A DNA stretch of 37,023 bases from Methanobacteriota archaeon (GTDB taxonomy: Archaea > Thermoplasmatota > Poseidoniia > Poseidoniales > Thalassarchaeaceae), in assembly GCA_014240285.1 (NCBI GenBank), contig JAAZXI010000009.1, positions 1 to 37,023 on the forward strand, in the 5' to 3' direction. Under the pieces are notes generated by a model that saw only the letters and a list, made by a program, of their open reading frames with translations, did not search any database and was not told where the DNA came from. Below, piece after piece: positions 1 to 37,023 of the stretch. How positions within the stretch are numbered: position 1 is the first letter of the stretch; every line of letters starts with the position of its first letter. The position numbers were made by a program, and so were the translations under genes.

Positions 1-3000
1 CACTCACCATCCACTAGGACCTTGTCAGGAGTAACACGGTCTCGTACAAGTCCTTCGACTGGAATCAATTCAAGGGTGATGTCGGCTGCGATAGATGCAA
101 ATTGTTCAGGGGAATCGTAAGAGACGGTTCCACCAACATCGACGGCTCCTGCGGTGAGCTCAATATCAGTCGAATTGGAGGTACTGTTAATCGAAACTGA
201 TCTTTGCTCATCTGAGAATCCTTCAATTTCGGTCTGAACGGACCAGTTGCTTCCCGCGGGGACGTAAACGACCCAATCTCCTTTAGAATCAGTAATGAAA
301 GACAAGTTAGAGCTATCTGATGAGATGTTGACTGTTACGTTGGCCACACCTTCGCCGACATCAGTCGAGTTGTCGTCGTTGAAGTCCCAGTAGACGTTGC
401 CGCCGAACTCCACCATCCTCGAAGCGGTGAGATTCAATGACGTGCTCCCTCCAGCAAAGGTTTCGAATGAGGATTCATTGCTTGAATCTACAATCCAGCG
501 AACTTTGCCCTCAGTTAGATTCAGTTCAACGTTCCAATTCCCGGGAGCCACTGCCGCTCTAATCTCGCCGGAAGAATCGGTCGAGTCGAGATGCACTATA
601 CCCATTCCGTCTTCTGAGACAAGTTGGAGAGAGATTTCCTCTAGTACATGCTGCGAGTAATCTTCGTACAGAATTATCTCTAGGTTGGCTACCTCGCCAG
701 TAGAAAATGAAGTGTCTGCAGAGGCGGTTTCGGCTGAAACGCTAATGAGATCGCGCAGGATTTCCTCGAGTCCGGGAGAGGTCTCGAAGGCGTCTATGGT
801 GACTATCCAGTCACCCTCAGGAATGTGCGCAGTCCACCTGCCCTGTTGGGAGAGTGTATTGGAAATCGTCCAACCACTCTCGGTGTTAGTCATTTTAACC
901 AAATGACCTGCAAGTGCCCCCCCGCTCTCGTTGGTGAATGTGATGTTGACTCTCCACTCAGGGTCGAATCCGATAGAGCGTTCGACGGAGTCGCCTTTGA
1001 GTCCGACATCAAACATAGTGTCCCCTGTCATGATTCTCGTGCCGAACGGGTCGTCCGCCTCGGCGTCAGATATCTCGACATCAATCCGGTACGAACCGGG
1101 CTCGAGAGAGAACTCTGCCACGCCCTCGGCTATCCATTCGCTGCCGTTTGCGAGGACCTCGTAAATTACATTGGAGTTATCGTATGAGTCAACGATGCTG
1201 AACGGATAGGTGACAAGAGTTCCATTCGATACATTGTTATCGCCGCTTTTATCAATGAAGAATTCAATTGATACGCTGCTATTTATTGGTTGTAAGATAA
1301 TCTCCAAAGAGTCGTTTTTACCGTCGACCTCTAGATTAGTTGTAGAAGGATTGAGCCATTCTGCATCTAAACTTACACTCCAATTACCACCTGGAAGCAC
1401 AAACGCGAATGTGCCCTCAGGGTTTACGTCGTGACGCCAAATCAAATCAGATTCTGCATTGTTTGCAAGTACAGAGACAGGTTCCCATCCGATGAAATTT
1501 GAGTCATACCTGTTGTTGGCCCTGTTAATACTGATTTGACCTTCAACGAGGTATCCTGGGCGTGCTATCAGTGTTATGTTTTCAACAACCTCAGAATCTA
1601 CGGAAGGACCATCGGGTGTGACCACGAATCTAGTTCCATCTACCAGATTTATTTGCATGCCCTGAAGTCGCACCGTTGCGTCTACATGCGCCCCTTCAGG
1701 AAGCACTACTGTGAATTCCCCCTCACCACCAGTTTCGGCTGATGTGCTGAAATTACCCCAATAAAACTCAACTTCCACATGATCGAGAAACCTGCCCTCT
1801 TGTGGCTCTTCAGAATCTGAACTTTGATTTTCATCATAGAACACCACTCCGGTAATGATGTGGCTAGTATGGAACTCAAACTCGTCATAGAAATCCTCTT
1901 CGGAAACTTCGATTTGCTCCCATACCTGTAGTTGCTGAGACAAAGTGTGATTCAATATCCAAGTCCCATGGACTAACTCAACGCTATAATTTCCAGAGGC
2001 ATTGTCGAACATCGCCATCGCCGGCTCGCCGGTACCATCCTTCAGACGCAGTGTGATGTTCAGGTCGGGAACGCTCTGGCCATCCTCAAATAGCTGGAAG
2101 GTCAGGTCAGAAGTCTCGGGCACGGGTGAAGGGAACACCATTTCTGCACTCTCCCCCTCAAGGAAGAAGTAGTCAATTGAGATCTCGGGGAAGCCATCAG
2201 AATCGAGGTCAATCTGAGCGGTGTAGTTCCCAGGGATGATTGGTCCAAACTCGAATATACCCTCTTCGTCGGGAAGAATCAGACAAGGTGCGGTGCCGGC
2301 TTCCTGGCAATCTGCGATAGCGTCTGCAGGCTCTGAAGCGTTGTCGAGCAGCATGACTGCCCCCTCCAGTGGATCTCCGGCAGCGTCAACGAGAGTTCCG
2401 CTGATAGAACCGCCTGCGATGTCAATGGTTTCGACCTCTGGATTTCCGACGAGTGGGATAGTGAAGCCGTCGTTGAGATCTATGCGAGTGCCGTCCCCAA
2501 ATATCACAGTGACGTCATAGTCACCAGGCACTGCGTCGAGTACGTGGAACGTACCCGGATGCACCATCGGGCCACTGAAAATACCCTCACCCTCGGCTGA
2601 GGAGAATGTCCCGTTGATGGTACCGAATGAATCGAGGTCCTCAGATGCGTTGACTGTGAACTTCCCGGAGCCCACCATAGTGGCGTGGTTCAGGCTCCTT
2701 ACGAACGTGGTAGAGCCATTTGAGGTGAAACGCCCAGTCGCGTTCATAATCCCGTCGAGCAAGTAATCGCCTCCTTCCAACATGCACATCGATACGTTCT
2801 CCGGCATGGTCGAGTTGACGTCGCACTCCACAATATCAGCATCGTCGCTGACAGACCCCGAAAGCGTTCCACGACCGGAGAACTGTCCGTCGCCGGTCAT
2901 GCTGTGGTTGTGCAAGATGGTCTGAGTGTAGTTGCCCGTGAAGTCGCTCACAGATACAATGCCCTGCGAGACCACCGTGCCCTCGCCAGTGAAGGTAACC

Positions 3001-6000
3001 TCGCCGATACCACCGAAGGACAGGTCGTGACCCTCCACGACACCGGTCGATGAATCGACAGTGTAAGGGGCGAGTTGCACCCGATCCCATGAAGGGGAGA
3101 GTTCGATGCTGACATTGGTTAGAGGAGTTCCGTCGAAGAACTCGGCTCCCGACCACACCAGTTTGCCAGTGGCGTGGGAAGGAGAGACCGAGATGTTTCC
3201 ATAGACCGTCTCCAAGCCGTTACTGTGACCGGCTGAACCGGAGACGTTGACTATGGCCTCCGAGAGCCAGGTCGAGCCTGAGACGTTAGTCAGGATTCCG
3301 GTAATCGGGTTGACGTTTCTGCTGGCGGAGGTTTCTTGGAATATGTCGCCCAATGTTTGGCTCACGTCCGAGGCCATAATCAGCGATCGGGCGGCTTCGA
3401 GGTCAGGCTCACCGATGAATGCGGAAACTCTGATTTTGCCTGCTGGGGCGGTGAAGGAAAAATGTCCGTTCTCGTCAGCGTCTGCATAACCAATGGGGAT
3501 CCAGTAGGTGCGGTCGTCTCCATCAACAACATCTCCGTTCTCGTCGGCGACCTCTTCGCCGCTGAACGCGTCGCGCTCAAACATCACACGGGCGTTGGGA
3601 ATAGGCCCAAAGCCCTCCAACTCGACGGTGCCCTCCAGAGTTGCACCACTGTAGTACTTCATGATCTTCACCTGGGTGTTGGCCGAGCCGATGGTCGGGT
3701 CGGTGCAGTCCTCGTTTACCTTCGAGCCGTTGTCGAGCAATTCGCAGCGCTCGTCATCGTACCAGTTAGACAGTACGAAATGGTTCATCATAGCCCCGGG
3801 CATGGGGTATGCATTCTCGAGGTAAGAGCCCGGAGTGCCTGTGGTGTAGAAGTGCGGCGCGGGCTGCGCGGCTTCACCAGGAAGACCTAGTGCCGATGTA
3901 GAGTACCCGACGTAGAACTTGGCCACCATTGTATCGAAGAAGGCGGGCTGCTGCTGGTAGTCGATGTCGACCATCCTGATAATCTCAGTGGAGTCTGAAG
4001 CGCCTGAATTCTGCCTTATGATATCGTTGAGGTATTCCTGCTCGTACTCAGCAGCGGTTCGAGGGATAATCGGCCCATCTCCTCTCTGAGTCTCGTAGAC
4101 TGCGGTGATGTAATCGTCCATGTCTAGACCGGACAAGCCGGTCGGAGCGTGGAAGATTCCTGTGGTCTGGCCACGATGGTACTGGTAGTCTGCATAGTAC
4201 GCGCCACCGAGGGGATACAGCCTATTGTCGATGGCGAAGTACCTGATGTCATTGTTCCGCGTCACCATCTCACCGAGCTCACCCTCGTAGTTCTGGACAT
4301 CGTATTCCAGACTGGTGATTCCGTGATAGATGGCAGCGAGGTCGCTCATCTCAAAGGCGCTGGTCAGGAAGGCCCTGCTGAGTGCGAGACGGGCGTTCGT
4401 GCGGTGCAAGCCGGTCGATACGTCGTTGAAGTCCTCTATCAGATCGCTAGTGTATCTATAGTCGTCAATCAAGTAGTGGGTCGTCTCTAACTCGAATTCG
4501 GCGTTGTTTAGCCTAGTGGTGTCGAATAACTCCATGGCCTCGGTCTCGTTTGTAGTGGAATTACCCATCTGAATTCCGTCTATCATAACCACCCAGACTT
4601 CCTCATCTCCGGGCGTACCATCGGGCCCGAGGAGATGTCCTCGGAGAAGCTCTGTCTTGTCGTCGGTGGCCAATACTGCCATAGAGCGGTCGAGGACAAA
4701 GCCCTCGTCGCCAACACCTAGCGATAGGATGTTGTCGTACTCAATGAATTGGCTCGGTGACATGTGCTCGGCGAGCACCGATGAGAAATCTTCGGTGAAG
4801 CCGCCGCCGTTGTAGCGCCGATCGCCCTGAGCAAGGGTGGTGATGAACAGTGAGAGGGTGTCCTCCTGGCTGTTGGACAGGAGCATTCCTCCGCTGTTCG
4901 GTATCCCCGACTGGAAGTTGTCGGCCACGGTGGGGTGCTGCCCTTGAGCAAGCGCTTGGAAGCCGTAGTCCCACCAAGAGACGAAAGCGGGTCTCTCGCT
5001 GAAGCCCACGTCGGAGTCCTGCTCCGACAACCACTCGTAAGCGAGGTTCCAGGATCCGCTGTTGAATCCCGGACCGAAGGTACCCATGTACCACATCTCC
5101 GAATCTGGATTGTAATCCTCACTCTTGAGCACCGAGAGCCCCAGTAATTCGGCCCGCAGGAAGTCTGGTGCGATATCATGTATCGCCTGATCCACGTCGG
5201 TTGCCGACGGTTGGCCCCGGGGTATTCCGGAGTCTATGCCATAGGTAACATGCTGCGAAGCTACGAGCATGACGACTAGGAGCAAGGCAGGAACTGCGGA
5301 GTTCTTCTTAGTGGCAGGCCACATCGAATTCCACCGGGATCTCGGAGTGCCGATTCCTGAACGGCGCCACTCCTTGACAAATGCTGAGAAGTTTGCACCC
5401 TTCCACATCATTGCGATGCCCAGTCCGCCAACGACAGCCATCGCTGGTGTTGCGTTGAAGATGAATCTACCAGCAGACCAAGCCATGTAGGTCGCTATGA
5501 TTACCCAGATTCCCAGAAGCAGATGGCTTTGGCGCTCGCGTTTGGCCCCTCGCCACATCAGAAGTAAAGCGCACCCCACTGCAATTAGAGCCACGATTGG
5601 CCCGTATGATGCGAATAAGACACCTCGGCTAGGAGCTTGGGCCTCGCCAATGGTTCCAAAGACCTTGTTCTTGGAGAAGTAGAAACCCCCCGTAAACAGG
5701 ATGTCCCACCCGCTGTAAATCTCTAGCTCCTGCAGAACGTAAAGGATGGCCAGTATGCCGCCTATGAGCATGGTGCCGCTGCCGAAGACCAGTAGCCATG
5801 GCTTGTCTCGGTAAGCGGATGAGACCCAACCCAGTGCGATGGTGAACCCAATGATGTAGAACATCGGTTGGAACCCGCTGGGGTCGAACAAGAGGTTTAG
5901 CCCGGGCCAGTTGTAGAATGGCAGTGGAATCAAGAATGTCGTGAGCAGCATCTGTAGAGCGGCCGAAGTGAGAGGTAGGCTGTCTCGCCTGCGGAACATG

Positions 6001-7847
6001 TTCAGTGCTATTTGACCTGCGAACGCTAGGAACAGTATGCCGGGGCCGTAGACGAATCCCTTCCATCCGAGTGCCACGGTGGCGAACGAGATACCGGACA
6101 GTGTGGCGTATGCCATAGTCCGGGGGTTCTTACGCCAGGTCTCCCTGATTCCCGCTACTAGGTATAGAGGGTTTGAACTAGGGGTTGTGAATAGCCTCTC
6201 CGTGCCGAGCCCCTCGATGGCCCTGACCCAGAAATAGAACGCCATCGACAAGAACAGTAGAGCAAAGGCGTCGTGGTCTGCTAGACCGAATGTCGAGTGT
6301 GAGATGTGTCCTGGCATCAGGGCGATGAGCCATGCGGTCAAGATTCCTGCAGTATTGCTGTGTACCCTCCTCGCCATTGCGGCGAGAGGTAGAACGATGA
6401 GTGCACCGAATATAGCTGGGAAAGCTGCGACGCTCCACCAGACGGCCTCTTCGGCGGGCATCTCCAGAAGCCACGAGAGGGCGAAGCCTCCGAGTGCCAG
6501 AGACCACGAGAACAGTGGTGGGCGTGGGTTGATGGCCCCCATAGGGTAAGCTCGATCATGGTCGAAGATGAAGTGACTACGCTCTGCAATAATGTAGTCC
6601 ACGACGCGTTTCATGTACCACGGATCCGAGCCTCCGGTCATGTCCCAGAGCCCTGTTGCACTAGCGTTCATCGCAGGAAGGACGTTCCAACCCGTGCGTA
6701 CGGCGAAAGCCACGAACACTGCGAGAGCCAGCATAATCCCATAGGAGTGCTGCCCCCACCAGACGCGAGCGGCGCTTGGCTCGTGACGAGGAGAGACGTC
6801 TCCTAACTTTCCACGCGCGGCGACCATGATGCCAATCACATTCAGCCAGAATCCGATGAAGAACCAGGAGAAGGTGCTCATCGCGTCGTCACTACTGAGT
6901 AAGTCCGGGAACTTGTTCCCAATCTCCTGTAGGTGTCCGAGGGTGTATAGCGACCAGTTTATCGCTACCAATGTCCCGATTACCCTCCACCTCTCTGCAT
7001 GACAGAACGCCACAAACAGGATTACTGCCGTGGTGAACAGTGCCCATACCGGGCCGAGGTATTGATGCTCAAAGTAAGTCTGTACGTCAGATATTTGTCC
7101 GAGCCAGATAAGTGGCACGGCCTGAACTACGAGCACCATGCCAATCGTGGTCATGATGGATTTGCTGGGTGTGGTCGGGAGACCCGAGAACCAGGAACCA
7201 CTACCAGGCGAATCCAGATTGCCAAAAGTACTCTCATTGGAATCCGGATTACCAAAGGTCCTCATGAGCAGAGCCATGGCTACTCCTGTCACAATCGAAA
7301 CGGCCCAGAAAGCGAAGAAGACCGAGGCGACCGCAGCTCGCTCAGCATCGATTAGGCCAGGCGCGGCACCCGTCCAGGACGAGGTGTCCATCGCGGAGTT
7401 CGCAGCGTGAGACACGGCCAAGTGGAAACCGATGACCACTGCTAGGAGTATCGTCGATTCCTCTCTCTTGTCGGAATTGACCAGTAGGAAGGTCGAGATA
7501 CCAACGAAGGCAAACGTGAAAGCGGCTAGGTTTCCGATGTTAATGAACAAATTAGATGCCACCGAAATTAGGATTGCAGCAGCAATGAACGCCATCATTA
7601 CTACGGCACGATGGGTGGAGCGGCTTCCGATGGACACCACAGCACCGGTTCTGCCTGTCGCAGCCGCGAGGGCGGCTGCGACAGGCAGAATCAGGACTTG
7701 CGTGTATCCGTCATTTTCCATTGCTCCATTTGCAGCGTAGTCGGCCCCAAAGAAGAGTGCCAGCAATGCTACTAGCACCGCCGGGACCGAGGCGAATCCC
7801 GAGATTGGGAACCCGCTTTCTGCTGCATCATTTGTGTCATTCATCAT
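1..7847 (-). CDS. aglB: STT3/AglB-type oligosaccharyltransferase with very long C-terminal beta-sandwich (carboxypeptidase-regulatory-like) extension; 3' end truncated by window edge
   Basis: Not in the ORF track because it has no stop in the window. Start MMNDTNDAAESGF at 7847, preceded in frame by TGA at 7853-7851. I checked the frame (codons starting at + strand multiples of 3) over 5271-7850 and 3-1743 and found no TTA/CTA/TCA; the rest translates continuously by reading. N-terminal half is polytopic, with SDPWYMKR (~6607-6638) and LADHDAF acidic motifs, then WWDYG at 4962-4976. After that come repeated beta-rich segments such as 'GPIIPGNYTAQIDLDSDG', 'VLPGGNWSVSLDA', 'LEPGSYRIDVEISD'. 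Confidence 0.88.
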   Translation of the reverse strand, partial: MMNDTNDAAESGFPISGFASVPAVLVALLALFFGADYAANGAMENDGYTQVLILPVAAALAAATGRTGAVVSIGSRSTHRAVVMMAFIAAAILISVASNLFINIGNLAAFTFAFVGISTFLLVNSDKREESTILLAVVIGFHLAVSHAANSAMDTSSWTGAAPGLIDAERAAVASVFFAFWAVSIVTGVAMALLMRTFGNPDSNESTFGNLDSPGSGSWFSGLPTTPSKSIMTTIGMVLVVQAVPLIWLGQISDVQTYFEHQYLGPVWALFTTAVILFVAFCHAERWRVIGTLVAINWSLYTLGHLQEIGNKFPDLLSSDDAMSTFSWFFIGFWLNVIGIMVAARGKLGDVSPRHEPSAARVWWGQHSYGIMLALAVFVAFAVRTGWNVLPAMNASATGLWDMTGGSDPWYMKRVVDYIIAERSHFIFDHDRAYPMGAINPRPPLFSWSLALGGFALSWLLEMPAEEAVWWSVAAFPAIFGALIVLPLAAMARRVHSNTAGILTAWLIALMPGHISHSTFGLADHDAFALLFLSMAFYFWVRAIEGLGTERLFTTPSSNPLYLVAGIRETWRKNPRTMAYATLSGISFATVALGWKGFVYGPGILFLAFAGQIALNMFRRRDSLPLTSAALQMLLTTFLIPLPFYNWPGLNLLFDPSGFQPMFYIIGFTIALGWVSSAYRDKPWLLVFGSGTMLIGGILAILYVLQELEIYSGWDILFTGGFYFSKNKVFGTIGEAQAPSRGVLFASYGPIVALIAVGCALLLMWRGAKRERQSHLLLGIWVIIATYMAWSAGRFIFNATPAMAVVGGLGIAMMWKGANFSAFVKEWRRSGIGTPRSRWNSMWPATKKNSAVPALLLVVMLVASQHVTYGIDSGIPRGQPSATDVDQAIHDIAPDFLRAELLGLSVLKSEDYNPDSEMWYMGTFGPGFNSGSWNLAYEWLSEQDSDVGFSERPAFVSWWDYGFQALAQGQHPTVADNFQSGIPNSGGMLLSNSQEDTLSLFITTLAQGDRRYNGGGFTEDFSSVLAEHMSPSQFIEYDNILSLGVGDEGFVLDRSMAVLATDDKTELLRGHLLGPDGTPGDEEVWVVMIDGIQMGNSTTNETEAMELFDTTRLNNAEFELETTHYLIDDYRYTSDLIEDFNDVSTGLHRTNARLALSRAFLTSAFEMSDLAAIYHGITSLEYDVQNYEGELGEMVTRNNDIRYFAIDNRLYPLGGAYYADYQYHRGQTTGIFHAPTGLSGLDMDDYITAVYETQRGDGPIIPRTAAEYEQEYLNDIIRQNSGASDSTEIIRMVDIDYQQQPAFFDTMVAKFYVGYSTSALGLPGEAAQPAPHFYTTGTPGSYLENAYPMPGAMMNHFVLSNWYDDERCELLDNGSKVNEDCTDPTIGSANTQVKIMKYYSGATLEGTVELEGFGPIPNARVMFERDAFSGEEVADENGDVVDGDDRTYWIPIGYADADENGHFSFTAPAGKIRVSAFIGEPDLEAARSLIMASDVSQTLGDIFQETSASRNVNPITGILTNVSGSTWLSEAIVNVSGSAGHSNGLETVYGNISVSPSHATGKLVWSGAEFFDGTPLTNVSIELSPSWDRVQLAPYTVDSSTGVVEGHDLSFGGIGEVTFTGEGTVVSQGIVSVSDFTGNYTQTILHNHSMTGDGQFSGRGTLSGSVSDDADIVECDVNSTMPENVSMCMLEGGDYLLDGIMNATGRFTSNGSTTFVRSLNHATMVGSGKFTVNASEDLDSFGTINGTFSSAEGEGIFSGPMVHPGTFHVLDAVPGDYDVTVIFGDGTRIDLNDGFTIPLVGNPEVETIDIAGGSISGTLVDAAGDPLEGAVMLLDNASEPADAIADCQEAGTAPCLILPDEEGIFEFGPIIPGNYTAQIDLDSDGFPEISIDYFFLEGESAEMVFPSPVPETSDLTFQLFEDGQSVPDLNITLRLKDGTGEPAMAMFDNASGNYSVELVHGTWILNHTLSQQLQVWEQIEVSEEDFYDEFEFHTSHIITGVVFYDENQSSDSEEPQEGRFLDHVEVEFYWGNFSTSAETGGEGEFTVVLPEGAHVDATVRLQGMQINLVDGTRFVVTPDGPSVDSEVVENITLIARPGYLVEGQISINRANNRYDSNFIGWEPVSVLANNAESDLIWRHDVNPEGTFAFVLPGGNWSVSLDAEWLNPSTTNLEVDGKNDSLEIILQPINSSVSIEFFIDKSGDNNVSNGTLVTYPFSIVDSYDNSNVIYEVLANGSEWIAEGVAEFSLEPGSYRIDVEISDAEADDPFGTRIMTGDTMFDVGLKGDSVERSIGFDPEWRVNITFTNESGGALAGHLVKMTNTESGWTISNTLSQQGRWTAHIPEGDWIVTIDAFETSPGLEEILRDLISVSAETASADTSFSTGEVANLEIILYEDYSQHVLEEISLQLVSEDGMGIVHLDSTDSSGEIRAAVAPGNWNVELNLTEGKVRWIVDSSNESSFETFAGGSTSLNLTASRMVEFGGNVYWDFNDDNSTDVGEGVANVTVNISSDSSNLSFITDSKGDWVVYVPAGSNWSVQTEIEGFSDEQRSVSINSTSNSTDIELTAGAVDVGGTVSYDSPEQFASIAADITLELIPVEGLVRDRVTPDKVLVDGE
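7210..7269 (-). repeat. Two-copy ~30-bp imperfect tandem repeat within aglB (encodes TFGNPDSNES/TFGNLDSPGS)
   Basis: gaatccagattgccaaaagtactctcattg followed by gaatccggattaccaaaggtcctcatgagc. Confidence 0.7.
7651..7688. repeat. Perfect inverted repeat, 17-bp arms, 4-nt spacer, inside aglB coding sequence
   Basis: CTGCCTGTCGCAGCCGC-GAGG-GCGGCTGCGACAGGCAG. Confidence 0.95.
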
Positions 7848-7902
7848 CAATCACCGTATTCAGCCTGAAGGCCAGCGTCGCGCCGATTTGACGGGCTGTT
7901 AT

Positions 7903-7921
7903 AACCATTCGTAGAATGGTT
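7903..7921. promoter_or_regulatory. Perfect 8-bp-arm inverted repeat in purD-aglB intergenic region, flanked by AT-rich TATA-like sequence (minus strand)
   Basis: AACCATTC-GTA-GAATGGTT; on the minus strand ATAAAATCTGC and GGTTATAACAG lie on either side. Confidence 0.45.
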
Positions 7922-7957
7922 GCAGATTTTATCGGAGACAATCACGTTCAAAACCCA

Positions 7958-9226
7958 CTACAGAGCGCGGAATGCGATATCCGAGCGGTAATGTGAGCCC
8001 TCAAGCCCTATGCAGCCGATTACCTCGTATGCAGCGCCGACCGCATCACTGATTCCCGGTGCTATACCGGTGGCCGACAGGACGCGTCCCCCCGAAGATA
8101 CGAGATTGTCCTCTGAATCGAAGTCCGTACCTGCGTAGTGCACGAAACCTCTGACCTCGCCCTCCTCAATCTCGACCTCGCTCCCAGAGATGACTCGCCC
8201 CGTAACGGAGGAGGCAGGATAGCCCTCCGAGGCCAGTACGACCGTGGCTGCGGAGTGAGAGTGGAACTTGACCTCGGTGTCACTGACCCTGCCTTCTGCG
8301 CAGGCCAGCAGGAGTTCAGCCAAATCGCTGGATATCAGAGGAACGGTGACTTGGGTCTCGGGATCGCCGAAACGGACGTTGAACTCAATGACTCCCGGGG
8401 CACCTTGCGAGTCAATCATCAGGCCGACATAGAGGCAGCCTCTATACGGAACGTCCTGGTTCCTTAGATGGTGGTGCATCGGTTCGACAATCTCGTCAAC
8501 CACCCTCTGTAGAACTGCTGGAGTCGCCACTGGTGCAGGAGCATATGCTCCCATGCCCCCTGTGTTGGGGCCGGTATCTCCCTCTCCCACTCTCTTGTGG
8601 TCCTGACTAGGTGGTAGGCAGACGTAGCCCGACTCGTCCATCACGACCAGAACTGAGGCCTCCTCTCCCGACAAGTACTCCTCAAGCAGAACGAAGTCGT
8701 CCAAGGCGAGCCCTGCAACGAGAGCGTCGTGGGCTTGCTGCCTGTCTGATGTTACGGTGACGCCTTTGCCGGCCGCTAGCACATCGCGCTTGACCACCCA
8801 AGGAGATTCAAACGAGTCAAGTGCGGCCTCAATCGCCTCTGCCCCCTCCACTACTACACAGCCCCCTGTAGGGACGCCTAGTGACTGCATGACCCTCTTG
8901 GCATGCAATTTTGATCCCTCGAGTACCGCACCTTTTGCATGTGGTCCGAAGCAAGCTATTCCCACGGCTCTGAGAGAATCGGCGAGGCCGTCGACCAATG
9001 GACCCTCAGGGCCGACAATGACTAGGTCGGCACCGAGTTCAACGGCCAGCGAGACCAATCCCTCAGTATCGCTGGCTGAGACGGCGTGATTGATCCCCAC
9101 CATCGACGTGCCTGCATTACCCGGAGCGCTGTGGATTGACCCGACTGAGGGGCTGGAGTCGAGGCCTAGACAGAATGCATGCTCCCTGCCACCCCCTCCG
9201 ACGACCAACACAGTCAGTCCGGGCAT
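7958..9226 (-). CDS. purD: Phosphoribosylamine--glycine ligase
   Basis: 422 aa; VVGGGGREHAFCLGL N-terminus, SAPGNAGT, ATP-grasp motifs KRDVLAAGKGVTV, VIEFNVRFGDPETQ. Confidence 0.97.
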   Translation of the reverse strand: MPGLTVLVVGGGGREHAFCLGLDSSPSVGSIHSAPGNAGTSMVGINHAVSASDTEGLVSLAVELGADLVIVGPEGPLVDGLADSLRAVGIACFGPHAKGAVLEGSKLHAKRVMQSLGVPTGGCVVVEGAEAIEAALDSFESPWVVKRDVLAAGKGVTVTSDRQQAHDALVAGLALDDFVLLEEYLSGEEASVLVVMDESGYVCLPPSQDHKRVGEGDTGPNTGGMGAYAPAPVATPAVLQRVVDEIVEPMHHHLRNQDVPYRGCLYVGLMIDSQGAPGVIEFNVRFGDPETQVTVPLISSDLAELLLACAEGRVSDTEVKFHSHSAATVVLASEGYPASSVTGRVISGSEVEIEEGEVRGFVHYAGTDFDSEDNLVSSGGRVLSATGIAPGISDAVGAAYEVIGCIGLEGSHYRSDIAFRAL

Positions 9227-9276
9227 GGACTTGCGCGGGCAGGTGAGGCGATAATGGATTCCGAGGTCGAACCTTT

Positions 9277-9957
9277 CTAGAACGGCACCGACTTCAGTCC
9301 GAGCCTGTATCCTAGCTGGTTCGACAGTCGGTGAATTATGGGAGTGAGAACGAGGAGGGCGATTATTTCTGATTGCACTTCATCGTGGGTGATGATCTGG
9401 CCGTCGAACAGGGCGAAGGCTGCGACGAAGATGGCGATAGCAAAAGGGACTGTATCCAGCAGAGGAGCCTTGGAGCTCTCGTCGCCCTCACGCTTGAGTC
9501 CTCGTCGGCGCTTGATGAACGAGCCTGTCGTGTCACCAATCATGCAAGCCAGGCCTAGTGTGAAGCCCATTGTAAAGGCAGCACCCCACTCTCCGCCCAC
9601 CCAAAACCAGTCATCTGGTCCGGACAGCAATGTGGGGTCAACAAACGGACGCGCATCCGGCGATAGTCCTCCTAACCAAAGGTGGTGTGCGAACATGGTC
9701 AACAGGCCACTGAAGACAGCCCCTCCCAGCAATCCATTCCACGTCTTGCCATCTCCGAGGAGTCTGAAACCATCCTTCCAATTCCTGCCCCCATCTATGG
9801 TGATGCTACTGAATCCCAACTTCTCCGGAATCCACTTTCCGAACAGCATCGCACCGGTATTAGCTAGGTAGAACGGCCCGTACATCATCAGCACTGAGAG
9901 TATGTTCAGCGCGGATATCGCAGGGTCGCCCGAGGGGAAGGGGGACAGTACGTCCAT
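9277..9957 (-). CDS. carS: CDP-archaeol synthase-like protein (CarS/DUF46 family); the track's start at 10020 is possible but the internal Met at 9957 is more likely
   Basis: Membrane protein with GDGKTWNGLLGG and GDTTGSFIKRRRGLKRE motifs, and YGPFYLANTGAMLFG near the N-terminus. Confidence 0.85.
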   Translation of the reverse strand: MDVLSPFPSGDPAISALNILSVLMMYGPFYLANTGAMLFGKWIPEKLGFSSITIDGGRNWKDGFRLLGDGKTWNGLLGGAVFSGLLTMFAHHLWLGGLSPDARPFVDPTLLSGPDDWFWVGGEWGAAFTMGFTLGLACMIGDTTGSFIKRRRGLKREGDESSKAPLLDTVPFAIAIFVAAFALFDGQIITHDEVQSEIIALLVLTPIIHRLSNQLGYRLGLKSVPF

Positions 9958-10045
9958 GGTACACCCAGAAGCCGGAGGCGAATGAACCCTATCCGAAGAA
10001 TGCCGGGCAAAACTATTCATGACCGACTATGGGTTTGAGGCACAT

Positions 10046-11740
10046 ATGAGACGAATCGCGATGCTGCAGAGTTTACTGATGATTACCGCTGTCCTGATGT
10101 GCACGGCCCCGACTGCTTCAGCCGATACGGCGGAGACTGTCATCAGCGACAATGTGACTTGGACAAGCGAGCAGTCGGTAGAAGGTATGGTCAGGATAGT
10201 GAGTGGTGGTCACCTAACCATCGATGGTACCGAGGTCGATATGCTCACGGGCTCCGGGATAGTCGTCGAGGCCGGAGGAAATCTTACTCTGAATCAAGCA
10301 AGCGTGGTCGCGCAGGACCTCCCCACAGCAATCGCCAGCATGGGGTACTGGGACGAGAACAACATGTCGAAGTTCAAAGTCCCAGGCGAAGGGATTTCGG
10401 GGGCGTTTGACATCAAGATGGATGCGATGGCAGGATACAGCTACTACGGTGGCGCAGCGCACGTGGCAGGCGAGACAATCAACATCAACGGCTCCTCACA
10501 CACTTTCTCGTTCGCGGACGGCACTGGAGACGTGTGGATTGGCCTGACCGGCTACTCGTCAGGTGCCGTGACCGTCGCCTCGATTACCATAGAGACCGAA
10601 GCGGGAGGCAGTTCTACCATCCTTGGCAGTGACCTTGAATCGGTCAACATGAGAGGTGCAGGAGAACAGGGCTTCAGCATCGAGATCGAGGGAGAGATGG
10701 TATCTGGGAACTCTGTCGTCTCCGGCGGCCAAATTACTGTCAATGGTGACATGAGTGCGGATGGCACCGACTTTGACAGAGTGGGGCCAGTAATCCTCGG
10801 GGGCTTTGGAAGCATCGAGCTGCTGGGCGCATCCTCGTTCTACGGCAGCCTCGATGACCACGACGTGAGAGGGGGGGCTGATTCAGAGATTTACTGGGGA
10901 GAGGAAGTCAGCGGTTCAGGCGGCCTCATTGACCGTTGGGAGCGCAGGGTCTCGGGCCAGACCATACAGGTCGATGCCGATTACGTAATCCTCAGGATTA
11001 CCGGAATCGGTCCGCAAGAGTCCACACAGGAGATCTTCAGTCTAGATGGATTTGCATCAGTGGACTCTGGCAATGAGCGCGTGGTCGAGATAGGTTACTC
11101 CGACGGGGCGATTTGGACTGAGACAGCCACCATCGAGGTGGTGACTTACGTGACAGGCTGGAACCCGGAGTCTTCAGGCATCGGTAATTACGGAGGTGAG
11201 GCGGCAGTATTGAGTTGGGCACAGAACACGGTGCTCGACTCCGGAACCCCATTCGTTGAATGGGAATCGCTCGAGATAGCCAGCGGGGCTTCGACCAAAT
11301 CCACCGGGCAATCTATGCCGATACTAGCCCGGCTAGCGAACAGAGGCACAGCCCCTGCCCTACTGTACTTCACCTGCGATGTGGCGGAGACTGGGGTGGA
11401 GGCAAACATCGGTGGTTACCAAGGGGCTCGGATTGATGCAGGGGAGTCCGTTGAGGTGTCCTTCGGATGGCGTAACAGTGAGGTCGGCGACGCTACCCTT
11501 TCCTGCCGCATCTTGACGCCTACACAACTGGTAGATGACAGCGCCTTCGGGGGCGGAAACATGAGTACAGGGGTAGCGACTTGGGCAGAACCGGTCGAAG
11601 ACGATTCTCTACCGATACTACCTCTGCTGGCAGCTATCATTGTAGGGGCCATAATCGCCGGTATCACTATGTTGAGGAGAGGTGAATCAGACGCAATAGT
11701 CGAGGAAGAGAATTCCAGTTACTCACAAGACGAGATTTAG
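10046..11740 (+). CDS. Secreted/cell-surface protein with CARDB-like C-terminal region and C-terminal TM anchor (ORF track start 10019)
   Basis: Signal peptide MRRIAMLQSLLMITAVLMCTAPTASA; TM LPLLAAIIVGAIIAGITMLRR; beta-rich ectodomain. Confidence 0.8.
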   Translation: MRRIAMLQSLLMITAVLMCTAPTASADTAETVISDNVTWTSEQSVEGMVRIVSGGHLTIDGTEVDMLTGSGIVVEAGGNLTLNQASVVAQDLPTAIASMGYWDENNMSKFKVPGEGISGAFDIKMDAMAGYSYYGGAAHVAGETININGSSHTFSFADGTGDVWIGLTGYSSGAVTVASITIETEAGGSSTILGSDLESVNMRGAGEQGFSIEIEGEMVSGNSVVSGGQITVNGDMSADGTDFDRVGPVILGGFGSIELLGASSFYGSLDDHDVRGGADSEIYWGEEVSGSGGLIDRWERRVSGQTIQVDADYVILRITGIGPQESTQEIFSLDGFASVDSGNERVVEIGYSDGAIWTETATIEVVTYVTGWNPESSGIGNYGGEAAVLSWAQNTVLDSGTPFVEWESLEIASGASTKSTGQSMPILARLANRGTAPALLYFTCDVAETGVEANIGGYQGARIDAGESVEVSFGWRNSEVGDATLSCRILTPTQLVDDSAFGGGNMSTGVATWAEPVEDDSLPILPLLAAIIVGAIIAGITMLRRGESDAIVEEENSSYSQDEI

Positions 11741-12981
11741 TCATCGCAACTTGTTACCTTAGTCCAAGACTCATCGGTATTGTTTGGATTGTCGCCGCCG
11801 GCTCCCTCTTCTGCGTATTCGTAGAATGAAGTATGCATGACTACTGAACCAGCGGATGCCCAAGGTTCATCTTGTGTTATACTGACCTCAAAACTATAGC
11901 ACCCGTAATTGTTCTCCTCCCAATCTGCGATTGGTATGTACTTGGCATTGAGCATTACATCTGACACTGAACCTTCGAGAGTCAACTCCGAACCGAAATC
12001 CCCCACAATTGTCGATCCTCCTCCATATTTACCTCCCTCCGAATCCCAGGTTGCTATTGTGTCGATGACAGTAACTGGAGGATATGAGATTGCTACACTT
12101 CTGCTACTACTTCCTCCGTAGTACATTGTAGCTTGGAGGGCATACTCTGCCAATGCCATTGGCGAAGGAGGGTTGTCACCAAGAGTGTCCAAACCTGCCC
12201 ATGCGGTCAACACTACTCCGACTACGCAACTGTCCTTAGTCCCACAATCGTCCGAATCAGTGCTGAATGCTGCAGCAGTTGAGCTTTGAACATCTGTGAT
12301 TGTGCGAGAAAGTTTTGCGGAATCAATGGTTGTAGACATCACTAGGTCGTCGACAGTTACTGTCAACGTGTATGGATTCGATGGCAACGCATTGGATTGG
12401 TAAAATTCAGAGACAGTTATCGTGATGCCTCCATAGTCTCCGAAGCCATCTTCTTTGTCTATCGCGAGAGATTCCATGCTAGACCAATCGCCAATCGAAA
12501 CCAGAGCGTCGACTGGATCGGAGGACCCACTATTCTGGCGGATTTTTATCTCCATGGACGAACCGTCATCACTGAACTCAACCTCGCCCAGCGACATCTC
12601 GCCAACAAGGATGTTCCCTAGAATCAACGGAATCAAAATCATCACTAGATATCCCCCTGCCACCACGATAGCCCTAATCGGGTGCATTCCGGCCCCCCCT
12701 AAAGAGGCTGGAAGACCAATTCTGAGATACCGCCAAACTATGATTATTGAGGCGATGAATACAATTGGATAAAGCAGATTTAGAGAAATGAAATCCAAAT
12801 AAATCCCAAACCACATTAGTACAATCATAGGAAGCAATGCTCCTACGAACAATGTTGTGATTACCTTCGAAATCGGTACTTCTTCTTCTGAGATATTCTC
12901 TGCGATAACAGTGATAGGCCCATCCACATCATCAGCAGCCTGCTGTTCAATGGCCTTCTGCAGTAAACCGCCGTTACTCAT
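11737..12981 (-). CDS. Membrane protein with N-terminal TM helices and extracellular beta-rich domain, unknown function
   Basis: 414 aa ORF with several hydrophobic segments near the N-terminus; stop codon overlaps that of the convergent gene. Confidence 0.75.
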   Translation of the reverse strand: MSNGGLLQKAIEQQAADDVDGPITVIAENISEEEVPISKVITTLFVGALLPMIVLMWFGIYLDFISLNLLYPIVFIASIIIVWRYLRIGLPASLGGAGMHPIRAIVVAGGYLVMILIPLILGNILVGEMSLGEVEFSDDGSSMEIKIRQNSGSSDPVDALVSIGDWSSMESLAIDKEDGFGDYGGITITVSEFYQSNALPSNPYTLTVTVDDLVMSTTIDSAKLSRTITDVQSSTAAAFSTDSDDCGTKDSCVVGVVLTAWAGLDTLGDNPPSPMALAEYALQATMYYGGSSSRSVAISYPPVTVIDTIATWDSEGGKYGGGSTIVGDFGSELTLEGSVSDVMLNAKYIPIADWEENNYGCYSFEVSITQDEPWASAGSVVMHTSFYEYAEEGAGGDNPNNTDESWTKVTSCDD

Positions 12982-13062
12982 TGAAGCACCTCAAGACGGT
13001 ACACACGTCATGTGTGTCGGTTATCAACCCGTTGACGACAAGTCGCTCGTAGTGGCGGCGGT

Positions 13063-13998
13063 TCAGAACAGACGTGCATCGAGGACTCTTGGCTCATCCG
13101 AATCATCGTCCTCATCGTCCCGATACCTGCCAGCAATAGCGGCAGCAGCAAGTGTCGTGATCATCATGGTCCCCATTAACTCAAACCCGGGTAGGTATAC
13201 TCCTCTGATGTATATCGTCATGGTCTGCACCTGATAATTCGGAATACCTTCGGTTCTGACCGAGTATTCAGAAGTGGCTTTGAACTGCAAAGAGAAATAC
13301 TTGTCAGTCCAACCCTGATTCTTAGGGGTCCTCATCTGTACCCTGATCTTCTCGGCTGGAGCCATCGATTCTATCTCAACCGAGACTAAGGGAATACTGA
13401 GTTGGAAGCCCTCGTCATTCAGTTCGTCGTAATTATCGACACCGACGTTGAACCTGTCCATCGCATTGCCGTCATTGTAGACATCGAACACAATCATGTA
13501 GTCGACTTTCGGCCTGAGCTGTAGGAAAGCGACCTCGGAGGCCACCCTTAGACGGCTGAACTGCCTAATGACTGCCAACACCTTGTAGGTGGTCGGAGTC
13601 CCAACCCAAGTGATTCCATCGGCCTGAACGACCTCAGCGGTGATGCTGATGATCTGGGAACCCTCAGGCATCCTGAGTTCGGCCCTAGCCACAACCTGGA
13701 AGGAGACATCAGACTGGGCACCGACGGTCATCGAGGCAGGACCGGCAGCGGCAAGGGAGCCGGACTGAATCTGCACGTTGACCTTCTCCTGATGGATGGT
13801 CGGGTTCTCCAGAGTGCAATCTATGATGGTGATTCTAGTTGCCCCTGGATAGACGTCAATTGGCTGCGGTTGCTGGCAGCTCAGTGTGATGTCTGGGACA
13901 GGCCCTTGGGCCTGAACCGCAGCCGCCCCTGCCCAGGTACTGAGAAAATACACAGCTAGAATCATCAGGGCGGGTCTGACCGAACGAGCCTTCGTCAT
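13063..13998 (-). CDS. Secreted membrane-anchored protein with Ig-like/CARDB-like repeats
   Basis: 311 aa; signal peptide ALMILAVYFLSTWAGAAAVQAQ; C-terminal TM GFELMGTMMITTLAAAAIAGRYRDDEDDD. Confidence 0.78.
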   Translation of the reverse strand: MTKARSVRPALMILAVYFLSTWAGAAAVQAQGPVPDITLSCQQPQPIDVYPGATRITIIDCTLENPTIHQEKVNVQIQSGSLAAAGPASMTVGAQSDVSFQVVARAELRMPEGSQIISITAEVVQADGITWVGTPTTYKVLAVIRQFSRLRVASEVAFLQLRPKVDYMIVFDVYNDGNAMDRFNVGVDNYDELNDEGFQLSIPLVSVEIESMAPAEKIRVQMRTPKNQGWTDKYFSLQFKATSEYSVRTEGIPNYQVQTMTIYIRGVYLPGFELMGTMMITTLAAAAIAGRYRDDEDDDSDEPRVLDARLF

Positions 13999-14083
13999 TG
14001 TCTATAAGGCCCTCTCGGACTGTATTTGAGGCTTCGCACCAACTGGACCCTGAAATGGCTATTGCAGCGTCGTACCATTTGAG

Positions 14084-14160
14084 TGGTGGACCCGACCGGA
14101 TTTGAACCGATGGCCACTCGGTTATGAGCCGAGCGCTCTGACCAACTGAGCTACGGGTCC
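14084..14160 (-). tRNA. tRNA with CAU anticodon (elongator Met or Ile2), CCA encoded
   Basis: Minus strand GGACCCGTAGCTCAGTTGGTCAGAGCGCTCGGCTCATAACCGAGTGGCCATCGGTTCAAATCCGGTCGGGTCCACCA; 7-bp acceptor, loop CTCATAA, T-loop TTCAAAT. Confidence 0.95.
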
Positions 14161-14321
14161 CTGCATCTCTCGCAGTGCTTTGTGAAATGAACCTTGTCTT
14201 CGCGCCGCGGGATGCGAATCGCCATCGGGCGCTCTCAACCTTGAAGCATAGAGCCCTCCCGTGAGGGTCCATGGCGAAACTTTGGGTGATGTTTTTCACA
14301 TAGCTTCTGCTTGTCTCGGCG

Positions 14322-15821
14322 ATGAACTTCTACGCCGTGATAAGGGAGCCGGATATGATAGAGATAGATGAGATACGGAACTACCCCCGTGAGACCGTGA
14401 AGATTGAGGGCGTGCTGACAAGTTACATACGCGACCCTTACGGAGAGGGAGCAGACAGGATAGACCTGCAGGTCCAAGAGATTGGTGGGCATTCAGTGGC
14501 GAAGGTTCGCTGGAACGTTGACTGGACCAACGATATACCTCCGATTGGAACCGTGGTCACTGTCGAGGGCGAGGTATCAGAGTGGAATGGAAGAATATGG
14601 TTGCAGTCCAATGGCTACGGCGCTATCATCGCTAGAGATCAGACAATAGAGTTCACCGAAACCAAGCTGGTCGAGGTCGGACAGGACCCGCGGGCCTATG
14701 CCAATCAGTCGATTACCCTAGACGGCTGGCTCAGCGAGTCCCTCGCTCCAGATGTGACATACCACTCGCTATATGTGATGGATAACCAAGTCTACGGTGG
14801 CGCAGACCACCTGCTGTACATGCAGGTCGAGGGTCGCGTCATGGAGTGGGTCGAGGCCGGCAGCCACGTCGTCGTGAACGGTTGGCTACAGTTCGACGAG
14901 CGCTCCTACCGATGGAGGCTACTGGTGCAGGCCACCGAGATTGAGGTACTGTCCCAAGGCGAGACACTCTACCTCAACTGGGAAATTGAGCCGTACACCA
15001 TGACCTACGAGGTCGGCAAACTGGTGGTCATAGACGGAACTGTGGCTAGCGATGGTGACGAATGGTGGATCGAGGGCGATGCGCCCACGGACCGGCTTTG
15101 CATGCTGCCATCTCCGGAGGATTTGGCGAGCGACATAGTCGGACAGACGGGAGACTGGGGCGGCAGGCTTGCATGGTCGACCGACGAGGCCGAGGTCTGC
15201 CTAGACAGGGGCTACATCGAGGCGCTGCAGCACCCTGCAGGCCAGTTCGGCGACGATATCATGACAATGAAGCAAGTCGTCGAAGACCCATTCACCTATG
15301 TCGGCAATAGCTACCAGTTTGAAGGCTGGATTACCGATCCGATCTCACCGGACTATGACAAGGGGTACGTCGGTGACGGACCCGGCTACTACGACAGAGA
15401 CACCAAGCTCAGGATAGAGTTCGTGGGCGAGCACGCGGAGTGGATTGAGGCAGATCAGGCAATTCGGTTCAACGCGACGGTGCTTTGGTCTGAGGCAGAG
15501 GGTAGGTTGTTCCTCGAAGCACGCTCCTGGCTGCTCGGTGAGGCTCCTGCCCCATCGGTGCTCAATTGGGGTGATGGCTACAACTCATGGAAGTGGGACA
15601 TCGGTAAACTAGTGCAGATAACCGGCGAGGCGGTGATGGGCGAGGAAGGCGACCAATGGATTTCACGTTCCGGCTCTGAAGAGAGGGTCTGCCTGCTCGG
15701 TGACGGCACTGAAGCCAGTCAGCAGGAGCAGATTGGTGAGCCTATCGAATGGATGGGGCGTCTGACCATGACCGAGGACTCTATTGGTAACTCCGCACAA
15801 TTCTGCATCGACATCCGCTGA
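14322..15821 (+). CDS. Multi-OB-fold-like repeat protein, no signal peptide evident
   Basis: 499 aa; repeated OB-like strands (VKIEGVLTSYIRD..., SITLDGWLSE..., VGKLVVIDGTVASDGDEWWI, IGKLVQITGEAVMGEEGDQWI). Confidence 0.7.
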   Translation: MNFYAVIREPDMIEIDEIRNYPRETVKIEGVLTSYIRDPYGEGADRIDLQVQEIGGHSVAKVRWNVDWTNDIPPIGTVVTVEGEVSEWNGRIWLQSNGYGAIIARDQTIEFTETKLVEVGQDPRAYANQSITLDGWLSESLAPDVTYHSLYVMDNQVYGGADHLLYMQVEGRVMEWVEAGSHVVVNGWLQFDERSYRWRLLVQATEIEVLSQGETLYLNWEIEPYTMTYEVGKLVVIDGTVASDGDEWWIEGDAPTDRLCMLPSPEDLASDIVGQTGDWGGRLAWSTDEAEVCLDRGYIEALQHPAGQFGDDIMTMKQVVEDPFTYVGNSYQFEGWITDPISPDYDKGYVGDGPGYYDRDTKLRIEFVGEHAEWIEADQAIRFNATVLWSEAEGRLFLEARSWLLGEAPAPSVLNWGDGYNSWKWDIGKLVQITGEAVMGEEGDQWISRSGSEERVCLLGDGTEASQQEQIGEPIEWMGRLTMTEDSIGNSAQFCIDIR

Positions 15822-15830
15822 GGTGATTCA

Positions 15831-17486
15831 ATGGACCCAGTGGTGCTCGACTTTGGATGGCTGATTGCCTCCTACTTGTTCGGCATCATGCTGGGTTGCC
15901 TGACCGGGCTGATTCCCGGATTCCACGTCAACAACGTCGCACTGATAGCACTGAGTCTCTCACCGGTGGCAGTCGCCATCGGGATTCCTCTGGACGCGGT
16001 TGCAGGCATAATCGTCGCCTGCGGCACCGTGCACACATTCCTGAACTACATCCCTAGCGCTCTGATTGGTGCACCAGACGACAACATGGCTCTCGCCCTG
16101 CTGCCCGGACACCGTATGCTGATCTCGGGTCAAGCCGCGCAGGGAGTGGCTTACTCTGCGCGCGGCTCGCAGATGGGAATGCTGATGTCGATACCTCTGC
16201 TGATAGTGGCGAGACTGCTTTTCGGAGAGGATCCGGGGCTGGGCCTCTACGAGTCCAGCCGCGACGTCCTGCCTTGGCTGCTTCTGATTATCTCGATATT
16301 CCTCATCATGACCGAGACGACTCGCCTCGCATGGCCCGAGTGGTGCCAGCGGTTGACCAGTAAGTTGGTCTTCCGGCTGCCTCGCAAGATTGAGTTTAAC
16401 ATCCCTGTGGGGAAGTTCAACATCCACCGCAGATGGGAGAATTTCGACCTAAGGCTCGGCAGCAGCTCAAGGACCGCAGGGATGCTCGCTGCGACGTCCT
16501 TCTTCCTCCTAACAGGATTCTACGGATGGGCTGTTTTCGAGTTGCCTGGACGGTCTCCGATAGGGATGCCCTCGGCCACACTGCTATTCCCAGGTCTGGC
16601 CGGATTGTTCGGGATTGCCAACCTGATTGACATCTATGTTACGACCTCTGAGATTCCCCCTCAGGAGGCCAACTGGGAAATGCCTCCGATGAAGCCCCTC
16701 GCAATCCCTACTTTCCTGTCCGCCGTCGTCTCCTCAGTCATGGCTATTCTGCCGGGGATGACTGCCGCCCAAGCCACAGTTGTCGTCATGAGCATGCGCA
16801 ATCTGTGGGGCAGGCTGACGGACCCGGACTACATCCCGGCCGACTTTGAGCACGGGATTCAACCGGGTTCCGCGCCGAAGGCATCGCCCCTCGACATCGG
16901 CGATCTCGACGAACTCTCGGACGAGGAGAGGGAGATTTTTGAGGGAGTGCTAACCGAAGCTGGAGTCAGTCCCGATCTCGACTTGGGGGCTCAGAGTCAG
17001 CAACAGGACCTCGAGGTCATCGCCGTTTTGTCCTCAGTCAACACCGCGGTCACGGTGATGGTTCTCGGCTTCCTTTACATGGTAGGCAGGCCGCGCTCAG
17101 GGGCCGCCCTCGCCCTCAACATGATGTATCCAATCGATATGTGGAACGCCGTCGATCCTCCGGCAGATTTCATCAGGCTTTTGGGCATCACGATTGCTTC
17201 CGGACTGTTCGCGGTTCCAGTAATGATCAAGGTCGGCAAAGGGATGCTGAAGATGCACGAAATCGTGCCCCTACGCACAGTTGTTTTCACGGTCACAGGA
17301 TTCATCTCTATACTCGTCTGGCTATCAACTGGATGGATAGGTTTGGGAGTCCTAATCATCGGCACCGCGATGGGGCTGATGCCGCCACGTATTGGAATCC
17401 GACGCAGCCACGCAATGGGGATTATCCTAGTCCCAATAATGATGTACACATTCGCGCGCGAATTCGACGGATTTGGCTTCATTTGA
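15831..17486 (+). CDS. TctA-family (DUF112) polytopic membrane protein
   Basis: 551 aa; FGIMLGCLTGLIPGFHVNN, VHTFLNYIPSALIGAPDDNMALALLPGHRM, SRGSQMGMLMSIPLL-like pattern, multiple TM segments. Confidence 0.8.
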   Translation: MDPVVLDFGWLIASYLFGIMLGCLTGLIPGFHVNNVALIALSLSPVAVAIGIPLDAVAGIIVACGTVHTFLNYIPSALIGAPDDNMALALLPGHRMLISGQAAQGVAYSARGSQMGMLMSIPLLIVARLLFGEDPGLGLYESSRDVLPWLLLIISIFLIMTETTRLAWPEWCQRLTSKLVFRLPRKIEFNIPVGKFNIHRRWENFDLRLGSSSRTAGMLAATSFFLLTGFYGWAVFELPGRSPIGMPSATLLFPGLAGLFGIANLIDIYVTTSEIPPQEANWEMPPMKPLAIPTFLSAVVSSVMAILPGMTAAQATVVVMSMRNLWGRLTDPDYIPADFEHGIQPGSAPKASPLDIGDLDELSDEEREIFEGVLTEAGVSPDLDLGAQSQQQDLEVIAVLSSVNTAVTVMVLGFLYMVGRPRSGAALALNMMYPIDMWNAVDPPADFIRLLGITIASGLFAVPVMIKVGKGMLKMHEIVPLRTVVFTVTGFISILVWLSTGWIGLGVLIIGTAMGLMPPRIGIRRSHAMGIILVPIMMYTFAREFDGFGFI

Positions 17487-17573
17487 GCCCTAGTAACGCA
17501 TTTTAAACGATTGAATCTTGAGTGCAACGCTTATCTCACATACCCTTGTGTGCGCACGTAGAGAGTGCATACT

Positions 17574-20246
17574 ATGGAACGAAACAAAATGGCAATCGCG
17601 ATAGGGGCTATGCTCCTAATGGTAAACATAGGAATGGCAGCGACTGGTTTCGTAGACGGCCTGATAGAAGGGGCAGTCGCGGACCAAATTGCTGAGTCAT
17701 ACGATGAACAATCCGACTTCGATGAGGAATGGCACGTATCTACTGCAGAGCGTGTATACTTCGCCAACTCGTTAACCGACCAATCCGCTCTAGAATCAGA
17801 CAATCCGGCTGATGCGTTCACTATGATGGGGCCGTTCATCTATGAGGTCACGACGACTCGTGAAATCTTAGAGTTCGATTCTGAGGGCGGTTCGATGACT
17901 TACTCAGAATACGATGTCTTCGAGTGGTGCGAGAACTGCACATGGACTGACGAGGGTGGAACTGCACACGAATCGGCCTCCGGCGACACCAACATCACCA
18001 ATGTGAACATACTTTGGAACACCCAAAGGATTGGTGGAATGGGTGGTGCCACTGGTGGCATATTCTATGGCGAGACCTTTGCCAAGGCAATGTTCGCATC
18101 CGGCATGGTGGAGTTCGACCTAGCAAACAGAGCTCCCAGCATCTGGGCATCCGAGGAAATTGACCTGATGGTACCCGGGGCATCGGCGGCACTTCAGCAA
18201 GCTGGGTACGATGAGGCGACTGCTGACGCCATGGCACCTGCGGTCGTGCTCAGAGGGGCATACGACAATTGGCTCGCGCAGAGCGGAGCCAGTGATGCGA
18301 ATCCTGACTTCGCGGCATCGGCTCAGAGCATTCTCTACGATGCTGTGGATCCTTCCACGGGGATTTGTATCGCTATAACCTGCGACTTGGGGCCCGTGCT
18401 TGTAGCGGGAATGGGGGAGCCTAGCGAGATATCTACTCCTGCACGGGCTGCACTATTCGGTTACGGTAGCACCGACCCGGCAGTCCTCACGCACATGGAC
18501 TGGGCCGTTTACGCACTTGCTGGGACGACTTTTGCCGCAAACGGCGGTGGTGCTGAAATAAACAATCAGACCCCTCAACTACGAGAGCGTTTCCACGAAG
18601 TCAGTGGCATCGATATTACCACCCCTGAGACCTTGGATAACCTGCTTTTCGACCCCAATGTGGGGATGATGGGGTCCTTTGAGATAAGTGGCATTCCACT
18701 CCCAGGGATGGTCGTCGGTTTGTTGCTTCCACTTCAGTCAGGCAACTACTATGACGCCATGGTAACCTACAATCTGGGTCTGCTGACCATATCAACCCTC
18801 GCGGATTATGTCGAACCGTGGGTCGGACTCGGAGTCACCGGGGCCCCTAGGGATTTCGAACAGATTCTGATGGGTGGCGAGGGCACAATAAACTCCGAGC
18901 AATGGTGGCATGCCGCCTTCGGAAGCGCGGACCCCTTGACCGGAGAGTACATTCCGATTGGACTCAACCGAGAACAGTTCGCTGGTATGGCAGACCTTAG
19001 TGCGGAGAAGTCGAGCTTCATACTCACTGATCCTGTCATCGGCCTCAAGTCATCTTTCCCAGCGGCGTTCATGTATGGTGAACTATCTGGGATGTCGCTG
19101 CCTGATTGGGAAGGGAATCAGCACGTTTGGGATGATGCTTACGTGGGCGCACTATACGGAATCTCCGATGACGCTGCACACGCCTTGAGAGACTGGGTCT
19201 ACAATTTCTACTTCGACACCGTGATGCCGGTGCTGCTGAACTTCGTGACGGGGAACGAGGAATTCACCACACAGCCCGTGAACAACTGGCTGTATGGTTG
19301 GAACGATGCCGTCAACACATACTTCGGTTTCTTCCCATGGGTGAGCCTAGAGACCAATGAAACATACTACGGTTCTGATGGCATAAGCACTGGTGACAGA
19401 TCGGTGTACCAGATGAGCATCTCAGGAGATAATATCGGCCAGAGGCTATCTCAGGGTTACATCAACTCCGATGGCGATGGGGCATGCGACTACGATTATG
19501 ATGCGGATGGCGAATTCATAGGCTACGAACTACCATGCGAAGCTAACCAAACCTACGGGATGACAGAGCACTTACCATGGCGCGCCCCTCATCGAGAGGA
19601 TGCTGCATTAGGTCTGCTGTCAGACCATGTTGGCAACCCGGAGACGGTAGTTGCTGGGACAGCTGGGTCTATTGCGGATGCAGATGCTTCGTTCGACTAC
19701 AATCTGATTGGCTATTCCATCGGTCACTCAGTTGTTGGAGAAGAGACGACATACAAGGGAATTGCAATGACCGATCACTCAATAGTTCTGGATCCTGCCC
19801 AAAATCAGATTCAGGGTAAATTGATTGGCTCAGATACCTTTGTCGATGCGATACCAGGTGCACTTCCAATTTACTTTGGGGCCAACATCGACATGAAAGT
19901 CGAGCCTATCACTAATGCAATAATGTACGGAAAGGTCGAAGCAAAATTCTACCTAGATTTGCGAGGCCCGGGTTCAATGAACCCGGACTTCGGCTTCGGT
20001 TCTACAGATGTCGTGCCAGTTTTCGAGATTCATGTGTTCAGTGATATCCCTGATGATGGTGCTGAGTCTTTCCGTGGAAGCGTGAGCGACAACCTAGGCC
20101 CTATGGGATGGACTAACTTCGGCGGGGACGCCGGGGCGCCTCTCTCCTACGTGACCTATGCCATAGCACTGTTCTATGTCGCTGGAATAGGACTTCTGAC
20201 ATACGGAGTCAGTGGGGTCAGTGACTCCAAGGACGACGAAGAGTAG
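17574..20246 (+). CDS. CD36/LIMP-2 (scavenger receptor class B)-like membrane protein with two terminal TM helices (track start GTG 17565; ATG 17574 preferred)
   Basis: N-TM AIAIGAMLLMVNIGMAATG; GLIEGAVADQIAES...DEEW...ERVYFANSLTD...NPADAFTMMGPFIYEVTTTREILEFDSEGGSMTYSEYDVFEW; near the C-terminus DTFVDAIPGALPIYFGANIDMKVEPI; C-TM YAIALFYVAGIGLLTYGV. Confidence 0.65.
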   Translation: MERNKMAIAIGAMLLMVNIGMAATGFVDGLIEGAVADQIAESYDEQSDFDEEWHVSTAERVYFANSLTDQSALESDNPADAFTMMGPFIYEVTTTREILEFDSEGGSMTYSEYDVFEWCENCTWTDEGGTAHESASGDTNITNVNILWNTQRIGGMGGATGGIFYGETFAKAMFASGMVEFDLANRAPSIWASEEIDLMVPGASAALQQAGYDEATADAMAPAVVLRGAYDNWLAQSGASDANPDFAASAQSILYDAVDPSTGICIAITCDLGPVLVAGMGEPSEISTPARAALFGYGSTDPAVLTHMDWAVYALAGTTFAANGGGAEINNQTPQLRERFHEVSGIDITTPETLDNLLFDPNVGMMGSFEISGIPLPGMVVGLLLPLQSGNYYDAMVTYNLGLLTISTLADYVEPWVGLGVTGAPRDFEQILMGGEGTINSEQWWHAAFGSADPLTGEYIPIGLNREQFAGMADLSAEKSSFILTDPVIGLKSSFPAAFMYGELSGMSLPDWEGNQHVWDDAYVGALYGISDDAAHALRDWVYNFYFDTVMPVLLNFVTGNEEFTTQPVNNWLYGWNDAVNTYFGFFPWVSLETNETYYGSDGISTGDRSVYQMSISGDNIGQRLSQGYINSDGDGACDYDYDADGEFIGYELPCEANQTYGMTEHLPWRAPHREDAALGLLSDHVGNPETVVAGTAGSIADADASFDYNLIGYSIGHSVVGEETTYKGIAMTDHSIVLDPAQNQIQGKLIGSDTFVDAIPGALPIYFGANIDMKVEPITNAIMYGKVEAKFYLDLRGPGSMNPDFGFGSTDVVPVFEIHVFSDIPDDGAESFRGSVSDNLGPMGWTNFGGDAGAPLSYVTYAIALFYVAGIGLLTYGVSGVSDSKDDEE

Positions 20247-20252
20247 GGTGAA

Positions 20253-20271
20253 CAGCCGGCTTTGCCGGCTG
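20253..20271. repeat. Perfect hairpin-forming inverted repeat (8-bp arms, 3-nt loop) just after the CD36-like gene
   Basis: CAGCCGGC-TTT-GCCGGCTG, followed by the palindrome GCGGGCCCGC (20271-20280). Confidence 0.85.
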
Positions 20272-20323
20272 CGGGCCCGCGTGCACGAAGGGTTGAACCC
20301 ATGTCGGCGGGCAGCATCTCCCC

Positions 20324-23300
20324 ATGAGTGGTCGGTCTCGACGTAGTGCAGCGGGCCTCTCATTGGCTATTCTAGTACTGATGTCACTGTCGCCGGTCTT
20401 GATTGATGGGCTTAGCGAATCAACACCTGCCAGAAGCGCCTCCGATCGCTCCACAAATTGCTCGGTAGTGTGCATCAACGAGATGATGACAAATGCTGAC
20501 GGCTCCGATCAGGGAGTATTTCCGGATGGCGAATGGGTCGAACTGCACAACTCCGGATCGATTGGAGTCAGTCTTGAAAACTGGTTCCTTGAGGACATCG
20601 GGGGCTGGGTGCACCCAATCGACGCAGGAACTTGGGTTGACTTCGACCAGCTCGCTACTCCCTATGTCTTGACGGCTGGCTCGTATGCCATCATCGCCGA
20701 GAACGAGATTGGCACCTTGCGCCTGAACAATGCCGGCGAGACCCTGTATCTCAAGGACGCCGGAGGTACTGTGGTTCATACTGCGACCTCAGGCGAGGCC
20801 TCCAACGGAGTCTCGAAGATACCTAATCCCTCAGATCCGAATATGGACTGGATAGACTCTGAGGAGAACACTCCGGGAGCCGAGAACTCTGAGACTACGG
20901 GGGGCGGTGGAGGAGAGGTGGGATCGACCCCTGCTGACCTTACTCGCGTCATGGCGATGCCGAGTGAAGCCGAGGTGACTGGCCTCCACATCAACTCCTT
21001 AGGCAATCTGTTTGTCAACGCAATGCATCCAGACGACGCCAACTACAAGGCGACGGTTGGAGTTGTCAACGGAGTTGATTGGAACAACCTCCCCGAAGTA
21101 GTGCCTGAACTTAGCATATCGAGCAGTGAGTGGGACATCTGGCACGGCATCAGAGTATCCATCGGAGACTATCAGGTACTGTTGCAGAGTGGGGATCAAC
21201 TTTCTGAAGGAGGGGTAGCCGGTGGCATCTACGCTGCTGATGACGGAGAGCTGTTGTTTACCAGTGAAAAGCCGGACTTCAATGCATTCGTGCCGCTAAA
21301 CCAGCAAGGCACCAGGGGGTACCTGTACACAACTTGGGAGAGTCGTCCTGCGGGAGTCAGTCAACTCCTGATAGAATGGGACGATGATACTGGCCAATGG
21401 GAAGTCCAAGGTGGGATGATGCAGGATCTCAGCGGAATGAATGGTGGATGGGTGCTCTGCTTCGGCTCGATGAGCCCCTGGGGAACTCCTTTGCTTTCCG
21501 AGGAGCTTTACTTCGCAGACACAGAGAACTGGAACAACCCTAGTTACAACTACCACTACAACCAGCAGGAACTGGCGGATTACCTCGGATACTACCCTAA
21601 TCCCTACGACTACGGATGGATAGTGGAGATTGAGAACGCTGCAACCGCATCGCCCATTTTCAACAAGCACATGGCGATGGGGAGGTTTTCTCACGAGAAT
21701 GCTCAGGTGATGCCGGATGAGAGGACTGTCTACTTGACAGACGACGAGTACGGCACAGTACTGTTCAAATTCATCGCTGACACAGCCGGCGACCTCAGTG
21801 CAGGTACTCTCTACGCAGCCAAGGTAACACAGGACTCCGGTAGCGACCCTTCTACCACAGGGTTCGATGTTGATTGGGTTGAGATGGCATCCTCGAGCAA
21901 TTCAGTAGTCGGGGGTTGGGTAGATGAGTACGACGGAATCACAACCTCTGACTATGTCGCAGGCGAGAACTCATACATCACTGAAGAGGAGATCAACGCA
22001 TGGGCCGAAGAACGATTGAATGAGGACTTGGATGGGGATGGCGAGATAGAATCGACTGTCGATGATAGGGTCGCCTTCCTAGAGTCTCGAAAGGCGGCCG
22101 GGGCCATCGGAGGAACTGATGAGTGGAACAAGATGGAGGGAGTTGTGTTCAACCCGGAGGCACCGGGTTATCTGTACCTAGCAATGTCTGACGTGCGCTA
22201 CGACATGAGCGATGGCGAGGGCGACATCGGGCTCTCAGAGAACCGTTGCGGTGTCGTATATAGGATGCCAGTGGAAGATGGGTGGGGAGTAAGTAGAATC
22301 GAGCCAGTGATTGCTGGAGGGCCCTATTCTTCGGGAGAATGCGATGTGAACAATATGGCTGGACCGGACAACCTCGCCGTCCTAGACGATGGCAGAGTTC
22401 TGGTGGCTGAAGACACAGGTAAGCACGACAACAACATGCTGTGGCTGTGGGACCCTCCCGTCGAGCCGACCGAGTGGGACGGCGAATACAGCCTGAAGTT
22501 CACTCGTATCATGCCTGCAGAAGTCCCGGATCGAGACAATGACTGGTTTGAGATTACCAACACGGGTGAAACCGCGATCAGTCTGGCCGGATGGACCATC
22601 GAGCGCATACGCTCAACTGACCCTTGGATTTCCATGGTCAATGACCTGACCATCGGCGCCGGCGCGTCGGTGGTGCTGACGGAGAATCCGGCCAACCTCC
22701 TAGCGGACGGAGGCATAGCAGCACTGGACGGAAACGTCGTCCTGAACAATATGCCCTGGCTGGTCGACTCAGGTAGCGCGCTGCAACTGAAGGCGCCTGA
22801 TGGAACGGTAGTCGATGCCATCGCCTTCGGTGGAGGGATTGCTGATATTGACGGATGGCAAGGCGGGGCCGTATCGGTCCCAGGAGATGGTTCGCCCGGA
22901 CTCATTCTGATGCGAGGCTCCGGATGCGGTGACTACCCCGACACCGACTCGGGAGCTGACTGGGAGCAGAGGTGGATACGCATCGGCGCATCGACGTTCT
23001 GCGACGGCGGGCACTTCACGACCGAGACTGATTCGACTGCGTCTGCCTCGATCGGCCCGGACTCGGCGTTCAACGATCTCATACAGTGGATTGCCGAAGC
23101 CGAGGACTCGATACACCTGCATGTATACCAGTTCATGAGTCCAGATTTGACTCACGCCCTTCTGGATGCCATTGGCAGGGGTGTCGAGGTCACGCTGCTG
23201 CTCGAGGAGGGCATTCTCGACGGCAGTAGCACAGTGAACAACCAGAGAGGGCATGCACAGGCTCTGCACGATGCTGGAGGCAATGTCCTCTGGATGGAGG

Positions 23301-24907
23301 ACCCGACGCTGATTAGCTCACCCTACACGTATATCCACAGTAAGGTGGCGGTGAGGGATGCCGAGAGTGTCTGGATCTCGTCGGGCAACTGGAAGGATAC
23401 CAGTGTCCCTCCCGATGGAGTTGGCAATCGGGAGTGGTCGGTAATCTTGAATTCGGAGACCGCCGCCCAGCTAGTACTCTCCAGAATGGCTTGGGATGAG
23501 AATCCCCAGCACCTGCACATTTCACCTCACTCTTCCCGGCACTCCCCTACGTTTGACTGGACCCTAGACGAGGCCAGCCACGATGGTACCGTGACTCCTA
23601 CTCCTACTCATCAAGGGCCCTTTGAGGTCCAGCTGATGACCTGTCCCGACGACTGCATCGATGGCATAGTCGGTATGCTCGGTTCAGCAGAGACTTCGAT
23701 TGAGCTATCAGTGCAGTATCTCGACCTCGACTGGTACTGGGGCTTCGGAGATAATCCAATCATAGCAGCGTTGCACGATGCTGCGCTACGTGGGGTAAGC
23801 ATCCGGCTGATGCTGAACGGCTACTACGCCGAGTGGGATGAGGAGATTCGAGATACTATCCACATGTTCAACACCGATTGGAACGCCACCGAAGGGCTTG
23901 ATACGACGGCGCGGCTGATGGCGTACTCCAACAGTATCGTCAAACTGCATAACAAGGGTGCGATAATCGATGGCGAGAGTGTCCTAGTGGGAAGCATGAA
24001 CTGGGGCTCAAGCGCAGCCCTACGCAATCGGGAGATGGGTGTGCTCATCCACCATGACGGTCTTGCTGCAGAGTATCTCTCCTCCTTTGAGGAGGACTGG
24101 GGGCGACTCGATTCGACAACTGACTCAGACGGCGATTTGATGCCGGACGTGTGGGAAGCACAATTCGGACTCAACAGGCACTCGGCGGCTGTACTAGGGA
24201 CCGCTCTCAGCGAGCAGTCGCTCGACCCTGATGAGGACGGCCTGAACAACCTCGAGGAATTCCAGCTCAACGGCAACCCTCTCTCTAACGACACTGATGG
24301 TGACTGTATACCCGACGGCGAGGAGTCGGCCTTCGCCCAAAGTGTGCTTCGTTCTCCCTCTTTCGCCATGATTTCAGGGGACGTAGATGAGAACGGCGTT
24401 CCCGACGGAGAGCAGCATGGCTGTCAGACCATCGTGGATGTCGGCGGAGAAGGCGATGGAGAAGGCGGTAGCGAGGGAGAAGGGAACGGCTCTGAAGAGG
24501 AAGATGGACCGAGCGGGGGCATCCTGAACATCAGAGATGATCCTCTGTCGCGACCGGGCGCGACGTTTCTGTTCTGGCTGATGGTGATATCTACGATATC
24601 ACTGGCATTAGCCGGTGCCTCAATGTTCTTGCAACCTCGCAAAGGTACCGGCGAGGTTCTGGTCGATGACTCCGGTTACAGGTTCGATGACCCTGATGCC
24701 CATATGGCGATTCTCAAGGGAACCAGTTTCGACGAGGGAGCAGAGGATGCTCGTGCTCGCACCGAGGGGCGCGACGACGGCTCGCACGGGTCCATCCGAA
24801 TGGATGGTTTCGGATTCGAATCTGCCACGCGAGACGAGGTCCAGTGGATGCTCGACCAGGGCCATACAATCGAAGAGGTGAGGGCCGAGCTCGGAGAGGA
24901 GGAGTGA
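20324..24907 (+). CDS. Secreted multidomain enzyme: lamin-tail domain, PhoX/DUF839-like phosphatase, lamin-tail domain, tandem-HKD phospholipase D, TSP3-like repeats, C-terminal TM and cytoplasmic tail
   Basis: 1527 aa. PhoX-like: CFGSMSPWGTPLLSEE, GRFSHENAQVMPDERTVYLTDDEYGTVLFKF, EGVVFNPEAPGYLYLAMSDV, GPDNLAVLDDGRVLVAEDTG. PLD: HSKVAVRDAESVWISSGNW and HNKGAIIDGESVLVGSMNWG. Lamin-tail: INEMMTNADGSDQGVFPDGEWVELHNSG and TRIMPAEVPDRDNDWFEITNTG. TM FLFWLMVISTISLALAGASMF. Confidence 0.88.
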   Translation: MSGRSRRSAAGLSLAILVLMSLSPVLIDGLSESTPARSASDRSTNCSVVCINEMMTNADGSDQGVFPDGEWVELHNSGSIGVSLENWFLEDIGGWVHPIDAGTWVDFDQLATPYVLTAGSYAIIAENEIGTLRLNNAGETLYLKDAGGTVVHTATSGEASNGVSKIPNPSDPNMDWIDSEENTPGAENSETTGGGGGEVGSTPADLTRVMAMPSEAEVTGLHINSLGNLFVNAMHPDDANYKATVGVVNGVDWNNLPEVVPELSISSSEWDIWHGIRVSIGDYQVLLQSGDQLSEGGVAGGIYAADDGELLFTSEKPDFNAFVPLNQQGTRGYLYTTWESRPAGVSQLLIEWDDDTGQWEVQGGMMQDLSGMNGGWVLCFGSMSPWGTPLLSEELYFADTENWNNPSYNYHYNQQELADYLGYYPNPYDYGWIVEIENAATASPIFNKHMAMGRFSHENAQVMPDERTVYLTDDEYGTVLFKFIADTAGDLSAGTLYAAKVTQDSGSDPSTTGFDVDWVEMASSSNSVVGGWVDEYDGITTSDYVAGENSYITEEEINAWAEERLNEDLDGDGEIESTVDDRVAFLESRKAAGAIGGTDEWNKMEGVVFNPEAPGYLYLAMSDVRYDMSDGEGDIGLSENRCGVVYRMPVEDGWGVSRIEPVIAGGPYSSGECDVNNMAGPDNLAVLDDGRVLVAEDTGKHDNNMLWLWDPPVEPTEWDGEYSLKFTRIMPAEVPDRDNDWFEITNTGETAISLAGWTIERIRSTDPWISMVNDLTIGAGASVVLTENPANLLADGGIAALDGNVVLNNMPWLVDSGSALQLKAPDGTVVDAIAFGGGIADIDGWQGGAVSVPGDGSPGLILMRGSGCGDYPDTDSGADWEQRWIRIGASTFCDGGHFTTETDSTASASIGPDSAFNDLIQWIAEAEDSIHLHVYQFMSPDLTHALLDAIGRGVEVTLLLEEGILDGSSTVNNQRGHAQALHDAGGNVLWMEDPTLISSPYTYIHSKVAVRDAESVWISSGNWKDTSVPPDGVGNREWSVILNSETAAQLVLSRMAWDENPQHLHISPHSSRHSPTFDWTLDEASHDGTVTPTPTHQGPFEVQLMTCPDDCIDGIVGMLGSAETSIELSVQYLDLDWYWGFGDNPIIAALHDAALRGVSIRLMLNGYYAEWDEEIRDTIHMFNTDWNATEGLDTTARLMAYSNSIVKLHNKGAIIDGESVLVGSMNWGSSAALRNREMGVLIHHDGLAAEYLSSFEEDWGRLDSTTDSDGDLMPDVWEAQFGLNRHSAAVLGTALSEQSLDPDEDGLNNLEEFQLNGNPLSNDTDGDCIPDGEESAFAQSVLRSPSFAMISGDVDENGVPDGEQHGCQTIVDVGGEGDGEGGSEGEGNGSEEEDGPSGGILNIRDDPLSRPGATFLFWLMVISTISLALAGASMFLQPRKGTGEVLVDDSGYRFDDPDAHMAILKGTSFDEGAEDARARTEGRDDGSHGSIRMDGFGFESATRDEVQWMLDQGHTIEEVRAELGEEE

Positions 24908-26184
24908 TGTCCGAGGCAATCCGTGACCTCATTCAAGGCGTCGTTGACGGCTCACTCTCTGATGACGAGTTGACTGATTGGCTGCGCGGAGTCTGCGACG
25001 AGGGACTCACGGAACCCGAGACAATCGCCCTCACCAAGGAGATGAGGGACTCGGGTGATGTCCTTGAATGGGGCTCTGAGATTTCTGGGTTGATAGTCGA
25101 CAAGCACTCGACCGGAGGGGTTGGCGACAAGGTGTCGCTCGTGCTCGCCCCCGCTCTGGCCGCATGCGGACTGTTGGTGCCGATGATCTCGGGGCGGGGG
25201 CTCGGTCACACCGGAGGAACGCTGGACAAGTTGGAGAGCATTCCTGGACTCAAGGTCAAGATGGATGCTGAAGGCATTCGCCAACAGGTCGAGAGCATCG
25301 GTGTTGCGATGGTCGGACAGAGTGATGCTCTGGTCCCGGCCGACCGCCGGATGTATGCGCTTCGAGATGTGACCGGAACAGTCGCATCGATTCCCCTGAT
25401 TACCTCCTCCATTGTATCCAAGAAGGCGGCAGAGGGGCTTTCGGCGCTGGTACTAGATGTCAAGTTCGGTCGCGCCGCCTTCATGGTTGAGCGCGAGCGG
25501 GCTGTGGAGTTGGCGCGCTCGATGGTCAATGCTGCCAACGGCATGGGCATTCACACCACAGCGGTGCTCACTTCGATGGATTACCCAGTGGGCTGTGCCA
25601 TCGGCAACTCGCTGGAAGTCCTCGAGAGTGTCGAGACGTTGTGCGGAAGCGGCCCCGATGACCTCGAGGAGCTAGTCTGCGTGCAAGGAGGCCTTCTGCT
25701 GCATGCCACCGGAATGGCCGAAGACGCCCAGACCGGTGCAGTGATGATTCACGACAGCCTGCAAGACGGTTCTGCCTTCGAGCGTTTCCGCGAGATGGTC
25801 AAGGCCCAAGGAGGTGATACTTCGATATTCGAAAGCGACGCAACGCTGATGCGCGGACTTGGTCTTATGGACCCGGATCTAAACACTACTGAACTGTCAG
25901 TGGGTAACACGGGCTGGGTCGAGGATATCGACGCCATGGCGATAGCTAGGGTCTGCTTGGGATTAGGTGCCGGGCGAGCCAGATTGGGTGACTCCGTAGA
26001 CCACTCTGTGGGGGCAATACTCGAGGTGCAAGTAGGAGATCGCCTAGAGGAGGGTGAGCCGTGGATGGTTCTGTACCACCGCGATGAAGTAGACAGGGGT
26101 ACGATAGAGGGGTTGCTTGGGTCGATTACCCTATCCGATGAAGAAGTCAGGCCCGAATCGCGAATCGAGGAGGTGTTTGATTGA
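24907..26184 (+). CDS. deoA: Thymidine/pyrimidine-nucleoside phosphorylase, DeoA-like (track start 24844; the ATG overlapping the upstream TGA is more likely)
   Basis: 425 aa from MSEAIRDLIQGV; DKHSTGGVGDKVSLVLAPALAACG, SGRGLGHTGGTLDKLESIPG, LVLDVKFGRAAFM. Confidence 0.93.
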   Translation: MSEAIRDLIQGVVDGSLSDDELTDWLRGVCDEGLTEPETIALTKEMRDSGDVLEWGSEISGLIVDKHSTGGVGDKVSLVLAPALAACGLLVPMISGRGLGHTGGTLDKLESIPGLKVKMDAEGIRQQVESIGVAMVGQSDALVPADRRMYALRDVTGTVASIPLITSSIVSKKAAEGLSALVLDVKFGRAAFMVERERAVELARSMVNAANGMGIHTTAVLTSMDYPVGCAIGNSLEVLESVETLCGSGPDDLEELVCVQGGLLLHATGMAEDAQTGAVMIHDSLQDGSAFERFREMVKAQGGDTSIFESDATLMRGLGLMDPDLNTTELSVGNTGWVEDIDAMAIARVCLGLGAGRARLGDSVDHSVGAILEVQVGDRLEEGEPWMVLYHRDEVDRGTIEGLLGSITLSDEEVRPESRIEEVFD

Positions 26185-27251
26185 GACTGGGGCACATAGA
26201 TCGAATGAGAGCCATAGCCGTACTGTGCATGGTCGAAGTCCACACGGCGGCCATTATCCCACCCGAAGGAATCAGTGTTGGTCACCCTGCTGCCTTCGTC
26301 GCAGCCGCCTTCGGAGGGATGGCCGCGCCGATGTTCGTCGCCATATCTGGTTGGGGCATCCACATGAGTGCGATTCGCAGAGCCGCTGACCCTGCCCACA
26401 ACGCCGGGATATGGTTGCGTTGGCTGGCTCCCAGAATCTTGTTGCTGAGTCTATGTCAGCTGCTGGTCAACCTTCTACTCAGCGCCGACCGAGGGGGTCG
26501 CTTTGAGTGGCAGACCCCAGGTGTCCTGACACTGCTCGCAATAGGTGCCCTGCTGGCACCTGTCCTAATTCGGCTCTCTATGCGCTCTCGCGCATTACTG
26601 ATGCTGGTGATGATGGCAACACCATTGGCTCTCGGAGACATCTCTGGACCGGACTGGTCATGGTGGGAACGGGTTGGTTCTGAAGGAGTTTCAGAATGGC
26701 TTGCTAGGCTGCTATGGAACGGCACATATCCTGCGGTACCGTGGCTGGGTTTCGTGCTTCTGGGCTCCTTAATCTACGACCTTGCTGATAATCCGGCTGC
26801 GAGAGAGCGTGGCATCGTCCTCGGACTCGCTGCTACCACTGTCACGGCGGCCATCGCAGCGTTTGAGGAGATCCCTTGGGCTCTGACCGAGGGCGAGGCA
26901 GTCCTGACCTTCTTCCCAGCGAGCACCGCCTTCCTCGTCGTTTCCGGAACCTTCGTGCTAATCGCCCACAGGGCGCTTGAGGGCTCGGAGGCGAGTGGTG
27001 GCGAGCCGGGTGGAGGTGACCGTCTGGCGTCTCTTGAGTCCGCTGGCCGAATCACGCTGACAATCTACGTCGCTCATTTCGCCGTGTTGGGTGCTGTGGC
27101 ATCGGCGATGCAGGGGGAGCCTAGACTGGAGCTCGTTCCAGCCTTCGCTGCGACCATCGCCAACACTCTCATCTGGATACCTTTGGCGGCCTGGCACCAG
27201 AAGCACATACCCAATATCTCCTTCGAGGCCCTACTGAATAGACTCAGTTAG
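26181..27251 (+). CDS. Polytopic membrane protein, acyltransferase/DUF1624-like; TTG start at 26181 or ATG at 26202
   Basis: 356 aa; RLGHIDRMRAIAVLCMVEVHTAA N-terminus typical of membrane acyltransferases, about 10 hydrophobic segments. Confidence 0.68.
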   Translation: MRLGHIDRMRAIAVLCMVEVHTAAIIPPEGISVGHPAAFVAAAFGGMAAPMFVAISGWGIHMSAIRRAADPAHNAGIWLRWLAPRILLLSLCQLLVNLLLSADRGGRFEWQTPGVLTLLAIGALLAPVLIRLSMRSRALLMLVMMATPLALGDISGPDWSWWERVGSEGVSEWLARLLWNGTYPAVPWLGFVLLGSLIYDLADNPAARERGIVLGLAATTVTAAIAAFEEIPWALTEGEAVLTFFPASTAFLVVSGTFVLIAHRALEGSEASGGEPGGGDRLASLESAGRITLTIYVAHFAVLGAVASAMQGEPRLELVPAFAATIANTLIWIPLAAWHQKHIPNISFEALLNRLS

Positions 27252-30200
27252 GTGTCACCGAAATCGGACCAAACCATACATCGCCCTCTTCGTTAGATGC
27301 CATGATGCGAACGTAGTAGGTAGTGTCGTCCGCTAAACTGATACCGGCAGAACCAGGGCCCACCTGAGGTGTACCGGCGCTGACGCTGTATGGCCAGAGT
27401 TGAGAATTGTTGCCCATGTCGGTCTGCCCGTAGTAAACGGTGAGAGTATTATTGGTGCCATTGTCGTAGACGTCCCATGTGACATCTGCAGTGCTGCTGG
27501 TGACATTGATCGTGGTCAGATTGCGAAGTATTGCGTCGTAGACGTAATAGTCGCCGCGCAGGGGGTCGTCGACCCATACCGGCAAGTGCTCAAGTGCGTC
27601 ATAGGTAGCTTGCGTCAGAGGGAAACCCCACGCAGCGTGATAGGGGGCGAGGTTGTATCCAGTAGCATTTGAGAGATGCAAAACCCATGCGTTGAACTCC
27701 TCGTTGCCGTTGGTCGGGACCTCTGCTGCAGGAAGAGTATAGTAGACGCTGAGAGCCTCTGTAATCGGCCCCCACCCCCACTCCTCCTTGATGATCAGAT
27801 AGGTGTCGAGTGCTATCCAAACGGACCAATTGGAGATGTTGGAGCCATCCTCGAAGTACGATTCCATCCTCGCTGCCCTCTGCTCTGGGTCAACGGCACT
27901 GTGTCCTTCTACTCCGACTAAATCTTCCATCAAGTAGACGCTGGCGAAGTTGCATCCCGTCTCAGTAGTGCCAGGGAGTGTGGATGGCATCCACTGATGG
28001 TTGTGGCCGAGTTCATGGAACATCCCCCAGTCACCGTTTTCTCTCATGTAAGATACGTTGACCACACCTGCCACACTGAGGTCGTGTGCCATGAATGGGT
28101 ACCCTGAGTGCATCCAGCCAGCAGATATCTGTGCATCGAAGACTGCTCTCTCCACTCTTGGCCATGGCTCAAAACCATACAGTTCATGCTCCATTTCTAG
28201 AGCCGTGTCCCACCACTCCATCAATTCCGTAGGATTTGTCAAATCTCGAATCTCATGGCTGGGCACTGTCATGATGAAATTATTAGAAATCAGTTCCGCC
28301 CACGGAGCTGGATTATCGTTCTCAAAGTAAATCCATTCAAAGTCACCCGTCTCCCCAAGAACAAACATTGGGGCCTTCACGGCGTTTGAGATATTTACTT
28401 GGAAGTCGCCCAATGTAGAGCCCGGCTCTATTGCGATGTAGATTGGTCCGCCGAAGGCATTCCCCACCTCCATCGTCTCCTGATCGACATACCACCATCT
28501 GACGATCTGCGGGTGCCGGTGTAGTTGGTCTTTAGACCACAGACTGTCGCTGTGTGCACCAACTAAGACATAGGTCCCTGAATCGACTGTATGGTTAGGA
28601 AGTGTGACCGTTACGACCTCTCCGGGAGCGGCATACAAACCGGTGGTCATCCTCACATGCGCTCTGGCCCCGGCATATCCGAAATTACTCGGAAGCCCGC
28701 TCTGATTGCCATCTATTGTCACAGTCCGTAATATCCTCGTTGCATTGGATGGCACCTCTCCGGGGAACTCAACATGGCTGGGATGCGCCGGGAGTTCATG
28801 CGCTGGTAGCCCCTGTGTCAGTGCCGCCTCCACTCTGAGCAAGGTGTCGGCTACCGGATCCTCGCCCATGTTATGACCGATGTTCTGCCACAATGTGCCA
28901 TATTCGATTACTGTCCAACCAGTAGCGTTGACTGTCTCCCTGAGAGGCGACCAGAAGTCATGGAAGTCCAAGGTCACTACCCCCGTGCATACGGACAGTG
29001 TGGAGTCGACGATAGCAGCATCATCAGTAGAGAGAGTCTGATTGTCGTTCCTGTCGGCTCTGATTGCCTCGATGGCCGCATGGGGACGGGCTAGCTCGTG
29101 CGGGAAATCAGACAGGTCGATATCGTTGTAGCCCCAGGCAGGTGAGACGAACAGCCCGGTCGTCTTGGCAATCTTGTTGCCCGGGTAGTTGTGCGCTACA
29201 TCGGAGTTGGAGTACGACCAGTACCAAGCATGACCACCCATTATCAGACCACCCCCCGCGAGCATGAAGTCGACTAGATTCTGGTTGTCTGAATCGTCAT
29301 GGCCGTTCCAGAACTCGTCGAGCAGGCAGTCTATGCCCGAGAGGTCCGCCGGAGTCACTGAGAGGTGAACCGTGTGACCTTTTGCCTGCAGTTCGTCCTC
29401 GAAGTCGTCGTAGCCCGCGCCGTAGGCGAGTCCCACGTCAGCGTTCTGGCCGCAGACCCATTCAACGGCGCGCAGGGAGAACTCGGTCTCCATGACGCCA
29501 GCGCCGTCGACCCAGCTCTCATGGCCGTATCCGAGCATCCTGCCACGACCGACGTGGCTGGCGGATATCACGGGAATCGTAGAGCCATAGCCCTCCTCTG
29601 TGAAGCCGATGGGGAAGGCCCACTCGCCAATAGGCAGTATCGGAGAAGGCCAGCCGCCCCAGTTCGTCTGTCCCATGCCGCGCAGCAGGTCTGACTGGTC
29701 GGCTTCGAGGTCGTGAACGGCTATCCACAGACTCAGCCCGGCCACCCCGCCGGTGTTGTTGGCCCAGATGATGTACTGCCTCCAGCCGGTACGCTCGTCG
29801 GGAGTTCCCGAAATTGTCCCGTTGGTAAGCAAAGTAAGGCCAGAGGGCAACGGCGGACTGACCTCCCAAGTCTCAATCTCGGGGCCATCGTTGGTGGCTA
29901 GTATTACGATACTCTCGTTGGCCTTCAGTGCGAATTCGATGTCAGGCCAAGAGATCGCGTCAGGAGGAAGACTGGTCACCCGAAACTGAAGCGGGGTCGA
30001 GGCCGGGCCACCGGAATTGTTGGCCCAGACAGTGTGGTGGGTCCACGGCTGTAGGAGGATTGCGGAGCCACTAATCTGCCCAGTATAGTAGTCGAAGACG
30101 AAGCCGGAAGGCAATGGAGGGTCTACTTCCCAGATGTCCGGAGTGCCGCCCTGCCAGGTCGGCATCACCTGCCCGATGCCATCACCCAGCCTAATGTCGA

Positions 30201-31236
30201 ACTGATAGGGCTCGTACCCAAGGCCCTCTACAGGGATGTCTCTGACGTCGATGAGAATGGTCGATGAGAGTGAGCCACCGGTGTTGTGAGCAGTGATTAC
30301 GTACTCCCTCAGTGGGTGCGCCGATATCGGAGTTCCTCGTAGAGAGCCATCGAACTGGTGCAGCACTACTCCTTCGGGAAGAGGGGGTTCGATTGACCAG
30401 TTAGTGACCTGCCCTCCCTCAGAAGATGGTATGACTTGCACTGACACACCTATGGTCCAGTAGAATGGGTGCCCGGGGTACGAAAGAGCCGTGGGCTCTT
30501 CATGTAGGGTGATGATTCGAATTGAAGTTTCAATGGAGCCGCCTGAGTTTGAGGCGATAACGGTGTGATTGGAGTCTCCGAGAGCACGTGCTATGCCGGT
30601 TATTGAACCGTCGTCGAGAATCACCAGTCCTTCAGGAAGTAGAGGGCTGGTTGACCACTCGTCTGCTGTTCCACCCAACAGCAGTGGTGAGCCGATTGAG
30701 CACTCCTCCCCCAGAGTGCACGGTAGAACATCTGAGAGATATTGGATGGAATTCGGAGCCGCGGCGACCACCGTTATGTCGATGGTGGTGACCGCAGAGC
30801 CTACCGCGTTCGTACCGATGATGGTGTAGCGGATTTCGATAGCCGCCCCCTCAGGAGTCCCTCCGATCACCCCCGAATCTCCATCGAGAGACAGACCATC
30901 TGGAAGCCGAGGGTTGACGAACCAGTCCTGTGGGCCGTCGCCGAGGAAACTCGGAGTCAGGGTCTGCATCTCGACTCCGACGATGAGAAGGATGGAGCTC
31001 TCCCCATAGGTCAGAGAACTCGGCTGCTGCATTATCCTGCAAGCATCACCAGTGAACACCTGCTGGGCTGTGCAGTCGTCCTCAGTGATGACAGGGACAA
31101 AGCAGTCGGGGTGAGACGGCTCGGCGACACAGTCGACCTCCTCAACCGGCTCCTTCTCCTCGTCGAATAACCCAAGACATCCCGAGCTGAGCATCAGCAT
31201 CGAGAGCAGGAGGGCGGCGTTGCGCTTCGGCTGCAC
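27244..31236 (-). CDS. Lipoprotein with five putative Ig-like (He_PIG-type) repeats, TCAF-like GATase-fold region, M60-like zinc metallopeptidase and C-terminal Fn3-like domain (track start GTG 31302; alternative GTG 31236)
   Basis: Lipobox LSMLMLSSGCLG; repeats with 'W..xPPLPxGx...GxxxGTP'; GGGLIMGGHAWYWSYSNSDVAHNYPGNKI; WGMFHELGHNHQWM...NFASVYLMEDLVG. Confidence 0.85.
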   Translation of the reverse strand: MQPKRNAALLLSMLMLSSGCLGLFDEEKEPVEEVDCVAEPSHPDCFVPVITEDDCTAQQVFTGDACRIMQQPSSLTYGESSILLIVGVEMQTLTPSFLGDGPQDWFVNPRLPDGLSLDGDSGVIGGTPEGAAIEIRYTIIGTNAVGSAVTTIDITVVAAAPNSIQYLSDVLPCTLGEECSIGSPLLLGGTADEWSTSPLLPEGLVILDDGSITGIARALGDSNHTVIASNSGGSIETSIRIITLHEEPTALSYPGHPFYWTIGVSVQVIPSSEGGQVTNWSIEPPLPEGVVLHQFDGSLRGTPISAHPLREYVITAHNTGGSLSSTILIDVRDIPVEGLGYEPYQFDIRLGDGIGQVMPTWQGGTPDIWEVDPPLPSGFVFDYYTGQISGSAILLQPWTHHTVWANNSGGPASTPLQFRVTSLPPDAISWPDIEFALKANESIVILATNDGPEIETWEVSPPLPSGLTLLTNGTISGTPDERTGWRQYIIWANNTGGVAGLSLWIAVHDLEADQSDLLRGMGQTNWGGWPSPILPIGEWAFPIGFTEEGYGSTIPVISASHVGRGRMLGYGHESWVDGAGVMETEFSLRAVEWVCGQNADVGLAYGAGYDDFEDELQAKGHTVHLSVTPADLSGIDCLLDEFWNGHDDSDNQNLVDFMLAGGGLIMGGHAWYWSYSNSDVAHNYPGNKIAKTTGLFVSPAWGYNDIDLSDFPHELARPHAAIEAIRADRNDNQTLSTDDAAIVDSTLSVCTGVVTLDFHDFWSPLRETVNATGWTVIEYGTLWQNIGHNMGEDPVADTLLRVEAALTQGLPAHELPAHPSHVEFPGEVPSNATRILRTVTIDGNQSGLPSNFGYAGARAHVRMTTGLYAAPGEVVTVTLPNHTVDSGTYVLVGAHSDSLWSKDQLHRHPQIVRWWYVDQETMEVGNAFGGPIYIAIEPGSTLGDFQVNISNAVKAPMFVLGETGDFEWIYFENDNPAPWAELISNNFIMTVPSHEIRDLTNPTELMEWWDTALEMEHELYGFEPWPRVERAVFDAQISAGWMHSGYPFMAHDLSVAGVVNVSYMRENGDWGMFHELGHNHQWMPSTLPGTTETGCNFASVYLMEDLVGVEGHSAVDPEQRAARMESYFEDGSNISNWSVWIALDTYLIIKEEWGWGPITEALSVYYTLPAAEVPTNGNEEFNAWVLHLSNATGYNLAPYHAAWGFPLTQATYDALEHLPVWVDDPLRGDYYVYDAILRNLTTINVTSSTADVTWDVYDNGTNNTLTVYYGQTDMGNNSQLWPYSVSAGTPQVGPGSAGISLADDTTYYVRIMASNEEGDVWFGPISVTPN

Positions 31237-31261
31237 GGGCCTTATTGGACGGCCTCTGGCG

Positions 31262-31298
31262 AAAAAGTGTCCGGAAGGCGTGCTCCTCAGGAGCACGC
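31262..31298 (-). terminator. Putative terminator downstream of glyA: 10-bp stem with single-nt centre, T5 tract about 11 nt further on
   Basis: + strand GCGTGCTCCT-C-AGGAGCACGC at 31278-31298, directly abutting the glyA stop; T5 on minus strand at 31266-31262. Confidence 0.5.
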
Positions 31299-32579
31299 TC
31301 ACGCGAGGCCAGGATATGCTGGCCCAGGCTCGAAGCAGTAGTGGACTGTCTGGAACTCGGACTTGAACTCGGCAACGTCCCTGCGGACAATGGTTGGATT
31401 CTCGTTGGAGAGCAGTGCCCTAGCAAAGAAGCGTGCCACATCCTGCATCTCGTCGGGCCTCATGCCTACCCTAGTCAGTTCAGGGACACCCAATCTGAGT
31501 CCGCTGGGTGACATCGCCTTGGTGTCCCCAGGAAGCATGTTCATGTTGGTGATGATGCCGGCTTCCTCAAGCAGTGCGGCTGCATCCCTACCAGCTCCTG
31601 AATCGGCCTCTCCGTGACGAGTCAGGACCTGGTGGCTGGCTGTGTAGTCGCGCTCCTCGGCCATCACCTCGAAACCCTCGGCAGCTAGAGCAGCGCCAAG
31701 CGCCTTGGCGTTGGCAACGATGTCTCTGGCGTAGTCGGCACCGAACTCCTCAAACTCGGCTAGAGCCACTGCTTTACCAGCTACGTGATGGAGGTGATAG
31801 GAAGAGCAGACTCCGGGGAATATCGCGCTGTTCAGGCGACGCTGGAACTTGGGGTCGTCAGAGTTCGAAAGTAGGAAGCCACCCTGTGGGCCAGGGAATG
31901 TCTTGTGGCTGCTCCCGGTCATCACGTCAGCACCTTCCCTCAGAGGGTCCTGGAACTGATCTCCCGCAATTAGCCCGAGGACGTGAGCAGCGTCGTACAT
32001 CACCTTGGCACCGACCTCGTGGGCGGCGTCAGCCAGCTCTTCCAAGGGAGTCGGGAACAGGAATACAGATTGACCGAACAGAGCAATGTTTGGCTCGGTC
32101 TCGCGAATCAGGTCTGCTGCAGCGTCAATGTCTGGCTCCATGCGGCTCTCGACCCAGGGGTACGTAACCAGATTCAACCCCCGCAAACCTACTGCGCCCA
32201 TACGTGCGTGTGAGATGTGGCCGCCGTCGGCAGTGGACACTGCGGTGATTGTGTCTCCGGGCTTGGCTAGGGCCTTCAGTCCGGCGATGTTGGAAACAGT
32301 TCCCGAGGTCGACTGTATATTTGCAAAATTGCAGTCAAAGACACGCTGAGCAGCAGCGATGCCAATCTCCTCAATGGTGTCGAAGTCGTCGCACCCCTGG
32401 TAGTACCGCTTACCCGGCAGGCCTTCTGCATACCTGCCGTGTAGATCCGAATCGCAGGCCTTGCGTACCAACGGGCTGAGGATGTTTTCGCTGGCTATCA
32501 TAGGCAGACTGTCGCGGTAGTGCCTGCCCGACTCGTCGACTGCTTCCTGTATCCTCAATGCTGCCTCACGAGCACTCAT
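31299..32579 (-). CDS. glyA: Serine hydroxymethyltransferase
   Basis: 426 aa; LPMIASENILSP, GRYAEGLPGKRYYQGCDDFDTIE, VMTGSSHKTFPGPQGG (PLP lysine). Confidence 0.97.
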   Translation of the reverse strand: MSAREAALRIQEAVDESGRHYRDSLPMIASENILSPLVRKACDSDLHGRYAEGLPGKRYYQGCDDFDTIEEIGIAAAQRVFDCNFANIQSTSGTVSNIAGLKALAKPGDTITAVSTADGGHISHARMGAVGLRGLNLVTYPWVESRMEPDIDAAADLIRETEPNIALFGQSVFLFPTPLEELADAAHEVGAKVMYDAAHVLGLIAGDQFQDPLREGADVMTGSSHKTFPGPQGGFLLSNSDDPKFQRRLNSAIFPGVCSSYHLHHVAGKAVALAEFEEFGADYARDIVANAKALGAALAAEGFEVMAEERDYTASHQVLTRHGEADSGAGRDAAALLEEAGIITNMNMLPGDTKAMSPSGLRLGVPELTRVGMRPDEMQDVARFFARALLSNENPTIVRRDVAEFKSEFQTVHYCFEPGPAYPGLA

Positions 32580-32655
32580 GTATCCTGCATCGAGAACAAG
32601 TCAAAGAGTTTAGCGGAAGCGTGTAGAATCTCCTCATTCCGACTTAACGGGGGAG

Positions 32656-32667
32656 AGTATTTTGAAT
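32656..32667 (+). promoter_or_regulatory. Candidate TATA element about 26 bp upstream of the ATG at 32688 (would fit a leaderless transcript)
   Basis: AT-rich agtattttgaat in the divergent glyA/TSP3-protein intergenic region. Confidence 0.35.
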
Positions 32668-32687
32668 CGGGGCGGACATGGTACCCC

Positions 32688-34781
32688 ATGAGCCGACGCG
32701 CCACCCTAACAACCATCCTGACTGCAATGCTGCTGGTAGCGGTCCCATACACCGTCCTAGCGACCGATTCTGACGGCGACGGGACTGATGACGTAGACGA
32801 TGATTTTCCGAACAACCCATGTGCTGACACCGATACCGATGGAGATGGTTTGCCCGACACCGTAGTGAGTGGTTGCTCTTCTCAATCGGTGGTCGGCTAC
32901 ACCTCCTTTGAGGATCCATTCGCTGCGAGCATAAAGTATACCGACACCGGTAGCGAGTCAGTCAATAGATACCTCTGGAACAACGCCAACGAATCTCACG
33001 TCGCGCATAACCAGACCACTGGCTCTGAGATGGGATTCACCCTCTACTACACCTCGACTGGCGGTGTTGGCCTGACTGATGGAGACTACTTCGGTACGGT
33101 CAACTACACGGGAACTGTTGGCAACTTCACTGAAGGCACGAAGGGTTACCAGATGTCAGACGTCGATGGCATAACCACTCTGGCTCTCGATGATATCACG
33201 GCGGAAATACTAACCTTCGACCTGTTCGTCCAAGATGACGGTTGGGAGTGGAGTGGTTCGTCGAGTTATGATTACATCAATATCTCATTCATTGGCGCCA
33301 ACTCAGATATCTCGATCCTTAGCACCTACGGCACCGATATCGATACCGGATACGCCTCATATCTGGGCACTTGGACGACAATAACTGTGGCGATAGGAAC
33401 GGCTGGAAATGGCCATCTCGAGGTTGAGTTCTCATCGAACTCCGGGTCGGAAGCCATCTACCTTGACAACATACAGTTCACCTCGACAGTGGTGCTTACT
33501 GCTGACTTGGATGATGACGGCGACGGCTGGCTCGATGTCGATGAGACCGATTGCGGCACCGACCCGCTAGATGGCAACGATGTTCCAGCTGATGCCGATT
33601 CCAACGGCATCTGCGACGCCCTTGAGGGCGACGACTTCGACGGTGACGGGATTTCTAACGATCAGGATCCAGACGATGACAACGACGGTGTAGATGATGT
33701 CGACGACGCGTTTCCGTTAAACCCCAACGAGTGGGATGACACCGACAGTGACGGTATAGGTGACAACGCCGACCTCGACGACGACAACGACGCCTGGACG
33801 GACGTTGATGAGTCCGCCTGCGGCACCGACCCCCTAGATGGTGCATCCATACCCTCTGATTACGACAACGACATGGTCTGCGACTCCCTCGATTCCGATG
33901 ATGATGATGACGGCTGGACCGACACCTATGAGTCGGATTGTAACACAGATCCGAGCGATGCAAATTCCATCCCGTTGGACTCTGATGGTGACGGCACCTG
34001 TGACTTCCAGGACTTCGACGGAGACAACGATGGAGTCAATGATGCGGATGATGCGTTCCCGAGCGATTCATCGGAGTGGGCGGACACCGACGGAGATGGG
34101 ACTGGTGACAACGCTGATTCCGACGACGACGGAGATGGCTGGTCGGACTCTTCGGAGGGCGACTGCGGCAGTGATTCTGCAGATTCAGTTTCCACACCAG
34201 AGGACATGGACGGGGATGGTATATGCGATGGCTTAGATGATGACATGGACGGGGACGGATACGGAGAAGACGACGCTTTTCCCGCTGATGCAAATGAGTG
34301 GATAGACACAGACGTAGACGGATTTGGAGATAACGCTGATGATGATGATGATAATGACGGGTGGTTGGATTTGGTAGAGGCGGATTGTGGGAGTAATCCT
34401 ATGGACGAAGCTTCCGTTCCCGATGACATCGATGGAGATGGTGATTGCGACCTCCAGGACCCAGATGACGACGGTGACGGAGTGGCAGACGGGGATGATG
34501 CGAAGCCGATGGACCCGAGCGAGTGGGACGACACCGACGGCGACGGAATCGGAGACAACACCGATTTGGATGACGACAATGATGGCTGGTCAGATGCTGA
34601 GGAGAACGAATGCGGCACTGACCAGTACGACAGTGGCATTACACCCACTGATTACGATAACAACGGGGTGTGTGATGCCAACGACCCCATCATTGAGCCC
34701 GAGCCCGAGGGCACCCCCGGATTCGGACTAATCTCGGCTCTAGCAGTGCTCGCACTTGCGGCTCTCGCTAGAAGGGACTGA
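32688..34781 (+). CDS. Secreted Asp-rich TSP3-like calcium-binding repeat protein with PGF-CTERM-like C-terminus (track start 32520)
   Basis: Signal peptide MSRRATLTTILTAMLLVAVPYTVLA; five long DxDxDG-rich modules; C-terminus PEPEGTPGFGLISALAVLALAALARRD. Confidence 0.88.
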   Translation: MSRRATLTTILTAMLLVAVPYTVLATDSDGDGTDDVDDDFPNNPCADTDTDGDGLPDTVVSGCSSQSVVGYTSFEDPFAASIKYTDTGSESVNRYLWNNANESHVAHNQTTGSEMGFTLYYTSTGGVGLTDGDYFGTVNYTGTVGNFTEGTKGYQMSDVDGITTLALDDITAEILTFDLFVQDDGWEWSGSSSYDYINISFIGANSDISILSTYGTDIDTGYASYLGTWTTITVAIGTAGNGHLEVEFSSNSGSEAIYLDNIQFTSTVVLTADLDDDGDGWLDVDETDCGTDPLDGNDVPADADSNGICDALEGDDFDGDGISNDQDPDDDNDGVDDVDDAFPLNPNEWDDTDSDGIGDNADLDDDNDAWTDVDESACGTDPLDGASIPSDYDNDMVCDSLDSDDDDDGWTDTYESDCNTDPSDANSIPLDSDGDGTCDFQDFDGDNDGVNDADDAFPSDSSEWADTDGDGTGDNADSDDDGDGWSDSSEGDCGSDSADSVSTPEDMDGDGICDGLDDDMDGDGYGEDDAFPADANEWIDTDVDGFGDNADDDDDNDGWLDLVEADCGSNPMDEASVPDDIDGDGDCDLQDPDDDGDGVADGDDAKPMDPSEWDDTDGDGIGDNTDLDDDNDGWSDAEENECGTDQYDSGITPTDYDNNGVCDANDPIIEPEPEGTPGFGLISALAVLALAALARRD
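33505..34690 (+). repeat. Coding repeat region, five ~75-80-aa modules
   Basis: Each module: DDDxDGWxDxxExxCGTDP...DxDxDGxCD...DDAFPxDxxEWxDTDxDGxGDN (the fifth is partial). Confidence 0.85.
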
Positions 34782-34857
34782 TGGCGCCGACAGCAGGACT
34801 CGAACCTGCGACCTGTGGATTAACAGTCCACCGCTCCACCAACTAAGCTATGTCGGC
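34782..34857 (-). tRNA. tRNA-Asn (GTT), CCA encoded
   Basis: Minus strand GCCGACATAGCTTAGTTGGTGGAGCGGTGGACTGTTAATCCACAGGTCGCAGGTTCGAGTCCTGCTGTCGGCGCCA. Confidence 0.97.
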
Positions 34858-34897
34858 CTGACTCGCGGCTGGCCCCATCCTTCATCAAAGAATCGGA

Positions 34898-35845
34898 TTA
34901 CTCCCACTCAATTGTTCCGGGTGGTTTGTGAGTGATATCGTAGACTACCCGGTTCACATCCCCCTTGAGTGAATTGGTAATCTCTGTACTTATTTCAGCC
35001 AATACATCGTGTGGAATTTCAGAGTACTTGGCACTCATGCCGTCTAGACTCGTCACTGCCCTCACCACTACTGTCTCACCGTGCACGCGTGCATCGCCAT
35101 GCACGCCAACACTTCTGACAGGGAGTAGGGCTGCGAAATACTGCCAGGGTAGCTCACATCTTCCCTCTGACGCCGCAGCCTGCAGACGAGTCTCGACAAT
35201 GTAGCAGGCCTCGCGGCAAGCCGCTACCCTATCTGGTGTGATATCACCGAGTACCCGGACTGCGAGGCCCGGACCGGGAAACGGCTGACGCTCGCTCGAT
35301 GGGATTCCGAGGTCGCGGGCGATGGCGCGAATCTCGTCCTTGTAGAACTCGCGCAGTGGCTCGACTATGATCAGGTCGACATCCTCAGGGAGTCCGCCGA
35401 CATTGTGATGCGACTTGATGACGTCGCGATTACCACCACCCGACTCTATCCAGTCGGGTGCAATGGTACCCTGAACTAGGAACTTAGCTCCGCACCCTCC
35501 CTGTTCGCCCTCAAAGACTCGGATGAACTGTTCACCGATGACTTTGCGCTTCTCTTCTGGGTCGGTGACTCCGGAGAGATGGTTCAAGAAGCGCTCAGAT
35601 GCGTCTACCACCTTGAGCTCGATACCTAGGTCAGAGCACATCTGAGTGACCTCTTCCGACTCATTCTTGCGCATCAGCCCGGTGTCGACGTAGACACAGT
35701 GCAGGAGACTCCCGACGGCACGATGAGCTAGTACTGCGGCCACCGTGCTGTCTATGCCTCCAGAGCAGGCGATGATTGCGGTGTCGTCGATCTGAGACTG
35801 TAGGGCCTCGATTGCCTCGTCGACGAGCATCTGGGTCTGCATCAA
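34898..35845 (-). CDS. guaAB: GMP synthase, PP-ATPase (synthetase) subunit
   Basis: 315 aa; IACSGGIDSTVAAVLAHRAVG, GGLPEDVDLIIVEPLREFYKDEIRAIARDLGIP, RQPFPGPGLAVRVLG; ends KPPGTIEWE. Confidence 0.95.
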   Translation of the reverse strand: MMQTQMLVDEAIEALQSQIDDTAIIACSGGIDSTVAAVLAHRAVGSLLHCVYVDTGLMRKNESEEVTQMCSDLGIELKVVDASERFLNHLSGVTDPEEKRKVIGEQFIRVFEGEQGGCGAKFLVQGTIAPDWIESGGGNRDVIKSHHNVGGLPEDVDLIIVEPLREFYKDEIRAIARDLGIPSSERQPFPGPGLAVRVLGDITPDRVAACREACYIVETRLQAAASEGRCELPWQYFAALLPVRSVGVHGDARVHGETVVVRAVTSLDGMSAKYSEIPHDVLAEISTEITNSLKGDVNRVVYDITHKPPGTIEWE

Positions 35846-35849
35846 GCGC

Positions 35850-36323
35850 TCACTCCCTCAGTGACTCGTCGTCGGCGATGACTCTTGCAGTGCGTGACTT
35901 TCTCCACTCGGCGAATCTTGAGGCGAGTTCGGTATCACTCATGGCGAGCATCTGGATGGCTAGCACGGCGGCGTTGTCACCGCGGTCGACGCCTACGGTT
36001 GCCACCGGCATCCCAGGAGGCATCTGGACTATCGAAAGTAGGCTGTCCAGCGGCACCTTGCCCCCAACAGGGACGCCGATTACAGGCAGGGTAGTCATAG
36101 CAGCAACCACGCCTGGAAGGGCCGCTGCCATCCCGGCCATCCCGATGAAAATATGGCATCCGTCATCGATGGCCGAGGCTACTACGTCCTCGAGGTATTT
36201 GGGAGCCCTATGAGCTGAAGCGACCCTGACCTCGTGAGAGATGTCGAACTCTGAGAGCACGGCTGTGCACTTGTCGGCGACCGGTAGGTCGGTCTTGGAC
36301 CCAAGCAGTATGCAGACGTCCAT
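35850..36323 (-). CDS. purE: N5-carboxyaminoimidazole ribonucleotide mutase / AIR carboxylase (track start 36389; MDVCILLGS at 36323 preferred)
   Basis: GSKTDLPVADKC, VASAHRAPKY, GMAGMAAALPGVVAAMTTLPVIGVPV, LDSLLSIVQMPPGMPVATVGV. Confidence 0.95.
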   Translation of the reverse strand: MDVCILLGSKTDLPVADKCTAVLSEFDISHEVRVASAHRAPKYLEDVVASAIDDGCHIFIGMAGMAAALPGVVAAMTTLPVIGVPVGGKVPLDSLLSIVQMPPGMPVATVGVDRGDNAAVLAIQMLAMSDTELASRFAEWRKSRTARVIADDESLRE

Positions 36324-36378
36324 GCACTGCCGGGACGTGGTCGGTTCAAATGCCTGCCGTCGGAGCGGTGTCGTTGCT

Positions 36379-36957
36379 CTATGAATCACTGACGAGCAAC
36401 CTCTCGGGCCACTCCAGCCCGAGATCTGTTACCGGCGGTTGCGACAGCAGACCGACGGTCAGAGCCTCTCCTACTGGACCGTCGGCGAAAGGGTCGTGGA
36501 CGAAGCCGGCTCCATCGACCAGAGCGAGGGCTAGGAAACGGTCGCTGCCACGACTGGCTCCTGCGATAACCAAGTTCCCATAGTCGCAGCCTAGTCTAGC
36601 GATTGGCCCGGTGGTCCATCTCTCTGAGATTACCTGCCACTCAGGAGATAACTGATGTGATGATTTCCAGGCTGACTGATCTATCGGAAGAAGCCATCTC
36701 GATGCAGGTATCTGCAGTACTCCCTCGATTCGGCGATATGTGCGGAACCACGAGACCCAGAACAGAGCGTAAGAGGCCCAACCGAGAATTGGGCTTACCA
36801 GCATATGGAGGGCGAAGATTGCTGAGGCCATAGCAAAGGTCGTCCAATCGAAGGGCAGGGACAGGAACGTGCCCTCGGACATCGACTGAGCAGAACGGGC
36901 CAGATAGAGCGGCGCCAGCACCAGTACCCATGTCAGAGTGAAGAATAGCGCTACCAC
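36379..36957 (-). CDS. Membrane protein of unknown function (GTG start)
   Basis: 192 aa; two N-terminal hydrophobic segments (VALFFTLTWVLVLAPLYLA, TTFAMASAIFALHMLVSPILGWASYALFWV) and a soluble C-terminal domain. Confidence 0.65.
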   Translation of the reverse strand: MVALFFTLTWVLVLAPLYLARSAQSMSEGTFLSLPFDWTTFAMASAIFALHMLVSPILGWASYALFWVSWFRTYRRIEGVLQIPASRWLLPIDQSAWKSSHQLSPEWQVISERWTTGPIARLGCDYGNLVIAGASRGSDRFLALALVDGAGFVHDPFADGPVGEALTVGLLSQPPVTDLGLEWPERLLVSDS

Positions 36958-37023
36958 AATCTGGTCATCGGCAGGGATGTGGCCAAGAGGTTGCTAGACT
37001 ACGGGGTCATGGCCCCGACGCTG

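Follow-up and report, generated by a model that had tools for sequence, protein, structure and literature searches.

A giant AglB oligosaccharyltransferase with a sequon-rich beta-sandwich arm and a C-terminal membrane helix, widespread in Thermoplasmatota

The AglB/STT3 gene at one end of the DNA analysed here encodes a giant protein, about three times as large as is normal for this enzyme, built, from the N- to the C-terminus, of five parts: a helix module confined to Marine Group II (MGII), the STT3 core, a WWDYG domain, a tandem array of beta-sandwiches and an anchor helix. The window, by which we mean the whole stretch analysed, is the entire contig G000:C105 (37,023 bases), and the AglB frame is open at its 3' end because the assembly ends this contig at base 1. 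Comparison with complete relatives predicts about 540-580 further residues past the window edge, with a membrane helix at the C-terminal end. We give about even chances to the proposal that the beta-sandwich arm serves the oligosaccharyltransferase (OST) as a scaffold that is glycosylated and anchored at both ends.

ORF translation from the ATG at 7847 (a TTG lies at 7850) gives 2,615 residues down to base 3, with zero stops, in accord with a sequence-only reading that had described a frame of more than 2,600 residues still open at the window edge. The AglB/STT3 identity proposed in that reading is confirmed by the Pfam family PF02516 (69.0 bits against a cut-off of 24.5, residues 378-810 when numbered from the TTG), and the STT3 profile, at 74.8 bits, has its sole match in genome G000 (82.5% complete) in this protein. 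The motifs SDPWY, ADHD, TIGE and WWDYG lie at residues 407, 523, 732 and 958, the last at bases 4976..4962, precisely where it had been placed, and these catalytic motifs are invariant or nearly so in an alignment of 18 MGII sequences; the top PDB match of the STT3 core is the STT3/AglB family. A test for the DK/MI signature of the Ser/Thr pocket shows that the YFAIDNRLYP region is conserved, with DNRLY at residue 1207, while the second signature residue is indistinct in the sequence. The tail had been drawn from base 1 to base 5270; a giant tail is indeed present, but bases ~5180-3680 still belong to the catalytic globular domain and the arm proper starts only near 3677, at residue ~1390 (Table 1).

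Table 1. Features of the AglB/STT3 locus in the window.
Feature	Position	Strand	Basis or remark
AglB/STT3 gene, 3' end missing at contig end	1..7847	-	2,615 residues in window
N-terminal module, residues 1-372, ~10 membrane helices	6732..7847	-	HMM; AF2; Foldseek
STT3 membrane core with catalytic Asp (GGSDPWY), ADHD and TIGE	5421..6719	-	PF02516, motif alignment, PDB
Extracellular catalytic globular domain with WWDYG (4962-4976) and YFAIDNRLYP helix region	3678..5180 (approximate borders)	-	Conservation and AF2 model
Beta-sandwich arm, ~1,220 residues in window, sequon-rich	1..3677	-	AF2, Foldseek, sequon counts
Arm unit named CarboxypepD_reg (PF13620) by Pfam	162..356	-	Pfam
purD (GARS), directly upstream, conserved MGII neighbour	7958..9226	-	Same strand as AglB/STT3

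The N-terminal module has an AF2 model with a pLDDT of 87 and a pTM of 0.85, has no fold match in the PDB (best Foldseek E-value 0.24) and, searched as an HMM, yields zero matches among the other AglBs of the phylum, so that it is found in MGII AglBs only. The arm, which is ~1,700 residues long in complete relatives, was modelled over window residues 1381-2580 from 52 MGII sequences. The AF2 model is almost wholly beta, with a mean pLDDT of 85.4, and its pTM of 0.46 is too low to fix the overall shape and domain packing of the arm. Foldseek matches it to tandem prealbumin/Cna-B-type proteins (TIE, PitA, SpaA, SdrD, BcpA), and Pfam scores PF13620 at 74.9 bits with its best stretch at residues 2499-2562 (numbered from the TTG); the earlier description of carboxypeptidase-regulatory-like beta-sandwich repeats is therefore upheld. 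Single arm units share their fold with Gram-positive Cna-B/SpaA-type pilins and SdrD B repeats, but those are wall-anchored or polymerised adhesins without an attached enzyme. Only the first arm domains (residues ~1380-1780) come close to the catalytic part in conservation; the rest of the arm has diverged faster than the core. Codon-position differences from L170-L226 point to purifying selection along the entire arm; relative to L171, for example, they are 0.15, 0.10 and 0.50 at positions 1, 2 and 3.

A genome scan with the core alignment gave 80 named loci, some from Marine Group II and others recorded as Thalassarchaeaceae or Ca. Thalassarchaeum, the closest being 92% and 91% identical. 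On this basis we assign the window to MGII, in the genus Ca. Thalassarchaeum or close beside it. The frame is complete in 53 of the 80 (3,124-3,325 residues, median 3,190), 44 of these without any N. Elsewhere it is cut by the end of a contig or by a run of N, apart from two early stops inside contigs (L178/G007 at 1,264 residues and L198/G003 at 2,608 residues) that we read as frameshifts. A frameshift or stop between the catalytic and repeat parts, the event that the sequence-only reading had set against its own case, is thus absent from the window, which has zero stops there, and from the complete relatives. All 53 complete MGII proteins carry a single C-terminal hydrophobic helix followed by a tail more positive than the flank ahead of the helix, and all 53 end in Phe. 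The arm would consequently be held at both ends rather than dangling freely.

Sequons (N-X-S/T) were counted in 27 MGII arms from 55 residues past WDYG, with the mirrored motif S/T-X-N as control. These arms hold 1,226 sequons (median 38 per arm), where composition alone predicts 582 and the mirrored motif occurs 571 times, whereas the N-terminal and catalytic half of the same 27 proteins has 124 against 124 expected and 148 mirrored. Counts per 200 residues rise at residue ~1,400-1,600, where the arm begins, and the window protein itself has 42 sequons and 18 mirrored motifs from residue 1001 on. Other proteins of the same loci served as controls and gave ratios of 0.88 (without a membrane helix), 0.44 (polytopic) and 1.09 (secreted or anchored). 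Further giant secreted proteins are likewise enriched, which indicates that the signal marks exposure at the surface or to the OST and not a role specific to the OST or to AglB. We infer that many arm sequons are probably glycosylated by AglB itself.

In a class-wide sample the STT3 profile matches 231 of 244 genomes, all 231 above the cut-off, and nearly all sampled relatives have one match each. Uncut MGII frames are ~3.1-3.3 thousand residues long and those of a sister order, f3, which is probably Marine Group III, 2,337-2,375 residues; in most sampled families of the phylum AglB frames have 1,831-2,744 residues, some of the long non-MGII frames lying on long single contigs, and families f14, f5, f32, f27, f30, f31 and f9 have AglBs of 1,163-1,432 residues. 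The range of 600-1000 residues given beforehand for known AglBs accordingly suits the characterised enzymes but not this phylum. A C-terminal helix is present in 29 of 29 complete non-MGII long forms, with a positive tail in 28, and is missing from the short forms. Searches with HMMs built from pieces of the MGII arm recover the arms of other families; for the C-terminal piece the matches fall on their C-termini, with E-values down to 1e-19. Mapped onto a tree of 49 STT3 sequences, the long-arm label can be explained by 2 changes, versus 7.6 with shuffled labels. The other Thermoplasmatota long-arm AglBs, among them those of G313 and G275, which may be Thermoplasma volcanium and Aciduliprofundum boonei, resemble the MGII proteins in their STT3 core, tandem beta arm with homologous pieces, and C-terminal helix with basic tail, but they have 1.8-2.7 thousand residues and lack the MGII N-terminal module. 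AglB-Long of Archaeoglobus fulgidus and Pyrococcus furiosus (PF02516; PDB 3waj, 5gmy) has the same STT3 core, with SDPWY/DHD/TIxE and WWDYG, and likewise a C-terminal domain outside the cell that is extended by additional units (IS, P1, P2). The AglB units CC, IS, P1 and P2 have been named structurally, and A. fulgidus AglB-L comprises 499 + 369 residues (PMC3703281); to these the window-type AglB adds the 10-helix N-terminal module, the ~1,700-residue arm and the C-terminal membrane helix.

The neighbours of the gene differ between MGII and the other families. In both MGII families purD lies upstream of AglB, and in several cases a CarS-like gene lies beyond it. Downstream follows a membrane-tethered subtilase of ~408 residues (Peptidase_S8, E 1e-38), in most cases after a gap of ~50-90 bases, and then a surface protein of ~1,440 residues; the window ends before both genes. 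In eight other families the next gene downstream, which often shares 4 bases with AglB, instead encodes a small protein of ~257-355 residues. This partner combines CARDB-type domains with a single helix and a basic tail, and in most cases has a signal peptide. Where no separate partner gene exists, its profile matches the C-terminus of AglB itself (E-values to 7e-13), though other secreted proteins match it too. Its PDB profile matches are small uncharacterised domains and antibodies. We rejected the idea that the partner is a TRAP subunit, as Pfam assigns mainly CARDB and no TRAP protein appears among the best 60 PDB profile matches.

Tandem prealbumin-like domains followed by one C-terminal helix are the layout of NOMO, a component of the BOS complex of the ER multipass translocon, and the AglB arm has this layout; both are extracytoplasmic membrane proteins of the secretory route, but NOMO is not an OST and has ~1,200 residues. 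A profile of 27 long arms has NOMO2 as its best match in the entire PDB (E 8.8e-33; MGII arms E 2.8e-6), with one stretch of the profile reused for several NOMO domains in the alignment. When a NOMO2 fragment was searched against 2,136 frames, the secreted non-AglB protein L275 scored best (1.6e-8), ahead of every AglB (8.7e-5 or worse), so that the sequence resemblance is not specific to AglB, and we set aside descent from or with NOMO as a reading of it. NOMO is absent from the top 50 of the arm fold search, PF23194 gave only sub-cut-off matches in the genomes, and single-sequence PDB searches with two long arms and one non-AglB giant returned zero matches for all three and hence do not discriminate. 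In architecture the protein is NOMO-like; the kinship supported by sequence goes no further than a shared domain family.

In our proposal for the arm, the giant polypeptide would be the only recognised STT3-type OST of this archaeon, its STT3 core and WWDYG domain attaching lipid-linked glycans to extracellular N-X-S/T sites. From there the polypeptide would run on as ~1,700 residues of tandem prealbumin/CarboxypepD_reg-type beta-sandwiches and then re-enter the membrane through the C-terminal helix, with the basic tail in the cytosol, making the arm a very large extracellular loop whose two ends are pinned beside the active site. Such a glycosylated scaffold could surround the OST and hold emerging surface proteins close, and it may at the same time contribute to the surface coat of these archaea. 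A wider version, which we regard as a long shot, would see in the Thermoplasmatota a one-polypeptide, translocon-side glycosylation station whose doubly anchored, self-glycosylated arm acts as scaffold and holds clients, with the translationally coupled single-helix partner (several families) and the tethered subtilase (MGII) taking part. If true, the arm would do work that eukaryotes split among OST accessory proteins, TRAP and NOMO.

The arm might instead mainly be a cell-coat component, a membrane-bound glycoprotein layer in wall-poor archaea for which fusion to the OST only secures co-expression and glycosylation. The 38 sequons of the median arm, double the mirror control, speak for such a layer, but OSTs are usually of low abundance, which suits a coat poorly, and the first arm domains, almost as conserved as the catalytic core, point to enzyme contacts; we judge this account rather unlikely. 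Unlikely too, and somewhat more so, is a NOMO-like translocon-side accessory that would bring the OST together with SecY and with clients of the multipass or secreted kind. The NOMO2 match of the long-arm profile and the adjoining signal-peptide CARDB partner, with its single helix and basic tail in eight other families, argue for it; the reuse of one profile stretch, the better NOMO2 match of a non-AglB protein, the place of NOMO outside the top 50 of the fold search and the lack of a TRAP match for the partner argue against it.

The alternative that the arm is an adhesin or particle-binding device carried by the OST draws on the likeness of its domains to Gram-positive pilin and MSCRAMM modules and on the view that MGII are particle-attached (PMC6461757). 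We consider it improbable, because these modules are generic, the same architecture occurs in other families and the distal end is anchored in the membrane in all 53 complete MGII proteins. The sequence-only reading had suggested an adhesin- or S-layer-like scaffold or a substrate-presenting arm, and it is partly borne out: sequon enrichment favours a surface-exposed scaffold, but the C-terminal helix found in 53/53 MGII and 29/29 other long forms speaks against an adhesin that projects freely. S-layer families gave no match in the family profile search. S-layer genes are predicted in Aciduliprofundum, and surface layers are seen in some Thermoplasmatales from acid mines (PMC3750248), so that the arm can hardly be a mere replacement for an S-layer. 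An assembly or annotation artefact fusing AglB with a neighbouring surface protein might be suspected from the missing end in this contig. We reject it as next to impossible: both MGII families supply complete frames from independent genomes, 53 in all and 44 of them without N, the codons are constrained throughout, and equivalent long frames occur across the phylum.

The long AglB is real and well supported, a variant of a known enzyme that is apparently under-described. The portions available to us of two Thermoplasmatales comparisons (PMC3750248, PMC5155288) describe AglB homologues and single-membrane, mostly S-layer-free cells without mentioning an arm, the MGII genome paper contains no discussion of an oligosaccharyltransferase (PMC6461757), and we found no published account of long Thermoplasmatota AglBs in the open literature, subscription papers being excluded. 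The novelty is the recognition of the architecture and its distribution; the sequences were already public. AglB is usually pictured as a stand-alone enzyme of 600-1000 residues, whereas across this phylum it commonly runs to 1.8-3.3 thousand residues, has a further anchor in the membrane and carries an arm rich in sequons. The phylum includes both the most abundant planktonic archaea of the surface ocean and the wall-less Thermoplasma. The OST itself becomes a candidate major glycoprotein, and a cultured system could show directly what OST-attached scaffolds do. Genome annotators should be aware that such long frames are single genes.

Processing by archaeosortase was considered for the C-terminus of the MGII proteins and rejected, as the PGF motif (TIGR04126) has no match ahead of the C-terminal helix in MGII L222; in L145 and L164, from other families, the same profile matches weakly and below its cut-off. 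TIGR04154, the STT3 form associated with archaeosortase A, scores 168 bits against a cut-off of 450. Archaeosortase itself (TIGR04125) is present in seven of the nine class genomes searched.

The AglB oligosaccharyltransferases of Marine Group II (MGII) archaea carry an extra N-terminal module, for which an AlphaFold2 model was obtained with a pLDDT of 87. This module has no fold match in the PDB and no relative among the other AglBs of the phylum.

The final residue is Phe in all 53 MGII AglBs for which C-termini were compared (loci L172-L249), and Tyr or Phe is also frequent at this position in other C-terminally anchored MGII proteins (27 of 57). In two families of Thermoplasmatota outside MGII, f7 and f23, the AglB C-termini resemble PGF-CTERM archaeosortase signals, with those of L164 and L145 scoring 18.1 and 14.0 bits, respectively, both below the match cut-off of 24.5 bits; L144 gives no PGF-CTERM match, and its likeness is by eye alone. 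These sequence resemblances suggest that the end of the arm, the tandem beta-sandwich part of AglB, may be handed to an archaeosortase in f7 and f23.

In eight non-MGII families of Thermoplasmatota, the gene directly 3' of AglB, frequently with a 4-base overlap, encodes a CARDB/single-helix protein with a PKWKK-type end, which is a candidate accessory subunit of the oligosaccharyltransferase. In both MGII families, this position is occupied by a subtilase that could process the AglB arm or the arm's clients, followed by a surface protein of ~1,440 aa with a WLWD...WVPDP-type C-terminal tail. Elsewhere in the window, the M60/enhancin-type peptidase is sequon-rich (21 sequons versus 5 mirrored).

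Features of the window and of AglB-bearing loci (L-numbers) of relatives
Feature	Location	Strand	Remarks
Extra N-terminal module	7847-6732	minus	~10 membrane helices; carried by MGII AglBs
Signal-peptide/CARDB/single-helix protein, basic tail	L133 2932-3708; also L135, L151, L136, L139, L169, others		Immediately after AglB
Membrane-tethered subtilase (Peptidase_S8)	L033 13554-14777; L051 5105-6316		Directly downstream of giant AglB
M60/enhancin-type peptidase	27244-31302	minus	He_PIG Ig domain
1,527 aa protein	20324-24907	plus	PLD-like, PhoX-type phosphatase and lamin-tail domains together

Follow-up and report, generated by a model that had tools for sequence, protein, structure and literature searches.

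A very probable CD36/LIMP-2 family protein (class B scavenger receptor) in archaea of the Candidatus Thalassarchaeaceae (MGIIb)

Does the CD36/LIMP-2 family of class B scavenger receptors (SR-B) extend to archaea? A 2023 survey across Eukarya placed the family in LECA and tied it to phagocytosis, with archaea unmentioned (PMC10715195). The question was raised by one open reading frame in the window, the 37,023-nucleotide stretch of DNA analysed here, for which an original prediction had proposed a relation to this family. Our results indicate that its product is very probably an archaeal CD36/LIMP-2 family member from Ca. Thalassarchaeaceae (MGIIb), which bears on the origin of the family and on possible lipid uptake by MGII archaea. 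Searches of the open-access journal literature on CD36 in Marine Group II and on PF01130 in archaea found no paper describing an archaeal CD36. Because many members score above the Pfam cut-off, they may already carry automatic Pfam annotation.

Sequence and fold of the window protein

The reading frame starts at an ATG (17574), with an alternative GTG 9 bases upstream, and ends with a stop codon at 20244-20246 (Table 1). Its product is strongly acidic. A transmembrane helix at each end and a large ectodomain had been proposed, and both were borne out: hydropathy peaked at residues 5-27 and 857-882, in agreement with the terminal AF2 helices, between which extends an ectodomain of ~830 residues. 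Two membrane helices with short tails around an ectodomain are part of the SR-B definition (PMC10715195), and the same arrangement was found here by AF2 and hydropathy. Six cysteines occurred, at positions 119, 122, 265, 270, 638 and 655. The metazoan disulfide pattern is absent from non-metazoan SR-B (PMC10715195) and is therefore no defining feature of the family.

Table 1. Features of the gene and its product in the window
Feature	Coordinates	Strand	Evidence
Very probable CD36/SR-B family membrane protein, 890 aa	17574..20246	+	ORF, Pfam, PDB profile, AF2, Foldseek, orthologues
N-terminal membrane helix, aa 2-23	17577..17642	+	AF2, hydropathy
Predicted CD36 barrel, first part, aa 55-147, Pfam-matching stretch	17736..18014	+	PF01130, AF2 strands, LIMP-2 alignment
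Apex insertion, aa 148-531, mainly helical, without known homologue	18015..19166	+	AF2, collinear gap versus LIMP-2, PDB searches
Apex return, aa 532-584: alpha5-like helix, short strand and helix	19167..19325	+	Profile alignment, AF2, invariant columns
Predicted barrel, second part, aa 608-841, with GALPIYFGANIDMKVEPI and VPVFEIHVFSDIPDD	19395..20096	+	AF2, sub-threshold LIMP-2 alignment
C-terminal membrane helix, aa 854-885, then short acidic tail	20133..20228	+	AF2, hydropathy

Among 24,736 Pfam families, PF01130 (CD36) ranked first for the window protein. Profile positions 67-114 aligned to residues 75-122, exactly where a CD36-like order of residues had been noticed, though with 15.5 bits only (E 0.0064; curated cut-off 26.5), and the genome search with the same profile matched the window at 17709-18014. 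All 43 aligned relatives matched PF01130 at an E threshold of 0.01 (best 73.5 bits, E 1.6e-20), so that the resemblance of the window protein exceeds chance. Several relatives displayed two PF01130 pieces in one frame (profile ~51-134 and 133-257, summed 63-67 bits). Scores above 26.5 bits were recorded in 57 of the 298 sampled genomes of the phylum, all 57 from the order of the window, Ca. Poseidoniales (MGII). The cut-off was thus exceeded at the family level and not by the window protein alone, which, judging from sequence, belongs to a large archaeal family as a divergent member. Sub-threshold matches in other parts of the phylum (E 0.008 to 0.07) were attributed to chance, their profile positions being scattered. 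An NCBIfam search with the window protein gave no match.

When compared alone to the PDB with phmmer, the window protein had no match at E 10 and the family profile was required. Against 177,635 PDB sequences, this profile retrieved LIMP-2 (E ~1e-5) and CD36 (E 3e-4 to 1e-3), with no other match at E < 0.2. HMMER aligned LIMP-2 38-103 and 132-165, in order, to profile positions 72-139 and 568-602, the second piece being weak alone. Besides the N-terminal stretch, the weaker collinear alignments paired LIMP-2 LFVTHTVDELLWGYKDEIL with archaeal 'yltqsvnnWLyGWhDpvla' and LIMP-2 PVMYLNESVHIDKETASRLKS with archaeal 'avFeIkssseiddedaealess'; they were insignificant one by one and correctly ordered. 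The collinear N-terminal and apex-hinge motifs of SR-B were recovered in this way from the family profile.

AF2 was also run without templates on the window protein, using 43 archaeal sequences (pLDDT 83.4), and on a distant paralogue, using 21 (84.8). For each of the two models, the top 13 Foldseek matches in the PDB were LIMP-2/CD36 chains with a probability of 1.0; best E-values were 1.4e-5 and 7.9e-7, respectively, and 11 LIMP-2/CD36 matches per model lay below E 0.001 (8e-7 to 4.5e-4). Mycobacterial LmcA came next for both models, and no credible PDB match was found beyond LIMP-2/CD36 and LmcA. TM-scores normalised to LIMP-2/CD36 were 0.33-0.43 (rmsd 5-14 A), whereas 0.5 is the usual level for a same global fold; rigid superposition is therefore partial, and this constitutes the main structural reservation. 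With that partial superposition, the asymmetric beta-barrel of LIMP-2/CD36 was found by AF2 and Foldseek. Its first part comprised strands 55-67, 82-102 and 107-118, and its second part strands within 609-824 followed by helix 827-841, aligned sub-threshold to LIMP-2 383-408 by the family profile. The C-terminal likeness to CD36 that had been suggested for GALPIYFGANIDMKVEPI is plausible by eye and falls on paired long AF2 strands (766-776 and 782-795), yet it never reached significance alone by sequence.

The family relation put forward in the original prediction was therefore upheld by relatives above the Pfam cut-off, by the family profile and by both AF2 models, whose closest folds were those of LIMP-2/CD36 and not an unrelated one. 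Four aspects had gone unmentioned: the sub-cut-off score of the window protein, an apex domain of ~385 residues, the order-wide family and the sharing of the fold by LmcA. It is highly improbable that an unrelated archaeal surface barrel merely mimics the N-terminal CD36 stretch by chance or convergence. The 15.5 bits of the window protein alone and TM-scores under 0.5 would fit such a case, but many relatives passed the cut-off, several collinear regions occurred in the correct order, sequence and fold searches agreed, and the insertion lies at a known expansion site.

The apex insertion and the proposed function

The most distinctive part of the protein is the mainly helical insertion between the strand ending at ~144 and the hinge QPVNNWLYGWND (568-579). 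It corresponded to a collinear gap in the LIMP-2 alignments, was flanked by long AF2 helices (162-209 and 532-559) and was the best-modelled part of the protein (pLDDT mostly ~90 or more). Searched alone by sequence against the PDB, it gave no credible match (best E 0.15), and it was kept in paralogues with as little as ~28% identity. For this large, confidently modelled domain of no known fold, the whole-protein Foldseek searches likewise gave no PDB counterpart. The apex return that follows contains TTQPVNNWLYGWNDAV, aligned to LIMP-2 VTHTVDELLWGYKDEI by the profile, and the invariant columns W572, L573, G575 and D578. All large eukaryotic SR-B expansions are reported to lie between motifs M4 and M6, at apex helices alpha4/alpha5 (PMC10715195). 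By its position, the archaeal strand-plus-helix 564-574 would represent the M6 hinge; the archaeal insertion site is that of the eukaryotic expansions, between alpha4 and alpha5.

As established for the SR-B family, ligand is recognised at the apex, and an internal tunnel conducts fatty acid or cholesterol in the direction of the membrane (PMC10715195 and works cited therein). MGII archaea possess and transcribe fatty-acid degradation genes (PMC6336850; PMC9723583), and the host genome encodes acyl-CoA dehydrogenases, thiolases and AMP-binding enzymes. On these grounds we infer an outward-facing, lipid-capturing receptor, lipid capture and transfer being its most likely function. The ectodomain would face outwards, and the large apex domain would capture lipid-bearing ligands such as fatty acids, lipid particles or membrane debris. 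The cavity of the barrel would let captured lipid slide into the archaeal membrane, from where it may be activated and oxidised. As a whole, this reading as a CD36-type receptor is the best explanation of the data and is probably correct. The lipid-binding role proposed for the cavity-bearing barrel of LmcA (PMC8972800) also speaks for it. Lipid is likely to be bound within the barrel. Uptake, rather than export or adhesion, stands at about even chances. It counts against this reading that, at the neighbourhoods examined, no lipase or acyl-CoA synthetase was seen in a conserved operon with the CD36 gene, the neighbours being TctA-like, OB-fold, LTD/PhoX/PLD and acyltransferase genes.

Alternatively, the protein could be an adhesin or docking receptor, holding particles or proteins with its enlarged apex and transporting no lipid, a reading that we regard as possible but rather doubtful. 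A parallel is LIMP-2, which docks glucocerebrosidase. The quality of the modelled insertion and its retention in distant paralogues would suit such a role, as would the use of the apex as ligand-recognition zone in eukaryotic SR-B (PMC10715195) and the link between particle attachment and MGII genomes (PMC6336850). However, the barrel is likewise conserved, with many invariant residues in both halves, which counts against pure adhesion since adhesion would need no conserved barrel.

The fold match to LmcA points to another role, like that of mycobacterial LmcA/PgfA, in which the protein would shuttle endogenous lipids or lipid-linked glycans between the membrane and the surface of the cell, for envelope building and not for uptake. 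LmcA is the sole other fold match, LmcA and PgfA function in lipid and lipoglycan handling, and a CDP-archaeol synthase gene lies ~7.5 kb from the CD36 gene. Moreover, PF11271 (LmcA/PorA), to which the window protein displayed no match, was weakly matched by three of the 43 relatives (E 0.0013 to 0.01, short of the curated 29.5 bits). This role is nevertheless unlikely: CD36/LIMP-2 are closer than LmcA both by sequence and by fold, LmcA lacks a helical apex bundle, and the neighbourhood comparison did not establish the CDP-archaeol synthase gene as a recurrent neighbour. One relative (locus L049, protein 681-804) combined the PF01130 score of 73.5 bits with a weak PF11271 score of 16.4 bits and is a possible sequence bridge between the two Pfam families.

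Distribution, gene neighbourhood and origin

The gene was common to most ocean-surface Marine Group II archaea. Relatives were detected in 170 of 195 genomes of the order by protein search and in 264 of 347 genomes of the class by profile search, with no detectable copies in genus g8 by either. The nearest named relatives came from records titled Candidatus Thalassarchaeaceae or Thalassarchaeum, Poseidoniales, or Euryarchaeota. A midpoint-rooted tree set the window type apart from another ancient group of paralogues, with members in both Poseidoniales families. One genus has the two types side by side at locus L040, where they lie head to head and are divergently transcribed (423-3029, minus strand, and 3149-5665, plus strand); this orientation and the gap of ~120 bases suggest shared regulation.

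Gene order around the CD36 gene was conserved in Thalassarchaeaceae. A surface protein gene (13063-13998, minus strand) is followed, often after an OB-fold and TctA pair, by the CD36 gene, then often by an LTD/PhoX/PLD gene together with thymidine phosphorylase, and finally by an acyltransferase gene. This synteny shows that the gene is not a contamination and speaks for its long residence by vertical descent. The OB-fold and TctA pair was present or absent as a block across relatives; in the window, the gene directly upstream (15831-17486, plus strand) encodes a TctA-family membrane protein (E 4e-39). The gene at 20324-24907 (plus strand), whose counterparts often lie directly downstream of the CD36 gene, codes for a 1527-aa secreted protein with LTD, PhoX phosphatase and two PLD-like domains, possibly involved in phosphate or phospholipid scavenging. 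Further along the window were found a lipoprotein-like protein of 1352 aa, in which putative Ig repeats occur together with an M60 (enhancin-like) peptidase domain (27244-31302, minus strand), and a protein with many Asp-rich repeats of calcium-binding type (32520-34781, plus strand), whose C-terminal TPGFGLISALAVLALAALARRD resembles, by eye, a PGF-CTERM sorting signal.

Some relatives carried bacterial labels, namely L137 and L155 (both from MAG G411) and L146 (G412), which are MGII neighbourhoods on Pedosphaera or Gemmatimonadetes records and probably reflect mis-binned or mis-labelled MAGs. A bacterial origin drawn from the 'Pedosphaera' label of L137 and the 'Gemmatimonadetes' label of L146 was rejected, these contigs carrying MGII-type neighbours. 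PF01130 was run, as a negative control, over 197 genomes from the phylum to which G411 belongs, and only G411 itself matched; since L137 sits on an MGII-type contig and the rest of the sampled phylum was empty, its label is ascribed to mis-binning. A viral origin was without support, as no relative of the gene was found in viral contigs and no match to the protein in a viral structure library.

Whether the family was transferred into Poseidoniales from a marine eukaryote, or instead forms a prokaryotic lineage that predates the eukaryotic one or is its sister, is finely balanced, and we place transfer slightly under even odds. The restriction of the family to one order within the phylum is consistent with transfer, and its hosts are surface-ocean plankton living among protists. 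Eukaryotic donors were available, given that SR-B is placed in LECA (PMC10715195). Against this, divergence within the family is deep (to 25-30% identity), no fewer than two ancient paralogue groups extend across both families of the order, and one apex insertion is shared, which implies that any acquisition dates back to the ancestor of the order or earlier. LmcA, in addition, is a CD36-like fold present in bacteria independently of eukaryotes. More speculatively, and in our opinion rather improbably, the archaeal proteins may form a prokaryotic SR-B branch with a giant apex domain, taking up particulate or dissolved lipid directly by a protein tunnel, which together with actinobacterial LmcA would belong to an older superfamily ancestral to eukaryotic CD36. 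If so, class B scavenger receptors would not be a eukaryotic invention, and one branch of them would sit in one of the most abundant archaeal groups of the ocean.

Bacterial LmcA already shows a CD36-like fold, which is accordingly not new in prokaryotes; what appears new is an order-wide, sequence-detectable archaeal CD36 branch with a new apex domain. This branch is the first sequence-detectable candidate for a prokaryotic outgroup of the CD36 family. It also ties that family to the fold of bacterial LmcA and offers a concrete and testable proposal for how uncultured Marine Group II archaea, reported to degrade fatty acids, may take up lipid.

Comparison with known systems

LIMP-2/SCARB2 (4q4b, 4f7b) was the top match of the archaeal family by both sequence and fold. 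Common to both are the two terminal membrane helices, N-terminal barrel strands carrying '..W....YFxxxxTNpxe......P..e.vGPf.Y', the apex hinge 'f.t..v...LxGw.D' and the late barrel strands. Identity in the Foldseek alignments was only 10-14%, and the ~385-aa helical apex of the 890-aa archaeal protein contrasts with the short three-helix bundle of LIMP-2. CD36/SCARB3 (5lgd) belongs to the same fold family (Foldseek E 1.4e-5 and 2e-6; profile E-values as given above). It differs by the large apex insertion of the archaeal protein, for which CD36-type ligands and tunnel are only predicted.

Protist and invertebrate SR-B, such as Dictyostelium LmpA and oomycete SR-B, likewise display an expansion between alpha4 and alpha5. 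These expansions are described as lineage-specific and of independent origins (PMC10715195), and what they share with the archaeal insertion is its position.

LmcA/PgfA (PF11271; 7n3v, 7shw) provided the second-best fold match, with a CD36-like asymmetric barrel and cavities, as well as the weak sequence matches in a few archaeal relatives. For LmcA, a cavity-bearing barrel of this type, a lipid-binding role was proposed (PMC8972800). These actinobacterial proteins are smaller, are devoid of the helical apex bundle and matched the archaeal family less strongly than CD36/LIMP-2.
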